Virus record (IMG/VR): IMGVR_UViG_3300006028_000001
Coordinates: 1-64,000 of that record
Reading direction: 5' to 3' (one strand)
Length of the DNA: 64,000 nt
DNA from: a virus
In this document: positions 1 to 64,000 of the stretch, piece by piece
How the letters are laid out: each line of letters opens with the position of its first letter
Position numbering within the stretch: the stretch's first letter is position 1
Notes under the pieces: generated by a model
What the model was told of the DNA's origin: nothing
The model's input: the letters and a program-made list of their open reading frames with translations, nothing else
Databases searched by the model: none
Translations under genes and position numbers: made by a program

Positions 1-2
1 GC

Positions 3-665
3 GCGCCGTACGTCGCGTCGTTCCTGCAGTTCACCGAGGACATGGGCCTGACCCCGGATTCGTGGGAGATGCTCGAAACAACCGTCCTGCACTACACCGA
101 CCAGTGGGGCGGCACTCTCGACGGGCACATCCGGTTCGACGCCACCGCCACACCGAAAGCCCGCAAGGTGTGCGCCAAGTTCGGTCTGGCCCGCCCGCTG
201 TTGACGTTCGACTCGAAGTCCCGGGAAAAGTCCACCGCGTCGTTTTGGCCGGATAACGCCAAGCAGCTCGCCGCCTACTGCCGTGGCGAGGTGGTGCTGC
301 TTGACGACGGATCCGAGGAGCCGCTGCCGCCGACCGATGGCGGCCTGGTGGTGCAGTTCCGGCCGGACGGCTACGCGTGGCGACGGGCCGACACGTCGGA
401 GCGCACCTACCGCGCGTTTCTGGCCAACAAGGAATCGGCGCTGTGGGAGATCGAATACGGCGCCGCCTCCACGCAGGTGAAGTCGTTTCCTGACCTGGAA
501 ATCCCGGACCTTCCGGCGCAACCCGCGAAGCGCGCTCGACGTACCACCAAGCAAGCACCTGCTGCAGCGAACTCTGTTCCGGCGCTGCGGGAGCGGATGG
601 GTACCGCGCTTGCCGCGCTGCCCGCCCATCCCGACTCGCCGTACGACGACGCGATTCCGTACTGA
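3..665 (+). CDS. PD-(D/E)XK (Cas4/RecB-like) exonuclease, 5' truncated by window
   Basis: The reading frame is open from base 3, so the N-terminus lies outside the window; the first ATG inside is at 42. The visible part reads as the nuclease core of Cas4/RecB-type phage exonucleases: GGTLDGHIRF supplies the motif II Asp, TFDSKSREK matches the (D/E)xK motif III, and DNAKQLAAYCRGE matches the helix with conserved Q-x-x-x-Y that follows. The C-terminus (about residues 150-220) is low-complexity Ala/Pro/Arg. Family members resect DNA ends for phage recombination. The neighbouring RDF, DnaQ-like and RusA genes fit a recombination cluster. Exonuclease polarity cannot be read from the sequence. Confidence 0.75.
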   Translation, partial: APYVASFLQFTEDMGLTPDSWEMLETTVLHYTDQWGGTLDGHIRFDATATPKARKVCAKFGLARPLLTFDSKSREKSTASFWPDNAKQLAAYCRGEVVLLDDGSEEPLPPTDGGLVVQFRPDGYAWRRADTSERTYRAFLANKESALWEIEYGAASTQVKSFPDLEIPDLPAQPAKRARRTTKQAPAAANSVPALRERMGTALAALPAHPDSPYDDAIPY

Positions 666-679
666 CCAAGGAGAACACC

Positions 680-1861
680 TTGCCTGGCCGAATCCTGACC
701 CTCCAGAGGCAGGTCCGCGAACTGGGCCGGTTGCGCGCCGGCTGGTCCGAGCCTGTTCCCGGCAAACGCCCGAGGCCGGTCAAGTCCAAGACGTGGCTGG
801 TGACCTCGCCTTCGAAGGAGTACATCGACGCGGCGGCTGAGGCGTGGGGCGGCACCGTCGAACGGTGGAAGCCGCAGGGCGCCGGCGCCGAACAGTGGCG
901 GGTCATCACCGAGGCATCGGCCATCGACGCACTGCTGCCGCCCGGAGACCCGGTTTCGCAGGCATACGAGATGTGGTCCGGCGGCGGCTGCCAGCGGCGC
1001 TGCGACGGCGTCACGGAGCAGTTGTCGAAGAGGGACTGCCTGTGCCGGGCACAGTTCGGCGAGGACGAGTTCTACAAGCAGCCGCCGGACAAGGCGTGCC
1101 GGCCGACCACCCGACTCGGCCTGATCATTCCCGAACTGCCCGACCTGGGTATCTGGCGCATGGAAAGCCACGGCTTCTATGCGGCGAACGAGATCACCGC
1201 CATGGTCGATCTGATCAAGTCGCGGGTCGATTCGGATCTGGTGATCCCGGTGACGTTGCGAATCGAGCAGCGTTCCCGGGTGGCGCAGGGCAAGACGAAG
1301 CAGTTCACGGTGGTCACGGTTGGGCTGCGTGGGGCGACCGCTCAGCAGATCCTGGCCGGGGCGGTGCCGGCGCTCGCGCTGGACGGCGCTCCGGAACGTC
1401 CCGCGCTGGAGTCCGCCCCGGCTGGGCCGACCGTTGAGACGGCCCGGACGGCCGAGCAGTTCAAGACGCTGGCGCGGCTGGCCCGGGACCCGGAGACGAT
1501 CCGCATGTTGTGGGACCGCTCCGGCACAGTCGGGGTGCTCGATGACAGCTTGAAGTCGTTCCTGACCGCCCGGGCGGTCGATCTGGGTGCCGAGATGAAG
1601 CCCAACGGCAACGGCAAGCCAGCCACTTCCGAGGCGGTCAAGCCGGCCAGTGCCCCGCCGGCCGAACCGGTGGAGGGCGAGTTGGAGCCGGACCAGGCGT
1701 TGTTGTGGCCGGCCATCCTCGCCGAGGCCGGTGCGCGGAAGTGGTCGGCCGACGACCTGGAGAAGCGGGTGATTGCCCGGTTCGACCTGGACTCGTCGGC
1801 GATCGACGGCTGGCAGATGCAGACCTTCCTCAACGAGCTCACGAGCGGAGCGGTGACCTGA
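680..1861 (+). CDS. Gp3-like recombination directionality factor
   Basis: A TTG start is chosen because AAGGAG lies just upstream and MPGRILTLQRQVRELGRLR is the usual N-terminus of the phiC31 Gp3 family. The 393-aa protein shows that family's layout: GGTVERW near residue 57, the WSGGGCQRRCDG motif near 105-116, further Cys residues (CLC, C-x-P-T-T-R-L) that probably bind metal, and MESHGFYAANEI. Such proteins bind a large serine integrase and switch it from attP x attB integration to attL x attR excision. No integrase is present in this window. The last 120 residues are poorly conserved and Pro/Ala-rich. It overlaps the next gene by ATGA. Confidence 0.85.
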   Translation: MPGRILTLQRQVRELGRLRAGWSEPVPGKRPRPVKSKTWLVTSPSKEYIDAAAEAWGGTVERWKPQGAGAEQWRVITEASAIDALLPPGDPVSQAYEMWSGGGCQRRCDGVTEQLSKRDCLCRAQFGEDEFYKQPPDKACRPTTRLGLIIPELPDLGIWRMESHGFYAANEITAMVDLIKSRVDSDLVIPVTLRIEQRSRVAQGKTKQFTVVTVGLRGATAQQILAGAVPALALDGAPERPALESAPAGPTVETARTAEQFKTLARLARDPETIRMLWDRSGTVGVLDDSLKSFLTARAVDLGAEMKPNGNGKPATSEAVKPASAPPAEPVEGELEPDQALLWPAILAEAGARKWSADDLEKRVIARFDLDSSAIDGWQMQTFLNELTSGAVT

Positions 1862-2412
1862 TGACGAAGGCACTTGTCGGCCCGGTCCCGTCGGTGCGGT
1901 TCCGCGACGGCACGAAGATTGCCTACCAGCCACCCCGCGACACAGCCGACGGCGACCGCTGGTCCAACTGCCAGGAACACCGCGTGGCGTGCGACTGCCG
2001 CGAGGCTGAGCTGGCCGAGCAGATCGCCGAACTGCGTAGCGAGCTGAAGGCGGCGCAGGATGCGGCACGTCGAATCCTGCAAGGCCACGCCACCTACGCC
2101 TACGAGAACAGCCCCACCGCCGGCGACGGCGGCCGGCCGATTGGGTGCATGTGCACGGGCTGTCAGATCGCCCGTGACGCCTACCTGCTCCGGCACTCCG
2201 AGGCCGATTCGCATGCGCGTGACCAGGTCGACGGCCTCGCCGAGGACCAGATCGCACAGGGGTGGCGGTGGAGACCGTTCTTTGGCCACGCCGGCCCGGA
2301 GTGCCTCGGCGCGCTGATCCGGTACCGCGACCAGTCCCGCTACCACGAGCACATCGTCCGCCCTGATGGGTCGCTGGTTGAGGACCCGGACCCGATTGAG
2401 GTGCCTTTCTGA
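1861..2412 (+). CDS. hypothetical protein, Cys-containing with coiled coil
   Basis: 183 aa, starting at the ATG that overlaps the RDF stop codon. A short coiled-coil stretch (EAELAEQIAELRSELKAAQDAARR, about residues 43-66) is preceded by CDC and followed by CMCTGC near residue 97, suggesting a metal site. No family is recognised. Translationally coupled to the RDF upstream and the exonuclease downstream, so probably part of the same recombination operon. Confidence 0.7.
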   Translation: MTKALVGPVPSVRFRDGTKIAYQPPRDTADGDRWSNCQEHRVACDCREAELAEQIAELRSELKAAQDAARRILQGHATYAYENSPTAGDGGRPIGCMCTGCQIARDAYLLRHSEADSHARDQVDGLAEDQIAQGWRWRPFFGHAGPECLGALIRYRDQSRYHEHIVRPDGSLVEDPDPIEVPF

Positions 2413-3305
2413 TGGCGAACTGGCTGACCGGCAAGTGTCTGGCGCTGGACACCGAGACTTCCGGGGTTTCGGTCCACAAGGACCGCATCGTCACCGCGAC
2501 CGCCGCGATCGTCAACCCGGATGGGACGGTTGCGTTCCAGCGGGACTGGCTGATCGCTGTCGACATCGACATACCGGCCGAGGCGACAGCCGTGCACGGG
2601 GTGACCACGGAGCACGCTCGCGAACACGGCCTGCCGACTGACGTGGCGGTCAAGGAGATCGCCAATTCGATCCGGTACGCCGTGCATTCGTCGATGCCGG
2701 TCATTGCCTTCAACTCGGTCTTCGATCTATCGATCATCAACGCCGAATGTATCCGCCGCGGCCTCGGCACCCTGGAGGAGTTCTGCGGGCGGCCCATCGC
2801 GCCCGTCGTGGACCCGCTGTGCATCGACAAGCACGTCGACCGGTACCGGCCCGGCTCCCGCAAGCTGGACGCCGTCTGCGCCCACTACGGCGTGACCCTG
2901 GAGAACGCCCACACCGCCGCCGCCGACGCGGTCGCCGCGGTACACGTGGCGCAGCGGCTGGCCGAGCGGTGCCGCATGTCGCCAGAGGCGCTACGCGCGT
3001 TGTACACCGACCGCCGGTACCCGAACGAGTTCGCTCGGGCGTTCGGGTCGCTGGGCCGGATGTCGGCCGCCGACCTGCATGCTGCGCAGGTTGTCTGGTA
3101 CCGGGAGCAGACCGACGGTCTCGGCTCGTGGTGGATGAAGCAGGCCGAGGAACTGCGCCACCTCATCGCCAAGCACACCGAGACCGGCAACGACAGCAAG
3201 CGGACGCAGGCCGAGCAGGACTTGGCCGACCTGGAGACGCGCATCGACTCCCTGGACGGGTCTTGGCCGCTGCGGATGGCATCAACCCAGGGAGCGCTGT
3301 CATGA
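2412..3305 (+). CDS. DnaQ-like 3'-5' exonuclease (DEDDh)
   Basis: 297 aa. LALDTETSG at residues 11-19 supplies the ExoI D-x-E motif, AFNSVFDLSI near residue 98 the ExoII Asp, and HTAAADAVAAVHV near residue 166 the ExoIII His and Asp, so all DEDDh metal ligands are present. This matches the RNase T/DNA polymerase III epsilon fold. The C-terminal 120 residues form a helical, charged tail typical of phage copies. Likely trims or proofreads DNA ends in replication or recombination. Starts at the last base of the preceding stop and overlaps the next gene by 4 bp. Confidence 0.85.
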   Translation: MANWLTGKCLALDTETSGVSVHKDRIVTATAAIVNPDGTVAFQRDWLIAVDIDIPAEATAVHGVTTEHAREHGLPTDVAVKEIANSIRYAVHSSMPVIAFNSVFDLSIINAECIRRGLGTLEEFCGRPIAPVVDPLCIDKHVDRYRPGSRKLDAVCAHYGVTLENAHTAAADAVAAVHVAQRLAERCRMSPEALRALYTDRRYPNEFARAFGSLGRMSAADLHAAQVVWYREQTDGLGSWWMKQAEELRHLIAKHTETGNDSKRTQAEQDLADLETRIDSLDGSWPLRMASTQGALS

Positions 3306-3529
3306 CCGGCCCGGAGCATCTGACCTGGTGTGTCAACCGCGCCATGGAGCGCGCCGACGCCGGCGGCATGGACCAGGCGTGGGTGTCGTTCACCCAGAAC
3401 CTTCGGCGGCATCCGGACACCGCGCACATCGCCGGCCACCCGATGCTGTCCATGGCGATGTGCTCCGGCGCGTTCAATGCCCCGACGGCGTTCCGCAGCT
3501 TCATCAGCGGATGGGCGGTGGCGGCGTGA
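3302..3529 (+). CDS. hypothetical protein
   Basis: 75 aa, ATG overlapping the exonuclease stop (ATGA). Mostly helical, with conserved-looking aromatic and His residues (HLTWCVNRAMERA, AFRSFISGW). No recognised domain. Its position in an unbroken chain of overlapping genes supports real translation. Confidence 0.6.
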   Translation: MTGPEHLTWCVNRAMERADAGGMDQAWVSFTQNLRRHPDTAHIAGHPMLSMAMCSGAFNAPTAFRSFISGWAVAA

Positions 3530-3924
3530 ACACTGCACCCGCCCGGGTCACCGTCGCCCGCAACATCCGCCGCCTACGGCAGGCCGCCGGTTGGACCCAG
3601 GATGAAGCCTGCGAGCGGCTGGCCAAACACGGCCACACATGGACCCGCAAAGCGTGGTCGCTGGCTGAACGCTCCGCCGACGACGCCCACCGGGCGCGGG
3701 CGTTCACCGCCGACGAGGTTGCCGCGCTGGCTGCCGTGTTCGAGGTGTCACCGGGTGACCTGTTCGACGCGCCCGTCACGTTCGCGCCGGCGGCCAACCG
3801 GCGCGGCGACGAACTGTGGCTGACGGCCGGCGGCACGGTCGAATGCGTCGGCGCGGACGACGCGCCGGGCGGCGACTGGGTGCGGCTGTACCGGCCGGCG
3901 AGGCAGAACGGGCCGAGCTCGTGA
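3526..3924 (+). CDS. Xre-type helix-turn-helix DNA-binding protein
   Basis: 132 aa, GTG start overlapping the previous stop. Residues 6-75 form an Xre/Cro HTH: VARNIRRLRQAAGWTQDEACERLA, then a recognition-helix region and VAALAAVFEVSPGDLFD, the usual end of the five-helix fold. The C-terminus is a short tail without known domain. It sits inside an operon rather than beside a divergent promoter, so it is more likely an auxiliary regulator than the main repressor. Confidence 0.8.
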   Translation: MNTAPARVTVARNIRRLRQAAGWTQDEACERLAKHGHTWTRKAWSLAERSADDAHRARAFTADEVAALAAVFEVSPGDLFDAPVTFAPAANRRGDELWLTAGGTVECVGADDAPGGDWVRLYRPARQNGPSS

Positions 3925-4049
3925 CCGGCGACGACCTGCTGCGCGCCTTCCGCCGCGCCGCCGCCCTGGAGCGTCGCCGCATCCTGCGCGGCCGGCCCGC
4001 GCGACGCCGACAACTGCTGCGCATCGCGAGGAAGGTAACCGGCCGATGA
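3921..4049 (+). CDS. small basic protein
   Basis: 42 aa, GTG start overlapping the Xre stop. Very Arg-rich helix (LLRAFRRAAALERRRILRG). Overlaps at both ends by 4 bp, which supports it as a gene despite its size; it may be a small nucleic-acid-binding protein, but this is only a composition argument. Confidence 0.5.
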   Translation: MTGDDLLRAFRRAAALERRRILRGRPARRRQLLRIARKVTGR

Positions 4050-4609
4050 GCATGCAAACTGCCCTGTTCGACATTGCCGCGCCGACACCGCCGAAGAAGA
4101 CGCCGAAGCGCCGCAGACCTGCCCCGGTTGTCGAACCCGCCCCGCCGACCGTCGCCACCACCGGCCGCACCTGGGTCATCACGTTCAACGCGCCCGCGCA
4201 GATGCTGTCGGTCAACTCCGGCAACCAGCACTGGCGCCGCACCTCGCCCATCCACAAGACGTGGCGGGAGGCGATGTACCTGCACGCCAAGGCCGCCAAG
4301 CTGCCAACCGGCCTGGCGCGGGTACGGCTCGACTTTGTACTCCGCTTCCCGCGTGCGGGTCGGATAGACGCCGGCAACTACTACACGCACGTCGTGAAGC
4401 CGTGTGTCGACGGCATCGGTCCGCCGATCGACAAGATGCGCGCCGGCAAACGCATCATCGCCGTCGGCTACGGGCTGATCCCTGACGACACCGCCGAATA
4501 CCTCGACGGCCCTCATGTGGTGCTGGGCGAACCCCACCGGGACAAGGCGGCACCGTACGGCCAGGTGGTCGTCACCATCACCGATCTGTCCGGAGCCAGC
4601 AATGGCTGA
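4046..4609 (+). CDS. RusA-like Holliday-junction resolvase
   Basis: 187 aa with a Pro/Lys-rich N-terminal tail (about 50 residues) before the domain. The domain shows the RusA pattern: NSGNQHWRR near the start, RIDAGNYYTHVVKPCVDGI carrying conserved Asp/Asn residues, and GLIPDDTAEYLDGPH, the motif with paired Asp that binds metal. RusA enzymes are homodimers that cut branched DNA during phage recombination or before packaging. Overlaps both neighbours. Confidence 0.8.
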   Translation: MSMQTALFDIAAPTPPKKTPKRRRPAPVVEPAPPTVATTGRTWVITFNAPAQMLSVNSGNQHWRRTSPIHKTWREAMYLHAKAAKLPTGLARVRLDFVLRFPRAGRIDAGNYYTHVVKPCVDGIGPPIDKMRAGKRIIAVGYGLIPDDTAEYLDGPHVVLGEPHRDKAAPYGQVVVTITDLSGASNG

Positions 4610-5066
4610 CCCATACATCGCCGCCGCCCGCAGCCGCTCCCACCTGGCCGCCCTGTGGCTGGCCAAACTGGCCACCGACGGTGTCGACATGCCGTCGCAA
4701 GTCCAGCAGTTTTTCACCTGCGACGTGCCGTACCTGCTTGCCCTCGCCCTACAGGACCGGCAGCCGACCAGTGCCTGCGAGGTGGTTGAAGCCACCCGCA
4801 CCGCGGACCTGCTCGCCCAGCTGGTCGACCTGGCCCGGCTCGCCAACGACGCCACCGAAACGTCCGCCGACCCGGCGCTGTGGCGGGCGCGGGAATCCGA
4901 CCTGCGGGAAGGGTTCGAGGCGTTGCCGCTGCGGCAGGTGCGCGCGTTGGCGGAGGTGGCGGTGCGGGCGCTGGCCGAAACCGGGTGGCCCGGCCCGGTC
5001 GCCGGCCCGAGCACCGAACAGGTGGTGCCGTGGTGGGCGCCGGAGTGGCGGGGGCCGGAACGGTGA
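4602..5066 (+). CDS. hypothetical protein
   Basis: 154 aa, ATG start overlapping the end of the RusA gene by 8 bp. Predicted mostly helical (several Leu/Ala-rich stretches, e.g. LAALWLAKLATDG, DLLAQLVDLARLANDA). Two Cys residues are too far apart for a zinc site. No family recognised. Confidence 0.6.
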   Translation: MADPYIAAARSRSHLAALWLAKLATDGVDMPSQVQQFFTCDVPYLLALALQDRQPTSACEVVEATRTADLLAQLVDLARLANDATETSADPALWRARESDLREGFEALPLRQVRALAEVAVRALAETGWPGPVAGPSTEQVVPWWAPEWRGPER

Positions 5067-5599
5067 CCGCCTGGACAGTGGTGGCCGCCACCGGACACCG
5101 ACCCCAGCATCTGCGGCCCGACAGCCACGAGTGGGTGCAGGCGCAGCTGCTGCGGATCGCGTTGAAGCTGCGCCGCGAATACAACACCGAGGTCGGCATC
5201 TCCGGCATGGCGCTGGGTGTCGACCAGTGGTGGGCCCGGGCGGTACTGGACGCCGAACTGGACCTGTGGTCGTACATCCCGTGTGAGCAGCAGGCCGACC
5301 GGTGGTCGGATGCCCAGCAGGCCGAATGGAAGCGGCTGCGGGCGATGGCAGTCAAGGAGCGAGTGTTCGGCGACTCCTACTCGCCACGTCTGCTGCACGC
5401 CCGCAACGACGGAATGATCGCCGACGCTGATGCGATGGTGGCGGTGCTGCGGCCCGGCAAGACGACCGGCGGCACCGCAAGCGCCGTGGAGAAGATCCGC
5501 ACCCGGCGCGTCCCGCACATCCTTGTCGACCTCGACGCCCGCACGGTACGGCTCGTCGCGTCGCCACTCTCGCTGGTCGTCGAGATTCCCGCGCGCTGA
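5063..5599 (+). CDS. SLOG-family (DprA/YspA-like, DUF1273-type) protein
   Basis: 178 aa, GTG start overlapping the previous stop. AATGHRPQ at residues 8-15, GISGMALGVDQWWAR near residue 47 and HARNDGMIADADAMVAVL near residue 112 are the hallmark loops of the Rossmann-like SLOG fold, which binds nucleotides or nucleotide derivatives. Phage copies are common in early operons; their substrate is unknown. The gene ends at the first of the repeated GCAACC/GACGTAG motifs. Confidence 0.75.
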   Translation: MTAWTVVAATGHRPQHLRPDSHEWVQAQLLRIALKLRREYNTEVGISGMALGVDQWWARAVLDAELDLWSYIPCEQQADRWSDAQQAEWKRLRAMAVKERVFGDSYSPRLLHARNDGMIADADAMVAVLRPGKTTGGTASAVEKIRTRRVPHILVDLDARTVRLVASPLSLVVEIPAR

Positions 5600-5600
5600 C

Positions 5601-5630
5601 GCAACCTCGCCGCGGCTCGCGACGTAGCAC
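5601..5630 (+). promoter_or_regulatory. bipartite promoter-like motif, copy 1
   Basis: GCAACC at 5601-5606 and GACGTAGCAC at 5621-5630, separated by 14 bases, directly after the SLOG stop codon and 36 bases before the ATG at 5666. One of seven copies with the same spacing; read as an ECF-type promoter (-35 GCAACC, -10 CGTA, 16 bases apart) or a protein-binding site. Confidence 0.6.
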
Positions 5631-5665
5631 ACACCACGAACATCCCTCGTAGCACGGAGATTGCC

Positions 5666-5968
5666 ATGCCTGACCTTGCCGTAAGAATCGACGACCAATA
5701 CGTGCCCCTGGCCGACTGTGACTGGGTGTTTCGGGAGCCGTGCGGCTGCCCGTTCGGCGTGATGTCCGCCGTCGCCCACTCCGGCCACATCATCGCCGCC
5801 GACGAAGGGGCGGCGTGGCAGGAGTTCTACGACACAGCCCGGGAACGCAACGCCGCCCGCAAGCAGGGCGTCACAGCCGAACTGATGACCCACGAGCGGT
5901 ACGGCCGCGAGGTCATGCCGCTGATGCGCGGCGGCTCCGGTCATGCCTGCGGCAAGGCGGTGGCGTGA
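5666..5968 (+). CDS. hypothetical protein
   Basis: 100 aa, ATG preceded by CACGGAG. Has a CGCPFG motif near residue 28, then a helical part and a C-terminal GHACG. First gene of a short operon driven by the motif at 5601-5630. No known domain. Confidence 0.65.
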   Translation: MPDLAVRIDDQYVPLADCDWVFREPCGCPFGVMSAVAHSGHIIAADEGAAWQEFYDTARERNAARKQGVTAELMTHERYGREVMPLMRGGSGHACGKAVA

Positions 5969-6576
5969 TGGCTGACCTGACCCTCACCGGCCCGTACTTC
6001 GAGACGTTCGCAATGGACGAGGACCACCCGACCGGCGGGGTGGGCTTCATTTGCTCCACGTGCCGCCGGGACGTGTCCACCGACCCGTGCCCCGACCACG
6101 CCCCCGTGGAGGTTCCCGGACTGGCGCTGGTCGAATGCGAGAAGACGCCGCGGCACTGGGCGTGGGTGCTCGCGTCCGACGCCAACGGCTACGGCATTCC
6201 CTGCTGGCAGTGCATCACCGAAGAGGACTCGGCGCAGCGTCGTGCAGCCGAGGACGCCCGCCACGGGCACTGGTCGCGCCGCTGGCGGTACTGGCCCGTC
6301 GCCCAGTGGACGGCGCGGCGGGCACGCAGCCTCGGCGTCATCGGCGGCTACGGCCTGGCCCTGGAGGACCGCGGCTGGCGGCTGTTCGGTGTCCGACTCA
6401 AGGGTCGCCGTGACTACATCCTCGGCGCGCCAAGGGAAACCTGGCACTGCTGGCTGATCGGCCACCATCGGCGCGGCGAACAGGTCGGCCCCGGATTCTG
6501 TGGCAAGTGCGTGCCGTGGCCGTGCTGCGGATCCATCCGGGTTGAGCACCAGCCGGGATGCCGCGACAACGCGTGA
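5968..6576 (+). CDS. Cys/Trp-rich hypothetical protein
   Basis: 202 aa. Start ATG overlaps the previous stop by one base. Three Cys clusters (CSTCRRDVSTDPC, CWQC, CGKC-x-x-CC) suggest two or three zinc-binding knuckles. The middle is very rich in Trp and Arg. No family recognised. The gene ends 4 bases before the second promoter-like motif. Confidence 0.65.
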   Translation: MADLTLTGPYFETFAMDEDHPTGGVGFICSTCRRDVSTDPCPDHAPVEVPGLALVECEKTPRHWAWVLASDANGYGIPCWQCITEEDSAQRRAAEDARHGHWSRRWRYWPVAQWTARRARSLGVIGGYGLALEDRGWRLFGVRLKGRRDYILGAPRETWHCWLIGHHRRGEQVGPGFCGKCVPWPCCGSIRVEHQPGCRDNA

Positions 6577-6580
6577 CGCC

Positions 6581-6610
6581 GCAACCTTCCGACCCACCTC
6601 GACGTAGCAC
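6581..6610 (+). promoter_or_regulatory. bipartite promoter-like motif, copy 2
   Basis: GCAACC at 6581-6586 and GACGTAGCAC at 6601-6610 with a 14-base spacer, 37 bases upstream of the ATG at 6648. The flank GC(A)ACCTTCCGAC is shared with copy 6. Confidence 0.6.
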
Positions 6611-6647
6611 CACATGACCCCAACCCGAACACCCTGGGGAGCCCCGC

Positions 6648-7055
6648 ATGACCCTGTACCTGTCCGACACGCGCCCCGAACCCGACACCGACCCGCAGCC
6701 CGACCCGATCGACAACGTGATCGTCGCGTGGCTGGCCGACCACGACGATCTGCCCGTCAAATACACCGACGGCACCAGCTGGTGGACCACCACGACCGCC
6801 GCCGACCGGTACGCCTGGTACGCACTCATCGAAGCCACCGGCGACGGCAAACTGCGCATCAGCGGCGCCGGACCCCGTTACGGCAGCCGCCGGCACACCG
6901 TCATCAGCGAACCCGTGGCCATGTCCGGGCGCCTCGCAACCTTCGGCGACGGAATCGTCTTCAACCAGATCCTCGGCGACGCCGTCCACGACACGCTCGC
7001 CGCCGTCACCCACGCCCACCGGGCCGCAACCCGCAGCCACCGGCGGCCGTCGTGA
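6648..7055 (+). CDS. hypothetical acidic protein
   Basis: 135 aa; ATG preceded by GGGGAG. N-terminal 25 residues are Asp/Pro-rich and acidic, followed by a compact-looking domain (YTDGTSWWTTTTAADRYAWYALIE). No recognised family. First gene of a three-gene overlapping operon (6648-7515). Confidence 0.6.
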   Translation: MTLYLSDTRPEPDTDPQPDPIDNVIVAWLADHDDLPVKYTDGTSWWTTTTAADRYAWYALIEATGDGKLRISGAGPRYGSRRHTVISEPVAMSGRLATFGDGIVFNQILGDAVHDTLAAVTHAHRAATRSHRRPS

Positions 7056-7255
7056 CCACCACCCTGTCCGACGCCGACCTGGACGTACTGCGGGCATACG
7101 CCGACGGCGAACACATCCCCGACATCGCCCTACGCCTCGGCGTCACCGTCGACGAAGCCGGCATCCGACTGGCCAACCTGTGCGGTGCGCACCGCGGCCA
7201 CGCCCAGGACATCGTGCACGCCCACCGCACCCGCAGCACCCGGAGCGCGCTGTGA
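7052..7255 (+). CDS. small helix-turn-helix protein
   Basis: 67 aa, GTG start overlapping the previous stop. LSDADLDVLRAYADGEHIPDIALRLGVTVDEAGIRLANLC resembles the tri-helical HTH of LuxR/sigma-70 region 4 proteins (helix, turn at LGVT, recognition helix). It lacks any other domain. Probably a small DNA-binding regulator; target unknown. Confidence 0.55.
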   Translation: MTTTLSDADLDVLRAYADGEHIPDIALRLGVTVDEAGIRLANLCGAHRGHAQDIVHAHRTRSTRSAL

Positions 7256-7515
7256 CGCTGACGCCCACCTTTCAACCACCCGGCCGGCTCGTGCCGTTGG
7301 AGGAACTGTTCCCCACCGGCGACTGCCCCGAATGCGGCGGCATCGGCATTCCGCTGTACGGCCGCCGCAAAGTCGGGCCACACGGGCAGCACGTCAGACG
7401 CGGCGACCGGGTCGTCGAATCCGACACGCCCTGCGACGGGGCCGGCGGGCCAACCGCCGAAGACCTTGAGGTGCCGTCGCGGCGGCAGCAGACCAAGAAC
7501 CAACCCACCGCCTGA
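7252..7515 (+). CDS. hypothetical protein with zinc-knuckle-like motif
   Basis: 87 aa, GTG start overlapping the previous stop. CPECGGIG near residue 24 and a later CDGAGG resemble half of a DnaJ-type zinc finger. Ends 14 bases before the SSB gene, with an AAAGGA Shine-Dalgarno in between. Confidence 0.55.
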   Translation: MTLTPTFQPPGRLVPLEELFPTGDCPECGGIGIPLYGRRKVGPHGQHVRRGDRVVESDTPCDGAGGPTAEDLEVPSRRQQTKNQPTA

Positions 7516-7529
7516 AAGGACCCATCGCC

Positions 7530-7970
7530 ATGTCCCTGCCCACCTTGAGCGGCGTCGGCCGGCTCATTGACGCTCCCGAGTTGCGCTTCACAAGCACCGG
7601 AAAAGCCGTGGCCAAGGTGCGTCTGGCCTTCAACTCCCGCAGGCGCAACGACGCGGGCGAATGGGTTGACGCGGATGTGTACTTCGTCGACGGCACGGTG
7701 TGGGACAAGCACGCCGAAAACGCCGCCGAGTCACTGAACAAGGGCGACGAGGTGATCGTTACCGGGCTGCTGAAGACCCGCAAGTACGAGACGAAGGACG
7801 GCGAGAAGCGCTCCGTCACCGAACTGGCCATCCAGTCCATCGGACCCTCGCTGGCGTTCGCCACGGCCAAGCCGCAGAAGGCGCAGCGTGGCGACGGGCC
7901 GAACGGGCGCAGCGGCGGCAACCAGTGGGCCGGCGCATCCGCGGTCAGTGACGAGGAGCCGCCCTTCTAG
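7530..7970 (+). CDS. ssb: single-stranded DNA-binding protein
   Basis: 146 aa. OB-fold N-terminal domain (residues 1-110: GVGRLIDAPELRFTSTGKAVAKVRLA, WDKHAENAAESLNKGDEVIVTGLL) and a Gly/Gln linker ending in the acidic tip DEEPPF, the site that recruits host or phage replication proteins. Length and layout match bacterial and phage SSBs. It lies in the replication block with the clamp and primase-helicase, so it likely coats phage replication intermediates. Confidence 0.95.
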   Translation: MSLPTLSGVGRLIDAPELRFTSTGKAVAKVRLAFNSRRRNDAGEWVDADVYFVDGTVWDKHAENAAESLNKGDEVIVTGLLKTRKYETKDGEKRSVTELAIQSIGPSLAFATAKPQKAQRGDGPNGRSGGNQWAGASAVSDEEPPF

Positions 7971-8018
7971 GCGGCACCGCACTGCAAACCCCACCGGTCG
8001 GCGCATAGGAGCAAAGAC

Positions 8019-8054
8019 GTGACCCTCACCATCCACACAGACACGCAGTCATGA
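8019..8054 (+). CDS. 11-codon leader ORF ahead of the methyltransferase
   Basis: GTG at 8019 with a strong AGGAG Shine-Dalgarno at 8007-8011 opens an 11-codon ORF (VTLTIHTDTQS) whose TGA overlaps the methyltransferase ATG as ATGA (8051-8054). The methyltransferase itself has no Shine-Dalgarno, so it is probably translated by coupling from this leader. The peptide may have no function of its own. Confidence 0.55.
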   Translation: MTLTIHTDTQS

Positions 8055-10039
8055 AGCGCAAGAGAGCCCGTCGCGTCGCCGAACACCGGCCCGCCAACCG
8101 TCGACGCCGATTTGCCCACGACGACCTGATCGCGGTCGACCTGTTCTCCGGATTCGGTGGCTTGACCCGGGGGATCGAAGCCGCCGGCTTCACGACGATC
8201 ATGGCCGCGAACCACAACGCGTACAAGGTGGAAGTCCACGAGCGGAACCACCCCAACGCCGAGCACTGGATTGCCGACCTGGTAGACCCGGACGCGTCGG
8301 ACTACCACTCCGCCGCCGACCTGCCGCCCGGCGACATCCTGGTGGCGGGGATCTCCTGCACCAACCACACACAGGCGAACACGAAGAAGGCGTACAAGCA
8401 GGGTCTGACCCTGTTCGACCTGCCGGAAGACGAGGAGTACGAGGAGCGGGTAACCCGCTCGGAGCGGGACCGGGCCACCGCGCTGTGCGTGCTCCAGTAC
8501 GCCGCGCGGCACCGTCCGCGGATGATCCTGGTGGAGTGCACGACCGAGTTCCAGTCATGGGGGCCGGCCCGCCAGGACAAGCCGAAGATCGGCGACGGCA
8601 GCACCTACCGGTGGTGGCTGCGGGAGCTGGCCAAACTCGACTACCAGCGCAAGATCCTGTTCCTCAACTCGCAGTTCTTCGGCGTCCCGCAGTCGCGTGA
8701 CCGGTGGTTCGGCGTGTTCTGGAACAAGGCCATACCCGCCCCGGATCTGGAGCACCGGCCGCTGTCGTGGTGCGGCCTGTGCGACGAGGTGCTGCCGGCC
8801 GTATGGACGTGGAAGACCGGCATCCCGCCGAGCGGGTCGGTGCGCTACGGCAAGCAGTACATCTACACCTGCCCACGCTGCCGCCGCGAGGTGGTCCCAC
8901 CGATGGCCCCCTCGATCGGCGCACTCGACCTGAGCAACCTGGGCACCCGCATCGGTGACCGCGTCAAGCCGCTCGCGCCGGCGACGATGGCCCGCGCCGA
9001 CCGCTGCCGGCAGCGGTTCGGGGAGTTCCCGGCCATCCTCATGCCCGCGAAGGCGACGCACGGCATCGAGCGGACCCCGTGGCAGCCGCTGGCGACCCAG
9101 ACCAGCCAGCAGGAGACCGCGCTGCCGTCCACCGGCGAACGGGCCACGGTGGCGGTCACCGGTGGTGTCATCGCCGCGCACCGGCACAACGGCGACGGCC
9201 AGCACCTCGGCCGGCCGATGGACACGGTGACGACCACGCCGGAGAAGGCGCTGCTACTCGCCGCGGTCGCGAACTTCCAGGGCTCCCCCCGCGGCGTGAG
9301 CGAGGCGCTGCCGACGCAGGGCGGGTCGGAGACGTTGGGGCTGCTGACCGCGCGGGTGTTGCCGAACCGTACGAACGGCACCAGCCGCCACTGGGGCGAG
9401 CCGATGGAGACCCTCGTCGGTAACGCCGGCTCCGGTGGCCTATCCATCCTGTCAACGGGGGTGGTGCCGCTCCGTAAGAAGGGCGCCCCGCGTGGCGTGG
9501 ACGAGCCGTTGCCGACGCAGGCCGGCACGGAAACCCTCAGCCTCCTGTCCGCGGGTGTCGTCCCGTTCAGGCGGAACACCGTTCCGACCGTCGCCACCGC
9601 TGAGGCCATGCCGACGGTCACCGCCGACCAAACGCCGGGCCTGCTCACCGCCGCCGGCATCATCAAGAACAACGGCTCGATCGAAGAGGCCGACTACCGT
9701 GCCCACCCGGTCACCGCACCGCTCGGTGCCGTGGTGGCGTCCGCGTCGAACCAGGCGCTGCTGACGTCCGGCTGGTGGGCCACGCAGACCGCAGAGGAGT
9801 GGCGACGGCGCATCAACGAGCTTCCCCTGGAGGACTGCTACTTCCGGATGCTCGGCCCACACGAGGTTGGCCGCGGGTGTGGGTTCGACGTCGACTTCCC
9901 CGACCACCAGGGCAGCTTCACCGTGTGGGGTAGCGCTCGCGATCAGGTCGACGGGTTCGGTAACGCCGTGTCGCCGCAGGTTGGGGAGTGGATCGGGAAG
10001 CGCCTCCGTGCTGCGTTACACGGCGAGGTGCGGGCGTGA
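8051..10039 (+). CDS. DNA (cytosine-5) methyltransferase-like protein with internal repeats
   Basis: 662 aa. Motif I (DLFSGFGGLTRGIEAAGF, residues 30-47) binds S-adenosylmethionine; the VECTTEF loop matches motif VI, and the C-terminal GFGNAVSP matches motif X. The catalytic loop reads GISCTNHTQAN with Cys103, so the usual Pro-Cys is Ser-Cys. A CGLC/CPRC zinc-like insertion (about residues 241-280) and six imperfect repeats of 30-36 residues (about 369-574) fill the target-recognition region. It probably modifies phage DNA to evade host restriction. Single gene, coupled to a leader ORF and followed by a promoter-like motif. Family is clear; activity is less certain because of the altered motif IV. 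Confidence 0.85.
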   Translation: MKRKRARRVAEHRPANRRRRFAHDDLIAVDLFSGFGGLTRGIEAAGFTTIMAANHNAYKVEVHERNHPNAEHWIADLVDPDASDYHSAADLPPGDILVAGISCTNHTQANTKKAYKQGLTLFDLPEDEEYEERVTRSERDRATALCVLQYAARHRPRMILVECTTEFQSWGPARQDKPKIGDGSTYRWWLRELAKLDYQRKILFLNSQFFGVPQSRDRWFGVFWNKAIPAPDLEHRPLSWCGLCDEVLPAVWTWKTGIPPSGSVRYGKQYIYTCPRCRREVVPPMAPSIGALDLSNLGTRIGDRVKPLAPATMARADRCRQRFGEFPAILMPAKATHGIERTPWQPLATQTSQQETALPSTGERATVAVTGGVIAAHRHNGDGQHLGRPMDTVTTTPEKALLLAAVANFQGSPRGVSEALPTQGGSETLGLLTARVLPNRTNGTSRHWGEPMETLVGNAGSGGLSILSTGVVPLRKKGAPRGVDEPLPTQAGTETLSLLSAGVVPFRRNTVPTVATAEAMPTVTADQTPGLLTAAGIIKNNGSIEEADYRAHPVTAPLGAVVASASNQALLTSGWWATQTAEEWRRRINELPLEDCYFRMLGPHEVGRGCGFDVDFPDHQGSFTVWGSARDQVDGFGNAVSPQVGEWIGKRLRAALHGEVRA

Positions 10040-10072
10040 ACCCGAACCCCGCCGAACTTTCCGCCGCCGGAC

Positions 10073-10102
10073 GCAACCCCAGACGTGGGCGTGACGTAGC
10101 AC
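10073..10102 (+). promoter_or_regulatory. bipartite promoter-like motif, copy 3
   Basis: GCAACC at 10073-10078 and GACGTAGCAC at 10093-10102, 14-base spacer, 31 bases upstream of the sliding-clamp ATG. Confidence 0.6.
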
Positions 10103-10133
10103 CACCCAGCCCACCCATCACGAGAGGACCCTC

Positions 10134-11300
10134 ATGCCCGCCACGACCATCGCCCCACCCGGCCTGAAGTTCCGCGTCGAACGCGACGCCCTGGCCGACG
10201 CCGTGGCGTGGACCGCCAAGTCCCTGCCCACCCGACCGCAGGTGCCGGTCCTCGCTGGGGTGCTGCTGCGGGTCACCGATGGCACCCTCACGGTGGCTTC
10301 GTTCGATTACGAGACCTCCAGCGAAACGACGCTCGGCGTGCACTCCGACGCCGACGGCGCCGCGCTGGTGTCCGGACGCCTGCTCGCCGAAATCACCAAG
10401 GCACTGCCGGCCAAACCGGTCGATGTCGAGGCGCATGGCACCCACCTGGGACTCGTCTGCGGCAGCGCGCGTTTCACCCTGCCGACGATGCCCGTCGAGG
10501 ACTACCCGGCACTGCCCGACATGCCCGCCCCCGCCGGCACGGTCGACGCGGCCACCTTCGCCTCGGCGGTCGCCCAGGTGGCGGTCGCCGCCGGCCGCGA
10601 CGACACCCTGCCCATCCTCACCGGCGTCCTGCTCGAACTGGCCGGCTCGACGATGACACTGCTCGGCACCGACCGGTACCGGCTGGCGCTGCGCGAACTG
10701 CCGTGGCAGCCCGAGCAGCCGGGCACCGACCTGCGCGCCCTGGTGCCGGCGAAGGTGCTCGCCGACACCGCCAAGACACTCGGCCCGGTCGGCGGTGACG
10801 TCACCGTGGCCCTCTCGCGGGACAACGCCACCGCGGGCAACGGCATGGTCGGCTTCGCCGCCGGCACCCGCCAAACCACCTCCCGGCTGCTCGACGGCGA
10901 CTTCCCCAAAGTGCGGACCCTGCTGCCCACCAGCCACAACGCTCGCGCCCGCATCCCGGTGGCCGCACTCGTCGAGGTGGTCCGCCGGGTCGCGCTCGTC
11001 GCCGACCGGGCCACACCCGTGCGGCTGTCGTTCAGTACGGACGGCCTGGTCGTGGAGGCCGGCGGCAGTGAAGACGCGCGGGCGAGCGAAGCCACCGACG
11101 CCGCGTACGAGGGCGAGCCGATGACGGTGGCGTTCAACCACGGCTACCTGCTCGACGGGCTTGCGTCGCTGCATGCCGAGACGGCGGTGCTGTCACTGAC
11201 CGAGCCGCGCAAACCGGCGCTGCTCAACCCCGCCGACGGCGACGGCAACCCGGACAGCAGCCACCACTACATGCTCATGCCGATCCGCATCGGCGGCTGA
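10134..11300 (+). CDS. dnaN: DNA polymerase III beta-type sliding clamp
   Basis: 388 aa, the usual length for bacterial DnaN. Three repeated clamp domains can be followed: domain 1 begins KFRVERDALADAVAWTAKSLPTRP, domain 2 has TDRYRLALRE, and domain 3 ends with YMLMPIRIGG, the typical C-terminus lining the hydrophobic partner pocket. It would form a ring tethering the polymerase. GAGAGGACC precedes the ATG. A phage-encoded clamp suggests the element redirects host DNA polymerase III or a phage polymerase outside this window. First gene of an operon running to about 12769. Confidence 0.92.
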   Translation: MPATTIAPPGLKFRVERDALADAVAWTAKSLPTRPQVPVLAGVLLRVTDGTLTVASFDYETSSETTLGVHSDADGAALVSGRLLAEITKALPAKPVDVEAHGTHLGLVCGSARFTLPTMPVEDYPALPDMPAPAGTVDAATFASAVAQVAVAAGRDDTLPILTGVLLELAGSTMTLLGTDRYRLALRELPWQPEQPGTDLRALVPAKVLADTAKTLGPVGGDVTVALSRDNATAGNGMVGFAAGTRQTTSRLLDGDFPKVRTLLPTSHNARARIPVAALVEVVRRVALVADRATPVRLSFSTDGLVVEAGGSEDARASEATDAAYEGEPMTVAFNHGYLLDGLASLHAETAVLSLTEPRKPALLNPADGDGNPDSSHHYMLMPIRIGG

Positions 11301-11329
11301 CCCACCACCAACCCGAAAGGACCCAGCCC

Positions 11330-11986
11330 GTGATTACCCTCCCGACCTGTGAACTGACCGGCATCCTCAACGACACCATCCCGTTCGCGTTGGACGACCC
11401 CGAATACCCCGAGTGGAATTGCATCCGCATCTGCTGGGACGGCGACCAGCTCCACACCCAGGCCCGCGACGAGGCACACGCCGCCTGGTCCCGCTGGCAC
11501 CCCGATGACGACCCCGACCAGGGGTCGGCCCAGGAATCCCTGCTTGAACCGTACGGCGGCGACGACCAACCGTGGACCGTCGTCATCCGCCTAGCCGACG
11601 CCAAAGCCCTCACCAAGATGCACAAGGTCGACAAGAAGCAGATGTTCGCCCCCGTCGCCATCGGCGAAGACGCCGGCAACCTGCGGGTGCACCGCAACCG
11701 GCAACCCGGCCTGATGGCCATCACCACCACCATCGAAGGCCAGGAGGTCAAATTCCCTGACCTGGCCGCGGTTGTGACGCAGCACGACCGGGCCGACGCC
11801 GTACGCACTATCGCATTCACCCCCGGGCTGATCGCCCACTTCGGCCAGGTCCGCCCCCGCGGTCCGATGGAGGTCACCTTCACCGGGCAGCGTGGGCCGG
11901 CGATCGTTGCCATCGGAGACCGGTTCACCGGGCTCATCCAGCCGGTGCGGGCCGCAGTCGAGCAGGGTTTGAAGGCGGTGGCGTGA
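11330..11986 (+). CDS. hypothetical protein, possibly clamp-related
   Basis: 218 aa, GTG start after AAAGGAC. No confident family. The last 50 residues (FTPGLIAHF..., MEVTFTGQRGPAIVAIGDRFTGLIQPVR) look like the final strands of a clamp domain, where VTF...PAIVAI...IQPVR resembles DnaN's C-terminal edge. With the true clamp immediately upstream, it may be a diverged clamp-like or clamp-partner protein. This is a weak, by-eye similarity. Confidence 0.6.
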   Translation: MITLPTCELTGILNDTIPFALDDPEYPEWNCIRICWDGDQLHTQARDEAHAAWSRWHPDDDPDQGSAQESLLEPYGGDDQPWTVVIRLADAKALTKMHKVDKKQMFAPVAIGEDAGNLRVHRNRQPGLMAITTTIEGQEVKFPDLAAVVTQHDRADAVRTIAFTPGLIAHFGQVRPRGPMEVTFTGQRGPAIVAIGDRFTGLIQPVRAAVEQGLKAVA

Positions 11987-12324
11987 TGGCCGACCCGACG
12001 GAAATCCAACGCGGCCACGCCCACAAGGCCACCGTCGTCGCCGTCGCCGAACGACACTGGTCTGACCCGATCCCGGACGAATTCCTGGCGCTGTTTGAGG
12101 CGGCCGGGCTGGTCATCGACGACAACGACCACACCGTCATTGCCTACCGTCACGGCCGGAAGATCGGCGCCGTGTGGGGTCCGGCCGTAGAAGGCCACTG
12201 GTTCGCCTACCGCAGCGACACCCCCTGCGCGACCTTCCCTGACCATGGTCAACAAGCCCGGCGGGTTGCCGACCGGGACGAAGGACTGCGTCACCTGCTC
12301 GACACGGAACAGGCGGCTACGTGA
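11986..12324 (+). CDS. hypothetical protein
   Basis: 112 aa; ATG overlaps the previous stop by one base (an in-frame GTG lies 3 bases upstream). Acidic, with a beta-rich middle (TVIAYRHGRKIGAVWGPAVEGHWFAYR). No family recognised. Confidence 0.6.
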   Translation: MADPTEIQRGHAHKATVVAVAERHWSDPIPDEFLALFEAAGLVIDDNDHTVIAYRHGRKIGAVWGPAVEGHWFAYRSDTPCATFPDHGQQARRVADRDEGLRHLLDTEQAAT

Positions 12325-12599
12325 CGACCGCCCCGTACCGCGTCGACGAGCGCCACACCATCCGCTACACCCTGCCCGGCAACACACCCGCCCCGGTCGG
12401 GGACCTCACCGCCGCCCTCGCAGATGCGCAACGCGACTACTGCGCCCGCAACCGATGCGCACCCGACCGCCTGCCGCACGACTGGGCGCAGGTGCGCGTC
12501 CAGGACGGGCACATCGTCATCACCTTCACCGTCGGGGCGGCGCCGCGGGTCGTCGACAGCAACGCGGCCACGCAGATCATGCCGCGGGTCCTCGGATGA
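12321..12599 (+). CDS. hypothetical protein
   Basis: 92 aa, GTG start overlapping the previous stop. Ends in a beta-hairpin-like stretch (VRVQDGHIVITFTVGAAPRVVD). No recognised domain. Confidence 0.55.
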   Translation: MTTAPYRVDERHTIRYTLPGNTPAPVGDLTAALADAQRDYCARNRCAPDRLPHDWAQVRVQDGHIVITFTVGAAPRVVDSNAATQIMPRVLG

Positions 12600-12769
12600 C
12601 ACCCGGACCGGCACCGGTGCCGCACCCCGTCTACCCGACCGGCGGCCGGTGCCGCCACCGGCGTGACCCGTGCCCCGACTTCTGGTGCGGGCTCGCCGGA
12701 CGGGTGGCGGGCCGGGATCCGGCACATCCGGGCGACGGCGGCGCAACCCCGGCGGGCGGCGCGACGTAG
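12596..12769 (+). CDS. small Cys-containing protein
   Basis: 57 aa, ATG overlapping the previous stop. Short Cys/His cluster (CRHRRDPCPDFWC). Its TAG stop codon lies inside the GACGTAG half of promoter-like motif copy 4, so the gene end and the regulatory site share bases. Confidence 0.45.
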   Translation: MTPGPAPVPHPVYPTGGRCRHRRDPCPDFWCGLAGRVAGRDPAHPGDGGATPAGGAT

Positions 12770-12772
12770 CAG
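12743..12772 (+). promoter_or_regulatory. bipartite promoter-like motif, copy 4
   Basis: GCAACC at 12743-12748 and GACGTAGCAG at 12763-12772, 14-base spacer. Lies within the 3' end of the preceding small ORF and 40 bases upstream of the ATG at 12813. Confidence 0.55.
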
Positions 12773-12812
12773 GTGGTGGCCAACAACCCGATCAAGGAGA
12801 CCGGAACTGCTT

Positions 12813-12986
12813 ATGAACGCGTCCGACGCAGAACCCCGCACGCGGCAGCGACCTCGGATCGTCCCAGCCGGAGAACGATACGGGCGCCTCGTAACAACCA
12901 CGACGCGCCTCGCTGGCGAGCCGCACGTCGAGGCGCGACCAGGTGTTCGCCGGCGCCGGGATACCGCGCAGCGCGCGGCTGATTGA
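12813..12986 (+). CDS. short protein resembling the start of an AP2/HNH-type protein
   Basis: 57 aa, ATG with AAGGAG about 15 bases upstream. IVPAGERYGRLVTTTTRL resembles the first strands of AP2-type DNA-binding domains found in phage HNH endonucleases, but the Cys-rich continuation is missing and the rest is Arg-rich. A second open frame at 12943-13053 carries a more protein-like acidic end, so this may be a frameshifted or decayed gene. Confidence 0.35.
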   Translation: MNASDAEPRTRQRPRIVPAGERYGRLVTTTTRLAGEPHVEARPGVRRRRDTAQRAAD

Positions 12987-13053
12987 AGACGACGGGCAGG
13001 ACGACGGGCAGGGGACCTTGTTCGACATCGACGAGAGCGGAGGCGGGCGGTGA
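12943..13053 (+). CDS. short acidic ORF with clamp-binding-like motif
   Basis: 36 aa from a GTG, overlapping the next gene by GTGA. The frame is open back to a stop at 12892. The end (ARLIEDDGQDDGQGTLFDID) is acidic and holds QGTLF, which fits the Q-x-x-L-F clamp-binding pattern. Could be the C-terminus of the 12813 gene after a frameshift, or an independent small ORF. No good Shine-Dalgarno. Confidence 0.3.
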   Translation: MFAGAGIPRSARLIEDDGQDDGQGTLFDIDESGGGR

Positions 13054-13259
13054 CCGGGCAGCGCAACCCGCCCGCCTGCAGCCACTGGCTCAGCGGCACG
13101 CGGCGGCACTGCGGCAACCCGGACACCCGGCTGTACCTGGTCGGCCACCGGTGCGCGGAGCACACGCCGGCGCGGTTGGCCGGGCATCCGGAGCCGGTCA
13201 CCGAGGCGCTCGGCGCCATCCAGCGCAACACCGCAACCTCAACCGCGAACGCGACGTAG
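13050..13259 (+). CDS. small Cys/His protein
   Basis: 69 aa, GTG start. CSHWLSGTRRHCGNPDTRLYLVGHRCAEH holds spaced Cys/His residues consistent with one zinc site, a pattern often seen in small actinophage proteins. As with the gene at 12596, its TAG stop is part of a GACGTAG motif (copy 5). Confidence 0.55.
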   Translation: MTGQRNPPACSHWLSGTRRHCGNPDTRLYLVGHRCAEHTPARLAGHPEPVTEALGAIQRNTATSTANAT

Positions 13260-13262
13260 GAG
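13233..13262 (+). promoter_or_regulatory. bipartite promoter-like motif, copy 5
   Basis: GCAACC at 13233-13238 and GACGTAGGAG at 13253-13262, 14-base spacer. Only 6 bases separate it from the GTG at 13269. If it is a promoter the transcript would be nearly leaderless; the GGAG inside the motif could also act as the ribosome-binding site. Confidence 0.5.
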
Positions 13263-13268
13263 TCCGAC

Positions 13269-13730
13269 GTGACCAACACGATCAGCACCGTCGAAGACGG
13301 CACGCCGTTCTCCCGTGCGCTCGACGCAGACTGGGCCGCCACCCTCGACAGCCTCAAGGTGCGCTGGACGTACGAGCAGGGTGTCTTCCATCTGTCGGAC
13401 CAGAACGTGTGGGCCGCGGTTGGCACACCCGACGTGGCGCTTCCCTCTGGGGATCGCGACGACGTGCGCGACCCGATGTCCATCCACCTGCTCGCCCCCG
13501 ACCCGGACGGCATGGCCACCTGGGCCGGCGCCAACCCGGCGCAGGACCTCATCCTCACGCACTGCCCCGCATGCGACGGACACACCTTCATGGACGTCAA
13601 TGGCGCCTGGCAGTGCCGAATCTGCCACCACGGCGGCCGCGGCAACGACAACAAGTTCTGGCGCAAGGAGCACTACCGACCGGGTGAACTGCTGTTCATC
13701 CGGGCAACGGCTCTCGGCGAGCGCCCATGA
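13269..13730 (+). CDS. hypothetical protein with zinc ribbon
   Basis: 153 aa, GTG start. A zinc-ribbon-like pair, CPAC near residue 99 and CRIC near residue 117, separated by 14 residues. N-terminal part without known domain. Overlaps the primase-helicase start by ATGA, suggesting co-translation and a possible accessory role in replication. Confidence 0.65.
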   Translation: MTNTISTVEDGTPFSRALDADWAATLDSLKVRWTYEQGVFHLSDQNVWAAVGTPDVALPSGDRDDVRDPMSIHLLAPDPDGMATWAGANPAQDLILTHCPACDGHTFMDVNGAWQCRICHHGGRGNDNKFWRKEHYRPGELLFIRATALGERP

Positions 13731-15694
13731 CCCGGGCCATCCAGTCCGCCACGGCGTTCCAGCGCGTCCTCGACGCACTGGCCGCCGTCACCGGCATGAG
13801 CCCGAAAGGCTCCGGACGCCAACGCAGCAGCCGATGCCCCGCCCACCACGACAACAGCCCCAGCCTGTCCATCACCGACGGCAACGACCGGGTCCTCATC
13901 AAATGCCACGCCCAATGCGACCTCGACGACATCCTCGCCGCGCTGCAACTCACCCGGGCCGACCTGTTCAACGAACCTCGCGAACGCGGCCACGCTCACA
14001 TCAACGGCACCAAGCCGGCAGTCGTCGCCGAATACCCGTACCTCGACGAACGGGGCCAAGTGCTATTCGTCGTGGAACGCAAGCAGCCCAAGACATTCGT
14101 ATGCAAACGCCCCGACGGCCGCGGCGGCTGGATCTACAAGGGCGCGATGGAGGGCGTGCGGAGGGTCCTCTACCGGCTGCCCGAAGTGGTCGCCGCTGTC
14201 AAAGCTGGCCAGCTCGTGTACGTCGTCGAGGGAGAAAAGGACGCCGACCGGCTCGCCGGACTCGGCCTGGTCGCCACCTGCAACCCGCACGGCGCCGGCC
14301 CCGGCAAGTGGCGTGACGACTATGCCCAGGCCCTACTTGGGGGCGAGGCGGTCGTCGTAGCCGACCGGGACGATGCCGGCCGCGCCCACGCCCGGATCGT
14401 CGTCGACAGCCTCCGACGCGCCGGCGTCAAAACCCATCTCGCGGAGCCGGCCTACGGCAAAGACGTATCCGAACACCTGGACTCCGGGCGCGACGTCGTC
14501 GACCTGATCACCATTGAGGGTGCGGGCGACGCCCCAACCGGCGGCGACGGCGGCGGGACGGAACTCACACCGCTGGTCGAACGCGAACTGCAGCGGCGGC
14601 GGGCAACCGCCGAAGCCGACCGCATCTTCGCCGTCGAGGTTGCCGAACGCGCCAAGAAAGACCTGTCCGAACTGCCCCGCGTCATGGACGGCGGCCAATT
14701 CCTTCTTGAAACCGATCCGCTCCCCGCGGCCATGTGGGGGGAGGGCGGCGACGTCCTGTGGGCGCGCGGCGAAGCACTCGTCATCGCCGGGCCGCAAGGT
14801 GTTGGCAAAACCACTCTGGCGGGCATGCTGCTACGTGCGACCGCCGGACTGCTGGACAAGGTACTTGGCTTTCCCGTGCAGGGTTGCGAACACCGGGTCG
14901 GGTATTTGGCCATGGACCGGCCGGAGCAGGCTCGCCGAAACCTGGGCCGCATGTTCACCGAGGAGGAACGGCCCGCGCTCGAAGAGTTCCTGCGATTCTG
15001 GACCGGCCCACCACCCACGGATGTCGCGGCCGAACCTGAGACCCTGCTGCGTTTGGCGCAGCAGATGGACGTCGACGTGCTGTTCGTCGACTCCTTGAAA
15101 GACGCCGCCGTCGGCCTGTCCAAGGACGAGGTCGGCGCCGGCTACAACCGGGCGCGGCAGCTATGCCTCGCCGAAGGCATCCAACTGGTTGAGCTGCATC
15201 ACATGGTCAAGAACGGCGCGGACGGGAAAGCCCCGAAGCAGCTTCGTGACGTGTATGGCTCCACCTGGATCACCTCCGGCGCCGGCTCGGTGATCGTCCT
15301 GTGGGGCGACGCCGGTGACCCGATCGTCGAGTTCCACCACCTGAAGCAGCCGATGAACGAGGTCGGGCCCTTCAAGATCATGCACGACCGGGCCACGGGG
15401 TTGGCTTCCGTCTACCACGACGAGGAAACCGACCTGGTTGCCCTGGCTCGACGGTGCGCAAGCGGTGGCGTCTCAGCGCGCGATGCCGCCACCTGCCTCT
15501 ACGACACCGAGAAGCCGAGCAAGTCTCAGGTTGAGAAGGCCCGGCGCAAGCTCGACGACCACACCGAGAAGGGTCTGCTGGTTCGCCGGCCGCCGTCCGA
15601 CGGGTCGGTGGTTGGTCGCGGCGCGGCGGACCTGTGGTACCCGGCCGCTCCGAATCAGTGGATCGAAGGCGAGTGGACGGAGCGGTACCGATGA
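13727..15694 (+). CDS. bifunctional primase-helicase (CHC2 zinc finger, TOPRIM, RecA-like ATPase)
   Basis: 655 aa. A CHC2-type zinc finger lies at residues 37-64 (C37, H40, C60, C64). A TOPRIM primase core follows: the catalytic Glu in VVEGEKD at 168 and the VVADRDDAGRAH acidic motif near 210. Residues 340-580 are a RepA/AAA-25-like hexameric ATPase with Walker A GPQGVGKTT (about 355-363), Walker B VDVLFVDSL and ELHHMVK. The C-terminus looks like a winged helix. It would unwind the phage fork and lay down primers. Repeats likely forming an origin begin about 75 bases after it. Confidence 0.9.
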   Translation: MTRAIQSATAFQRVLDALAAVTGMSPKGSGRQRSSRCPAHHDNSPSLSITDGNDRVLIKCHAQCDLDDILAALQLTRADLFNEPRERGHAHINGTKPAVVAEYPYLDERGQVLFVVERKQPKTFVCKRPDGRGGWIYKGAMEGVRRVLYRLPEVVAAVKAGQLVYVVEGEKDADRLAGLGLVATCNPHGAGPGKWRDDYAQALLGGEAVVVADRDDAGRAHARIVVDSLRRAGVKTHLAEPAYGKDVSEHLDSGRDVVDLITIEGAGDAPTGGDGGGTELTPLVERELQRRRATAEADRIFAVEVAERAKKDLSELPRVMDGGQFLLETDPLPAAMWGEGGDVLWARGEALVIAGPQGVGKTTLAGMLLRATAGLLDKVLGFPVQGCEHRVGYLAMDRPEQARRNLGRMFTEEERPALEEFLRFWTGPPPTDVAAEPETLLRLAQQMDVDVLFVDSLKDAAVGLSKDEVGAGYNRARQLCLAEGIQLVELHHMVKNGADGKAPKQLRDVYGSTWITSGAGSVIVLWGDAGDPIVEFHHLKQPMNEVGPFKIMHDRATGLASVYHDEETDLVALARRCASGGVSARDAATCLYDTEKPSKSQVEKARRKLDDHTEKGLLVRRPPSDGSVVGRGAADLWYPAAPNQWIEGEWTERYR

Positions 15695-15945
15695 GGACGA
15701 GTCCCACCACCTGTGTGCCCATCACCCGTTTGTGGGATGGATCGGGCAACGGTTCGGCGGACCCTCAAGAAGTCACGTTTGAAGCATCGAAGCGTGACTT
15801 TCTCCGTGACTTTTCTACCAGGGAAAACAGGGTTAAGTCACGGTCAACGCATCGAAGCGTGACTTTCTCTCGTGACTTCGTCCCAACATGTGGAAGAAGT
15901 CACGCCAAGAAGTCACGTTCGAGACATCGAAGCGTGACTTTCTAA
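15691..15945 (+). CDS. doubtful ORF encoded by the repeat array
   Basis: 84 codons from an ATG overlapping the primase-helicase stop (ATGA). From residue 27 on, the sequence only reflects the AAGTCACG repeats (KSRS..HRSVTF repeated). The overlap favours translation, but the repeats explain the open frame without it. Listed as a low-confidence possibility. Confidence 0.25.
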   Translation: MRTSPTTCVPITRLWDGSGNGSADPQEVTFEASKRDFLRDFSTRENRVKSRSTHRSVTFSRDFVPTCGRSHAKKSRSRHRSVTF

Positions 15946-15982
15946 TGTTTCCGCAGGTCAAAAAGTCACGCGGAAAGTCACG
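15770..15982 (+). repeat. iteron-like array of AAGTCACG sites (candidate origin)
   Basis: Eleven exact copies of the octamer: direct at 15770, 15835, 15897, 15910, 15963 and 15975, inverted (CGTGACTT) at 15793, 15805, 15858, 15871 and 15933. Three pairs form inverted repeats of exactly 31 bp (15770-15800, 15835-15865, 15910-15940) whose 15-bp centres share CATCGAAG. Extra half-sites sit 12-13 bp away. The block is visibly lower in G+C than its flanks, as expected for a melting region. It lies between the primase-helicase and the next operon, in a stretch of about 400 bases with no convincing gene. Confidence 0.85.
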
Positions 15983-15993
15983 CGATCTTGCTG

Positions 15994-16015
15994 CCGCCCC
16001 CCTAAAGGGGGGCGG
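15994..16015 (+). terminator. perfect 9-bp hairpin next to the repeat array
   Basis: CCGCCCCCC at 15994-16002 and GGGGGGCGG at 16007-16015 with a TAAA loop. There is no following T-run, so it may be a weak terminator for the replication operon or a structural element of the origin. Confidence 0.55.
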
Positions 16016-16094
16016 GAGGCGGCTGCCGGGATGTCCGAAATAGGCCACATACAACCAAGAGGATCCGGTAACAACCAGAAAGAGAAGAGCCCCC

Positions 16095-16325
16095 GTGCCC
16101 AAGCCCACCCCGCTCGGCGCCGCGCTGCCGGCCGCCATCGAACACATCACCGACCGGTCCGCAACGGAAGCAGGCGTCCGCGACGCCTGGTACACGTGGA
16201 TCACCCAGTACGACGTCACATCCGCCGCGATCATCCACGGCGCGATCAAAGAAGCCGTTACCGAATGGCTCAACCGGCACGGCCACGAAGTGTTCGCCAG
16301 TGACCCGGTAAGGCGCGCGTCGTGA
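16095..16325 (+). CDS. hypothetical protein
   Basis: 76 aa, GTG start after AGAAAGAGAAG. Helical protein (AIEHITDRSATEAGVRDAWYTW, IIHGAIKEAVTEWLNRHG). First gene beyond the repeat array; overlaps the next gene by 4 bp. No family recognised. Confidence 0.6.
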   Translation: MPKPTPLGAALPAAIEHITDRSATEAGVRDAWYTWITQYDVTSAAIIHGAIKEAVTEWLNRHGHEVFASDPVRRAS

Positions 16326-16537
16326 ACGGATATCCACACGTCCACCTGCGGATCTATCCCCTGACCTGGCGCATCCTGGCCCGCGGCGGCTGGTACCGCG
16401 CCGTGCCCTTCTTTGAGCTTGCCGACGTCGACCGGCTCGTAACGTTTCGTCGACGCGAATGGCTTGCCGGGATCACCGCCTCACGGCAGACGCCTTGGGT
16501 GCCCGGCGACACGGCTGCCTCGCAGGACCCGTCGTGA
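16322..16537 (+). CDS. hypothetical protein
   Basis: 71 aa, GTG start overlapping the previous stop. Aromatic-rich N-terminus (YPHVHLRIYPLTWRILARGGWYR). No family recognised. Its stop overlaps the HicA-like gene. Confidence 0.55.
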   Translation: MNGYPHVHLRIYPLTWRILARGGWYRAVPFFELADVDRLVTFRRREWLAGITASRQTPWVPGDTAASQDPS

Positions 16538-16743
16538 CGATCCCCCGCCCCTGGCGCCGCATCGCCGCCCACGCCGTCGCCGCCGGCTGGACGATCCGCC
16601 GCACCCGCCGCGGCCACCTGCTGTGGACCGCACCGGACGGCACCCGGGTGGTCACCGCCGGCACCCCGTCGGACTGGCGAAGCCTGCGCAACGACCTGGC
16701 GCAGCTGCGCAGGGCCGGCCTGACGGTCAGGGACGGGGTGTGA
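16534..16743 (+). CDS. HicA-like (YcfA-type) small protein
   Basis: 69 aa, GTG start overlapping the previous stop. The layout RRIAAHAVAAGWTIRRTRRGHLLWTAPDG...SDWRSLRNDLAQLRRAGL matches the double-stranded-RNA-binding fold of HicA toxins: helix, aromatic strand, the G-H strand carrying the catalytic His, and a C-terminal helix. HicA cuts mRNA. No HicB antitoxin follows; phage solo copies often have another use. Confidence 0.65.
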   Translation: MTIPRPWRRIAAHAVAAGWTIRRTRRGHLLWTAPDGTRVVTAGTPSDWRSLRNDLAQLRRAGLTVRDGV

Positions 16744-16790
16744 TCCATGAATGGTTGTGACCTGCGGCGCAACAAAATCCGCGCCGGGAC

Positions 16791-16820
16791 GCAACCTTCC
16801 GACGAGCCTCGACGTAGCAC
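16791..16820 (+). promoter_or_regulatory. bipartite promoter-like motif, copy 6
   Basis: GCAACC at 16791-16796 and GACGTAGCAC at 16811-16820, 14-base spacer; 38 bases upstream of the ATG at 16859. The 5' half and first spacer bases are identical to copy 2. Confidence 0.6.
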
Positions 16821-16858
16821 CCCGTGACCGCCCCTCCACCGCACCGGAAGTGACCAAG

Positions 16859-17110
16859 ATGATCACCAGAACGAAGCCCCCACCGGCCCGGTCCGCCATC
16901 GTCGAGCGCTACGCCGTCGCGATCCTGGTCGACGCGGTCGAGTGTCTGGATGAGGCCGACCTGGATCGGCTGCCGGATCCGCTGCCGAACCGGGAGGTGT
17001 ACCGGGCGGCGATCCGGCTGGCGCTGACGATGGCTGCGGCGATCCGCGCCAACCCGGGTGCGGTGCTGGCGCTGGTGCCGGCGTCCGGCGGGTCGGGGGC
17101 GGAGCTGTGA
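16859..17110 (+). CDS. hypothetical helical protein
   Basis: 83 aa. The ATG at 16859 has GGAAG 8 bases upstream; a GTG at 16850 is an alternative. Helical throughout, with no Cys-rich motif beyond one Cys. No recognised family. Confidence 0.6.
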   Translation: MITRTKPPPARSAIVERYAVAILVDAVECLDEADLDRLPDPLPNREVYRAAIRLALTMAAAIRANPGAVLALVPASGGSGAEL

Positions 17111-17292
17111 TGGGCGCCCCGCATGCACTCGCCGTGTCAGGAGCCAAGATCCGGCCTCAAATGTGCGCGCGGATGTTCGGACCGGTCCGACGCCGGATTT
17201 TCCGGCAGGCGGGTGCAACCCCTTGGCGATCCGCGACGTACCCACCCGTGACCGAACCCGCCAGCTCACCCAGGAGCCGTGAAATCCGATGA
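17110..17292 (+). CDS. doubtful small basic ORF
   Basis: 60 aa from an ATG overlapping the previous stop. The second half of the ORF covers promoter-like motif copy 7 and reads like non-coding sequence. Possibly real only in its first 30 residues, or not a gene. Confidence 0.25.
   Translation: MGAPHALAVSGAKIRPQMCARMFGPVRRRIFRQAGATPWRSATYPPVTEPASSPRSREIR
17215..17240 (+). promoter_or_regulatory. bipartite promoter-like motif, copy 7
   Basis: GCAACC at 17215-17220 and GACGTA at 17235-17240 (followed by CCC, so less complete), 14-base spacer; 48 bases upstream of the ATG at 17289. Confidence 0.5.
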
Positions 17293-17603
17293 CCCAGACC
17301 CGACCAACCACCGAACCGGCCGCTGCGGCGACAGCACGGCAGGACGACGCGCAACGCATGCGTGACGCCGCCGGCACCCGCGCCACGGAGGATCTGCCGC
17401 ATGGGTGCCGTTGCGGCGCGCGCTGGTCCGGTTCGAACACGGCCCATTGCGGGGCACAGTGCCATCGAACTTTTTCGGGCATCCGACCCTTCGATGATCA
17501 TCGCCGCGATGGCGTGTGTGTTGATCCGGCCACGATCGGCATGTCGCTGGTACCGGGCCGCGCCTACGAGTGCTGGGGCTCCGTCGCTGAGGTGGCGACG
17601 TGA
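17289..17603 (+). CDS. FDXHR-family putative zinc-binding protein
   Basis: 104 aa. CRCGARWSGSNTAHCGAQC, then RTFSGIRPFDDHRRDGVC gives the C-x-x-W-x-G...AHC-x-x-C...FD-x-HR...C pattern of the FDXHR family, a small zinc-binding group common in actinophages. Function unknown. Likely first gene after motif copy 7; overlaps the next gene by 4 bp. Confidence 0.75.
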   Translation: MTQTRPTTEPAAAATARQDDAQRMRDAAGTRATEDLPHGCRCGARWSGSNTAHCGAQCHRTFSGIRPFDDHRRDGVCVDPATIGMSLVPGRAYECWGSVAEVAT

Positions 17604-18472
17604 GCGACGGCCTGCCACGTGTTGCCCACGGCTACGAGGTGACCGTGACGGTGCGTCGCCCCGATCCGCGTCACACGGCGTCCTGGTGCCGGGAGGGTGT
17701 CGCGCACGATCACCGGGCGTGCGGCCCGCTCTGGAACTCCACCGACCCGCGCGACGTCGAGGAGGCCGCACGATGGGTTGGTGATCAGATCCGTGAACGG
17801 CCTGATCGGACCGATGGCCTACACGGCCTCGCCGTTGACGCGATCCGCGAGCTACGCGCCCCGTACGGTCCGCTCGGGGATGGCTCGTTGAGGAGCGGCA
17901 GCGCGAGTGAGATCGCCGACGCTGTCCTCGCTGCCGTGCTGCCCGCCCACCGCAGCCAGGTACTCGCCGAGGCGGTCGGCAGCCTCCAGCCGGACATCGA
18001 CTGGCAGCGGCGCATGTACGGCGATGGCGCAGACCGCCTCGCGATCGGGCGCCTGGTCGGCATGGAGGATGCCCAGCAGGCGATCCGGCGTCTTGCCGAG
18101 AGCACCCCGCCGGCCGCCCGCACAGCGTCGCAGGGCGTCCAGGACGCTCCGGAGGTAGCCCAGGGCACCCCGGAGCCGCTGAGGCCACCTGAGCCCCCCG
18201 CCACCTCCGACGAGCCGACCGGTACGGGTGCCGACACCTGGCACGTCGGCCGCTCGTGGACCGGCCATCGCCTTGAGGACGGCTGCCCCTGCTCGAAGGG
18301 GGCGTGCGGGCTCGCGGCCGAACCGTTCGACCCGACCTGCCTTCAGCATCCGCAAGCGCGGGCGAAAACGATTCGGCAGGGTCATCGCGCCGCCGACTGC
18401 CCCGGCGCCGCCGCCCGCCGGGCATTCGCCGACCTCGCCGCCCAGTTCGGCGCGAAGGAGGAAACGCCGTGA
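17600..18472 (+). CDS. hypothetical protein
   Basis: 290 aa, GTG start overlapping the previous stop. Helical N-terminal two thirds, a Pro-rich linker (about residues 185-215) and a C-terminal part with several Cys residues (GCPCSKGACGL, CLQHP, CPGAAARR). No domain recognised. Confidence 0.6.
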   Translation: MSDGLPRVAHGYEVTVTVRRPDPRHTASWCREGVAHDHRACGPLWNSTDPRDVEEAARWVGDQIRERPDRTDGLHGLAVDAIRELRAPYGPLGDGSLRSGSASEIADAVLAAVLPAHRSQVLAEAVGSLQPDIDWQRRMYGDGADRLAIGRLVGMEDAQQAIRRLAESTPPAARTASQGVQDAPEVAQGTPEPLRPPEPPATSDEPTGTGADTWHVGRSWTGHRLEDGCPCSKGACGLAAEPFDPTCLQHPQARAKTIRQGHRAADCPGAAARRAFADLAAQFGAKEETP

Positions 18473-18714
18473 GTGCACAGACTCCCGTGGCCGAGCAGAT
18501 CCCCGAGAATGTCTACTTCGATGCCGCATTGGCGTTGGTCATCGCCCAAAGCACGCCGCCGATTCACCTTGAATGGACCAGGACGCAGGCCGAGCGCATT
18601 TCGCGACGTCGCGACCACCGCGCCGCTGTTGAAAGCGCCTACCGCGCTGGGCGAGGTAGAACTCAGGCCGAATCAGTGGGCCGCATGGTGCCGGACGGAG
18701 ACGACCGTGGCTGA
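18469..18714 (+). CDS. hypothetical protein
   Basis: 81 aa, GTG start with AAGGAGGAAA just upstream, overlapping the previous stop. Helical and Arg-rich in the second half. An overlapping alternative frame runs through the same bases, so the exact 3' half is uncertain. Confidence 0.5.
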   Translation: MSAQTPVAEQIPENVYFDAALALVIAQSTPPIHLEWTRTQAERISRRRDHRAAVESAYRAGRGRTQAESVGRMVPDGDDRG

Positions 18715-18964
18715 TGGCGAATGGAGGGCTGAGATCGTGTACGACGCGGACGGCACCCAACCGCCGGTGACCCTCACTGGTGCCAGGATTTCGTCGCAGC
18801 TGCGACCCGCCGGTGATGGTTTCTGCTCCGCCTTGGTGGTCGTGTCGGACGAGGAGGACAGGACGGTGGAGGTGTTTCAGGCGGCCCGGGTGTATTCGAT
18901 CCGCAAGCGGAGGGTTGTGGCCGCCGACGGAAGCGAGGCGGCACCAACGGCACCCGGAACGTGA
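18707..18964 (+). CDS. hypothetical protein
   Basis: 85 aa, GTG start overlapping the previous gene by 8 bp. Beta-rich (WRAEIVYDADG, ARISSQLRPAGDGFCSALVVVSDEEDRTVEVFQAARVYSI). The frame is open further upstream, so an earlier start is possible. The following 111 bases (18965-19075) hold no convincing gene. Confidence 0.5.
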   Translation: MADGEWRAEIVYDADGTQPPVTLTGARISSQLRPAGDGFCSALVVVSDEEDRTVEVFQAARVYSIRKRRVVAADGSEAAPTAPGT

Positions 18965-19075
18965 ACCGGCCCCGGCGACTCCACCCGCCGAGGCCGACCC
19001 CCACCACACCCGACCAGGACCGACCCACGAGTGATCACCGCATGGTAGCCGCCACCAGCACATCCGGAGATCACC

Positions 19076-19759
19076 TTGACGAACGACACCCCGTCCTACC
19101 CTTTGTGCCGCACCCCGGCCTGCCGGACAACCAAGACGCCCGGATATGCCGACCGCGGGCTGTGCCAGTACCACGAAACCGCCGGCCTTGAGGCCATCGA
19201 AGCGTTGCCCGGCGACTGGGCCGACCTGCAGCCGCTGGTCTGGGACAAGGCCGACCTCGGCATGACCGACGGCGGCCTGGTGCCGTTTGGCCCCACCCTG
19301 CCGATCGACCTGGCCGCCGACGCGCTAGCCCGCGAACTGGCCTACACCGCGGTGGTGTGGGAGATCGCGGTGCGGGAGCGGGCCGGCCTGTCCGACTCGA
19401 TCGGCCAGGACGTGATGCCCGGCGGCCCGGAGCTCGCGGCCGCCGCCCGCACCCTGGCCGCGCACTACAGCGTGCTGCTCGCGCTCGGACCCGTCGACCA
19501 CGAGACGTACGACCGGCACGAGGCCACCGCCGACGGCGTCGACGCGGTCATCAACCTGACCGGGCTGCACAAGAAGGCCCGCGCCCACATCGGCGCCGAC
19601 GCCCGCACCACCAACGTCGCCGGGGTCTGCCCCAACTGCGGCGCCGAAGAACTCCGGCACCGCGACGGCGGGGACGTGCGCTGCGCTCGGTGCCGTACCT
19701 GCTGGTCGTACGAGGCGTACCTCGACTACATCGTCATCGTCCCGCTGGCGGCCGTGTGA
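19076..19759 (+). CDS. hypothetical protein with terminal zinc motifs
   Basis: 227 aa, TTG start with GGAGA 5 bases upstream. N-terminal CRTPACRTTKTPGYADRGLCQYH and C-terminal CPNCG...CARCRTC look like zinc-binding sites around a helical core. This arrangement is common in unassigned actinophage proteins located just before the late region. Overlaps the next gene. Confidence 0.65.
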   Translation: MTNDTPSYPLCRTPACRTTKTPGYADRGLCQYHETAGLEAIEALPGDWADLQPLVWDKADLGMTDGGLVPFGPTLPIDLAADALARELAYTAVVWEIAVRERAGLSDSIGQDVMPGGPELAAAARTLAAHYSVLLALGPVDHETYDRHEATADGVDAVINLTGLHKKARAHIGADARTTNVAGVCPNCGAEELRHRDGGDVRCARCRTCWSYEAYLDYIVIVPLAAV

Positions 19760-20151
19760 CCGGCTGGCCGTGGCCGGCCGACACCGAACTGGTACGGGCG
19801 CGGAAGGTGGCCATCGCCTACCGGGAGCATCTGCGCGCCACCAACCCGCAGGTGTGCGCCGCGCTGGATGAGGCGATGCGCGCCTACGGCCAGTTTTGGC
19901 TGCTGCCCCGGCAGGAGGTGTACGAGCCGACCCAGGCCATCACCGCCGACCTGGCCGCGGAGCTGGTGTCGCGGTCGGAGGCGATGATCCGCCGCTGGGC
20001 GTGCACTCCCCACCCGGACGAGCCGGGGCGGATGCTGCTGCCGCGGTTCGGGTGGGACGGGCCGCGGCGCACCTTCCTGGTGGCGGACGTGTTGGAGGCG
20101 GCGCGGGTGGCGAACGCCCGGCTGCGGTACCGCCGCGACACGCCGGCATGA
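19756..20151 (+). CDS. helix-turn-helix DNA-binding protein
   Basis: 131 aa, GTG start overlapping the previous stop. ITADLAAELVSRSEAMIRRWA (about residues 56-76) resembles an HTH with recognition helix, and TFLVADVLEAARVAN the following helix of MerR/excisionase-like domains. As the last early gene, directly before the late promoter, it may control late transcription; this is a positional inference. Confidence 0.6.
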   Translation: MTGWPWPADTELVRARKVAIAYREHLRATNPQVCAALDEAMRAYGQFWLLPRQEVYEPTQAITADLAAELVSRSEAMIRRWACTPHPDEPGRMLLPRFGWDGPRRTFLVADVLEAARVANARLRYRRDTPA

Positions 20152-20157
20152 CGCGAC

Positions 20158-20186
20158 TTGACGGGTCCGCGCACAGGCTGTAACAC
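20158..20186 (+). promoter_or_regulatory. sigma-70-type promoter at the early/late boundary
   Basis: TTGACG (20158-20163), 17 bases, then TAACAC (20181-20186). The -35 box is near consensus; the -10 box is partial. Located in the 161-base gap between the last early gene and the first late gene, upstream of an intrinsic terminator. Confidence 0.55.
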
Positions 20187-20192
20187 TGGCGC

Positions 20193-20264
20193 GCGTCGGA
20201 GTCTGCCCAGCGCAGACCGCCTGCGACCAGCGCCCACCAGCCGATCCGGCCAGGTGGGCGTTTT
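20193..20264 (+). ncRNA. candidate short transcript or attenuated leader
   Basis: A promoter at 20158-20186 would start RNA near 20193, and an intrinsic terminator ends at 20264, giving about 70 bases with no ORF. It could be a small RNA, or a leader whose terminator must be overcome by antitermination for late genes to be expressed. Confidence 0.4.
20231..20264 (+). terminator. intrinsic terminator
   Basis: CGCCCACC (20231-20238) pairs with GGTGGGCG (20253-20260), an 8-bp perfect stem, followed by TTTT. Lies about 50 bases before the first late gene. Confidence 0.75.
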
Positions 20265-20312
20265 CGCGTTCATGCCCCCGCCGGGGCCAGTCCCCCCGGA
20301 GGTTGACCGCCC

Positions 20313-20849
20313 GTGTCCGACGCTGCCCGCGCCGCCGCCCTGCAGTCCGCCGTCCGATTCCACGGCTACGTCGGCGACCTGGATCTGCGCTGCGGTGTGG
20401 ACGCCGGCCACACCATCGCCGCCGGCCAGATCTCCGTGCTGGACACCGCCGAGGTGTTCCTGGCCTGGCTGCGCGGCCCCGCCCACCTCGCCTTGACGGC
20501 CGGCCCGGTCGTCGACCAAACCAGCGGGCTCCCCACCGGGACCCCCATCTCTGAAGGAGTGCCCGTGCAGATCCACGACAATGAGCAGTTCGACGTCACC
20601 GTCACCGCCGAGGACGCGAAGGGTTTCGCCACCGCTGACGCGGTCACGTTCGTCTCCTCCGACGAGACGGTGTTCACCGTCGTCGCCGGCGCCGACCCGA
20701 TGACCAGCACGGTCGTCGCGGGTGTGCCCGGGTCGGCGGTGCTGACCGTGTCGGACGGCACCCTGTCGGCGACCCTGGCCGTCGATGTCGTACCGGCGGG
20801 CGCGGCGACGATCGCCCTGTCCGAGGGTCCGGTCACCGTCCAGCCGTAG
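20313..20849 (+). CDS. structural protein with Ig-like (BIG2-type) domain
   Basis: 178 aa, GTG with GGAGG upstream. Residues 70-170 resemble a bacterial Ig-like group 2 domain (FDVTVTAEDAKGFATADAVTFVSSDETVFTVV, STVVAGVPGSAVLTVSDGTLSATLAVDVVPA). Such domains decorate phage virions and bind weakly to cell surfaces. First gene of the late region. The 143 bases after it (20850-20992) are very G+C rich with no gene. Confidence 0.65.
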   Translation: MSDAARAAALQSAVRFHGYVGDLDLRCGVDAGHTIAAGQISVLDTAEVFLAWLRGPAHLALTAGPVVDQTSGLPTGTPISEGVPVQIHDNEQFDVTVTAEDAKGFATADAVTFVSSDETVFTVVAGADPMTSTVVAGVPGSAVLTVSDGTLSATLAVDVVPAGAATIALSEGPVTVQP

Positions 20850-20992
20850 CTCGAGCATCGGGCCGGCCGGGCCCGAGTGTGGCGCCCTTCCCCAACGGGA
20901 GCCGCCCCCGCCGGCCGGCCCGGCTGGGCGTGCGTGGCCGGTACGTCGACTGTCCGGCCACGCGCCCCAACCCCACGCCGCGGGAGGTTGCC

Positions 20993-21223
20993 GTGGCTCA
21001 CCTGTGGGCGTGGTTCACCGCCGCGGTGTGGCCGAACCTGGTGGCGTCCCTGCTGTCGCTGCCACCCGCGCTGCTCTGGCATCACATGCGGATCCGGCGA
21101 CGACTGGACGCCATCCACCGGCATGTCGCTGCGGCACCCGACGCCACCGGGGGCGGCATCGATCCCCGCAACGACCATCAACCCGCAGAGCAAGAGGGGA
21201 CTGCCCCGTGCGTGTCCAGTTAG
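20993..21223 (+). CDS. small membrane protein
   Basis: 76 aa, GTG with GGGAGG upstream. One predicted transmembrane helix (residues 5-28: WAWFTAAVWPNLVASLLSLP), then a basic cytoplasmic tail. Overlaps the next gene by 16 bp. Function unknown; single-span proteins like this recur among actinophage late genes. Confidence 0.6.
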   Translation: MAHLWAWFTAAVWPNLVASLLSLPPALLWHHMRIRRRLDAIHRHVAAAPDATGGGIDPRNDHQPAEQEGTAPCVSS

Positions 21224-21516
21224 GCAATCCGGCCGCGAAGGCGGCCTACCGCGACGAGAACGGGGAGCTGCACCACCGCGCCGTCGACGGTGCCCGCGTC
21301 ACCACCGTCGTCATCCCCGACTCGTACACGCTGGTGGATGCGGTCTCGGCGGTCCTGGCGCAGGACGGGGCGTGGAATCACCACACCCAGGGCGACAACC
21401 CGGGTGATGTGACCCCGGATTGGGTGGAGTCCGACAACGAGGCGCTTGGCACGCTGCTCGCCTCCCACTTCGGCTGCCCGGCCGGCCGGCCGGCCGACTG
21501 GGACGGGGAGGAGTGA
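21208..21516 (+). CDS. hypothetical protein
   Basis: 102 aa, GTG preceded by GAGGGGA. Acidic C-terminus (NHHTQGDNPGDVTPDWVESDNEALG). No family recognised; likely a virion accessory protein from its position. Confidence 0.55.
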   Translation: MRVQLGNPAAKAAYRDENGELHHRAVDGARVTTVVIPDSYTLVDAVSAVLAQDGAWNHHTQGDNPGDVTPDWVESDNEALGTLLASHFGCPAGRPADWDGEE

Positions 21517-21519
21517 CCG

Positions 21520-22152
21520 GTGCTTGTCAACTCGGGTAGGGATTTGCAGGCGCTGGTGATGGGCGGGGACACGACCGCTCTGGCCGGCACCGCCACCGCC
21601 ACTTCCGCGACGTCGCTCACGTCGTCCGGTTTCACCGCGAGCGCCTACATCGGGCACATCGTGGTGGCCGGCAACTCCGCGGCCACCTTCACCTACGGCG
21701 TGATCACCGCCAACACCACGACGGTGTTGACGGTGGACCGCTGGTACAACCCGGCCAGCCCGGGCGGCACGGCGGCATCCACGCCGTCGGCGACCGCGCC
21801 GTTCATCATCACCCCGTACGGAGCGGGCGCGCCGTTCATGGCGTTGACCGCGAACTCGTCGGCCGCCGCGGGCGCTGACACCACCCTCGCCGGTGAGATC
21901 ACCACCTCGGGCGGCGGGCTGATCCGCAAGCTGGCCACCTACGCGCACACCGCGGGCGTGGCCTCGTACACGTTGACCGGTGCCTACACCGCGAACGGGT
22001 CAGACTCGCTGCCCGTCACAATCGCCAAGATCGGACTGTTCTCGTCGATCACCAGCGGAACCATGGCGTTCGAGACACTGCTCAACGCCACGGCCACGCT
22101 CAGCGCCTCAGGCGACCAATTGACCGTGACCGATACGATAACTCAGTCCTAG
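21520..22152 (+). CDS. putative virion appendage protein
   Basis: 210 aa, GTG with GGGGAGGAG upstream. Thr/Ser/Ala-rich and beta-strand-rich (TATATSATSLTSSGFTASAYIGHIVVA), typical of phage minor tail or fibre proteins in actinobacteria. Part of the appendage group that precedes the terminase genes. Confidence 0.6.
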   Translation: MLVNSGRDLQALVMGGDTTALAGTATATSATSLTSSGFTASAYIGHIVVAGNSAATFTYGVITANTTTVLTVDRWYNPASPGGTAASTPSATAPFIITPYGAGAPFMALTANSSAAAGADTTLAGEITTSGGGLIRKLATYAHTAGVASYTLTGAYTANGSDSLPVTIAKIGLFSSITSGTMAFETLLNATATLSASGDQLTVTDTITQS

Positions 22153-22271
22153 TTCGTCCGGTTTCGGACGGGGGTCGTCAGGCACCGCTCGACGGTCCAT
22201 CCGTGGTGCAGTCGCAGGTACAGGGTGCCGGACTGAATCCCCAGTGCCCGCGACCACTCCGCCACGGTCAT
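22149..22271 (-). CDS. short HTH protein or remnant of a homing-endonuclease C-terminus
   Basis: On the minus strand, ATG at 22271 to TAG at 22149 gives 40 aa: MTVAEWSRALGIQSGTLYLR, then LHHGWTVERCLTTP. Preceded in frame by ILEWDGRR. This matches the small HTH repeat (W-x-G..T..EW...GI...TL..RL..GW..E.ALTTP) seen at the end of phage HNH/AP2 homing endonucleases. It lies between two plus-strand genes with no sign of the nuclease domain, so it is likely a degraded insertion or an orphan HTH protein. Confidence 0.55.
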   Translation of the reverse strand: MTVAEWSRALGIQSGTLYLRLHHGWTVERCLTTPVRNRTN

Positions 22272-22310
22272 CCGCCTACCATCCCACTCCAGGATCCGGA
22301 GGCGCCCGCC

Positions 22311-22838
22311 ATGCAGGTGTGGACCTACCCACTACAGCCGCAGCCGATTGCCAGCGGCACCCCCCTGGCCTCTTCGGTCACACTGACCGACATCAGCCCC
22401 GCGCCGCAGGTCGTCATCCCGGCGAACTTCCTGCAGCCCACCATGAAGATCATGGTGAAGGCGGCCTGCGTCTTTTCCAACACCTCCACGCCGACACTGC
22501 TGACCGGGGTGTACTACGGCGGGGTGGCCGGCACCGCACTGGCGGCCACGTCGGCGGTCACCACCACCACGGGCGCCACCAACTGGCCGCTGACGGTGTA
22601 CTACTACGGCCGGGTCCGCACCATCGGCTCCAGCGGCACCATCATGGGGTGGGGCTGGGTTGACCTGTCGACATCCCTGACCGCCTACACCCACCGCCCG
22701 ATCCCCGAGACGGCGCTGGCCACGGTGACGATCGACACCACCGCGGCGAAGGCGCTCACGTTGGGCGCCCAGTGGGGCACGTCGTCGTCGTCGAACACGA
22801 TCACCTGCGTCGACTTCGACGTGCAGATCGCCGGCTGA
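22311..22838 (+). CDS. putative virion protein
   Basis: 175 aa, ATG with CGGAGG upstream. Beta-rich with Thr/Ser/Ala runs (TLTDISPAPQVVIPANFLQPTMKIMVKAACVFSNT) and the TGAT...WPLTVYYYGRVRTIGSSGTIMGWGW segment. Resembles phage capsid-fibre or minor tail proteins by composition only. Confidence 0.55.
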   Translation: MQVWTYPLQPQPIASGTPLASSVTLTDISPAPQVVIPANFLQPTMKIMVKAACVFSNTSTPTLLTGVYYGGVAGTALAATSAVTTTTGATNWPLTVYYYGRVRTIGSSGTIMGWGWVDLSTSLTAYTHRPIPETALATVTIDTTAAKALTLGAQWGTSSSSNTITCVDFDVQIAG

Positions 22839-22883
22839 CTTCTGACCGGTTCGGAGGCAGAGTCCGACCGGCGGGGGTGAGCG

Positions 22884-25487
22884 GTGCCCACCCTCATCAC
22901 CCACTATGAGGTGTACTCAGGTGGCGTCAACAACAACACCCTGACGACGCCTAGCTTCACGCCGTCCAACGGCGAAGTCCTGGTTGTCAAGCTCAACACT
23001 TGGGACACCGCCAACGGGATGAACGCCCCCACGGGCGGCTCCCAGACCTACCAGGCCGCCCCGGGGGCGGTCGCCCCGGGCGGGTTCAACGGCTGGGTCG
23101 GCATCTGGGTGGCCACGGTCTCCGGCTCCCCCGGGTCGATGACGGTGTCGTCAGCGCCGGCCACCGCCGGCAACACCGAACATGCCATGGTGGTCGAGCG
23201 GTGGTCCGGCGCGCAGTTGGCCGCCACTCCGGTCAGTAACTCCACCACCGGCGTCAGCAGCCTGCCGCAGAACTCCCTGACCACCACGGCGACCAACAGC
23301 GTCATCTCGTGGGTCATCTCCGACGCCCAGTCGATCAACCCCGCCACCCGCGCCTACCTGCTCAGTGGCGTCGAGGACGGCCTGTTCGATGGCCACGTCG
23401 GCGCGAATGGTGTCTTCTATTTCGCGTACAGCGGCAGCGGTGCCGTCACCACGGCCGGGTCCTACACGTACGGCATGTCGGCGCCGACCGGCCAGATCTG
23501 GGTCATGGCCGGCGTTGAGGTCCAGGACAACACCCCGCCGGCCGGTGCCACCGCAACCCCGTGGGGCCAGCCCGGTCCGGCCCGGCTCTCCCCGACCGGC
23601 CGGTGGCAGCCGCAGCAGTTCCCCGCCGACGTATCGTCGGGGCCGGCCAACCTGACCCGCACCGCCGCGGACACAGCGCAGGCGGCCGACTCGGCGTCAG
23701 CGTCGGTGATCCTTGCCCGCACCGCCAGCGACACGGCCCAGGCCGGCGACACCGCCCCACGGGTCCTCGCCATCGCCCGCACCGCGGGCGACACAGCCGC
23801 CGCCAGCGATACCGCCACTCGTGCGGCCGCGGCGCTCACCCGCACGGGATCCGACACCGCCCTGGCGTCGGACACGGCTACGCGGGCAGTGGTCGAATCC
23901 CGGACAGCTACCGACGCGGCCGTGGCGACCGACACCGCCAGCCGTGCGCTGCAGGCGGCCCGTGCCGCCACTGACACCGCCCTGGCGTCCGACGCGGCGA
24001 CCCGAGCCGCCCTCAACCTCACCCGCACCGCTGCTGACGCCGCCCTCGGTTCGGATACCGCAACCCGGGCCGTCACGTTCGCACGGACGGCCACCGATGC
24101 GGCGCAGGCCATCGACACGGCTGCTAGAGCGTCAATCCTGACCCGCGCGTCGAGCGACACCGCAGCGGCCACGGACAGCGCGGTGCGTGGTCTCGCCTCG
24201 GCCCGCGCGGCCGGTGACACTGCCGCCGCAACGGACGCGGCCATCAGGGCGGCACTGGCGTTGGCCCGTACCGCGGCGGATGCCGCACAGGCGTCCGACG
24301 CGGCGATCCGCAGCCTCACGCTGGCCCGGGCACCGACCGATGCGGCCCTGATCTCCGACTCGGCCGGCCGGTCGCTCGCGACCCCCCGCAGCGCAGCCGA
24401 CGCGGCCCTGGCATCGGATGCCTCGACACGCACGCCCGGGCTGGTCCGCACGGCCAGCGATACCGCGCTGGCGTCTGACAGCGCCACCGGAACCGCAGGC
24501 GGCGGCCTGGTCCGCAGCTCCACCGACGCCGCCGACGCCGCCGACGCGGCCACCCGGCTGCTGGTCATCGCCCGGACGGCCACCGACCAGGGTCAAGCCA
24601 GCGACACCGCAACCCGGGTGCTCGCCGACACCCGCAGCGCATCGGACACCGCCGCCGCCACAGACTCGACCGCTGGCACGGTCGTCGTGGCGCGGTCGGC
24701 CGGTGACGCCGCCGCAGCGTCGGATGGAGCTACCCGCGGGGCGCTGACGGCTGCCCGCACTGGTGCCGATGCCGCGTCGGCGGCGGATTCCGCCGCCCGG
24801 CAGGTTGTCGACGTCCGTGCGGCGAGTGACGTTGCCCAGTCGCAGGACGCTGCTGTCGCCTCCGCTGGGCAGTCTGGTACCGCGAGTGACGCGGCGTCGG
24901 CTACCGATGCAGCCGCCAGGGGCGCGTTGGTCGTGGCCCGCGCCGCGCCAGACTCTGCTATCGCGGCGGACGCCGGCACGCGACTGTTCGTTCTGGTCAG
25001 GTCGACGGCGGATGCTGCGGTCGCTGTCGATGTTGCCGTTGTGCAGGGTGCCGGCGGGGTTCGGTTCCTGCCGTCGTTTGGGCGGGTGCTGACCAAGTGG
25101 CTGCTGGCGATGACCGGGGCGTTGGCCGACCAGATGTCCACCCCGGCGACGAAGTGGACCTTCGGGGGTGGCCTGTTGGCGAGCATCCCCGCGGTGTCCA
25201 CCGAGTTCGTCCGGGTTGAGGTGGCCGCCACCGCCAACGGCGTGCCGGTGGATCCCACCTCCGACACGGTGCAGATGGCGTTTCTGTCCACCTTCGCCGA
25301 ACCCGGTTCGGGTGACTGGAAGTCGGCGTCGTGGGACTCCGCCAACGGCCGCTACTACGCGCAGGCGCTGGTCGGACCCACCGGCGGCGTGGTCACCCTG
25401 GCGCCCGGCACCTGGTACGTGTGGGTCCGCATCGTGGCCAGCCCAGAAACCGTGATCCGCAACCCTGGACAGATCCAGATCACCTAA
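22884..25487 (+). CDS. fibre-like protein with about 23 copies of a 20-residue repeat
   Basis: 867 aa, GTG with GGGGGTGAG upstream. Residues 1-215 form a beta-sandwich-like head with binding-domain character. Residues about 250-720 are tandem repeats of the form (L/A)-x-R-T-A-x-D-T-A-x-A-x-D-x-A-x-R-x-x-x, in which Arg and Asp positions are nearly fixed. Residues 720-867 are a distinct C-terminal domain ending in a beta-rich stretch (WYVWVRIVASPE). The layout is head, repetitive shaft, tip. It sits immediately before the terminase genes. Likely a virion fibre; the shaft's fold is unknown. Confidence 0.65.
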   Translation: MPTLITHYEVYSGGVNNNTLTTPSFTPSNGEVLVVKLNTWDTANGMNAPTGGSQTYQAAPGAVAPGGFNGWVGIWVATVSGSPGSMTVSSAPATAGNTEHAMVVERWSGAQLAATPVSNSTTGVSSLPQNSLTTTATNSVISWVISDAQSINPATRAYLLSGVEDGLFDGHVGANGVFYFAYSGSGAVTTAGSYTYGMSAPTGQIWVMAGVEVQDNTPPAGATATPWGQPGPARLSPTGRWQPQQFPADVSSGPANLTRTAADTAQAADSASASVILARTASDTAQAGDTAPRVLAIARTAGDTAAASDTATRAAAALTRTGSDTALASDTATRAVVESRTATDAAVATDTASRALQAARAATDTALASDAATRAALNLTRTAADAALGSDTATRAVTFARTATDAAQAIDTAARASILTRASSDTAAATDSAVRGLASARAAGDTAAATDAAIRAALALARTAADAAQASDAAIRSLTLARAPTDAALISDSAGRSLATPRSAADAALASDASTRTPGLVRTASDTALASDSATGTAGGGLVRSSTDAADAADAATRLLVIARTATDQGQASDTATRVLADTRSASDTAAATDSTAGTVVVARSAGDAAAASDGATRGALTAARTGADAASAADSAARQVVDVRAASDVAQSQDAAVASAGQSGTASDAASATDAAARGALVVARAAPDSAIAADAGTRLFVLVRSTADAAVAVDVAVVQGAGGVRFLPSFGRVLTKWLLAMTGALADQMSTPATKWTFGGGLLASIPAVSTEFVRVEVAATANGVPVDPTSDTVQMAFLSTFAEPGSGDWKSASWDSANGRYYAQALVGPTGGVVTLAPGTWYVWVRIVASPETVIRNPGQIQIT
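23640..25045 (+). repeat. 60-bp-period coding repeat
   Basis: About 23 imperfect units of 60-66 bp (20-22 codons) within the fibre gene. Divergence at third positions while Arg and Asp codons are kept shows selection on the protein, not recent duplication. Confidence 0.8.
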
Positions 25488-25589
25488 TTACCGCCCGGTT
25501 CAAGTGGTCCGGATTCCGGGATTGGGGACTCAGGCCGGGTGGTAATCGTTCCAGTCCATCCATGACAGCGGTCGTTTTCGGGGGTTCGC

Positions 25590-26192
25590 ATGACAGACCC
25601 CGACAAGCGGTACTGCGGCGGCAAGAAGCGCCAGGGCGAGGGGACCTGCACTCGGCCACCGGGCTGGGGTACGGCCCATGCGGGCGCGGGCCGCTGCAAG
25701 CTCCACGGCGGGTCCGCGCCATCGGGGCGAGTGGCGGGGGCGACCGAACTCGCCCGCCGGGCGATGGAAACGTACGGTGTCAAGGTCGATACCAACCCCA
25801 TAGAGGCGTTGCTGGACGAGGTGCGTTGGACCGCTGGGCATGTTGCCTGGCTGCGGGAACGCGTCCAGCAGACCGAGCAGGACGCTCTGGTATGGGGACA
25901 GACCGAGGCGGTCAACAAGCAGGCCAGCGAGTACCCAGGTCTCGACACCACTGAGGCGGCCAAGCCGAACGTCTGGCTCGTGCTGTACCAGCAGGAACGC
26001 AAACACCTGGTGGATGTATGCAAGGCAGCCATCTCGGCCGGCATCGCCGAACGGCAGGTGCAGCTCGCCGAGGAACAGGGCCGCATGCTCGCCGACGTGA
26101 TCCGGGCCGTTCTCGGCGATCTCGGCCTAACTGCCGAGCAGCGCGCCAGGGCAGAGGTTGTGGTGCCGCAACGACTGCGGGCGGTCGCCTGA
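25590..26192 (+). CDS. putative small terminase subunit
   Basis: 200 aa, ATG preceded by GGGGG only. The N-terminus CGGKKRQGEGTCTRPPGWGTAHAGAGRCKLHGG carries the Cys/His/HGG motif of the phage HGGT-type small terminases, followed by helical DNA-binding and oligomerisation segments. It lies directly upstream of the large subunit, the usual order. It would recognise the packaging site. Confidence 0.8.
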   Translation: MTDPDKRYCGGKKRQGEGTCTRPPGWGTAHAGAGRCKLHGGSAPSGRVAGATELARRAMETYGVKVDTNPIEALLDEVRWTAGHVAWLRERVQQTEQDALVWGQTEAVNKQASEYPGLDTTEAAKPNVWLVLYQQERKHLVDVCKAAISAGIAERQVQLAEEQGRMLADVIRAVLGDLGLTAEQRARAEVVVPQRLRAVA

Positions 26193-26196
26193 GCGG

Positions 26197-27612
26197 GTGA
26201 GCGCGATGTTGTTGACTGATCGGCTGTCGCCGTGGGAAGTGGCGGCGCGCCTGTTCGGCGAGCTTCGGCCGCCGTGGCGGCAGATTGCCCGACCGGAGCA
26301 GTTGGCGCCCGACGGAACGTGGCTGACCTGGGCCTACTGTGCCGGGCGAGGCGCGGGCAAGACCAGGGCTGCCGCCGAGTGGGCACACGAGCGGGCCATG
26401 AGCACCCCGGGCGTGCGGATCGCCCTGGTTGGCCGTACGCCCGCCGATGTGCGTGACGTCATGATCGAGGGCGAGTCGGGCATCCTCGCCATTGCCGGCC
26501 GTGACCGACCCGTCTACCAGTCCACCAAGCGGCGGCTGACGTGGCCGAACGGGTCCACCGCGCATACCTACTCCGCCGAGGTGCCGGCGCAGCTGCGCGG
26601 ACCGCAGCATCATTACGCCTGGGCGGACGAGGCGGCCGCCTGGACGGATGCCCCGAAGGGCGACGCCCTGGACACCGCCTGGAACAACCTGATGCTCGGG
26701 CTGCGGCTGGGTGCCTCACCGCGGTGCGTGGTGACCACCACCCCGAAACCGAACGCCCTGACCCGCACCATCCTGGCCCGACCGTCTACCGTCGTCACCC
26801 GCGGCACCACCTACGACAACCTGACCAACCTTGCCCCGTCGTTCCGCGACGAGGTGCTGGCCACGTATGAAGGCACCCGCATCGGCCGGCAGGAACTGCT
26901 CGGCGAGGTTCTCGACGACGTTGAGGGTGCGCTGTGGACCCTCGGCCTGATCGACGAATGCCGGGTCGGCCAGGCGCCGGACATGCGTCGCATCGTGGTG
27001 GCGGTCGACCCGTCCGGTGGGTCGGGACCCAACCACGACGAGCAGGGCATCATCGTGGCCGGCATCGGCATCGACGGCGAGTTGTACGTGCTGGCGGACC
27101 GGTCGTGCAGCCTGTCCCCGCACGGCTGGGCATCCCGCGCGGTCGGTGCGTTCCACGAGTTCTCCGCCGACCGGATCGTCGCCGAACGCAACTACGGTGG
27201 CGATATGGTGGAGTCGACCATCCGGCAGGTTGATGCCAACGTCCCGGTGAAGGTCATCACCGCGTCTCGCGGCAAGGTGCAACGCGCCGAGCCGCTGGCC
27301 GCCCTGTACGAGCAGCGCCGCGCCCACCATGTGGGGGCGCTGCCGAAACTCGAAGACCAGATGACCACCTGGACCCCGCTGGACGGCACCAGCCCGGACC
27401 GCATGGACGCCCTGGTGTGGGCGGGGGCCGAGTTGACCGACAACTTCAGCGCGCAGGCGTGGATTGAGCACTTCCGCCGAAAAGCTGAAGCGACCGCCGA
27501 TGCGGAGGCGGCCGCTGCGGGCGAGCCGAGCCAGCCGGCGGCGCCCGTTGAGGATCCGGTGGCCATCCGCAAACGCATCCGCGACGCCGCCCACCGGAGC
27601 CAAACCAGGTAA
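26197..27612 (+). CDS. terminase large subunit
   Basis: About 471 aa; GTG at 26197 or ATG at 26206 (both weak Shine-Dalgarno). ATPase: Walker A AGRGAGKTRAAAEW near residue 50, Walker B HYAWADEAAAW near 145, coupling motif TTTPKP near 180. RNase-H-like nuclease: VAVDPSGGSG near 268, and the final Asp in DRMDALVWA near 405. All catalytic elements are present. It cuts concatemers and drives DNA into the prohead. Confidence 0.95.
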   Translation: MSAMLLTDRLSPWEVAARLFGELRPPWRQIARPEQLAPDGTWLTWAYCAGRGAGKTRAAAEWAHERAMSTPGVRIALVGRTPADVRDVMIEGESGILAIAGRDRPVYQSTKRRLTWPNGSTAHTYSAEVPAQLRGPQHHYAWADEAAAWTDAPKGDALDTAWNNLMLGLRLGASPRCVVTTTPKPNALTRTILARPSTVVTRGTTYDNLTNLAPSFRDEVLATYEGTRIGRQELLGEVLDDVEGALWTLGLIDECRVGQAPDMRRIVVAVDPSGGSGPNHDEQGIIVAGIGIDGELYVLADRSCSLSPHGWASRAVGAFHEFSADRIVAERNYGGDMVESTIRQVDANVPVKVITASRGKVQRAEPLAALYEQRRAHHVGALPKLEDQMTTWTPLDGTSPDRMDALVWAGAELTDNFSAQAWIEHFRRKAEATADAEAAAAGEPSQPAAPVEDPVAIRKRIRDAAHRSQTR

Positions 27613-27629
27613 GAGGGGGAGACGCCGGC

Positions 27630-30011
27630 ATGGCCGTACGCCCCTCCACCCGCCGCGGGCAAACCCCGAAGCGACGCTCCACCTCGGTCGCGGTCAACAA
27701 GGCGTACAACTCGGCCGAGCCGCCGGAGATGGCCGCGGGTGAGCGCGCCGCCGGCATGGACGTCACCCGGCCCTTCAGCCCAGGTGAGCCGATCGGCCCG
27801 TACGAGGGGTACAGCCGGCACCCGCGGCAGCGGGAGTTCGTTACCGGCTACAACATCGCCGCCCGGCCCAGGTCGCATGAGCGGGTCGCGTTCGACACAC
27901 TCAAGGGCCTGATCGAGGCGTACGACGTCGCGTCGATCTGCATCTGGCACCGCATCGACTCGATCCGCGCCCTGGACTGGTCGCTGGTGCCGGTGCGTGG
28001 CTTCGCAGGCGACGCCGACGACGTCATCGACCACGGCATGCGGGCGCTGGAGAAGCCGGACGGGGAAACCCCCTTCCACTCGTGGCTGGCGAAGTGGTTG
28101 TACGACGTCCTCGCCTACGACGCCGGCTGCCTGTACCGCACCCGCAACCGCCGCGGTGACGTGGTGGGGCTGTCCACCGTGGACGGCACCAGCGTGGCGC
28201 CGCTGCTGGACTACTGGGGCCGCTCGCCCAAGCCACCGGCCGAGGCGTACGTCCAGTATGTGAATGGCCTGCCGTGGAACTGGCTGACCCGCGACGACCT
28301 GATCTACGAGCCGTTCCGGCCCATCACCGGCAGCGTGTACGGCCGGGCGCCGTTGGAAAGCATCCTGCTCAACGCCAACACCGACCTGCGGTTCCAGGCA
28401 TACTTTTTGCAAAGATTTACGGAAGGCAATATCCCGGCGGCGTTCGCCAGCGCACCGGAAACGTGGACGCCGAGCCAGATCGAGCAGTTCCAGGAGTATT
28501 GGGACGCGTTCATGCTCGGCGACCAGACGGTCAAGTCGCAGATCAAGTGGATCCCCGGCGGTTCCACGATTGCGTGGTCCAACGAGAAGGAGTTCCAGGA
28601 CCACTTCAGCCTGTTTCTGATGCGGAAAACAGCGGCCGCGTACCACGTGGTGCCGGCCGACCTGGGTTTCACCGAGGACGTCAACCGTTCCTCCGGTGAG
28701 ACGCAGGGCGATGTGCAGCACCGCATCGGCGACCTGCCGCTGATCGGGCACGTGCAGAGCATCCTGTCGCACTACCTGCGCCACGACCTCGGTCTGCCAA
28801 TCAAGTTCGCGTTCGACACCGGCCAGGAGAAGGACGACCGGCTCACCCAGGCGCAGGCGTGGCAGATCTACGTGGCCACCGGCGCGGCGAGTCCCGACGA
28901 GATGCGGGAGGAACTGCTCGGCCTGCCCGGCGACCCGGGCCGTCCGACGCCCCGGTTCTACGCCACCACCCGCTCCGGTCCGATCCCGCTGCTGGCGATC
29001 GACGGGGTGGCCGGAAAGGTGGACCCGGAAACGTTCGGGCCGCGCGTCGACCAGCCGATCATCTACCAGCCGTTCGTGGCGCCGCCCGGTGTGGTGGCCG
29101 CCGAAGGCACCACCGACCACACGGCGTCGATGCAGGCCGAAGACGGATATCAGATGGCGGTGCGGCAGCAGCTTGAGGCGCAGGACAACGCGCAGCCGCT
29201 GGCGCCGGTGGTGAAGGACGGCCCGACCGTTGGTGTCACCACCCAGACCGGCATCACCTCCTACGACCTGATCGGGCACGACGACGACGAGCAGGAGACG
29301 CCCGCCGATCTGGTGAAGCGGGAGATGGTGGCGTTCCGCCGGTTCCGCACCGCCCGCCGTCGCGACGGCCGGTGGCGCGACTTCAAGTTCGGGCACGTCG
29401 ATCCGGTTCGGGCGCATCGGCTGAACGACGCCGGCCGGTTGGCGGTGCGTAAGGCCGCCGGCGAGGTGGCGGTCGCCGGGCTCGCGGTGCGCGCGGCCGA
29501 CACCGGCCGGGTGCTGATGCTGCAGCGGGCGCTCGATGACGAGGATCCCGCCGGTGGTACATGGGAGTTCCCGGGCGGCCACCTGGACGGCGACGAGACA
29601 CCACTGCAGGCAGCCTGGCGGGAGTGGGCTGAGGAAACCCGGGCCATCCCGCCGCCCGGCCAGCAGACCGGGTCGTGGACCGCGGGCGATGGCATCTATG
29701 AGGGCATCGTGTGGACGGTGCCGGACGAGGCGCATGTGCCTGTGCACACTGGCCGCGATCAGATCGACAACCCGGACGACCCGGACGGCGACGCCGTCGA
29801 AGCGATCGCCTGGTGGGATCCGGAGCAGCTGGCCGGCAACCCGGCGGTACGCCCGGAGCTACTCGACTCGCTCGGCGACGTACTGACCGCGCTTGGCGTG
29901 GAGTCGGCTTCCGAGCCGGACCTGGAGCAGTTGGAGAAGGCGGCCGATGCCGACCCAAAAGCCCCGGCCCTGATCGGGGCTGGCCAGGGTGGGATTGGGA
30001 CGCGCGGGTAG
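27630..30011 (+). CDS. portal protein fused to a Nudix hydrolase domain
   Basis: 793 aa, ATG with GAGGGGGAG upstream. Residues about 60-490 are a phage portal (DWSLVPVRG, GRSPKPPAEAYVQYVNGLPW, YGRAPLESILLNANTDLRFQ, HFSLFLMRKTAAAYHVVP). Residues about 610-750 are a Nudix domain with GTWEFPGGHLDGDE and REWAEET, so the box G-x5-E-x7-RE-x-x-EE is complete (residues about 648-671). The ORF stops shortly after, but a CCCAAAA heptamer at 29954 in the right phase lets a -1 shift continue into a MuF domain. Portals form the DNA-entry ring; a Nudix domain on a portal is unusual. Confidence 0.9.
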   Translation: MAVRPSTRRGQTPKRRSTSVAVNKAYNSAEPPEMAAGERAAGMDVTRPFSPGEPIGPYEGYSRHPRQREFVTGYNIAARPRSHERVAFDTLKGLIEAYDVASICIWHRIDSIRALDWSLVPVRGFAGDADDVIDHGMRALEKPDGETPFHSWLAKWLYDVLAYDAGCLYRTRNRRGDVVGLSTVDGTSVAPLLDYWGRSPKPPAEAYVQYVNGLPWNWLTRDDLIYEPFRPITGSVYGRAPLESILLNANTDLRFQAYFLQRFTEGNIPAAFASAPETWTPSQIEQFQEYWDAFMLGDQTVKSQIKWIPGGSTIAWSNEKEFQDHFSLFLMRKTAAAYHVVPADLGFTEDVNRSSGETQGDVQHRIGDLPLIGHVQSILSHYLRHDLGLPIKFAFDTGQEKDDRLTQAQAWQIYVATGAASPDEMREELLGLPGDPGRPTPRFYATTRSGPIPLLAIDGVAGKVDPETFGPRVDQPIIYQPFVAPPGVVAAEGTTDHTASMQAEDGYQMAVRQQLEAQDNAQPLAPVVKDGPTVGVTTQTGITSYDLIGHDDDEQETPADLVKREMVAFRRFRTARRRDGRWRDFKFGHVDPVRAHRLNDAGRLAVRKAAGEVAVAGLAVRAADTGRVLMLQRALDDEDPAGGTWEFPGGHLDGDETPLQAAWREWAEETRAIPPPGQQTGSWTAGDGIYEGIVWTVPDEAHVPVHTGRDQIDNPDDPDGDAVEAIAWWDPEQLAGNPAVRPELLDSLGDVLTALGVESASEPDLEQLEKAADADPKAPALIGAGQGGIGTRG
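29954..29960 (+). other. candidate -1 ribosomal frameshift heptamer
   Basis: C CCA AAA in the zero frame, matching X-XXY-YYZ exactly. A hairpin (GCCCCG 29961-29966 with CGGGGC 29975-29980, extendable by one A-T pair) follows at once. Slipping -1 bypasses the stop at 30009-30011 and enters the MuF frame, which has no credible start codon of its own. Confidence 0.65.
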
Positions 30012-30739
30012 CCGACCACTGGGCGCCGCGCATCGCCGACGCGACCGCCGGGACGCTGACCGCCGACCAGGCGCGGCAGATCGCTGGCGACTTCGAGACC
30101 GACGGCAGCGACCGGGACCGCGTCGCCTTGGTCGCTGCCGTCGCCCTGTGGATGGCCAGCCAGGGTGTGGACCCGGTCGAAGGGCTGGCCGTCCTACTGC
30201 CGGGGCTCTACGTCGATGGCTGGCTCGTCGGCGCTGCGTCGGCGCGGGCGATGGTCGACGGCGCGCCGCTGGACCTCGGCGACTGGACGCCGGGTGACAC
30301 GGCTGTCGCTCAGGCCCAGATCGAGGCGCTCGGCGTATCCGCCGGGCTCGCGACCCTGCTGGACGGTGTGCCGGACGCGGCCCGGGACATCGCCGACGGA
30401 CGGTTGAAGGATCTGGCCCGGGTGCTCATCGACGGCACCGACGCCGGGGATCCGGCCGATGTGGTCGGCGACGCGCTGCTTGAGGAAGCCGGTGACCCGG
30501 CGCGCGCCGCGGCGGTAGCGACAGGTGCCGTGGTGACAGCGGCCGGGCTGGCCGCCATGGCCGCCTACCTCGGCGCGGGGGTGCGCATGGGCCGGTGGGT
30601 GACGGACTCCGGCAACGTGTGCCCTGCCTGCCGGGCCAATGCCGACGCGGGCGAGGTGCCGGTCGGTGAGCCGTATCCGTCCGGTGCCGTGGAGGCGCCG
30701 CAGCACCCGCGTTGCCGCTGCCAGGTCGTTCCTGCGTGA
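29960..30739 (+). CDS. MuF-like head morphogenesis domain, read by -1 frameshift from the portal ORF
   Basis: About 259 codons in the -1 frame. DWDARVADHWAPRIADATAG follows naturally from the portal C-terminus, then a helical body, and the end CPACRANADAGEVPVGEPYP plus HPRCRC is the Cys-rich C-terminal signature of phage Mu gpF-like proteins. No ATG/GTG with a ribosome-binding site opens this frame near the junction; upstream it only overlaps the Nudix code. MuF proteins assist prohead assembly and can be injected. Portal-MuF fusions are known in other phages. Confidence 0.8.
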   Translation, partial: SPGPDRGWPGWDWDARVADHWAPRIADATAGTLTADQARQIAGDFETDGSDRDRVALVAAVALWMASQGVDPVEGLAVLLPGLYVDGWLVGAASARAMVDGAPLDLGDWTPGDTAVAQAQIEALGVSAGLATLLDGVPDAARDIADGRLKDLARVLIDGTDAGDPADVVGDALLEEAGDPARAAAVATGAVVTAAGLAAMAAYLGAGVRMGRWVTDSGNVCPACRANADAGEVPVGEPYPSGAVEAPQHPRCRCQVVPA

Positions 30740-30753
30740 CCCGGGAGGTGGCT

Positions 30754-31143
30754 GTGCCTGAGCAGCGCTACGTGCTGGGAATCGCATACCAGGCCGGCCC
30801 GGATCCGCGAATCCAGCGTGGCGCCGACGGCGGCCGCGACTACTTCACAGCCGAAGAGTTGGAGAAGGCCGCTTGGTCGTTCCTCAAGAACGGCCCGGCT
30901 CACGGCCTGTTCCATGTCGACGGCACCGAGGGTGCCGCCACCTGTGTGGAGAGCTACGTGTACCGCGGCCCTGATTGGGACCTCGGCGACGACATTGTGG
31001 TCAAGGCCGGCGACTGGCTGGTGGGGGCGATCCTCGACGAGCGTGCCTGGGATCTGGTCAAGTCCGGCGAGGTGACCGGCTGGTCACCGCAAGGATCCGC
31101 GACCCGGCGCCGACGCACCCGACGCACGGAAAGCGAGCAGTGA
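30754..31143 (+). CDS. XkdF-like putative prohead protease
   Basis: 129 aa. GTG at 30754 has GGGAGG 5 bases upstream; GTGs at 30736 and 30748 are alternatives. LFHVDGTEGAATCVESYVY and GDWLVGAILDERAWDLVKSGEVTGWSPQG match the XkdF-type domain, proposed as a phage serine protease that matures the prohead. Located between portal/MuF and scaffold, the normal place. Basic C-terminal tail of Arg residues. Confidence 0.75.
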   Translation: MPEQRYVLGIAYQAGPDPRIQRGADGGRDYFTAEELEKAAWSFLKNGPAHGLFHVDGTEGAATCVESYVYRGPDWDLGDDIVVKAGDWLVGAILDERAWDLVKSGEVTGWSPQGSATRRRRTRRTESEQ

Positions 31144-32861
31144 TGGGTGTCGACCTGTCCGGGGTGTTTCGGCCCGAATACCTGAACGGCGACGAACATG
31201 AGCTCACCGAGCTGGTCGATGCCGACATCCCGCGCGTAGACCTCGTCGGCAAGGGGGCGAACGGAATCCCCCGTTTCCTGATCGCCAAGCGCGCCGACGG
31301 CCCAGCCGGGCTGATGAGCGCCGACTACGTGCGCGGCCTGATCGGCAAGCCCGAACCGGTGGTCAAGCAGGAAGGGGAGACGGTGACGATGACCGGCAGC
31401 CCAGGCGCGATCGCCCGCTTCATCCACCAGGCCGCCGTGCGCACGGATCCGGTGGCGAAGGCCGACCACGACACCAGCGACGGCAGCCTCAACGGCTCGG
31501 TCACCAAGGAGATGGACATGCCCGTAGCGGCGCCCGCCGATGTGGCCAAGGCCGACGGCGACGACCTCGACCCGATGACGGTCCTAGCCGAACCGGACGA
31601 CGACACCGCCCCCGGCATGGCCACCGATCCCGGCTCCCCCGCCTGGGAGGCGGTCGACGCCGCTACCGCCCGCAAGTGGACCGGGATTCTGGCCCGGGCG
31701 AAGGCCGCCATCGACTTGCTCGCCGACCGGGAGATGTTGGAGGCCGCGGCCGGCGACGAGGATGACGCGATGCAGGCCATGGACCTGCAGGATGCGTGCT
31801 GCGCCATCGACTACGCCATCGGCGTGCTCGCACCCTTCGCGGTGGCGGAGCAGGCCGAGGCGGACTGCTGCGACGACATGACCGCCGTCGGGAAGGCGCT
31901 GGACGGGTTCGACCCGTCGTCGCTGGACACCATCGAAGCGCTCGGACACGTGCGTAAGGCCGGTCGGGTGTTGTCGTCGGCGAATGAGGCGGCCATCCGG
32001 GACGCGGTGGACAAGCTGCAGAAGGTGCTGGCCAGCCTGCCGCAGGCGCCGGCCGCCGTGGAGAAGAGCGGCCAGCCGGTCGCCGACCAGAAGGAGAGCG
32101 ACATGCCGGAGCCGACCACCTCTGCCGAGACGGTCGCCGAGCACAGCGGCCAGCCGCAGATGGGTGTCGCCAAGGCGGACGAGAGTGGCGACGGCAACGT
32201 GGCGAAGGCCGACGACGTGAAGCCACAGATGCGGGCGGTGTACGACGCCAAAGGCCGCCTGGTGGGTGTGGTCGACGAGGCCGACATCACCCCCATCGCT
32301 GATGCCGCGCCGGAGCCGGACGACACGCCGGCCGCCGATGCCGGTGACGCGCAGCCTGAGGCCGCACCCGCCGAGGCCGACATGCAGCCAGCGCCGGCCG
32401 CTGAAGTCGGCACCCCCGCCGACGCCACCGACGACGGCGTCGCCAAGACCACCGCCGCGACCAGCGGCGACGACAGCAACAGCACCGCGGATGCCATCGC
32501 CAAAAGCATCGCCGACGTGGTCAAGCAGCAACTCGAAGCGGCAAGCGCCGCGCAGCAGGAGGCCCTCGCCAAGATGGCGAACGACCTGGCTGCCGCGACG
32601 GGGACGATCGAGGTGCTCAAGGGCCAGGTTCAGGCGCTGGAGGAGCAGCCGGCAACGCCGAAGGTGTTCACCAACGGAGCCGTCCCGCCCGGCACGCAAC
32701 TGCGTGGGCAGGACCGCGGCGCCGCACCGGTCGATCCGGGCCAGGTCGCCGAACTGCGCAAGGGGCTGTACTCCCCCGTCGCCGCGGAGCGGGACAAGGC
32801 CGCGATCGACATGAACGCGCTCGCCATCGCGCAGCTCCAGGAGATCCACCAGCGGCGGTAG
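31143..32861 (+). CDS. scaffold-like capsid assembly protein
   Basis: 572 aa, ATG overlapping the previous stop. The N-terminal VDLVGKGANGIPRFLIAKR motif is seen in actinophage capsid-assembly proteins linked to XkdF proteases. Long acidic Ala/Pro/Asp low-complexity regions (about residues 130-160 and 320-440) and a coiled coil near the C-terminus (KQQLEAASAAQQEALAKMANDL) fit a scaffold. Followed by a terminator-like hairpin before the capsid gene. Confidence 0.7.
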   Translation: MGVDLSGVFRPEYLNGDEHELTELVDADIPRVDLVGKGANGIPRFLIAKRADGPAGLMSADYVRGLIGKPEPVVKQEGETVTMTGSPGAIARFIHQAAVRTDPVAKADHDTSDGSLNGSVTKEMDMPVAAPADVAKADGDDLDPMTVLAEPDDDTAPGMATDPGSPAWEAVDAATARKWTGILARAKAAIDLLADREMLEAAAGDEDDAMQAMDLQDACCAIDYAIGVLAPFAVAEQAEADCCDDMTAVGKALDGFDPSSLDTIEALGHVRKAGRVLSSANEAAIRDAVDKLQKVLASLPQAPAAVEKSGQPVADQKESDMPEPTTSAETVAEHSGQPQMGVAKADESGDGNVAKADDVKPQMRAVYDAKGRLVGVVDEADITPIADAAPEPDDTPAADAGDAQPEAAPAEADMQPAPAAEVGTPADATDDGVAKTTAATSGDDSNSTADAIAKSIADVVKQQLEAASAAQQEALAKMANDLAAATGTIEVLKGQVQALEEQPATPKVFTNGAVPPGTQLRGQDRGAAPVDPGQVAELRKGLYSPVAAERDKAAIDMNALAIAQLQEIHQRR

Positions 32862-32890
32862 CACGCCGCGCCTTCAGCCTGAACCCCTCC

Positions 32891-32919
32891 GCCCCCGAGC
32901 GCCTGACGCCGGGGGCTTT
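32891..32919 (+). terminator. terminator-like hairpin before the capsid gene
   Basis: GCCCCCG (32891-32897) pairs with CGGGGGC (32910-32916), followed by TTT. Lies between the scaffold stop and the capsid start. May trim or partially end transcription. Confidence 0.55.
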
Positions 32920-32939
32920 CGCATGCCCAGGAGGCATAC

Positions 32940-34439
32940 GTGAGCATGGAAAACGTCAGCGAGGAAACCCTCGCTGCGATCAGCAAGGCCCAGACCACCG
33001 GCATCCTCGAATCCACCGGGATCTACAGCTACGACCTTTCGGGGCTCGTGTCCCTGGTGCCGGTTGTCACCCCGTTTCGGGACATCGTGGCCCGCAAGCA
33101 GTCCCCCGACGGGAATCCCTACGCGGTATGGCGGGCGATCATGAACGCCAACTCGTCGCAGGCCGACCCGTCGATGGGTTTCGACTACGCCGCCAACGAG
33201 GTCGTGTTCATCGAGCAGGACTTCCAGGCCAAGTACATGCCCACCGGCTACGCCGGCCTGGTCACCCAGGACGCGTTCGACCTGGCCAAGGGGTACGGCG
33301 ACCCGTACGCGATCGCCACATTCCAGGTGCTGAATCAGGTGCTGATCGGCGACGACCGCAAGCTGATGGGTGCGCAGTCCTTCGCGCTCGCCCGGCCTGC
33401 GGCGCCGACGTTGGCGCAGGCCGACACCGGCGGCACCATCGCCGCATCGACGCAGGTATACGTGGGCGTCGCGGCCAGGACGGGCAGCGGCTACTACTAC
33501 GGGTCGGGTAACAGCCGCGGCAACAGCGCCAACGTCACCACCAGCACGGTGGCGGCGTCCACCCACAAGGTGACCGCCACCGTCGCGTCGGTGCGCGGCG
33601 CGGTCTGCTACGACTGGTTCCAGTCGGCGGACGGTAACACCTGGTACTACTACACCACCACCACCGTCAACACGGTGACGATGACCAAGACGATCTCGGC
33701 CAACGAGCCGTTCCCGTCGGCAACCACCTGCCCGGACCTGTCCACCACGTGGAAGGGCACGGCCAGCACCAAACCCACCATCAACACCGCGGCGGACAAC
33801 GGCAGCGCGAACGCCAACGACTACGACGGCTTCCTCGCCAGCCTGTGCGGCGACTACAGCTCGACCGGCCAGTGGGCGCAGTCCGGCACCGCCACGGCGA
33901 ACCCGTCGTACAACTCCAGCCTCGACGGTGCGGCGCTGACCCTGACCGGCGGCACCGTCACCGAGATTGAGGCGAACCTGTTCCTGCCGCTGTGGCAGCA
34001 GGTCAAGTGCTCCCCGACCGCGCTGATGGTCAACGCGGTGCAGGCGCAGGAGATCGCCAACCTGGTTCTCGGCGCCAACAGCGCGACCACGTTCCTGACC
34101 ACCGACAAGGCCGGCCGTGTGTCCACCACGGCAGGCGGTCGGGTCGGCGAGATCGTGAACGCGCCCGCCGGCGGTGTGACCGTGCCGATCGAGGTGCACG
34201 TGTCGCTGCCGCCGGGCACCATCGTCGCGCGTACCGACCGGGTCCCGTTCCCGCAGGCCAACATCTCCAGTGTGCTGGAGTACCGGGCGCTGCGTGACAC
34301 CGCCCAGTTCGACTACGGCATCAGCCGGGTGGCGAACACGGCCGGTGGGGGGCCGCGTAAGGAATTCGAGATCCGGTCAAATGGGGCGTTTCTGAACCGC
34401 GCTCCGGTGGCCATGGCGGTCATGCAGAACGTCGGCTAA
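32940..34439 (+). CDS. major capsid protein with an inserted domain
   Basis: 499 aa, GTG preceded by AGGAGG. N-terminal part (VTPFRDIVARK, MGFDYAANEVVFIEQDFQAKYMPTGYAGLVTQDAFDLA) and C-terminal part (LPLWQQVKCSPTALMVNAVQAQEIANLVL, EYRALRDTAQFDYGISR) form an HK97-like shell protein. Residues about 150-290 (TGGTIAASTQVYVGVAARTG, Tyr/Thr-rich) look like an inserted beta domain exposed on the capsid. This makes it longer than a typical 300-400 aa capsid protein. The product forms the icosahedral head. Confidence 0.85.
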   Translation: MSMENVSEETLAAISKAQTTGILESTGIYSYDLSGLVSLVPVVTPFRDIVARKQSPDGNPYAVWRAIMNANSSQADPSMGFDYAANEVVFIEQDFQAKYMPTGYAGLVTQDAFDLAKGYGDPYAIATFQVLNQVLIGDDRKLMGAQSFALARPAAPTLAQADTGGTIAASTQVYVGVAARTGSGYYYGSGNSRGNSANVTTSTVAASTHKVTATVASVRGAVCYDWFQSADGNTWYYYTTTTVNTVTMTKTISANEPFPSATTCPDLSTTWKGTASTKPTINTAADNGSANANDYDGFLASLCGDYSSTGQWAQSGTATANPSYNSSLDGAALTLTGGTVTEIEANLFLPLWQQVKCSPTALMVNAVQAQEIANLVLGANSATTFLTTDKAGRVSTTAGGRVGEIVNAPAGGVTVPIEVHVSLPPGTIVARTDRVPFPQANISSVLEYRALRDTAQFDYGISRVANTAGGGPRKEFEIRSNGAFLNRAPVAMAVMQNVG

Positions 34440-34483
34440 CCCCGCAACAGCGCGGACCAGCCGCCGCTACCTCTCCGAAGTCG

Positions 34484-34529
34484 CGCGGTCCCCGGCAGGA
34501 GTCGCCACCTGCCCCCGCCGGGGACCGCG
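34484..34529. terminator. 13-bp perfect inverted repeat
   Basis: CGCGGTCCCCGGC (34484-34496) is perfectly complementary to GCCGGGGACCGCG (34517-34529) with a 20-base loop. No T-run follows. Located in the 118-base gap after the capsid gene; either a transcription-damping hairpin or an mRNA 3' stabiliser. Confidence 0.6.
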
Positions 34530-34557
34530 TGCCACCCGCCCACCTTGAGGAGCCTCC

Positions 34558-35169
34558 GTGCCCAACCCCAACGACGGGCTGATCGCCCCCTACGCCGGCA
34601 CCGTCGGCCTGGTCGACACGCAGGCGTACCCCGCCGTCGCCGAGTACTACCTCAACGGCCAGCCCACCTTCCTGCGGGCCAACCTGATGCGGTCGACGGC
34701 CGTGGCGAACCTGGCGGCACTGTCAACCGGGGTGATGACCTCAACAGCGGTCCTGCTGTACGCCGGGGACGTCGTCACCAACCTGACGTTCATCTCCGGT
34801 GCCACCGCGGCGGGCACACCGACTCACTGGTGGTTCGCTCTGTACGACACGGCGTCGACGCCGAACCTGCTCGGCCAGTCCGCCGACCAGACCTCCGGGG
34901 CGTGGGCGGCCAACACCGCCAAGACGCTGGCCCTGGCGTCGCCGTACACGGTGACTACGACCGGCATCTACGAGGCGGCGGTGAACGTCACCGCTACCAC
35001 CCCACCCACTCTGGTCGGCGCCTCGGTGCAGACCGGTGCGGCCGGAGCGGTCGTCTCGGGCATGAGGATCCTGGCGCAGACGTCCGGGTCGTCCCTGACG
35101 ACCACCGCACCGTCGACGATCGCCTCCCCGACAACGGTCGGGACGGTTCCGCTGGTCATCATCACCTGA
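34558..35169 (+). CDS. putative head fibre or decoration protein
   Basis: 203 aa, GTG with TTGAGGAG upstream. Beta-rich, Thr/Ala-rich (TSTAVLLYAGDVVTNLTFISGATAAGTPTHWWFALYD), the composition of actinophage head-fibre/minor virion proteins. Immediately after the capsid gene, where decoration proteins usually lie. Confidence 0.6.
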   Translation: MPNPNDGLIAPYAGTVGLVDTQAYPAVAEYYLNGQPTFLRANLMRSTAVANLAALSTGVMTSTAVLLYAGDVVTNLTFISGATAAGTPTHWWFALYDTASTPNLLGQSADQTSGAWAANTAKTLALASPYTVTTTGIYEAAVNVTATTPPTLVGASVQTGAAGAVVSGMRILAQTSGSSLTTTAPSTIASPTTVGTVPLVIIT

Positions 35170-35201
35170 CCGGCATCCACGACACGAAGGAGCGCGACGC
35201 G

Positions 35202-35552
35202 ATGCGCCTCTACCCTCGGGCGGGTCAGACCGCCATCGACGACCCGGAGCATGGGCACTTCGACGCCGGCCCAGACGGCGGTTTCGACCTGCCTGAGCCG
35301 CTCGGCGAGCGGCTGCGCCGGTTCCACGTCGACCGGGCACCGATGTGGGAAACCGACATCGAGCGGCAGAGCCGGCTCATCAGCGAGGAGCTGGAGCGGC
35401 GCAAGGATCCGGCGACGCTACTGGAGGCGGTGGAGCAGATCATGCGCGCGGCCCAGGCGTCGGCTGGCGCGCAGGCGGTTGCCGCCACGCAGGCCCCGGC
35501 CGCGAAGGCCCGTGTCACGAAGAAGGCCGCACCACCCGCGTCAACCGAGTAA
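35202..35552 (+). CDS. hypothetical head-region protein
   Basis: 116 aa, ATG with AAGGAG upstream. Central coiled-coil-like helix (DIERQSRLISEELERRKDPATLLEAVEQIMRA) and a Lys/Ala-rich tail. Unassigned; position suggests a role in head or connector assembly. Confidence 0.6.
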   Translation: MRLYPRAGQTAIDDPEHGHFDAGPDGGFDLPEPLGERLRRFHVDRAPMWETDIERQSRLISEELERRKDPATLLEAVEQIMRAAQASAGAQAVAATQAPAAKARVTKKAAPPASTE

Positions 35553-35558
35553 GCCCCG

Positions 35559-36023
35559 GTGATCCTGGTTCCGCACACCCGCCTGCACCCGACGACCGCA
35601 CGGCTGCTGAACCGGCATGCGCCAGGGCACCGACGGGCGCGGATCGGCCCGCGCGACATTGAGGCGTACTGGGTGCTGCTGGCCCAGGCGTGGCGCGAAC
35701 CGGGGGGCCTGATTGTCGTCGAGCACGACGTCGGGATTCACGCCGCGGTAATGCCAGAGTTCACGCGGTGCTCGCAACCGTGGTGCGGCTTCCCGTACCC
35801 GATCGGCGAGCAGCTGCTGGTGTGCCTGGGCTGCTGCCGGTTCACCGCGGAGTTGAAGACGGCCGAGCCGGACCTGCTCGACGCGGTGGGCCAGGACGAC
35901 TCCGGTGGGATGCCGGCGCGGCACTGGAAGTACCTGGATGTGAAGATCCTGGACCACCTGCGGCGACGCGGCTACCAGCAGCATCGACACGAGCCGGCCG
36001 TGGCGCACTACCACCGGTACTGA
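35559..36023 (+). CDS. hypothetical protein, possibly glycosyltransferase-like
   Basis: 154 aa; ATG at 35562 or GTG at 35559 follows closely after the previous stop. WREPGGLIVVEHDVGIH resembles the strand plus acidic motif of GT-A-type sugar transferases. Cys-rich (CSQPWCGFPYP, CLGCCRF) and ends HWKYLDVKILDHLRRRGY. Small for a glycosyltransferase, so the assignment is tentative. Similar genes do sit among actinophage head genes. Confidence 0.5.
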   Translation: MILVPHTRLHPTTARLLNRHAPGHRRARIGPRDIEAYWVLLAQAWREPGGLIVVEHDVGIHAAVMPEFTRCSQPWCGFPYPIGEQLLVCLGCCRFTAELKTAEPDLLDAVGQDDSGGMPARHWKYLDVKILDHLRRRGYQQHRHEPAVAHYHRY

Positions 36024-36041
36024 CGTAGGCGGGGAGGCGAC

Positions 36042-36980
36042 GTGGCCACCCCGTATGTCACCGTCGAAGCCCTGCTTAACGCCCCGACAGGTGTGTCGTG
36101 GTCGATCATTCCTCAGCCGCGCGCAGACACGCAGAGCATGCGGGCTGAGGTCACGAACATGACCTGGCGTGCGACGAGCATGGTCGACAGCTACTGCAAC
36201 CAGGTACTGCGCGCCACGGTCGACAACGAGCAGTTGACCGGCCCGGGCTCGCCGCGGGTCGGCATCGAACCCGGCTCCCGCAACGGTGTGCTCATTATGC
36301 GCCGCTGGCCGGTCATCCAGGTGCTGGCGATCCAAACCGCCCGTAACAACACCTTCCCGCGGGCGTGGTCAACCATCCCGGCCGGCATGTACGAGCCGGC
36401 CCATCCGCTGATCAACCAGGAGACGGATTCGGCGTCGGCAACGATGCCCGACGGCGCGCAGAAGATCCTGGTTGCGCCCGACTTCATCGACTGGCGTTAT
36501 GGCCGCAACGGCTATCGGGTGCTCACCTCCTACACCAATGGCTGGCCGCACACCTCCCTGACCGGTTCGGCCACCGCTGGCGCGACCACTCTCGCCGTGG
36601 ACGACGTGACCGGCTGGGCCGGCGCGTCCGGGTTCGTCTACGACGGGCTGACCACCGAAACCGTCACGGTCACCAGCGTCGCGGCCGCCACGCCGCTGAC
36701 CCTGCCCAACGGGGTCGGCACCGCACAGACCGGACCGGGCACGCTGACCCTGTCGACCGGCCTGAGCTACGCCCACGCGCCGGGGGTGATGGTGTCCGCG
36801 CTACCGGCCAACGTCATCTGGGCAACGGTGCTGGCGGCCGCCTGCCAGGCACTGGAAAGCGGCATCGACGCGATCACCATCCAGAACCTGCCCGGGTCGC
36901 AGACGGTCGGCGGGCACGGGGTGCAGGATCTGGAGAAGCAGTGGCAGGAACTGCTGTGCCCGTACCGGCGGGTGATCTGA
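36042..36980 (+). CDS. putative head-tail connector
   Basis: 312 aa, GTG with GGGGAGG upstream. The N-terminal half (VTVEALLNAPTGVSW, AEVTNMTWRATSMVDSYCNQVLRATVDNEQLTGPG) and the C-terminal helices (VIWATVLAAACQALESGIDAI) fit the head-tail connector family. The middle (about residues 165-245: ATAGATTLAVDDVTGWAGASGFVYDG) is a short beta insert. Correct place between capsid and tail genes. Confidence 0.65.
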   Translation: MATPYVTVEALLNAPTGVSWSIIPQPRADTQSMRAEVTNMTWRATSMVDSYCNQVLRATVDNEQLTGPGSPRVGIEPGSRNGVLIMRRWPVIQVLAIQTARNNTFPRAWSTIPAGMYEPAHPLINQETDSASATMPDGAQKILVAPDFIDWRYGRNGYRVLTSYTNGWPHTSLTGSATAGATTLAVDDVTGWAGASGFVYDGLTTETVTVTSVAAATPLTLPNGVGTAQTGPGTLTLSTGLSYAHAPGVMVSALPANVIWATVLAAACQALESGIDAITIQNLPGSQTVGGHGVQDLEKQWQELLCPYRRVI

Positions 36981-36981
36981 C

Positions 36982-37473
36982 ATGCCACTCAACAGCATCC
37001 AATGCTACGTAAAGGGCATCCTCGACGGTCTCCCGATCCCCGGGTCGACGCAGAGCCTCGATGCGTTCGTCACCCCACCAACCGTCGACAACCTCGACAA
37101 CCCCAAGGCGTACATCTGGGGTGCGCGGATGCGCGGCACCCGGCAGACCATGCCCCGTGGGATCGCGCCGGCGGCCGGGTTCAAAAAGCTGATGTGGAAC
37201 GTCGACGTGTACCTCAGTTACGAGACCAACCCGGACGACGCCAACATCGACCAGGAGTTCCCGCTGATCGTCGACGCGGTGATGGCCGCCCTGTGGTCGA
37301 CCACCATGCCGACGTTCATCACCGACCCAACCACCGGCTTGAAAACGCAGCTGCTCGCGATCGGCGAGGACTTCGACTTCGAGTACCCGCCGGAGAAGGC
37401 CCCGGCCACCCTGCGGATGGTGTACTACACGGCCCGGCTGGGTCTGAGCGTGCAAGAGGCGGTGCAAGCCTGA
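36982..37473 (+). CDS. putative head-tail joining or tail terminator protein
   Basis: 163 aa, ATG one base after the previous stop. Contains YIWGARMRGTRQTMPRG and MWNVDVYLSYETNPDDANIDQEFPLIVDAVMAALW, an alpha/beta pattern like tail-terminator proteins. Overlaps the gp10-like gene by one base. No exact family recognised. Confidence 0.6.
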   Translation: MPLNSIQCYVKGILDGLPIPGSTQSLDAFVTPPTVDNLDNPKAYIWGARMRGTRQTMPRGIAPAAGFKKLMWNVDVYLSYETNPDDANIDQEFPLIVDAVMAALWSTTMPTFITDPTTGLKTQLLAIGEDFDFEYPPEKAPATLRMVYYTARLGLSVQEAVQA

Positions 37474-37928
37474 TGTTCTCCTTCACCGAGTCCGGTTCGG
37501 AGCAGCTGAGTGGGCTGCGTGGGTTCCGCTTCGCTGAAGTCGCAGCCGAATGGGGTGCCCGCGTCGAGCCTCGGGTTGAGCAGGCGGTGAAGGCGCAGGC
37601 GCCGGTCGGGAAGGGTCCCGGCGCGGGGACGCTGCGAGACTCCATCCGGGTGCGGATCCTGCCGGGTGTCGCCGACGTGAAGGTGGAATGCACATCGTCG
37701 GCGGCGTACGCCGGCTATGTCGTCAAGGGCACCCGGTCGCACGACATCCGCCCCCGCCGCACCAAGGCGCTGTACTGGGCCGACGGCGGCGGCAGCCACT
37801 GGGCGCGGCTGGTGCACCACCCCGGCACGAAGGCGAACAACTTCGCCGCGCGCGCGTTGCGTGACATCACCCCGCATCTGGCCGAGCAGATGGCCGCCAT
37901 CACCACCCGACGACTCGGCGGCGGCTGA
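37473..37928 (+). CDS. HK97 gp10-like tail component
   Basis: 151 aa, ATG sharing one base with the previous stop. VEQAVKAQAPVGKGPGAGTLRDSI, AYAGYVVKGTRSHDIRPR and HPGTKANNFAARALRDI are the three blocks of HK97 gp10/minor capsid-like proteins (the A-P-V...LRDSI, YA..V..GT..H.I.P and PGT-x-x-x-F segments). It helps complete the tail before joining. Confidence 0.8.
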   Translation: MFSFTESGSEQLSGLRGFRFAEVAAEWGARVEPRVEQAVKAQAPVGKGPGAGTLRDSIRVRILPGVADVKVECTSSAAYAGYVVKGTRSHDIRPRRTKALYWADGGGSHWARLVHHPGTKANNFAARALRDITPHLAEQMAAITTRRLGGG

Positions 37929-37930
37929 CC

Positions 37931-38221
37931 GTGCCACGCGTGCAACTTCCCGAAGGCGCCCGCGCGGTCGCCGCGGACGGAACGGATCGGTACACCGCCG
38001 GCCCGGGCGACACGGTGAACGTCTCCGCCGGCCACGCCGCCGCGATCCGCCGATACGCGCGCCGCGGCCCGACCCGGGGTGAATCGTTTGCGGTCGCCAC
38101 CCGCCGCGGCCGGTCCTGCCCGTCGTGTCGACGTCGGTGGAATGTGTGGACCCTCGAATGTCCACGTTGCGGGCGGGCAACCGAACCGGAGTTCGACCAG
38201 GACAGGGAGATGGACACATGA
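37931..38221 (+). CDS. small zinc-ribbon protein
   Basis: 96 aa, GTG start. A zinc ribbon CPSC...CPRCG near residues 63-81 follows a basic segment. N-terminal part beta-rich. Overlaps the next gene by 4 bp. Unassigned tail-region protein. Confidence 0.55.
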   Translation: MPRVQLPEGARAVAADGTDRYTAGPGDTVNVSAGHAAAIRRYARRGPTRGESFAVATRRGRSCPSCRRRWNVWTLECPRCGRATEPEFDQDREMDT

Positions 38222-38547
38222 GCATGCCCGACCCGGCGATCGCCCCCGGCGTCGACCCGGACGTCGACACCGAACCGACCGAGACGCCGGATGTGGCGAT
38301 CCGCAACATCGACGACGAGATCACCGTCATCGGTGTCGGTGCGTGGCCGACCGGCGAGGTCATGCACGTCCCGGCGTGGCTGGCCGCACGGCTGCTACAG
38401 AGTCCGGCCCGGTTCGTCGAGGCCGACAAGGCCAAGCTCGACGACGCGAACGCCGAGTCCGACACGGCACCGACCAAGGCCGGACGCAGGACGCGCACCA
38501 TCCCCGATGCCGCACCGGACGGCGAGCCGGCGAGCACCACCGACTGA
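38218..38547 (+). CDS. hypothetical tail-region protein
   Basis: 109 aa; ATG at 38218 with AGGGAG upstream (a second ATG two codons on). Acidic N-terminus, then a compact block IRNIDDEITVIGVGAWPTGE, and a Lys/Asp/Ala tail. No family recognised. Confidence 0.55.
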   Translation: MSMPDPAIAPGVDPDVDTEPTETPDVAIRNIDDEITVIGVGAWPTGEVMHVPAWLAARLLQSPARFVEADKAKLDDANAESDTAPTKAGRRTRTIPDAAPDGEPASTTD

Positions 38548-38633
38548 CCCGCACCACCGGCCCAAACCCCCACCTGGCGACCCGACCCGAAGCCTTGCCC
38601 GCGCCCCGTGCGCCGATCCCATAGGAGCAGTGC

Positions 38634-39848
38634 ATGCCCACCACCGTCGTCGAGCGCTACGGGTCGCTGTCCGCCACCGGCTTCGCGAAGGAAACCACGT
38701 TCGGCACGCCCGTCACGGCCACCACGTTCGTGCCGATGACCGGCAACAGCCTCGAACTCGACCCGGGCCTGTTCGGCCCGAAGGTGATGTTCGGGCAGCG
38801 CGACGTCAACACGTTCCCGCTATACGGCCAGTACAAGAACGCCGGGTCGCTGAACTTCCCGCTGTTCCCCACCATGGGTTTGGCACTGCTGGCCGGCTCC
38901 ATCGGTGCGGACGGCGCCGTCGGCTCCGGGGTGACCGGCACCGGCTCGGCTTCGCCGAACACGCTGAACGGGGCGACCATCGCCGGCGCCACCACGGTCA
39001 CCCTGACTTCCGCGACCGGATACACCAACGGTTCGTTCATTCAGGTCGATGTCAACGGGACCGGCCCGACGACCACCGCCGAAGTCCGGAAGATCACCAA
39101 CGTGTCCACCAACACGTTGACCCTGGACACCGCCCTGGTCTACGCGCACGCCAACGGCGCGGCCACGAAGGTCGTGACGGCGCCTTTCACCCACAGCATC
39201 ACCCAGGCGAACACGCTGCCGTCGTTCACGGTAGAGAAGAACCTCGGCAACTTCGAGTCGCTGCAGTTCGCCGGGGCGAAGGTCAACAAGTTCGACCTGC
39301 AGGTCAGCAACGGCAACTCCGAGGCCGCCTGCTCGGTGGATCTGATGGCCAAGTCGGCGGCGGTGCTGGCCACACCCACGGCGATCACGGTGACGAACGA
39401 GTCCCCGTACGTGTTCGCCGAGTGCACCACCTCGTTCAACAGCCAGTCGATCACGCAGACGACCAGTGCTGAGGTGACGGTCGAAAACGGGCTGAAGGAC
39501 ACCTACACCTTCAATGCCAGCCACAACCTGCAGTTCCTCACCCCCGTCACACTGAAGGTTAGCGGCAAGACGGACCTGGTGTTCACCAGCCTCGACGACG
39601 CCACCTGGGGCTACTGGACGCAGATGACCGCCGGCACGACCGGTGCGCTGTCGGTGGCGCTGACCCACCCGGCCAGCGCCGGCGCGGTGACCCTGTCGAT
39701 GCCGAAGGCGGTCATCCGCACCTCCACGGACGCGGTGAAGATGGACGACGTGATCATCACGACGCTCAACTTCGACGCCTACCTGAACCTGTCGACGCTG
39801 CAGACCATCACCGCCACCGTCGTCAACGCCAACTGGCTGGCCTACTGA
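38634..39848 (+). CDS. major tail tube protein
   Basis: 404 aa, ATG with AGGAG upstream. FAKETTFGTPVTATTFVPMTGNSLELDPGLFGPK is a typical actinophage tail-tube N-terminus. A beta insert (about residues 100-180, ATTVTLTSATGYTNGSFIQVDV) precedes the second half of the tube fold (FTVEKNLGNFESLQFAGAKVNKF). Located directly before the tail chaperones and tape measure. Hexamer rings of this protein would form the tail tube. Confidence 0.8.
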   Translation: MPTTVVERYGSLSATGFAKETTFGTPVTATTFVPMTGNSLELDPGLFGPKVMFGQRDVNTFPLYGQYKNAGSLNFPLFPTMGLALLAGSIGADGAVGSGVTGTGSASPNTLNGATIAGATTVTLTSATGYTNGSFIQVDVNGTGPTTTAEVRKITNVSTNTLTLDTALVYAHANGAATKVVTAPFTHSITQANTLPSFTVEKNLGNFESLQFAGAKVNKFDLQVSNGNSEAACSVDLMAKSAAVLATPTAITVTNESPYVFAECTTSFNSQSITQTTSAEVTVENGLKDTYTFNASHNLQFLTPVTLKVSGKTDLVFTSLDDATWGYWTQMTAGTTGALSVALTHPASAGAVTLSMPKAVIRTSTDAVKMDDVIITTLNFDAYLNLSTLQTITATVVNANWLAY

Positions 39849-39890
39849 CGTTGGCGCTACCGATCTACCGAACAGAAAGCGACGCGACGC

Positions 39891-40355
39891 ATGAGTTTCC
39901 TGGGACGGGTGTACGGCCAAACCGACAAAGTCGAGTTGGGCGGCGGCTACTACGTCGCCGTCAAACGGTTCCTGTCGGTGGCCGAAACCGCACGGGCCGA
40001 AGCGGTGCGCATGTCCAAGGACATCCGCTCCGAGGTCGACAACGACAGCAAACGGGCCACCTCCGTCATCACCGTCGACCAGCAGGCATACAACGTCGAG
40101 ATCATGGTCGCGGCCATCGACGACTGGAACCTCGACGACGACAACGGGCCACTGCCGCTGCCGCCGTACATCCCTGGCAAACCCACCGGCGACGACCCGG
40201 CCAACCGGGTGCGCCGGGAGTCGGTCGGTCGGCTGCCGGACTTCGCCGTCAAGCGGATCCTGACGAAGATCAAGGAGAACGAGGAGGCGGGGCTCGACCC
40301 GGAGTCGCTGGCCGCCTTTCCAGGCGAGAGTGAAGGCGCACCTGAGCAAGCCTGA
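39891..40355 (+). CDS. tail assembly chaperone, first frame
   Basis: 154 aa; ATG at 39891. An acidic, mixed alpha/beta protein (SVAETARAEAVRMSKDIRSEVDNDSKRATSVITVDQQAYNVEIM) in the usual place, upstream of the tape measure. Such proteins exist as a short form and a frameshifted long form that bind the tape measure during assembly. A TTT-C at 40317-40320 could allow a +1 shift into the next ORF. Confidence 0.75.
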   Translation: MSFLGRVYGQTDKVELGGGYYVAVKRFLSVAETARAEAVRMSKDIRSEVDNDSKRATSVITVDQQAYNVEIMVAAIDDWNLDDDNGPLPLPPYIPGKPTGDDPANRVRRESVGRLPDFAVKRILTKIKENEEAGLDPESLAAFPGESEGAPEQA

Positions 40356-40680
40356 CCTGCTGCCGGCGCCCGAGGCGTACCGCATGTACTGCCTGGAACG
40401 CCGGTTCTGGGAGGAGTTCGGGGCGCCGCAACCGCCGCTGGACGACTGGCCGCGCCGCAAGGTGGCCGAATACATCTGCGTTCAGCGCGCGATCGACGAG
40501 GTGGAGCAGGAGCGGGCGCAGCGCGACCAACGCGCCAACTCCGCCGGGCTACCCAACGGCACGGCGCGGCCGACCACCCCGGCTGACATCACGGACCAGG
40601 CGTACCAGCAGTTGCGAGCGCAGGCTGTGCCGCCACCGATGCCGAGCGCGGCACCGGCAGTCGCTGCGACATCCACCTGA
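40330..40680 (+). CDS. tail assembly chaperone, second frame
   Basis: 116 aa from a GTG at 40330, in the +1 frame relative to the first chaperone, overlapping it by 26 bp. AYRMYCLERRFWEEFGAPQPPLDDWPRRKVAEYICVQRAIDEVEQ is typical of the C-terminal half of the G-T type chaperone. There is no clear Shine-Dalgarno, so expression as a frameshift extension is likely, though independent initiation is possible. Confidence 0.7.
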   Translation: MKAHLSKPDLLPAPEAYRMYCLERRFWEEFGAPQPPLDDWPRRKVAEYICVQRAIDEVEQERAQRDQRANSAGLPNGTARPTTPADITDQAYQQLRAQAVPPPMPSAAPAVAATST

Positions 40681-40701
40681 CCGGTCGCAGGGGGGGTCGC
40701 G

Positions 40702-43700
40702 GTGGACGACATCACCCTGCTGCTCGTGCTGGAGGCGCGGGACAAGGCCACCCAGATCCTCGACACCATCACCAAGCGCGTCAACGGATACGGCGACGCC
40801 ACCAAGGCTGCCTCCGCGCAGGCCAGCAGGAGCGCCACCGAAATCGAGGCCGCCAACACCCGCGCGGCCGCGGCGTCCGCCTCCTACGACCGGGCCACCA
40901 AAGCCAGCGCCGAAGCACAGGCCGGACTCAAAGACGCGATGCTGGCGTCCAAGGCCGCCCAACTGGAGGCGGCGGCCGCGGCCCGGGAAGGCTCCGCGTC
41001 GGTCGCCGCCGCGCAGAAGCTGGTCACCGAATCAGCCGACGCCGAAGAGGCCGCGCTGGTTCGGGTGCAGAAGGCCGAACAACTGGCCGCCACCCGGTCC
41101 AAGGAGTTGGCCGAGGCGCAGGCCGCCACCGCCGCGAGCGTGGAGAAGGGCGGCAGCGCACTCAAGACCGCCGGGGTCGCGGCCGGCGCCACCGCCATCG
41201 CCGTCGGATACATCGGCGTCAAATCGATTGAGGCCGCCGCCGACTACCAGTCGTCGACAACCCGGCTGGTCACCTCCGCCGGGGAGCAGCAGTCCGCGCT
41301 CGATTCGGTGCGGCAGGGCATGCTGCAGATGGCCGGTCAGGTCGGCTACTCGACCGACGCCCTGTCGACGGCCATGTACAAGGTGGAGTCCGGCGGGCAG
41401 CACGGCGCGGCCGGGCTCGAAGTGCTCCGCGCCGCCGCCGAAGGCGCCAAGACGGAAAACGCCAACCTGGAAACCGTCGCCGACGCGGTCACCTCCGCCC
41501 TGGTCGACTACCACCTGAAAGCATCCGACGCGGCCACCGTCACCTCCAAGATGGTCGCCGCCACGTCGGCCGGCAAGACCACCTTCGAGCAGCTGTCCGC
41601 CTCATTCTCGGCCATCCTGCCGGTGGCCTCCGCCGCGCACGTCAGCCTGGACGACATCCTCGGCGACCTCGCGAGCATGACGGTGCACGGCATGTCGGCG
41701 CAGCAGGCCAGCCAAAACCTCGCCGACACCATCCGGCACATGCAAAACCCCACCGCCGTGCAGTCGAAAGAACTAGCGCTGCTGGGGATGACCACCACAC
41801 AGCTCGCCGACGACCTGAAAACCAAGGGCCTGTCCGGCACCCTCAACGACATTTCCAACCACGTCATGAAGCTGATCCCACCCGGCTCGGACAAGGTGAT
41901 CGGCAACCTGAAGACAGCGTTGAACGGGCTGAACCCGGCCGTGCGCGAGCTGGCGATGCACCTGTTCGACGGGTCGATGACCGCCAAGCAGTACAGCCAG
42001 GCGGCGCAGGCGCTCGACCCGATCAGCGCCAAGCAGGCCCTGTCGTTCGGCACCCTGGCCGGGTCGATGCACCGAATCGGCGACCAGCAGATGACCGGTG
42101 CGCAGGTGATGCAGACCTACGGGGCGGCGCTGGCGAAGGCCACCGGCGACGCCACCGGCCTGAACACGATGCTGATGCTGTCGGGTGAGAACGCCGGTGT
42201 GACGGCCGGTGCCATCAAGACGGTGTCCAGCGCCACGGCGGAGGCCGGCAACCACGTCAAAGGCTGGTCGGAGATTCAGGGCACCTTCAACCAGAAGCTG
42301 GCCCAGGCCAAGGGGTCGCTGGAAGCGGCGAAGATATCCATCGGCACCGGCCTGCTGCCGGCGGTGACCGCACTGGCCGGCGGCATCGTCAAGGTGATCA
42401 CACCGGTCGCGTCGTGGATGGCCAAACACCAGTCCCTGTCGGCGATCATCCTCGGGTCGATCGGCATCCTCGCCGTGCTCGTGGTCGCCATCTGGGCCAT
42501 CAACACCGCCCTGGCCGCGATGACCGCCATCCCGGTGGTGGCCATCATCGTCGGCATCGTCGCCGCGGTCGCAGCCCTGGTCGCCGGGGTGATCTACGCC
42601 TACAACCATTGGGGCTGGTTCAAGACTGCCGTCCTCGACACCTGGAACGCCATCAAGGTGGCGGCCCTGTTCGTGTGGCACGACGTGCTGGAGCCGGCAT
42701 TCAAGGGCATCGCCGCCGTGGCGACGTGGCTGTGGGCCAACGTCCTCAAGCCGGTGTTCGAAGGTGCCGTCGCACTGTGGCGGGATGTGCTCGCCCCGGT
42801 CGTGATGTGGCTGTGGCACAACATCATCGAGCCGGCGTTCAAGGGCATCCAGATCGAAATCCAGGTCGCCTGGGCAGTCATCAGGACAATCTTCGAGTTC
42901 ATCTCGGCCGTGGTCCGTGACGTGCTCGCACCGGTGTTCCTGTGGCTGTGGCACAACGTCATCGAACCGGTGTGGCAGGGCATCCAGATCGCGGTGTCGA
43001 TCGCGTGGGCGCTGATCCAGGTCATCTGGGGCCTGATGCAAATCGAGATTAAGATTCTCGCCGCGATTTTCACCTGGCTGTGGCACGAGGTGCTGGAGCC
43101 GGTTTGGCAAGGCATCTCGGCGGTCATCTCGTGGGCCTGGAACAACATCATCAAGCCGCTGTGGGCGGGCATGAAAATCGAGCTGCGCCTGCTCGGTGAC
43201 GCGTTCACCTGGCTGTGGCACAACCTGATCGAGCCGGTGTGGAACGGCATCCGTGACACCATCACGGCGGTGTGGAACAACGGCATCAGGCCGGTGTTCA
43301 ACTTCTTCAAGGACATCATCAAAAACGACGTCGCGCCCGCATTCTCCGCCGGGGTTTCGGCGATCGCCGCCGCGTGGAATGGCGTGCTGGAGGTAGCCAA
43401 GGCCCCGGTCCGATTCGTGGTCAACACCGTCCTGAACGATGGCCTGCTCGGCGCCTACAACTGGATCGCGTCGAAGTTCGGCGTCAAACCCGACAACGTC
43501 CACGTGTCGCTGCCCGCGGGTTTCGCCGCCGGTGGCCGCATCCCCGGCGCCGACTCCCACGCCGACAACATGCTGGCCATGGTCGCCACCGGCGAGCACA
43601 TCATGCCCACCGCGCGTACCCGCAAGTGGCTGCCGATCCTGGAGTCGATCCGGCTGCACGACCGGCTGCCGCTGTATCCCGGCGACGGCGCGGGCCTGCG

Positions 43701-44511
43701 CGGCTACGCCGACGGCGGCGTTGTCGGTGCGCTGAAGGGCGCCGCATCCGGGTTGTGGGACCTGTTCACCGACCCGGCCAAGTTGGTCAAGGGACCAATC
43801 AACGCCCTAATCAATTCGATCCCCGGCGCGGGCATCGTCCGGGACATGGTGAGCGGTGGGGCGCATCGGTTGCTCGACGGACTCATCCACTGGATCACCG
43901 GCACCGGCGGCGGCAACGCAGGCTCGGCAATGACCTTTCTGAAAGGCCAGGTCGGCAAGCCCTACATTTGGGACTCGGCCGGCCCCGACGGATACGACTG
44001 CTCCGGCCTGGTCAGCGCCGTATACCTGGCCGCCCAGGGCAAGAACCCGTTCAACCACCTGTTCTCCACCTCCGACGAGGCGCGATACTTCCCGATCGGC
44101 GGTCCTGGCGGCATCCTCACCGCCGGCTGGACCAACCCCGGCGAATCCGGACCCGGTGGCAACTCGGTCGGGCACACCGCCGGTGTCCTGATGGGCATGC
44201 CGTTCGAATCCGCCGGCGGTGTCGGGGTGCGCATCGGCTCCGGCGTAACGCCGGTGTCGGCCTTCGCCCACGTCGGGCACTTCGATCACGGCGGCGCGCT
44301 GTACCCCGGCTGGAACGCCATCTACAACGGGACCCACGGCGTGGAACACGTCGCCGACCCCAACCGGCCGGCCGGCGGCGGCACCGTCGTGTTCGACCTG
44401 CGCGGCAGCCAGGTCATGTCCGATCGGGACATGGACCTGCTCATCGACAAGATTGACCGGCGACTGGTCCGCACCATGCTGCCGGCGGCCGGGGTGCAGG
44501 TGCGGCGCTGA
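40702..44511 (+). CDS. tail tape measure protein with NlpC/P60 domain
   Basis: 1269 aa, GTG. Alternating coiled-coil helices (about 15-150), a TP901-type tape measure core (YIGVKSIEAAADYQSSTTRLVTSAGE), hydrophobic helices near 585-640, and about six repeats of the form WLWHNVIEPVWQGI (about 655-860). The C-terminus has an NlpC/P60 peptidase with YDCSGLV (Cys1100) and VGHTAGVL (His1158). The protein sets tail length and passes through the cell envelope; the peptidase could cut peptidoglycan at infection. Confidence 0.93.
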   Translation: MDDITLLLVLEARDKATQILDTITKRVNGYGDATKAASAQASRSATEIEAANTRAAAASASYDRATKASAEAQAGLKDAMLASKAAQLEAAAAAREGSASVAAAQKLVTESADAEEAALVRVQKAEQLAATRSKELAEAQAATAASVEKGGSALKTAGVAAGATAIAVGYIGVKSIEAAADYQSSTTRLVTSAGEQQSALDSVRQGMLQMAGQVGYSTDALSTAMYKVESGGQHGAAGLEVLRAAAEGAKTENANLETVADAVTSALVDYHLKASDAATVTSKMVAATSAGKTTFEQLSASFSAILPVASAAHVSLDDILGDLASMTVHGMSAQQASQNLADTIRHMQNPTAVQSKELALLGMTTTQLADDLKTKGLSGTLNDISNHVMKLIPPGSDKVIGNLKTALNGLNPAVRELAMHLFDGSMTAKQYSQAAQALDPISAKQALSFGTLAGSMHRIGDQQMTGAQVMQTYGAALAKATGDATGLNTMLMLSGENAGVTAGAIKTVSSATAEAGNHVKGWSEIQGTFNQKLAQAKGSLEAAKISIGTGLLPAVTALAGGIVKVITPVASWMAKHQSLSAIILGSIGILAVLVVAIWAINTALAAMTAIPVVAIIVGIVAAVAALVAGVIYAYNHWGWFKTAVLDTWNAIKVAALFVWHDVLEPAFKGIAAVATWLWANVLKPVFEGAVALWRDVLAPVVMWLWHNIIEPAFKGIQIEIQVAWAVIRTIFEFISAVVRDVLAPVFLWLWHNVIEPVWQGIQIAVSIAWALIQVIWGLMQIEIKILAAIFTWLWHEVLEPVWQGISAVISWAWNNIIKPLWAGMKIELRLLGDAFTWLWHNLIEPVWNGIRDTITAVWNNGIRPVFNFFKDIIKNDVAPAFSAGVSAIAAAWNGVLEVAKAPVRFVVNTVLNDGLLGAYNWIASKFGVKPDNVHVSLPAGFAAGGRIPGADSHADNMLAMVATGEHIMPTARTRKWLPILESIRLHDRLPLYPGDGAGLRGYADGGVVGALKGAASGLWDLFTDPAKLVKGPINALINSIPGAGIVRDMVSGGAHRLLDGLIHWITGTGGGNAGSAMTFLKGQVGKPYIWDSAGPDGYDCSGLVSAVYLAAQGKNPFNHLFSTSDEARYFPIGGPGGILTAGWTNPGESGPGGNSVGHTAGVLMGMPFESAGGVGVRIGSGVTPVSAFAHVGHFDHGGALYPGWNAIYNGTHGVEHVADPNRPAGGGTVVFDLRGSQVMSDRDMDLLIDKIDRRLVRTMLPAAGVQVRR

Positions 44512-44559
44512 CCGTACCGACATCCTGAGGAGCGCACGAACGGGCGGCGGGGAGGCGGG

Positions 44560-45930
44560 GTGTCGCAGCAACTGCAACTGCTCGTCGGCGGCGCCGACCT
44601 CACCCCGTACGTGGAGCAGGACGCCTGGTCGATCACACAGCAATGGTCACGGCAAGGCGACACCGCCACGTTTGAGCTCACCGACGAACACCCGGTGCAC
44701 GGCGCCCTCAGTTTCGTCCCGACCCCGCTGACCACCGTTGTCCTCACCGACGTCGGCCTTGGACAAACCCTGTTCAGCGGCATCTGCGAGAAGCCGGAGG
44801 TCCGGTTCGACGGCCCCACCCTGGCCCGCTGGACGTTGGACTGCGTCGACTGGACATACCTGTCCGACCGGCCCAGCAACCTTGTCGTTGGCGACTACAG
44901 CGGCTACACCGCCGACGCCCTCGCCGTCCTCATCACCACCCAGGCCAACTGCGGCATCAACGCCGCCACTGTCGCCAACGGCGGCTACGTGTGGCCGGCA
45001 GTGCAGATCCCCCGGATCCAGTTCGTGTACGACACGCTGACGGTCGCCTGGACGAAGCTGTCCAAGCTGGCGTCACTGTCCACCACCTGGGGCTGGTACG
45101 TCGACGAAAACCGCAACCTGCACTTCTACGACCTCACCCAGGCACCCAGCGCCGGCGTCACCCTGACCGACTCCATCGGGGCCGTCAACAACACCACAAT
45201 CGTGCCGTACGACAACGACTCCATGACCTACGAATGGGACGCCACCAGCCTGCGTAACGTCGTCACCGTCCGCGGCGCCGACTACTCCAGCAGCCAAACC
45301 GACCTGTGGGTCGGCAACGGCTCGCAACTCAGCTTCCCGCTGACGTTCGTGCCGGACGCCAACAACATCGCCACCGCCACGCTGACCGTCGGCGGTGTCG
45401 CGGCGACCGTGTCGGCCGACACCGGATCCAGCGCCTCCACCGACTGGATCGTGCAGGGCAACGCCGCCAACCAGTGGTTCCTGTCCGCCAACCAGGCGCT
45501 CACCCCACCGACCGCGGCACCGGCCACCTCGACCGTCATCTCCTTGGCCTACCCGTACCTGCAGCCGGTGGTGGCCCGCACTCAGGACTCGACGTCGATC
45601 GCCGCGTTCGCCAGCCTGCCCAACGCCGGGCAGTTCGCCTACTACATCGGCGACACGTCCCTGCCGACACTGCTGTCCGCGGTGCAACGTGGGCAGCGTG
45701 AGGTGGCCACCTACTCGCTGCCGACCGAGCGGGCCAACCTGACCATCCCGGAAACCTTCACCGGGCATGTCCGCGCCGGGCAGCTCGTCACCTTCGTCAA
45801 CGCGATGGTCCCCGACTCGCGCAACGGCTACGCCTCCGGGGTCAGCGATCAGTTCCTGATCCTCCAGAACCGGATCACCGGCGCCGCCGGGCTGTACCGC
45901 ACCTACGGCATCACCGCCGTCCGCGTCTGA
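44560..45930 (+). CDS. minor tail protein (hub-like)
   Basis: 456 aa, GTG. QLQLLVGGADLTPYVEQDAWSITQQWSRQGDTATFELTDE is the start of a distal tail/hub-type protein; the rest resembles phage hub proteins with beta-rich domains (WYVDENRNLHFYDLT, LTIPETFTGHVRAGQLVTFVNAMV). It follows the tape measure, as baseplate-hub genes do. Confidence 0.7.
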   Translation: MSQQLQLLVGGADLTPYVEQDAWSITQQWSRQGDTATFELTDEHPVHGALSFVPTPLTTVVLTDVGLGQTLFSGICEKPEVRFDGPTLARWTLDCVDWTYLSDRPSNLVVGDYSGYTADALAVLITTQANCGINAATVANGGYVWPAVQIPRIQFVYDTLTVAWTKLSKLASLSTTWGWYVDENRNLHFYDLTQAPSAGVTLTDSIGAVNNTTIVPYDNDSMTYEWDATSLRNVVTVRGADYSSSQTDLWVGNGSQLSFPLTFVPDANNIATATLTVGGVAATVSADTGSSASTDWIVQGNAANQWFLSANQALTPPTAAPATSTVISLAYPYLQPVVARTQDSTSIAAFASLPNAGQFAYYIGDTSLPTLLSAVQRGQREVATYSLPTERANLTIPETFTGHVRAGQLVTFVNAMVPDSRNGYASGVSDQFLILQNRITGAAGLYRTYGITAVRV

Positions 45931-45950
45931 CCCAAGGGGACGGTGCCGCC

Positions 45951-46910
45951 GTGGCGTTGCGCGCCTTGACCCTGGTTGACATTCTCGCCCAGCTGGTCAC
46001 CGAGTCCGGCTCGGATGTGCCGTTCAACGCCAACGAGGTGGTCAACCAGTCCACCGCCGACTTCGAAACGCTGCTGTTGACCGGTGAAACCCTGACCGCC
46101 ACCACCGGCACCGACTACCCGGTCAACATCTGCCAGGACGCCGGCCCGGTCGCCTACTGGCGGCTGGACGACCCGGTGGCCAGCGCCACCGCCTATGACT
46201 CCAACCCGTGGGCCAACACCACCTACCCGAAGGTGCCGGCGTCGGTGAACGGCACTGTCACATTCGGCACCACCGGGGCGATGAACGGATCCACCGGCGC
46301 CACCTTCAACGGCAGTACCGGATACCTGGAGGTCGCCAACACGACGTCGCTGCAGCGGGTCAACGACCTCACCATCGAGTTCTGGCTCAAGGTGTCCAGC
46401 CTCGCCGCCGCGCAGGTGATCGTGTCGAAAGGCACCACCGGCGAATACCACGTGCTGCTCAACACCAACGGATCCATTTCGCTCCTGATGGGACCCGCCT
46501 ACAACACCGTCGTCATTCCCGCCGCGTCCATCACCGCCGGCACCTGGTTTCACGTGGCGATCGTCCGCACCCTGGTCGGCAAGACGGTCAACGCCTACCT
46601 CAACGGCGTCAACAAGTTCTCCGGCACCTACACCACCGTCCCGTCGACCACCACCAACGTGCTACGCATCGGCGCCACCTCCCCCACCGCCGGCTCCTTC
46701 TACAGCGGGGTGCTCGACGAGGTGGCCCTCTACTGGCGCGCCCTGTCCGCCACCCAGGTCGCCAACCACTACACGTGGGGCACCGCCAGCGACGTCACAT
46801 CCAGCGGCTACGGCCGCGGCAAGTACGGCTACGTGCAGTACCCACTCCCGGGGGCGGTCGCCGGCGCCGTCTACGGCACCGCCGTCTACGGAACGGACGC
46901 CTACTCCTGA
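45951..46910 (+). CDS. minor tail protein with LamG/ConA-like domain
   Basis: 319 aa, GTG with AAGGGGA upstream. Residues about 60-270 are a LamG/concanavalin-like jelly roll: PVAYWRLDDPVASATAYDS, GSTGYLEVANTTSLQRVNDLTIEFWLKVS, WFHVAIVRTLVGKTVNAYLNGV and GVLDEVALYWRALSATQVANHY. This fold binds carbohydrates, suggesting a receptor-binding role. Overlaps the next ATG by one base. Confidence 0.75.
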   Translation: MALRALTLVDILAQLVTESGSDVPFNANEVVNQSTADFETLLLTGETLTATTGTDYPVNICQDAGPVAYWRLDDPVASATAYDSNPWANTTYPKVPASVNGTVTFGTTGAMNGSTGATFNGSTGYLEVANTTSLQRVNDLTIEFWLKVSSLAAAQVIVSKGTTGEYHVLLNTNGSISLLMGPAYNTVVIPAASITAGTWFHVAIVRTLVGKTVNAYLNGVNKFSGTYTTVPSTTTNVLRIGATSPTAGSFYSGVLDEVALYWRALSATQVANHYTWGTASDVTSSGYGRGKYGYVQYPLPGAVAGAVYGTAVYGTDAYS

Positions 46911-47656
46911 TGAGCCAACCGACCGCCCGCGCGGCCGACAGTCTGGCCTGCCACGGGCGCATCACCCTGCGCCTGTATGACGCCCAAACCCGGCTGCTGG
47001 TGGCGCAGCGCCGCGTTGACAACCTGATCGTCACCTCGGGCCTGTCAGTGCTCGCCACCGCCCTGAACTACGGGCTGATCGCAAGCCGCAACACCACGTG
47101 GGGCAATCCGTACGCCACCCCCGGCGACACCTACGGCGCGGTCGGCACCTCCACCACTCCGGCCGCGTCGGGGCAGACGTCGCTGGTCGCCGAGGTTGGC
47201 CGGGCGGTGGTGTCCAACGCCGCGGTCGCATCCGCGGTGCTCACCTACGACGCGTTCTTCCCCACCTCGCTGGGCAACGGCATCCTCAACGAGGTCGGCT
47301 GGCTCGGCTCGGCCAACCTGCTCACCCCGTCGCTGACTTCCGCGGTCAACTCCGGGTCCACCTACACCACCCTCGCGGTGCAGCAGGTGGTCGGTGTCAT
47401 TCCGTCGTCGGCGACGCTGATCCTCGGCTACGGCACCGGCACCACCCAGACGGTGACCACCACGGCGCAGGCCAACCCGGGTGACACGTCCATCGCGGTG
47501 TCGAGCTTCACCGCGGCTGCCAGTTTTGCCGCTGGTTCGCTTGTCGCCTACGCCCCCGGCACCTTGATTGACCGGGCGGTGCTCGGCTCGCCGGTGACGA
47601 AAACAGCGGCGCAGACCATGACCCTCGAACTGCAGATCACCCTGGCCGCCGGCTGA
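46910..47656 (+). CDS. minor tail protein
   Basis: 248 aa, ATG sharing one base with the previous stop. N-terminal GRITLRLYDAQTRLLVAQRRVDNLIVTSGLSVLA is a common actinophage minor tail start. Thereafter Thr/Ser/Ala-rich beta strands. Likely part of the tail tip with the flanking LamG and coiled-coil proteins. Confidence 0.6.
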   Translation: MSQPTARAADSLACHGRITLRLYDAQTRLLVAQRRVDNLIVTSGLSVLATALNYGLIASRNTTWGNPYATPGDTYGAVGTSTTPAASGQTSLVAEVGRAVVSNAAVASAVLTYDAFFPTSLGNGILNEVGWLGSANLLTPSLTSAVNSGSTYTTLAVQQVVGVIPSSATLILGYGTGTTQTVTTTAQANPGDTSIAVSSFTAAASFAAGSLVAYAPGTLIDRAVLGSPVTKTAAQTMTLELQITLAAG

Positions 47657-47976
47657 TGGAGGACCCGTTGCCGCTCACCCCCACGCCGGGCGCCGCGCCG
47701 CTGCCGCCGGCGGTGCCGCCGCTGGACCAGGACTTCGACCACGCCTGTCGTGAGTTGGGCCGGGCACTGCTGTACGTGGCGCAACTGTCGAGCCTGCTGA
47801 AGGATCGGGCCGCGGAGGCCAACCGGCTAGACGACGACCTGCAGGCGGCGCGGCTCCGCATCCAGGAGCTGGAACGCGACAACCAGACGCTGCGCGGACA
47901 GCTTGAGGTGGCCGAGGCGGCGCTCGAGGTGCTGCCGATGGCGCCGCGGCGTGACAGCGGGGCGGTGAGCGGCTGA
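47656..47976 (+). CDS. small coiled-coil tail-region protein
   Basis: 106 aa, ATG sharing one base with the previous stop. Pro-rich N-terminus (25 residues), then a coiled coil (LKDRAAEANRLDDDLQAARLR and on to residue 90). No enzymatic motif. Probably a tail-tip linker or assembly factor. Confidence 0.55.
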   Translation: MEDPLPLTPTPGAAPLPPAVPPLDQDFDHACRELGRALLYVAQLSSLLKDRAAEANRLDDDLQAARLRIQELERDNQTLRGQLEVAEAALEVLPMAPRRDSGAVSG

Positions 47977-48773
47977 TGGCCCTGTATCAGGTCAACACCG
48001 GCGGGACCGTTCAGGCCGCCGACGTCAACCAGTACTACAACCTGCTGACCGGCGCGACCACGGACCAGCCGGTCACCATCGCCAACCGCATCCGCGCCAC
48101 CAACACCGGCGCATCCACCAACTCCGGCTACATGGGCGGCGTGTCCGGGGCCGCGCCCACGTCGGGAACGTTCGCAACCGGTGATCTGGTGATCGACCAG
48201 AAAGGCCCCATCTGGGTGTGCACCGCCGGCGGCACCCCCGGCACCTGGTCGGCCAACGGGCTGGTGCTCATCTCGCGGCAGACTCTCGGCGCCGACGCCG
48301 CGTCGATCACCTTCTCCTCGATCCCGACAACCTTCACCCACCTACGCCTAATGGGCCAGGTCCGGTCCACCACCGCCGCCACATCCGATGTGCTGGTCAC
48401 CCGGCTCAACTCCGACACCGGCAACAACTACGACTTCACCACCACGGTGTGGAACGACGTGGCCACACCGGGCACCGCGTCGGTCGGCAGCGGTGGCCTG
48501 ACCAGCGGCATGCGCATCGCCCCCGCCATCCCCGCCGCGTCGGCGACCGCCTCCTTCTTCGGCCACATCACCGCAGACGTGCCGCACTACTCCGACGCCA
48601 CCAACAACCGGATGAAGGGCGTCATGTGCCAGTCCGTCAACCAGGGATTCGTCATCGGGTTCGGATTCGGCGAGTGGGTCCCGGCCACCCCAACGGCGGT
48701 CACCGCCATCCAGCTGTACTGCAACGCCAACCTCAAGGCCGGATCCTCGGTGTCGCTGTACGGGATTCCCTGA
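47976..48773 (+). CDS. putative tail fibre or receptor-binding protein
   Basis: 265 aa, ATG overlapping the previous stop. YQVNTGGTVQAADVNQYYNLLTG near the N-terminus and GDLVIDQKGPIWVCTAGGTPGTW (a collar-like motif) match phage fibre proteins; the remainder is a beta domain (ITFSSIPTTFTHLRLMGQVR) seen in receptor-binding tips. Last typical tail gene before the esterase. Confidence 0.65.
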   Translation: MALYQVNTGGTVQAADVNQYYNLLTGATTDQPVTIANRIRATNTGASTNSGYMGGVSGAAPTSGTFATGDLVIDQKGPIWVCTAGGTPGTWSANGLVLISRQTLGADAASITFSSIPTTFTHLRLMGQVRSTTAATSDVLVTRLNSDTGNNYDFTTTVWNDVATPGTASVGSGGLTSGMRIAPAIPAASATASFFGHITADVPHYSDATNNRMKGVMCQSVNQGFVIGFGFGEWVPATPTAVTAIQLYCNANLKAGSSVSLYGIP

Positions 48774-50329
48774 TGGGCGGCGTTCTGCGCCGTGCCGCCG
48801 CCGCTGCCGCGGTAACGCTTCTCGGCCTCAGCTCGGGGTGCGCCACCCTCGACCGTCAAGGGACATGGGCGGTCACACCCTGCCCCTCGGCTGCGGTGCC
48901 GGATCTGACCGGTGACGGCGTAGCTGACTTGGCCGGCAACGACGGAAACAACGCGCTGCACTACTACCGCGGCGACGGCCATGCCGGACTGACCGACGCC
49001 GGCACCGCCTGGGCCGGGTTCGGCCCGTGGTGGGGCTACACCCGCATCACCGTCGCCGACTTCAACGGCGACGGTCACGCTGACATCGCCGGGGTCGACC
49101 CGTACGGGGACCTGCGGGTGTTCTTCGGCGACGGCAACGGTCACTGGTTCGGCGGCCAGTTGATGTGGCCAGCCGGCGGCAACTGGACCAACTTCAAGTA
49201 CCTCGCGGCCGGCGATTTCAACAGCGACGGCAAGGCCGACATCGTCTCCTACGCCGATGACGGCAACCCCCGCCTCTTCGCCGGCGACGGCGCCGGACAC
49301 GTCACCGGGCCGCCGACGATGGGTCTGCCCGCGGGTGCGTTCACCGGCTTCGCCGACATCGTCGCCGGGGACTTCAACGGCGACGGGCTGTGGGACATCG
49401 CCGCCGTCAACGCCTCACATGATCTGGGCCTGTACCTGGGCGACGGCACCGGCCACCTGACCGCCGTTGGTGCTGGCGTACTGATGTGGCCGGGCGGCGG
49501 CCAGTTCACGCGCCGCATCGCCGCCGGTGACTACAACGGCGATGGATTCCTGGACGTCGCGCAGATCACCGCGTCCGGCGCGCTGGCGTTGTACGCCGGG
49601 GACGGCACCGGTCACCTGCGTACCGGCACCGGTCAGCCCGCCACCATGTCCACGCCTGGGGTGTGGTGGACCAACCACCGGCCGGCCGGCACCCCGTCGT
49701 CGGGTTGCTGGCAGGGCCGCACCGTCATCATGCCGCTGGGGGATTCCATCACCTACGGCACCGCGTCCAGCACCGGCGACGGGTACCGCGCGCCGCTGGC
49801 CACCCTGCTGGGCGGGTCCGCGCCGATGGGCTCCGGCTGGCTGTACGAAGGATCCATCAACTCCGGCAGCTCCTTCTGGTCGCACGAGGGCCACGGCGGC
49901 TACACCATCGACCAGCTCAACGCCGGGCTGTCGGGGTGGCTGCCCGCGGCGGGTAACGCCCGCCTGCCGGTGAACCTGATCCTGCTAGACGCCGGCACCA
50001 ACGACTCGGAGCAGAACCGCACCGGCGCGCAGATGCTCACGTCGATGTCGACCCTGCTGGACAGCGTTCACACCGCCGACCCGGCGGCGCGGGTGCTGGT
50101 CGCGCAGATCACCATCACCGGCCTGGACACCCCGGCGCAACAACAGGCGGAGCAGGACTTCGACAACGGCCTACCGGCCCTGGCCGCCGCCAAGGGCACG
50201 TGGGTACGGACGGTGGACATGCGCGGTGTGGCCCTGTCCGGTGACCAGCTGCACCCGGGTGACGCCGGCTACCAGGACATGGCGGGCCGCTGGTACGCGG
50301 CGCTCATGACCGCTGGGTGGTTGCCGTAG
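48773..50329 (+). CDS. lipoprotein with FG-GAP repeats and SGNH esterase domain
   Basis: 518 aa, ATG sharing one base with the previous stop. Residues 1-23 form a lipoprotein signal (RR, hydrophobic core, LSSGC with Cys23). Five FG-GAP/VCBS repeats with calcium loops of the form DxNxDGxxD occupy about residues 40-310. The SGNH/GDSL domain follows: GDSITYG with Ser325, GTNDSEQN, and DQLHPGD with Asp491 and His494. All catalytic residues are present. It would be anchored on the outer face of the host membrane, odd for a tail-cluster gene. It could be a cargo gene from a host esterase or a virion-bound deacetylase. Confidence 0.85.
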   Translation: MGGVLRRAAAAAAVTLLGLSSGCATLDRQGTWAVTPCPSAAVPDLTGDGVADLAGNDGNNALHYYRGDGHAGLTDAGTAWAGFGPWWGYTRITVADFNGDGHADIAGVDPYGDLRVFFGDGNGHWFGGQLMWPAGGNWTNFKYLAAGDFNSDGKADIVSYADDGNPRLFAGDGAGHVTGPPTMGLPAGAFTGFADIVAGDFNGDGLWDIAAVNASHDLGLYLGDGTGHLTAVGAGVLMWPGGGQFTRRIAAGDYNGDGFLDVAQITASGALALYAGDGTGHLRTGTGQPATMSTPGVWWTNHRPAGTPSSGCWQGRTVIMPLGDSITYGTASSTGDGYRAPLATLLGGSAPMGSGWLYEGSINSGSSFWSHEGHGGYTIDQLNAGLSGWLPAAGNARLPVNLILLDAGTNDSEQNRTGAQMLTSMSTLLDSVHTADPAARVLVAQITITGLDTPAQQQAEQDFDNGLPALAAAKGTWVRTVDMRGVALSGDQLHPGDAGYQDMAGRWYAALMTAGWLP

Positions 50330-50330
50330 C

Positions 50331-50483
50331 TCACCACTGCCCGTCCCACCACTCTTCCGGCGGCTCCGGCAACCGACGCTGATCACCGGAGTCGACGGCC
50401 TTGTCGGTGTCGTCGACCTGCCGGTCGGGTTGAGTACGCAGCCAGTGGTGGCACGGCGGTGACGGGCACAGCGACGAGTCCAT
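50331..50483 (-). CDS. possible small minus-strand protein
   Basis: 50 aa: ATG at 50483, TGA at 50331. MDSSLCPSPPCHHWL and an acidic end (LPEPPEEWWDGQW) look protein-like and the ORF exactly fills the gap between esterase and endolysin. No clear Shine-Dalgarno. Could be chance. Confidence 0.35.
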   Translation of the reverse strand: MDSSLCPSPPCHHWLRTQPDRQVDDTDKAVDSGDQRRLPEPPEEWWDGQW

Positions 50484-50511
50484 GTCCGGTCAACGACGGA
50501 AGGACGCCACC

Positions 50512-51429
50512 GTGACCAACGCACCCGCTGACCTGCTGACCGTCCGCGCCCGGATCATGGCCATCACGGGTCTCACCGACCCGGCCGAGGTGGGCATCGT
50601 CGGCGACGGCATGCACGCCCGCACCGGTGGCTACCACGAAGGCCGCGACGTGCTGGCCGCACTCGGTGTGCTCAGCACGGACTACTCAGTCGCCGAATAC
50701 GCCCGGGACCGGGCCGGCCTGACCGCCTCGGCATCCGCGCTGGACATCGCGCTGGCGTGGCCGAACGGTGGCCGCCCGGCCGCGATCCGGTGGACCAACC
50801 TGCTCGTCGCGGACCTGCTCGCCGGCACACCCGGCACCGAGGTGCTGCGCGCGATGAACTACAGCCCCGACGGCACCCTGAAGCGGCGGCGGGACAAGCG
50901 CAGCGGCCTGGTCGAGGAGATCAGCTCCGACAGCGTCGACATCCACACCCACTTCGAGTTCTTCCGGGACACCGAAGGGCAACGCGCCGGCGCGTTCTGC
51001 GACCTGCTGATCCGGCGCGCGCGGCAGGCCATCACCGGAACCGACCCCGACCAGCCGACGACAGGAGACGACATGCCCCAGGACAGCGGCGATCTGCCGG
51101 TCGGGTTCGCCATCGACGAACACGACGCCTGGATCGACACCGCGAAGGCCGTCGCGGTGGCGCCGCCGGCGGTTGGGCCGAAGGCGGCCGGCGGCTGGGG
51201 TCCGGCGTGGTTCTACGCCGCCGGAACAGGCGACGCCACGGTGCGGTACGGCTGCTACCCGTCCGGGTTGTGGCGCGACGCGCACGTCAACCTGACCGCC
51301 CCCACCGACCCGAAGGATCACGGCCTGCCCGACGGCACAACGCTGGTGCTGATCGCCCGCAAGCGGACCTCGGCCACCGACACCGCCGACGCCGTGCCGG
51401 TTCGGTGGCGCATCCAGTACGGCACCTGA
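50512..51429 (+). CDS. endolysin, M15-like (VanY-type) peptidase
   Basis: 305 aa. GTG at 50512 with GGAAGGA 7 bases upstream; an ATG at 50482 is less likely. GDGMHARTGGYHEGRD (His35, His42, Asp46), LTASASALDIAL, YSPDGTLKRR and HTHFEFF (His145, His147) give the pattern of actinophage M15-type lysins that cleave peptide bonds in peptidoglycan. The C-terminal 120 residues form a separate domain (FAIDEHDAWIDTAKAV, WFYAAGTGDATVRYG), possibly wall binding. Followed by membrane proteins. Confidence 0.75.
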   Translation: MTNAPADLLTVRARIMAITGLTDPAEVGIVGDGMHARTGGYHEGRDVLAALGVLSTDYSVAEYARDRAGLTASASALDIALAWPNGGRPAAIRWTNLLVADLLAGTPGTEVLRAMNYSPDGTLKRRRDKRSGLVEEISSDSVDIHTHFEFFRDTEGQRAGAFCDLLIRRARQAITGTDPDQPTTGDDMPQDSGDLPVGFAIDEHDAWIDTAKAVAVAPPAVGPKAAGGWGPAWFYAAGTGDATVRYGCYPSGLWRDAHVNLTAPTDPKDHGLPDGTTLVLIARKRTSATDTADAVPVRWRIQYGT

Positions 51430-51431
51430 CC

Positions 51432-51842
51432 GTGCAACCCCTGCGGCGCCTCGGCCGGCATGTGGGCCGCCGCGGCGCCTACCTTCTGTTCCTGGCGCTG
51501 CTGGACATCACCGTCGCCTACTCGTTGACCCAGCCGTTGCCACTCGGGCTGACCCGCGGGCAGGTGTACCGGCCGTTCACCGACCTCGCCCCATTCGCCG
51601 TGTGGGTGTGGACGTGGGCCGGCGTAGGGCTGCTCGCCTTCGCCGCCGCGTTCGTCCACGGCCTGCGCGTTGCCGTGTTCGGGGCGGCGGCCCTGATGAA
51701 GGTGGCGTGGGCGGCCGGGTACCTGTCCGGCTGGGTGTCCGGCTATCCGCTGTATACCCGCGGCTACCAGACCGCGGCCATCTATGTCGCGTTCGCCGCG
51801 GTCACGCTGATCGTGTCGGGATGGCGGGAGAACAGCCAGTGA
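51432..51842 (+). CDS. polytopic membrane protein (lysis-associated)
   Basis: 136 aa, GTG. Three or four predicted transmembrane helices (AYLLFLALLDITVAYSL, FAVWVWTWAGVGLLAFAAAFV, VFGAAALMKVAWAAGYL, AAIYVAFAAVTLIVSG). Directly after the endolysin and overlapping the next gene by 4 bp, so a holin-like or accessory lysis role is likely. Similar small membrane proteins are common here in actinophages. Confidence 0.65.
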   Translation: MQPLRRLGRHVGRRGAYLLFLALLDITVAYSLTQPLPLGLTRGQVYRPFTDLAPFAVWVWTWAGVGLLAFAAAFVHGLRVAVFGAAALMKVAWAAGYLSGWVSGYPLYTRGYQTAAIYVAFAAVTLIVSGWRENSQ

Positions 51843-52360
51843 ACGGCGGCACCGTCACCGCGGTCGTGTCCGGCTTCGCCGCGGTCGTAGTCGCCGTCAT
51901 CGCCATGGTGTCCGCGCGCGCGGTGGCCCGGGCGCAGGCCGACAACACCCGCCGACTGGCCGAAGCCGAAGCCGCCCGCAAACGCGAGGAGGCCGAGCGG
52001 GAGCAGGCCCGAGCCCGGGTCGAGATCGAAGCGAAAGCCTACGAGCGGGCGCGGGAGTCCTACGAGCGGATCGTCAAAGATCTCGAAGGGCAGTTGGAGA
52101 GAAACCAGCGCACCGTGGAACGCATCCAGGACCAGTTGGACCGGATGGCGATCCGGCTGGCCGACGAGCAGACCCAGAAAGCCGGCCTGCAGGATCAGGT
52201 GGATTCGATGCGGCGGCAGATGGACGAGCTGCGCCGGGAAAACGAGCAGTTCCGGGCGATCATCGCCGAGCATCAGAAGATCAGTGGGACGCTGGCGGCG
52301 GACCTGCGCCGGGCTGGTGCGGCGTTGCCGCCGGATCTGACCCCCGGACCCGCCGCGTAG
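51839..52360 (+). CDS. membrane-anchored coiled-coil protein
   Basis: 173 aa, GTG overlapping the previous stop. An N-terminal transmembrane helix (VTAVVSGFAAVVVAVIAMVS, about residues 5-25), then an uninterrupted coiled coil (residues 30-155). This layout suggests a membrane-tethered rod such as an i-spanin-like or holin-partner protein. Assignment is by architecture only. Confidence 0.6.
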   Translation: MNGGTVTAVVSGFAAVVVAVIAMVSARAVARAQADNTRRLAEAEAARKREEAEREQARARVEIEAKAYERARESYERIVKDLEGQLERNQRTVERIQDQLDRMAIRLADEQTQKAGLQDQVDSMRRQMDELRRENEQFRAIIAEHQKISGTLAADLRRAGAALPPDLTPGPAA

Positions 52361-52459
52361 CCGACCGGCGACGTTACGTGTCCGCGACGTACGCTTGGGT
52401 CGCCCCGCTCCGGACCCCGGCGGGGGTGCACGTCCGCCCCCGGCACCGGGAGGCACCCG

Positions 52460-52702
52460 ATGCGCATCGGCCCCAGACTGGACGCATCGGTCGGACCCCC
52501 ACCGCTGTCCCGCAGGGAACGGCAGGTCGCCGACCTGGTCGCGGAGGGGTTGACGGACCGGGCCATCGCCGCCCAGCTGGGGGTGTCGGCGCGCACCGCC
52601 GAATCGCATGTGGCGCGGATCCTGACCAAACTCGGGGTGGCCAACCGGGTGCAGGTCGCCACCTGGGTGCTGCGGATGCGTGGCGCCGCCGAGGCGGCCT
52701 GA
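52460..52702 (+). CDS. LuxR/GerE-type helix-turn-helix protein
   Basis: 80 aa, ATG preceded by GGGAGG. LSRRERQVADLVAEGLTDRAIAAQLGVSARTAESHVARILTKLGVANRVQVATW is a full LuxR (GerE) DNA-binding domain with the T-x-x-S-H-x-x-x-I recognition helix. There is no sensor domain, so it acts like a stand-alone regulator. Its position within the lysis/cargo block suggests control of neighbouring genes; target unknown. Confidence 0.85.
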   Translation: MRIGPRLDASVGPPPLSRRERQVADLVAEGLTDRAIAAQLGVSARTAESHVARILTKLGVANRVQVATWVLRMRGAAEAA

Positions 52703-52703
52703 A

Positions 52704-53027
52704 CTACCGCCGGTCGCTGCTCGGGTCGTAGGCGCGCGGCGCCAGTTCGTGCCACAGGTCATCCGGCCGGATCGCCTTGATGAGGCCGACCGCCACCTTG
52801 GCTTTGTCCTCGTGCAGAAACGCCCACCCGCCGACCGCCTCGGTCACCGACGAGTCGACGTACCAGCGGCCGTCGTCGAGCCGGCCGAGCGTCAGGTAGC
52901 CCTCGAACGCCGGATGGTCGCCGGGATGGTGCCAGCGGGCCAGTGGCTGCTTGCCGAACTGCCGCGCCAGGTCGATCTGGACACCGCCGGGCATCGGCGG
53001 CTGCACCCGATAGTCGTGCCCGCTCAT
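52704..53027 (-). CDS. hypothetical protein on the minus strand
   Basis: 107 aa. Trp/Gly/Asp-rich (FEGYLTLGRLDDGRWYVDSSVTEAVGGWAFLHEDKAKVAVGLIKAI). Divergent from the peptidase-like gene, with 69 bases between starts. The only convincing minus-strand gene of this length in the late arm, which suggests an inserted cargo gene with its own control. Confidence 0.65.
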   Translation of the reverse strand: MSGHDYRVQPPMPGGVQIDLARQFGKQPLARWHHPGDHPAFEGYLTLGRLDDGRWYVDSSVTEAVGGWAFLHEDKAKVAVGLIKAIRPDDLWHELAPRAYDPSSDRR

Positions 53028-53037
53028 CCACGCGATC

Positions 53038-53080
53038 GTACGCGCGTACCAAACGTGACTGATTCATTCCCTCAATCACT
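53038..53080. promoter_or_regulatory. divergent control region with a palindrome
   Basis: GTACGCGCGTAC at 53038-53049 is a perfect 12-bp palindrome. It is followed by TGATT...AATCA, a 5-bp inverted repeat (about 53060-53078). The segment lies between divergent genes and is more A+T-rich than its flanks. Likely promoter/operator; no clear -10/-35 pair can be fixed by eye. Confidence 0.5.
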
Positions 53081-53096
53081 CATCTACGAGGTGACC

Positions 53097-54047
53097 ATGA
53101 AGCTCGGCCGCCGCCCACCCAAGAACGCCCCCGCGCTGCGACTCGCGAACGTCCTCACCGGCGCCGTCCCGGCGCACCCGACGGCCCAGGACAACCTGAG
53201 CCGGCTGTCCGGCTGGCAGATGCTCGGCAACGACGTCGCCGGCGACTGTGTTGCGGTCACCTGGTCGAACTTCCGCCGGCTGATCACCGCCGCGCTCGCC
53301 GGTCGGGAGGTGTACCCCACCCAGGATCAGGTGTGGCAGGTGTACCGCACCCAGAATCCCGACTTCGACCCCAACGGCGACCCCAACGTCAACGGGCCGG
53401 GCTCGCCCGCCGACCAGGGAATGGACATCCAGACCCTGCTCGAATACCTACACACCACCGGCGGCCCGGACGGGGTCAAGGCGGTCGCGTTCGCCAAGGT
53501 GGATCACACCAACCTCGACGAGGTCAAGGCCGCCCTGTCCATCTTCGGCGGCGTCTGGACCGGCATCACCGTCCAAGCCGCGCAGATGCAGCAGTTCAAC
53601 GCTGGGCAGCCGTGGGACTGGGTGGCCGGCTCCCCGGTCGACGGCGGCCATTCGGTGTTGTCCGGCGGGTATGGCGTCGCCGGCTCGCGGCTGGGTATCG
53701 GCGATGTCGACTTCATCACCTGGGCCAAGGAAACGTCGTTCACCGACTCCTATTGGGCGCGGGGCATCGAAGAGGCGTGGATCGTCATCTGGCCCGAGCA
53801 CTTAGGGACCGCCGAGTTCCAGCAGGGCGTCAACCTTGCCGCGCTCGCCACGGACTACCAGGAGTTGACCGGCAAGGTGCTGCCACTGCCCACCCCGGTA
53901 CCGACTCCCCCGCCCGTCCCGGCCGACGTCGACCAGGCCCTGGCCGCCGCGCTGCGACACGACAACTGGGTCAACGAGCGGCACTGCTGCGGCGCCAAGC
54001 GGGTGGCGCAGGCCGCGCTGCCGTGGCTCGCCGCGCACCACCTATAG
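53097..54047 (+). CDS. papain-like cysteine peptidase-like protein
   Basis: 316 aa; ATG at 53097 (GAGG just upstream). LGNDVAGDCVAVTWSNF places Cys51 at the start of a helix, DGGHSVLSGGYG places His185 before a strand, and DFITWAKE follows where papain-like proteins carry the Asn/Asp-x-x-W loop. This is the Cys-His order of papain-like peptidases. The C-terminal 65 residues have a Pro-rich linker and a short helical domain (WVNERHCCGAKRVAQAALPWLAAHHL). It may process a phage or host protein. Not a structural homologue by eye. Confidence 0.6.
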   Translation: MKLGRRPPKNAPALRLANVLTGAVPAHPTAQDNLSRLSGWQMLGNDVAGDCVAVTWSNFRRLITAALAGREVYPTQDQVWQVYRTQNPDFDPNGDPNVNGPGSPADQGMDIQTLLEYLHTTGGPDGVKAVAFAKVDHTNLDEVKAALSIFGGVWTGITVQAAQMQQFNAGQPWDWVAGSPVDGGHSVLSGGYGVAGSRLGIGDVDFITWAKETSFTDSYWARGIEEAWIVIWPEHLGTAEFQQGVNLAALATDYQELTGKVLPLPTPVPTPPPVPADVDQALAAALRHDNWVNERHCCGAKRVAQAALPWLAAHHL

Positions 54048-54056
54048 GGGGCGGAA

Positions 54057-54617
54057 GTGGACAACACCGAGTCGGAGCGCCAGAGCTGCCCCCGTCGCAT
54101 GACCGACTGGGGGGCACAGGAACGCGCCAAAGGACTGGACACTTGGAGCGACCGGGCCGCCATGTCCGGGCAGAACCGGGTGGGCAGGTCGTGCTCGTAC
54201 TGCGGTTCACTCGACCCGGACCGATTCATGGAGCTCGTCCGGGACGGCTGGATCGTCGGACCGACCGACAAGGACTACAAGGCGTACCTGGAGTCACCGC
54301 TCACCGACGACGAGAAGGCCGCCAAACGCCAGCGGTGGATGGACCACGACGCGGTTGCCCGGGCCGTCCGCGAGATCGGCGAGAAAGACGGCAAGACCGC
54401 CGAACAGATCCAGGCCGACCTCGACGAGCAGTGGCAGGAGCAGGCGGCCGGCTGGCTACACGGCGACCAGTCGGCGAAGTTCTACTACCAGCACCTGACG
54501 GCCGAACAGCGGACCGAGTTCATCGCCCTCTACAACGAGGGCCGGATGAAGGTTGGCTACCCGGGCCACTTCTACCGACTGCCGTTCTTCTGCCGGTCGA
54601 GCCCGGCGGCGACGTGA
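54057..54617 (+). CDS. hypothetical protein with zinc-knuckle-like motif
   Basis: 186 aa, GTG preceded by GGGGGCGGAAG. CSYCGSLDPDRFMELVRDGWIVGPTDKDYKAY looks like a small zinc-binding DNA or protein motif; the rest is charged helices. Overlaps the next membrane protein gene by 4 bp. Confidence 0.6.
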   Translation: MDNTESERQSCPRRMTDWGAQERAKGLDTWSDRAAMSGQNRVGRSCSYCGSLDPDRFMELVRDGWIVGPTDKDYKAYLESPLTDDEKAAKRQRWMDHDAVARAVREIGEKDGKTAEQIQADLDEQWQEQAAGWLHGDQSAKFYYQHLTAEQRTEFIALYNEGRMKVGYPGHFYRLPFFCRSSPAAT

Positions 54618-54832
54618 CCCGCCGCACCGCCTGGATTGTCGGGTTCCTCGCCGGCTTCGTCGCGTGGATCGTGGCCGAGGTGTGGGCCGCGTTCGACAGC
54701 TCGACCAACACGGTGCCGCTGACCAACATCATCGTCGAGCACGTGCCGATGTGGCTCGGCTTTCCGCTGATCGTCGCGTTCGCCGTGTGGCTGGTGCTGC
54801 ACTTCTGGATCTACTGGCGGCGGCGGGCCTGA
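54614..54832 (+). CDS. small membrane protein with two helices
   Basis: 72 aa, GTG overlapping the previous stop. Two predicted transmembrane helices (AWIVGFLAGFVAWIVAEVW, MWLGFPLIVAFAVWLVLHFW) and an Arg-rich tail. Fits a holin-like or superinfection-related membrane protein. Confidence 0.6.
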   Translation: MTRRTAWIVGFLAGFVAWIVAEVWAAFDSSTNTVPLTNIIVEHVPMWLGFPLIVAFAVWLVLHFWIYWRRRA

Positions 54833-54845
54833 CTCTACTTGCGAA

Positions 54846-54863
54846 GTAGCGTCATGACGCTAC
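54846..54863. promoter_or_regulatory. perfect 18-bp palindrome
   Basis: GTAGCGTCATGACGCTAC reads the same on both strands. Just before it CTACTT-GCG-AAGTAG forms another 6-bp hairpin. Lies in the 206-base gap 54833-55038, next to the tRNA-like sequence. Could be a dimeric-protein operator, a terminator of the minus-strand tRNA transcript or part of an attachment site. Confidence 0.6.
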
Positions 54864-54883
54864 CTTCCGCGCCGATACCGGAA

Positions 54884-54992
54884 CGCCGCGACCGGGATTC
54901 GAACCCAGGTCACTGGAACCGGGGCCATCGCCCCTGCGGGCCGGACTCGAACCGTCGGCTTCCGACATGCTCGGCCGCTGCACCACCGCGGC
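54884..54992 (-). tRNA. tRNA-like sequence, anticodon uncertain
   Basis: On the minus strand from 54992, a 7-bp acceptor stem pairs GCCGCGG with TCGCGGC (last pair G-T). D-arm GTGC...GCAT and a perfect T-arm CTGGG-TTCGAAT-CCCGG fit, and GGGGC-GATG-GCCCC forms a long variable arm. A TTCGAGT loop (anticodon CGA, serine-like) has one stem mismatch, and about 10 extra bases lie between it and the D-arm. Total length is 109 bases, too long for normal class II tRNAs. No encoded CCA. Possibly a degenerate tRNA, a tRNA with an insertion, or an attachment-site remnant. Confidence 0.5.
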
Positions 54993-55038
54993 GTCCCATG
55001 CTGGCCAGCGCCACAACCGTACCGGAGGCACCCCCGCC

Positions 55039-55299
55039 ATGACCGATCCGACACCGCCGCCGAACGCCCCATCCGAACCGCTCGCGTCGATCTCGGTCAT
55101 CACCGGCATCGGCGCCGCCCTCGTCGGCCTCGCCGTGTCGTTCGGGCTGCACCTGACCGTTGACCAGAAAGCCAGCGTCGTCGCCCTCATCACCGCGGCC
55201 GCGCCGATCGTGGTGTGGCTGTGGGGCCGGCGGCGCACCTACTCGCCCGCCACAGTCAGGCGCATGATGACCCGCGGCGGCCATGAGCCGGGGTCGTGA
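55039..55299 (+). CDS. holin
   Basis: 86 aa, ATG with CGGAGG 9 bases upstream. Two predicted transmembrane helices (SVITGIGAALVGLAVSFGLHL, KASVVALITAAAPIVVWLWG) and a basic C-terminal tail, the standard layout of small actinophage holins. It would form membrane lesions releasing the endolysin. Overlaps the next gene by 17 bp. Confidence 0.7.
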   Translation: MTDPTPPPNAPSEPLASISVITGIGAALVGLAVSFGLHLTVDQKASVVALITAAAPIVVWLWGRRRTYSPATVRRMMTRGGHEPGS

Positions 55300-55504
55300 C
55301 GCCGCCCACGAACACGACGGCTGGACGTTCCGCCGCGGTACGGACGGCAGCGTGACCATCTGGGCCGGCGACGACCGCGAACTTGTCCTCACCGCCGCCG
55401 CGTGGATCCGGATCGTCACCGCGGTGTCGGCTGGCGGACGGCTCGCCTACCGGCAGGCGCAGGCGCTGCACCGTGGCGCCACTGATGGGCGACCCGGGCG
55501 TTGA
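55283..55504 (+). CDS. hypothetical protein
   Basis: 73 aa, ATG inside the holin's end. Contains WTFRRGTDGSVTIWAGDDRELVLTAAAWIRIVTAVSAGG, a beta-hairpin plus helix that is plausible as a small domain. No family recognised. Confidence 0.55.
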   Translation: MSRGRDAAHEHDGWTFRRGTDGSVTIWAGDDRELVLTAAAWIRIVTAVSAGGRLAYRQAQALHRGATDGRPGR

Positions 55505-55707
55505 ACCTGCAACACCCGCCGTCGATTGGCCGCTCACATCATGTGGACACGTCCCTTGCCGAACCGCCCGACCGCGATCCGCCGACCACCCGGCCGACGC
55601 CGGGTCACCGCCTACAGCCGGCGCAGACGCAGGTGGTAGACCGGTGGGTCAACCGGACACCGGCCGGCGTCGTCGACTGGCAACACCTGGATCAGCAAGG
55701 AGGCTGA
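55501..55707 (+). CDS. possible small protein
   Basis: 68 aa from a TTG overlapping the previous TGA. Pro-rich, ending VVDRWVNRTPAGVVDWQHLD. The frame is open throughout and overlaps the next gene's ribosome-binding site. No ATG/GTG start. Confidence 0.4.
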   Translation: MNLQHPPSIGRSHHVDTSLAEPPDRDPPTTRPTPGHRLQPAQTQVVDRWVNRTPAGVVDWQHLDQQGG

Positions 55708-55708
55708 C

Positions 55709-55864
55709 ATGCGCACCCTGATCGCCATCCTGTACGTGGCCGCCGTCATCCTGCTCGTCCTCGCCGCGTTCGGCATCCCCGCCCGCGTGTCACTGGCGCT
55801 GCTCGGCGCCGCCTGCGCACTGCTGGCGTTCTCGCTGCCAGCCATGCAGGCCGGGTTCCAGTAG
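55709..55864 (+). CDS. small membrane protein
   Basis: 51 aa, ATG with a strong AAGGAGG upstream. Two hydrophobic helices (IAILYVAAVILLVLAAFGI, SLALLGAACALLAFSL). Last gene of the late arm before the terminator. Small membrane proteins of this type commonly end actinophage lysis operons. Confidence 0.65.
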   Translation: MRTLIAILYVAAVILLVLAAFGIPARVSLALLGAACALLAFSLPAMQAGFQ

Positions 55865-55936
55865 CCGGCCGCCGGAAACCGTCGCACCCGCGCCATACGC
55901 TTACCTGCTCACCCGCACGGCCCGCCCGCACAGCAA

Positions 55937-55998
55937 CGGGGCCACCCTTCCGATCCCACCCTCGCAGGGTGCGGTCGGGTTGGGTGGCCCCGATTTTT
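55937..55998 (+). terminator. strong intrinsic terminator of the late arm
   Basis: CGGGGCCACCC (55937-55947) pairs over 11 bp with GGGTGGCCCCG (55982-55992), followed by A-TTTTT. A nested hairpin lies in the loop. It separates the plus-strand late arm from the convergent minus-strand module. Confidence 0.85.
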
Positions 55999-56032
55999 GC
56001 GTTTTACGGAATCAGCCGTCCGTGGTCACCTT

Positions 56033-56239
56033 CTACGCGTCGAACTCGCCTCCCTTGGCGCGGGTGACAAACTCGTCCCACCGACTCTGCGGAATCAGCA
56101 GCACCCTCCCATCCGGCTGCTGCGAGTTGCGCACCGCCACGGTCCCGTCATCGAGGAACGCCACCTCAACGCTTTCATCCGCAGCCGAGTCGGCTACCGA
56201 CGACTTACGCCACTGCGCCCTGCTCAAATCCACGCTCAC
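56033..56239 (-). CDS. DUF397 protein
   Basis: 68 aa from a GTG at 56239. VDLSRAQWRKSSVADSAADE, then VEVAFLDDGTVAVRNS, LLIPQSRWDEFVTRAKGGEFD is the complete DUF397 domain, including the W-RKSS start and GEFD end. These small actinobacterial proteins pair with Xre-type regulators (the WhiJ/BldB-like group) and are frequent in integrative elements and developmental loci. No Xre gene is adjacent here. Confidence 0.85.
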   Translation of the reverse strand: MSVDLSRAQWRKSSVADSAADESVEVAFLDDGTVAVRNSQQPDGRVLLIPQSRWDEFVTRAKGGEFDA

Positions 56240-56303
56240 GAGCCCTACCCTTCGATCGTTGAATGGGACGCGGCCGCCGTGGGGAAGGTCGGCGGCCGCG
56301 CGT

Positions 56304-57044
56304 CTAGCGTCTCGTCTGCTGCTGCGCAGGGCGGGGAGCCGGCAGATGGTGACCCAACGCCGGAGCAACCGTCCCAAGCAGCAGCAGCGCCGCACCGGCC
56401 GCCACCACCCCCGCCGCCTTCGTGTCCCACGACCGCTTCGGAAACAACCACCAACCCACCAACACCAACACCACCGCCGCCAGGGCACCGGCCCGCAACC
56501 CCAGCCAAGCGCCCAATCCGGCCCGCCACGCACCCGTCCACGCCAGGAACATCAGCGGCACCCACACCCCGGCGGCCACACCGAGGCGACGGACCGGCCG
56601 CGGACAGCGACGGGCACGCCGCCGCGTCGGCTTCGCCACCTTCACCGACTCGCGGGCTGGGCGCGCGTCCGTCGGTGCCTGCCATGGGGTTACGGCACCC
56701 TTCGCTGCGTCCCGGGCCGCACGCTGACGGCGGGCCTCTGGGATCGGGATCCGCCGCGGGTTGTCCAGATTCTCCTCGTAATTGAAAAGCGGACGCCGCG
56801 CCCGGATCTCCGCCTTCTCGGCAGCCAAGACCGCTGGCTTGTTCGGGTACACCTCGTCCAGCACCCGCCACAAGGTGATCGTGTCCGACCACGGCTGGGC
56901 GTACACGTGCTCCAACAACCGGGCCAGCGGCTCCCGGGCGGTTTCGCCGATGTAGCCGACCGTCTTCGTCTGGTAGTTGGTGTTCGGATCCAACACCTCG
57001 AACTCGTAGACCCGACAGTCCCTCATGATGGCGGGCTGGCTCAC
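56304..57044 (-). CDS. GIY-YIG-like domain protein with transmembrane helices
   Basis: 246 aa. Residues 12-95 resemble a GIY-YIG-type fold (YEFEVLDPNTNYQTKTVGYIGETAREPLARLLEH, LDEVYPNKPAVLAAEKAEIRARRPLFNYEENL), a nuclease fold with VGYIG in place of GIY/YIG, so activity is uncertain. The C-terminal half has three or four hydrophobic helices. It overlaps the translocase gene by 4 bp. In actinomycete integrative-conjugative elements such membrane proteins accompany the transfer translocase. Confidence 0.7.
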   Translation of the reverse strand: MSQPAIMRDCRVYEFEVLDPNTNYQTKTVGYIGETAREPLARLLEHVYAQPWSDTITLWRVLDEVYPNKPAVLAAEKAEIRARRPLFNYEENLDNPRRIPIPEARRQRAARDAAKGAVTPWQAPTDARPARESVKVAKPTRRRARRCPRPVRRLGVAAGVWVPLMFLAWTGAWRAGLGAWLGLRAGALAAVVLVLVGWWLFPKRSWDTKAAGVVAAGAALLLLGTVAPALGHHLPAPRPAQQQTRR

Positions 57045-59647
57045 CCCGTCACCTCCCGCGCTTCGGCCGCGCGTTCCTGCTGCCGCTCCACCTCGGCCGC
57101 CGACGGCGCCTGCGGGGCGGGCGACAGTGCCGCCAGCGCGGCCTGCGCCCGGGCCCGGCCCTTCTCAGTGACCCGGTAGTCGGTGTACTCGGTGCCCACC
57201 TTCACTCGCGTGATCAGCCCATCCGCCTCCAACCTCGATGCGGCCCGGGACAGCGTGGACGGCACCGGCGCCTTCCCCCCACCCACTGCGGTCAGCCAGG
57301 CGCGGTGGCCGAAAATCTGCGGCGAGTTGATACCCGGCGCGCCGGCGACGATCGCCAGCACCACATCCGCCGCCGGCAAGGCACCTCCCGTGGCCGGCGC
57401 CTCAACCGCCGAGGTGGCCAGCGACGTGGAGTCCTGCAGCAGGTTCGCCATCCCGTTCGGGCCTTGCCCGAGCCGCCACAGGTCCATCAGCCCCTCCCGC
57501 TCGAACACCGCCACCGTCTCCGCCGGCAGGGCGGGCGCGGTCAACAGCGGCGCGCCGTCCGGCGCGTACAGCTGGTCGAAGACGCAGCCGTCCTCGTCGG
57601 CGCGGGTGACAAACGCCGACCGCAGCGGAACCGGGGGCGCCTCCGCCGACACGGTCAGGCACATCCCGGCCAGCCTGGGCAGCGCCGACGGCATGTAGGT
57701 GCCGGTGTAGCCGGCCAGTCGCGCCTGCTGATCGGGCATCCGGTACAGCCGCAGTCGGGTCAGGCCGGTCAGGCCGCGCAGCACCGAGTTGTTCAGATCC
57801 TGCAGGCCGCCGCCCTGGGTGACCAGCTCCGTCATCTGCGCGGCGGTGCGTTCCAGCCGCTTCTGCTCCGTCAGGGCGCCGACGAACCCCGGGTCGGCGG
57901 CTTCCATGTGGAACTCCTCCCACACGTGCCGCATCGGCGGCCCGTCCCGGTCAACGTTCCACAGGGACTGTTCGGGGCGCAGCCGGCCATGCCGGTCCCG
58001 CTGCTTGCGCGACGCCAGATGCTGCTCGCGGCGTTTGCGTTCGGCGACGATGGACCGAAGGATGACGTCCCGGTGTTCGCGGGTAACACCGATGGGGAAC
58101 ACCCCGACGAAGTCGGCGTAGTCAACCAGCTGCTTCGGGTCGTACAACACGTCGAAGATCCCGGCGGCCAGGTCGTTGAGGAATGTCAAGATCGTTCCTG
58201 CCGTTTTGCCCCCGCCGGTGTGCCCAACCGTGAGTCCGCCGCCGGGCTGACCGGGCACGAACGCGGCCTCCTCCACGTCGTCGCCGAGGATGGACCGTCC
58301 GGTGTGCACGTAGATGGTGCCGTCTTTGGCGATGCGCACCCCGTCGCGGCCCTTCCACCGCACCGCACCACCCAGGGGCGCGTGGTCGGTCAGCAGCATC
58401 AGGCCGCGGTTGGCCCGGCCGTCGGGTCGGTCCACCAGGGACAGGTTTGACGAGTCGACACCAAGCATCGCGGCCAGCCATTCCCGCGACGACATCAGCG
58501 GCGGGGCGCCACCCAACCGGGCCACCAGCGCGCCCGGCTCTGATTCGATGGCGTACTCCCAGCCGATGCGCGTCACCTCCCCGGCGATGGGGGCGGTCAC
58601 CTCGCGGGTTTCCTCCGCGACGATCCAGGTGCGCTTCATCAGGAATCCGGCCGGCACGGTGTCGGAGCCGGCGATCTGCGCCCAACGGGCGGCCATCCGT
58701 CGGCCCATCGCTTCCGGGCTGTCGTCCTCCACAACAACCGGCGTCGCAACGGGCGCGGCGGCGAGACGGTCCGCCTCTTCCTGCGCCCGCCGGGCCGCGT
58801 CCTCGGCGCGTTGCCGGGCCAATTCCCGCAGCCGCCGGCGGGTTTCCCACAGCTCGTCCCAGTGGCTGCGGAACACCACCCACGACGCCAAACAGCCGGA
58901 CAGGATCACGACCGCGCCGTTGGGCAGGACCGGCTCCACGCCGAGCAACGCCGCCACACACAGCCACACCCCGGCGGCAAGCACCCCGGCGGCGACCAGC
59001 CGCGCCCGGGCGCGGGCCTTGCGGGCGGCGCGGCCCACCAGCCGCTCGTGGGCGCGGATCCGTTCGGCGACGTAGGCGGCGATGTAGGCCATCACCGCGC
59101 CGAAGGTGGCCAGCGCAACGCCGACGGCGGCGACCAGCGGCGGATCCGCGGTGGCGGCGGCAACCTCACCGGCGAGCAGCACCCCGGCGGAGGCCGCCAG
59201 CGACGGGGCGTGTCCGCGCATGTCGGCGGCGGTGCGGCGGGCCGCCTGTTCGGCTGCGGTTTTCGCTGCCTCGACCCGCGCAGTCGCAGCGTCGACCGCA
59301 CGTGCTCGGTAGCTCGCGCCGATTTCCCGGAGACGGTTCATCAGTTGCTGACGCGCGCCACCGACCGGATTCCGATCCGACGCGTCAACCGCGAACTCCA
59401 CGAGCCTCAATGGGTGTCGCGGGCAGCACGGCTCCGGGTTTTCCTCGGTTGTCGGTACCCACTGTTCCACCTCGCAACCAGGCTCGTGGCACAGGAACAG
59501 CCGGGCGCCGATCTGCCAGTTTTCGCCGACCGGCACGTGTCGCTCACCCTGCACGAGAGTGCCGTCAGCGGTGCGCCACACGTCGGACCACTTCAGCCCC
59601 GCAGGCAGTTTCGCCTTGGGTGCCTGGGTTGGGACTGGGGTGGTCAC
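57041..59647 (-). CDS. FtsK/TraB-like DNA translocase
   Basis: 868 aa, GTG with AGGAGGAC upstream. Hydrophobic helices near residues 150-275, then a RecA-like motor with Walker A VGHTGGGKTAG (about 474-484), the Walker B region and DGPPMRHVWEEFHME, and a winged-helix C-terminus (ASRLEADGLITRVKVGTEYTDYRVTEKG, about 790-840), as in FtsK gamma domains. TraB of actinomycete conjugative elements moves double-stranded DNA between mycelia. This is out of place in a typical siphovirus. Confidence 0.85.
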   Translation of the reverse strand: MTTPVPTQAPKAKLPAGLKWSDVWRTADGTLVQGERHVPVGENWQIGARLFLCHEPGCEVEQWVPTTEENPEPCCPRHPLRLVEFAVDASDRNPVGGARQQLMNRLREIGASYRARAVDAATARVEAAKTAAEQAARRTAADMRGHAPSLAASAGVLLAGEVAAATADPPLVAAVGVALATFGAVMAYIAAYVAERIRAHERLVGRAARKARARARLVAAGVLAAGVWLCVAALLGVEPVLPNGAVVILSGCLASWVVFRSHWDELWETRRRLRELARQRAEDAARRAQEEADRLAAAPVATPVVVEDDSPEAMGRRMAARWAQIAGSDTVPAGFLMKRTWIVAEETREVTAPIAGEVTRIGWEYAIESEPGALVARLGGAPPLMSSREWLAAMLGVDSSNLSLVDRPDGRANRGLMLLTDHAPLGGAVRWKGRDGVRIAKDGTIYVHTGRSILGDDVEEAAFVPGQPGGGLTVGHTGGGKTAGTILTFLNDLAAGIFDVLYDPKQLVDYADFVGVFPIGVTREHRDVILRSIVAERKRREQHLASRKQRDRHGRLRPEQSLWNVDRDGPPMRHVWEEFHMEAADPGFVGALTEQKRLERTAAQMTELVTQGGGLQDLNNSVLRGLTGLTRLRLYRMPDQQARLAGYTGTYMPSALPRLAGMCLTVSAEAPPVPLRSAFVTRADEDGCVFDQLYAPDGAPLLTAPALPAETVAVFEREGLMDLWRLGQGPNGMANLLQDSTSLATSAVEAPATGGALPAADVVLAIVAGAPGINSPQIFGHRAWLTAVGGGKAPVPSTLSRAASRLEADGLITRVKVGTEYTDYRVTEKGRARAQAALAALSPAPQAPSAAEVERQQERAAEAREVTG

Positions 59648-59660
59648 GGTTGTCCTCCTG

Positions 59661-59876
59661 CTATTCGTTGCTGGCGTCGGTCAGCGGTCCCCTGCGCAGC
59701 AACTCGTGCCACTGCCGGTAGTCCTCGTACGGCTGCCCGTTCTCGTCGGTGTGGCCGATGTGACCCAACCAAAGGTCGAGGACGTCGTGACGCCACAGAA
59801 TCCCGAAGCGGTCACGCACACGGGTCACATCGGGGCCTGGTTCGGCATCCATCGACCACGTCTTCGTCACGGTCAT
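59661..59876 (-). CDS. hypothetical protein
   Basis: 71 aa, ATG at 59876 with GGAGATGACC upstream. Mid-section RVRDRFGILWRHDVLDLWLGHIGHTDENGQPYEDYRQWHELLRRGPL is compact and acidic/aromatic. Part of a row of tiny genes feeding into the translocase gene. No family recognised. Confidence 0.65.
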   Translation of the reverse strand: MTVTKTWSMDAEPGPDVTRVRDRFGILWRHDVLDLWLGHIGHTDENGQPYEDYRQWHELLRRGPLTDASNE

Positions 59877-59880
59877 CTCC

Positions 59881-60087
59881 TCAAGACTCGAAGGTGACGT
59901 GCTCGATGTCCGCAAGGTAGATCTCCTCGGAGCCGCTGCTGGTGTCGATCGACACCAGACCCCGCGAATTGCCGTAGTACCAGTCGTGCAGCAGTTGGGT
60001 CGCCGTCTGGAAGTCGCGCGCGTCAACCGGGTTGACCTGCAGTTCGCGGCCGTTGCGCAGGCCAATTCGAAGCCTGGATGCGCTCAT
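59881..60087 (-). CDS. hypothetical protein
   Basis: 68 aa, ATG with AAAGGTGG upstream. A small beta protein (LRIGLRNGRELQVNPVDARDFQTATQLLHDWYYGNSRGLVSID). Unassigned; characteristic of actinomycete integrative elements. Confidence 0.65.
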   Translation of the reverse strand: MSASRLRIGLRNGRELQVNPVDARDFQTATQLLHDWYYGNSRGLVSIDTSSGSEEIYLADIEHVTFES

Positions 60088-60100
60088 CGCTCCACCTTTC

Positions 60101-60313
60101 TCATTTGCCGTAGTCGGCGCCGTAGTCCTCGCGGATGTCGAAGTCGTGGTCGGTACAGAACCGGTATGCCGAGCGCGGGTCGGACGGCTTCCGGCAGTAC
60201 GTCAGGCTGGGGGTGCCGAACGCTGTGTTCCACGAGCAGCGGCCGGCCGACGTCAACCCCCACTCCTCATCGGTGTACCGGTCACGCGACAGCAGCGGCT
60301 GAAGGTTGGTCAC
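60101..60313 (-). CDS. hypothetical protein
   Basis: 70 aa, ATG preceded by GAACGGAG. Aromatic and polar, with four Cys residues spread through LTSAGRCSWNTAFGTPSLTYCRKP and YRFCTDH. No family recognised. Confidence 0.6.
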   Translation of the reverse strand: MTNLQPLLSRDRYTDEEWGLTSAGRCSWNTAFGTPSLTYCRKPSDPRSAYRFCTDHDFDIREDYGADYGK

Positions 60314-60331
60314 TGAGTTCTCCGTTCCCGT

Positions 60332-60520
60332 TCAGCAAACGACCAGATCAGTAGCGGCTTCGACGTGGACCTCTTCCACTGGCGTCATCGGCGTCCAAGG
60401 GTGACGCTCATCCCGGAGGCCGCCGCACCGAGGGCTACCCGTCCAGCACAGTCCGATCCGGCCGCAGGCGGTGCACCGGTACGGCACCGGTGGGGTGTCG
60501 TCGTCGAGTTCGAAGTACAC
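60332..60520 (-). CDS. small zinc-finger-like protein
   Basis: 62 aa. YRCTACGRIGLCWTGSPRCGG contains Cys pairs compatible with one zinc site. No family recognised. No strong Shine-Dalgarno on the minus strand. Confidence 0.55.
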   Translation of the reverse strand: MYFELDDDTPPVPYRCTACGRIGLCWTGSPRCGGLRDERHPWTPMTPVEEVHVEAATDLVVC

Positions 60521-60529
60521 GTCGATCCA

Positions 60530-60751
60530 CTACCGGTTACTGCGGGCGTCTTGGCGTTCACCGGTTCCGTCGAGCAGATCCAGTTGGGCTGTGGTGACCG
60601 GCCGTCCGTCCGGATACTCGCGGTCGTCGTCGAACAGCACGTACGACGACGTCTCGGGGCTGTCGGTGCCCCAGTTGTGACGGCCCTGATAGGTGCCGGC
60701 CATCCGCAACTGCCGGTGGAACACCCGGTCGCCCTCGCTGAACTGGCTCAT
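60530..60751 (-). CDS. hypothetical protein
   Basis: 73 aa, beta-rich (FSEGDRVFHRQLRMAGTYQGRHNWGTDSPETSSYVLFDDDREYPDGRPVTTAQL). This looks like a small barrel. Overlaps the next upstream gene by 4 bp. Confidence 0.6.
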   Translation of the reverse strand: MSQFSEGDRVFHRQLRMAGTYQGRHNWGTDSPETSSYVLFDDDREYPDGRPVTTAQLDLLDGTGERQDARSNR

Positions 60752-61002
60752 CGGTCCGCCATCACCTTCCGGACTCGCTGTACCGCACGCGCGGCCTCGT
60801 CAGGGCTGGCCTCGCCGATCCATTCGCGGTCAGAAATGTTGTCCCATTTACAGATGATGGGCCGTCGGCGCGCGGCTTCGTCCCAGCCGGGATCGTCGGT
60901 AAGTGCGTGCCACGCGCCGAAGGGACCGGGGTGCTCATCGACTCGAACCCACGTGTAGCCGCAGTTGTCCAACCAGGCGGTGTGGTTGTCGGGCTCCCTC
61001 AT
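60748..61002 (-). CDS. hypothetical protein
   Basis: 84 aa, ATG at 61002. LDNCGYTWVRVDEHPGPFGAWHALTDDPGWDEAARRR resembles small beta-rich proteins often seen beside other integrative-element genes. Overlaps both neighbours by 4 bp. Confidence 0.6.
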   Translation of the reverse strand: MREPDNHTAWLDNCGYTWVRVDEHPGPFGAWHALTDDPGWDEAARRRPIICKWDNISDREWIGEASPDEAARAVQRVRKVMADR

Positions 61003-61268
61003 CGTTCGACCTTCCTCATCAGGTGCATGTCGCGGCCGGCCAAGCGCACAGCCGCCGCCCGCATTTCGGTTGTCAGGCCGGCGCGGTCCGGGTCGGGCTC
61101 CAGTTGGATGTCGCGGCGGTCGTCCATCTCGACCAGGGCGCGGTCCAACTCGTCCGCGTCGACGTCGGCAAGTTGGGCACGCAGGTCGGCGAGGTGGATG
61201 CCCCCGCCGGGCCTGGAGGTCAGGTCGGCGTAGGCGGCGAGGATTCGCTCCGGCAACGTGCTCACCAC
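60999..61268 (-). CDS. hypothetical helical protein
   Basis: 89 aa, GTG start. Helical (PERILAAYADLTSRPGGGIHLADLRAQLADVDADELDRALVEMDD), the order of a winged-helix domain without an obvious wing. May bind DNA. Confidence 0.55.
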   Translation of the reverse strand: MVSTLPERILAAYADLTSRPGGGIHLADLRAQLADVDADELDRALVEMDDRRDIQLEPDPDRAGLTTEMRAAAVRLAGRDMHLMRKVER

Positions 61269-61495
61269 GCACCCGCCGTCAAGACGCGTGTCCCCGGCGG
61301 TTCATGCCGAATGAATCCGTGCGGATATTCGGCGGCGAGCAGATCACGAGCCCACTGGACACAGATCGGGTCGTTGCACACCGACAGGCCGCAGCGCGTT
61401 CCGTCGACGTTCAGTTCCTGCCGGGCCAAGGCGGGGCAGTCGTCGGCCTGGCAAGGCGTCCGGACGCTCACCGTTCCATCGCTCGGTGCGGTCAC
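61262..61495 (-). CDS. hypothetical Cys-rich protein
   Basis: 77 aa. CQADDCPALARQELNVDGTRCGLSVCNDPIC has five Cys residues, compatible with one or two metal sites. The 5' flank holds a tandem CGACCATCA repeat. No family recognised. Confidence 0.55.
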   Translation of the reverse strand: MTAPSDGTVSVRTPCQADDCPALARQELNVDGTRCGLSVCNDPICVQWARDLLAAEYPHGFIRHEPPGTRVLTAGAW

Positions 61496-61506
61496 CCACC
61501 CTCGGC

Positions 61507-61540
61507 ACGACCATCACGACCATCACGACCATCACGACCA
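61507..61540. repeat. 9-bp tandem repeat
   Basis: ACGACCATC occurs nearly four times in tandem (61507-61540) between two small minus-strand genes. It overlaps the 3' end of the gene at 61532. Confidence 0.8.
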
Positions 61541-61786
61541 GTCGATCGGCGCGTCACGGATCACCCGACGGACATCCGCCTCCGACAAGCCACGCGCCTG
61601 CCCGAACCGCACCATGTCCGCGTCGTCCCAGCCGGAATTGTGCAGCCGCACCATCGCCCCACCCCGGTCACCGGCCTGCCACAACTCGTCAGCGGCGTTC
61701 TCCGCCCGCTGCCGAGCCACCTCCCGCGCCTGCACGTCCAGCTCCTCGGCCTGCCGGCGCAGCGCCTCGTCACGCTCAAAACCCAC
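61532..61786 (-). CDS. hypothetical helical protein
   Basis: 84 aa, GTG. Charged N-terminal helix (FERDEALRRQAEELDVQAREVARQRAENAADELWQAGDRG), then a small C-terminal domain (MVRFGQARGLSEADVRRVIRDA) with an HTH-like turn. Could bind DNA. Confidence 0.55.
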   Translation of the reverse strand: MGFERDEALRRQAEELDVQAREVARQRAENAADELWQAGDRGGAMVRLHNSGWDDADMVRFGQARGLSEADVRRVIRDAPIDWS

Positions 61787-61798
61787 CGTCGTCTCCCA

Positions 61799-62407
61799 TC
61801 ACCTGTTGTCGAGAAAATCCAGAGCCGCCCGCAGCAACGGAGGCTGCGGCCCGTACAGCCACCCACCAACCCGGTCCGCCACATCCCGCTCAAGTTCCGC
61901 GAGGCTGCCGAACCGGAACCAGGCGGCCTCCCGTGCGTCGTCACCCGCCACCACCGGCAGCCGCGCCGGAACCGCCAACACCGCCACGGTGGTGCACATC
62001 CACGCCTCGTCGGTGTTGCGCGGATCGTGCGCGAACCCGGCCCACACCACCTGCGGCGCCACACCCGCCAGACTCAGGCCGGTCTCCTCGGCCAGCTCCC
62101 GCAGCAGCGTCTCCCCCGCTGACTCACCCGGTTCGACACGGCCACCCGGCACCGCCCAACCGCCGCCGTCCACCCGGTTGATCAGAAGAATCCACCGCTG
62201 CCCAGGTTCGTTCGCGACCACCACCGGGTCGGCGGCCTGGTTTTCACCCCACAGCCGCAGCCAGCCACGACCCGCAATCCCGATACGCTCGCAAGGGTTG
62301 ACCGGGCGGCCGTCCACGACACCGAACGGGACAATCGCAGCCGCCAGCCGTGGGGCGAAGTCCACCTGTGTCGGGTCGTCCGGGTCGACGTACGGCTGGC
62401 TGCTCAC
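61799..62407 (-). CDS. Nudix hydrolase
   Basis: 202 aa. Nudix box GGRVEPGESAGETLLRELAEETG near residue 87 has all conserved Gly, Glu and Arg residues. WAVPGG in front and AWFRF later are typical. Substrate likely a nucleoside diphosphate derivative. Nudix genes recur in actinomycete integrative-conjugative elements, supporting that reading of the region. It overlaps the next gene by 4 bp. Confidence 0.9.
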   Translation of the reverse strand: MSSQPYVDPDDPTQVDFAPRLAAAIVPFGVVDGRPVNPCERIGIAGRGWLRLWGENQAADPVVVANEPGQRWILLINRVDGGGWAVPGGRVEPGESAGETLLRELAEETGLSLAGVAPQVVWAGFAHDPRNTDEAWMCTTVAVLAVPARLPVVAGDDAREAAWFRFGSLAELERDVADRVGGWLYGPQPPLLRAALDFLDNR

Positions 62408-62640
62408 TGCGTCGCCTCCGCGAGATACTGCTCGGCGGCATCCCCGAGCAGCCTGCGCATCAGCTCGGCCAAGGTGTCGCCCTGCTTGGGCCGCAGCCCC
62501 GCCGCCTGCCCCGCCTCGTCGGGGACGGCGGCGTACCGACCGAACCCGTCAGGGGCGATCCACCACTTCTCGCCGTTTTCGGTTGTCACCACGGCACGCC
62601 GGTTGTTCGCGTACCACGTCACCAAAGGTTGGTCGCTCAC
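62404..62640 (-). CDS. hypothetical protein
   Basis: 78 aa, GTG at 62640. Starts with a beta hairpin (PLVTWYANNRRAVVTTENGEKWWIAPDGFGRYAAVPDE), followed by helices. Overlaps neighbours by 4 bp. Confidence 0.6.
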   Translation of the reverse strand: MSDQPLVTWYANNRRAVVTTENGEKWWIAPDGFGRYAAVPDEAGQAAGLRPKQGDTLAELMRRLLGDAAEQYLAEATQ

Positions 62641-62828
62641 CGCACGCTCCAAGCCCGATGCACACCGGTCAGCACGTAGATCCCCGCCGCGTCCGCAGCC
62701 GTCGGAAACTCCCGACCGGCGGCCTCCTGCGACCGCACCCACCGGATGCACCGCTCGGCAGCCTCCGGGCTGGTGAAGTGCGCGTCGACGTACTCACGCA
62801 GCTCGCCGTCATCCACAGGAGTGCTCAC
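62637..62828 (-). CDS. hypothetical protein
   Basis: 63 aa, GTG at 62828. Acidic N-terminus (VDDGELREYVDAHFTSPEAAERCIRWVRSQE), then helical. No family recognised. Overlaps both neighbours. Confidence 0.6.
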   Translation of the reverse strand: MSTPVDDGELREYVDAHFTSPEAAERCIRWVRSQEAAGREFPTAADAAGIYVLTGVHRAWSVR

Positions 62829-63088
62829 CGCGGATCACCCACCACGGCGTGGATCGCCTCGTCGAGGGTGGGGAACCGCTGCGGGGCGAACTGCCGCGCC
62901 GCCGCCCACGCCTGATCACTCCACAGGTAGGTGTCGTCCTTGGCCCGGTACACCACCCAGCCGTCGCCACCGAGCGGGAGTGCCGGAAGCGCGGAGAGGT
63001 CTCCGTCCTTCTCGTCGAGAATCGTGGCGGTACCGTCGTCGTGCAGCACCACCCGCGAATCCTTGTCGTATCCGCTCACGGTCTTCAC
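62825..63088 (-). CDS. hypothetical protein
   Basis: 87 aa, GTG at 63088 chosen because AAGGAGATCAGGAAC precedes it. Beta-rich (SGYDKDSRVVLHDDGTATILDEKDGDLSALPALPLGGDGWVVYRAKDDTYLW). No family recognised. Confidence 0.6.
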   Translation of the reverse strand: MKTVSGYDKDSRVVLHDDGTATILDEKDGDLSALPALPLGGDGWVVYRAKDDTYLWSDQAWAAARQFAPQRFPTLDEAIHAVVGDPR

Positions 63089-63176
63089 GTTCCTGATCTC
63101 CTTCAATAGACGACCGGGCCGGTTGGCCACCGCGACGGCCCCGAACCAACGCCGGGGCCGCACGGAAACCAGCCGG

Positions 63177-63998
63177 TCAGTCGGCGGTCGCGGCCGACAC
63201 GAACTCGCCGGTCGCCCCAGCCGTGTGCAGCGTGTCCTGCGCGTCCTGCGCCGGCTTCAACCCCGCCTCCGCCGCGGCGACATGATCCGAGGCCGCCGCA
63301 GACGCATCCGACACGTTGGACACATGCCGGCCAAGCTGCGCGGCCACCGCGCCCGCCTCATCCAGCGCCTGCCGGGTGGCTGCGGTGGCGCCAGCGGCGT
63401 TGGCCCGCTCCGACGCCGCCGTCACCGCACCGTCCAAGGCGGCACGTGCCCCGCCCATCTGGTCGTTCAGATCCTGGATCCGCGCCAGATGACCACGGAT
63501 GGCGGCCAGGTCGGCCACGACCAGATCCAGGTTGGTTTCCCCCGTAGGCGCGCCGGCCGCCGGGGTGGCTGTCGATGTGGGCATGGTTCCTCCTGCGTTT
63601 TTTGCGGTTGTGGTGTCAGTAGTTGGTTCCGGCTGCGGTGTGCCGGTCGGGTCTTCCTCACCCGCGGCCCACGGCGGCGGGGTGGGCGCCGCCTCCGGCT
63701 CGGGTTCTGGATCCCACTTCACCGGCGGCGTTACCTCCGGCTGGTCACCGGTGGACTCCGGCGGCACGACGCCTTGGGGTTGCTCGTCACCCGGCCTGGT
63801 GCGGGCCACCTGCCCGGCGGGGGCGCCGGCGCGGCGGGCCTGCTGCGCCGCGACCCACCCCGCACGGAAACCGGCACCGAAACGCCCACCCGCCCGGTAG
63901 GTGCGATCAGCCGACACAATCAGCCGCGCCCACCAGCGCCGCGCCGCCGAACCGGCACGCACCGCCCACGACGGCTGCGCGGGACGCTTCGCCGGATC
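63177..63998 (-). CDS. hypothetical protein, continues beyond the window
   Basis: At least 273 codons with the N-terminus outside the window. The visible start (KRPAQPSWAVRAGSAARRWWARLIVSADRTYRAGGRFGAGFRAGW) is basic, then a Pro/Glu-rich spacer and a C-terminal coiled coil (VADLAAIRGHLARIQDLNDQMGG, AGAVAAQLGRHVSNVSDASAAASDHV). Likely a membrane-associated transfer protein; long Ala-rich coiled coil is typical of actinomycete element proteins. Confidence 0.6.
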   Translation of the reverse strand, partial: DPAKRPAQPSWAVRAGSAARRWWARLIVSADRTYRAGGRFGAGFRAGWVAAQQARRAGAPAGQVARTRPGDEQPQGVVPPESTGDQPEVTPPVKWDPEPEPEAAPTPPPWAAGEEDPTGTPQPEPTTDTTTAKNAGGTMPTSTATPAAGAPTGETNLDLVVADLAAIRGHLARIQDLNDQMGGARAALDGAVTAASERANAAGATAATRQALDEAGAVAAQLGRHVSNVSDASAAASDHVAAAEAGLKPAQDAQDTLHTAGATGEFVSAATAD

Positions 63999-64000
63999 CG

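Follow-up and report, generated by a model that had tools for sequence, protein, structure and literature searches.

The question raised by this locus is which factor reads the motif GCAACC-N14-GACGTA, which recurs in the early arm of a viral genome and resembles a promoter of the extracytoplasmic function (ECF) sigma type. The window, that is, the whole stretch of 64,000 nucleotides analysed, corresponds to bases 1-64000 of an IMG/VR record of 97,469 bases, so that window and contig numbering agree.

Occurrence of the motif

The seven copies listed in the original prediction are all exact at their coordinates, each with exactly 14 bases between the boxes. Across the whole 97.4-kb contig 12 exact copies were found, nine of them on the plus strand and the other three on the minus; beyond the seven, they comprise an eighth in-window copy at 518 and four copies outside the window (Table 1). 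First-order Markov sequences lead one to expect 0.0067 exact copies per genome, and none of 400 box-permuted control patterns gave more than one match. The same pair of boxes was absent from the contig at every spacing from 8 to 23 except 14, and matched once at spacing 24. In a motif-blind dyad search GCAACC/GACGTA was the first-ranked pair of the genome; the conserved inverted repeats of phiC31, used as a positive control, were recovered by the same method. A weight matrix built from eleven copies was used for a genome-wide scan with the reversed sequence as control, and yielded a one-mismatch copy at 79125 (GACGTG for GACGTA; 22.2 bits), which brings the total to 13 sites; the best genome site after it scored 10.0 bits, and the reversed controls peaked at 9.5. 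The motif is real and far above chance expectation. The motif is missing from the stretch between 17,241 and 73,482, about 56 kb that include the terminase, portal, head and tape-measure genes.

Promoter architecture

In ECF terms, the fixed positions correspond to a -35 GCAACC, a 16-bp spacer and a -10 CGTA, and all 12 exact copies show the ECF-type combination of a -35 AAC core and a -10 CGTN about 16 bp apart. Flanking preferences are a C 5' of the motif, a pyrimidine followed by C on the 3' side of GCAACC and, around GACGTA, a C in front and GCA behind. The continuation GACGTAGCAC, which had been ascribed to most copies, follows four of the seven listed copies; over the whole genome it follows 7 of the 12 exact ones.

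At 12 of the 13 sites a plausible start codon follows 10-48 bp further on, in the same orientation; the exception, at 518, lies in coding DNA and lacks the usual downstream context. For the seven listed copies, the distances between the motif end and the start codon come to, in order, 39, 41, 35, 44, 10, 42 and 48. Gene starts were taken from a simple gene caller and from direct reading; the ATGs at 12813 and 17289 were missed by the caller, and the earlier statement that every listed copy lies within 49 bases of the next start codon holds if both are true starts. Since the motifs at 13233 and 79125 end 10 bp from a start codon, leaderless or near-leaderless mRNAs are predicted there. ATGACC or GTGACC occurs just after the -10 at 6581, 16791 and 17215, where the predicted transcripts would begin close by; these could be short leaderless upstream ORFs.

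Table 1. Motif copies and control features of the phage genome (contig numbering).
Feature	Coordinates	Strand	Remarks
Exact motif copy inside nuclease gene; doubtful promoter	518..543	+	29.3 bits; CCAC follows; next start 136 bp off
Predicted ECF promoter 1	5601..5626	+	Start codon 5666; begins 2 bp past end of long first operon
Predicted ECF promoter 2	6581..6606	+	Start codon 6648
Predicted ECF promoter 3	10073..10098	+	Upstream of DnaN-like sliding clamp at 10134
Predicted ECF promoter 4	12743..12768	+	ATG 12813
Predicted ECF promoter 5	13233..13258	+	GTG 13269; primase/helicase gene next at 13727
Predicted ECF promoter 6	16791..16816	+	ATG 16859
Predicted ECF promoter 7	17215..17240	+	ATG 17289
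Predicted promoter outside window	73483-73508	-	Exact motif
Predicted promoter outside window	76559-76584	-	Exact motif
Predicted promoter outside window	79125-79150	+	GACGTG variant
Predicted promoter outside window	80582-80607	+	Exact motif
Predicted promoter outside window	89863-89888	-	Exact motif
Tyrosine integrase	91656-93017
Divergent HTH protein	92997-93431
Repressor-type control region	93553-93630
Predicted immediate-early operon incl. ECF sigma gene	From ATG 93630 through join to 5599	+	Window part 42..5599
ECF sigma gene	Start 95074, domain part to ~95595	+	Pfam Sigma70_r2 + r4, E ~4e-12

A phage-encoded ECF sigma factor

A search of the genome flanks for a sigma factor, proposed with the original prediction, located a phage ECF sigma gene outside the window on the same contig. 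Within a 174-aa part, region 2 was placed at residues 26-87 and region 4 at 114-165, both over the Pfam cut-offs. The phmmer matches of this protein in the PDB are solved ECF sigma factors (best SigL, 6.8e-12), and it also matches the profile of PHROG 1740, 'RNA polymerase sigma factor', at 7e-16. It has the composition of the ECF (group 4) class, i.e. regions 2 and 4 and little else in about 170-200 aa. The sigma gene is without a stop codon of its own: its frame stays open for 418 codons (contig 95074-96330), running out of frame for about 300 nt over a membrane-protein ORF (95672-95968) and continuing in frame into a third gene. By codon-position GC, the sigma coding signal ends near 95.6 kb, where the membrane-protein ORF takes over in another frame. 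An assembly indel is a possible cause of the missing stop, as is an unusual C-terminus or odd fusion; the sigma domains lie upstream of the anomaly and are unaffected by it.

The ends of the record share a 70-bp direct repeat and it therefore closes into about 97.4 kb; once the repeat is joined, 2.3 kb separate the sigma start from window base 1, which lies downstream of it. The operon that contains it is preceded, 5' of ATG 93630, by a sigma70-like TTGACG-17-TACAGT overlapped by clustered CCAGTTCTGG-type repeats. Its first product is a Cro/CI-type HTH protein, and it also encodes small HTH proteins, a nuclease, a Gp3-like protein and a polymerase-type exonuclease; the promoter series opens at 5601, directly after the end of this operon. 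The weight-matrix scan detected no motif before the sigma gene itself, as expected if the sigma acts upstream of its regulon.

Other features of the genome were also noted. Eleven copies of AAGTCACG/CGTGACTT occupy about 210 bp at 15770-15983 and occur nowhere else in the genome; they lie after the primase/helicase gene in non-coding DNA of lower GC (55% vs 69.5%), and look like an iteron array, perhaps a replication origin. The portal protein (27630-30011; Pfam portal at 104-428) carries a C-terminal NUDIX hydrolase domain (616-736), and residues 783-1194, in the C-terminal part of the tape-measure protein (40702-44511), match a PHROG endolysin family. Near the end of the structural region, an 80-aa LuxR/GerE-type HTH protein (52460-52702) is a candidate late regulator. 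A weak Sigma70_r4 match at 52505 was rejected as a sigma, as it corresponds to the LuxR/GerE HTH.

Distribution of motif and sigma factor

Terminase relatives in IMG/VR reach 69-84% identity in the nearest group. Neither the exact motif nor Sigma70_r2 was found in 19 terminase-sharing contigs, four of which are 87-106 kb; these have the head module in common with the present phage and little of the early region. Sigma70_r2 was likewise not detected in 15 further contigs with DnaN homologues, nor the motif upstream of DnaN in the loci fetched from them. Motif array and sigma thus appear to be absent together in relatives, a co-absence weakened by the fact that several of the sigma-less contigs are fragments. 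Dyad analysis of four sigma-less relatives gave coding or repeat artefacts only.

A motif scan of IMG/VR returned single chance matches only, with 50 other viral contigs having exactly one copy each. No sigma relatives were retrieved from IMG/VR with a single-protein query; an alignment including actinobacterial plasmid ECFs gave six weak matches; the one read in detail is an ECF of cellular type with a long membrane-type gene after it. The search of GTDB genomes gave two distant MAG matches, and among catalogued phages there was none at E 1e-3 (tblastn), and with E allowed up to 10 the only matches were weak and partial. Upstream of the actinobacterial ECF homologues no motif-type site was recognisable. 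Neither the IMG/VR motif scans nor the IMG/VR and GTDB sigma searches revealed another phage that combines sigma and motif, so the sigma-motif pairing rests on one genome, which is its main weakness.

Which factor reads the motif

The motif is very probably the cognate promoter of the phage's own ECF sigma factor; binding and transcription are predicted from the presence of the array, of the ECF sigma gene in the same genome, and of promoter-like sites 5' of early genes on both strands.

Actinobacteria have many ECF sigma factors, which lends some plausibility to a host factor of the SigE-like, envelope-stress type as the reader of the motif; early genes would then follow host stress and the phage sigma would read something else. 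The original prediction had left the choice between such a host factor and a phage sigma outside the window, and had compared the motif with Streptomyces SigE-type promoters. The comparison is borne out at the -35 GCAACC and the 16-bp spacing, which equal those of Streptomyces sigma-E promoters, where an AAC core and 16-bp spacing are found, e.g. at the cwg operon (PMC6767563); AAC is also part of the -35 consensus of E. coli SigE and B. subtilis SigW (PMC6713349). It breaks down at the -10, where none of the 12 exact copies has the CGTC of the Streptomyces sigma-E regulon and all have CGTA. In nearly all sigma-E targets the element is CGTC: among the printed words of the regulon paper, 43 start with CGTC and one with CGTA, a count that reflects the hyphenated -10s of its promoter table (PMC6767563). 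Because of the CGTA -10, and because the array is missing from the sigma-less relatives, which have the same head genes, the phage branch is favoured; with a phage sigma of the right class also present, we regard reading by a host sigma as improbable.

Temperate phages scatter operators over their genomes, and phiC31 has many CCTACTCACGTGAGTAGG copies; binding by a non-sigma protein (activator, repressor or silencer), in the manner of the phiC31 inverted repeats and their repressor, was therefore weighed. The motif, however, is neither palindromic nor a direct repeat, and it is oriented to the next gene at promoter distance, whereas the operator-like (CI/Cro-type) palindromes of this phage differ from it and cluster at 93.55-93.63 kb; such binding is very unlikely. 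An RNA-level 5'-leader element (attenuator or RNA-protein binding site), which would fit the narrow range of distances 5' of start codons, is hardly credible, given that invariant boxes with a fixed-length variable spacer suit duplex-DNA reading, that two copies end too near the start codon (10 bp) for an ordinary leader element, and that Rfam has no match within the window.

Proposed transcription cascade

With the phage ECF sigma as the reader of the motif, the best model is the sigma cascade of a temperate actinophage, in which repressor-controlled immediate-early transcription leads to the ECF sigma and then to delayed-early promoters, an order of events that we infer. When the phage infects a cell or is induced, the host RNA polymerase, carrying its main sigma, would initiate at contig 93594, where operators overlap the promoter, and transcribe the immediate-early operon as far as 5599; this would supply the Cro-like protein, small HTH proteins, ECF sigma, nuclease, Gp3-like protein and exonuclease. 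The ECF sigma would then join the host core enzyme, with region 4 recognising GCAACC and region 2 CGTA, and the resulting holoenzyme would start about 9-10 bp after CGTA at some 12 delayed-early promoters, giving operons for the sliding clamp, the primase/helicase and accessory genes of both arms. The structural genes, without the motif, would be driven by something else. In this way the virus probably redirects the host transcription machine in a two-step programme.

It is likely that a temperate actinophage has here domesticated an actinobacterial ECF sigma, giving it a regulon of its own, about 12 near-identical promoters, and placing it directly under the lysogeny repressor, so that one switch would separate immediate-early from delayed-early genes; some delayed-early mRNAs may be leaderless, and the membrane-protein neighbour may act as a regulator. 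Early-gene regulation in actinophages is poorly mapped, and in this case one genome suffices to read off the regulator, its likely binding rule and its full set of targets. With one sigma and twelve promoters, a sigma cascade in a temperate actinophage becomes directly testable. The sigma and its promoters also form a compact candidate orthogonal set for high-GC bacteria, and the pair is well suited to showing how ECF region 2 tells CGTA from CGTC.

Comparison with known systems

Streptomyces phage VWB shares the early gene order int - cro-like - exonuclease - gp9 (Gp3-like homologue) - polymerase exonuclease, and phiC31 has an annotated sigma factor, gp12, which has no blastp match to the present sigma; the motif is absent from both genomes. 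Streptomyces phage Gilgamesh is also integrase-bearing and its gp92 is an annotated sigma of ECF-like size; however, gp92 is only 25% identical to the present sigma and was not retrieved as a homologue at E 1e-3, and a comparable motif array was not found in the Gilgamesh genome. The S. coelicolor sigma-E regulon shares the -35 GCAACC with its AAC core and the 16-bp spacing to a CGTN -10 (PMC6767563), but differs in its CGTC -10 and in being a cellular stress regulon with variable targets, whereas the phage copies are almost identical.

Another close parallel is with the phiEco32-like phages 7-11 (SaPh711_gp47) and phiEco32 (phi32_gp36), in which, as predicted here, a phage sigma steers host RNA polymerase to a few phage promoters; some records annotate the phiEco32-like proteins as 'RNA polymerase ECF sigma factor'. 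An experimental precedent is provided by phage 7-11, whose own sigma recognises the bipartite motif GTAAtg-(16)-aCTA, present at eight promoters (PMC8948821), and the present genome likewise holds both a sigma gene and a promoter set. Those phages have enterobacterial hosts, and their sigma promoters have other boxes and lie at late (and middle) genes. In contrast, the present phage is integrase-bearing, belongs to a high-GC host and has its predicted promoters only at early and accessory genes, with the sigma gene in the repressor-controlled first operon.
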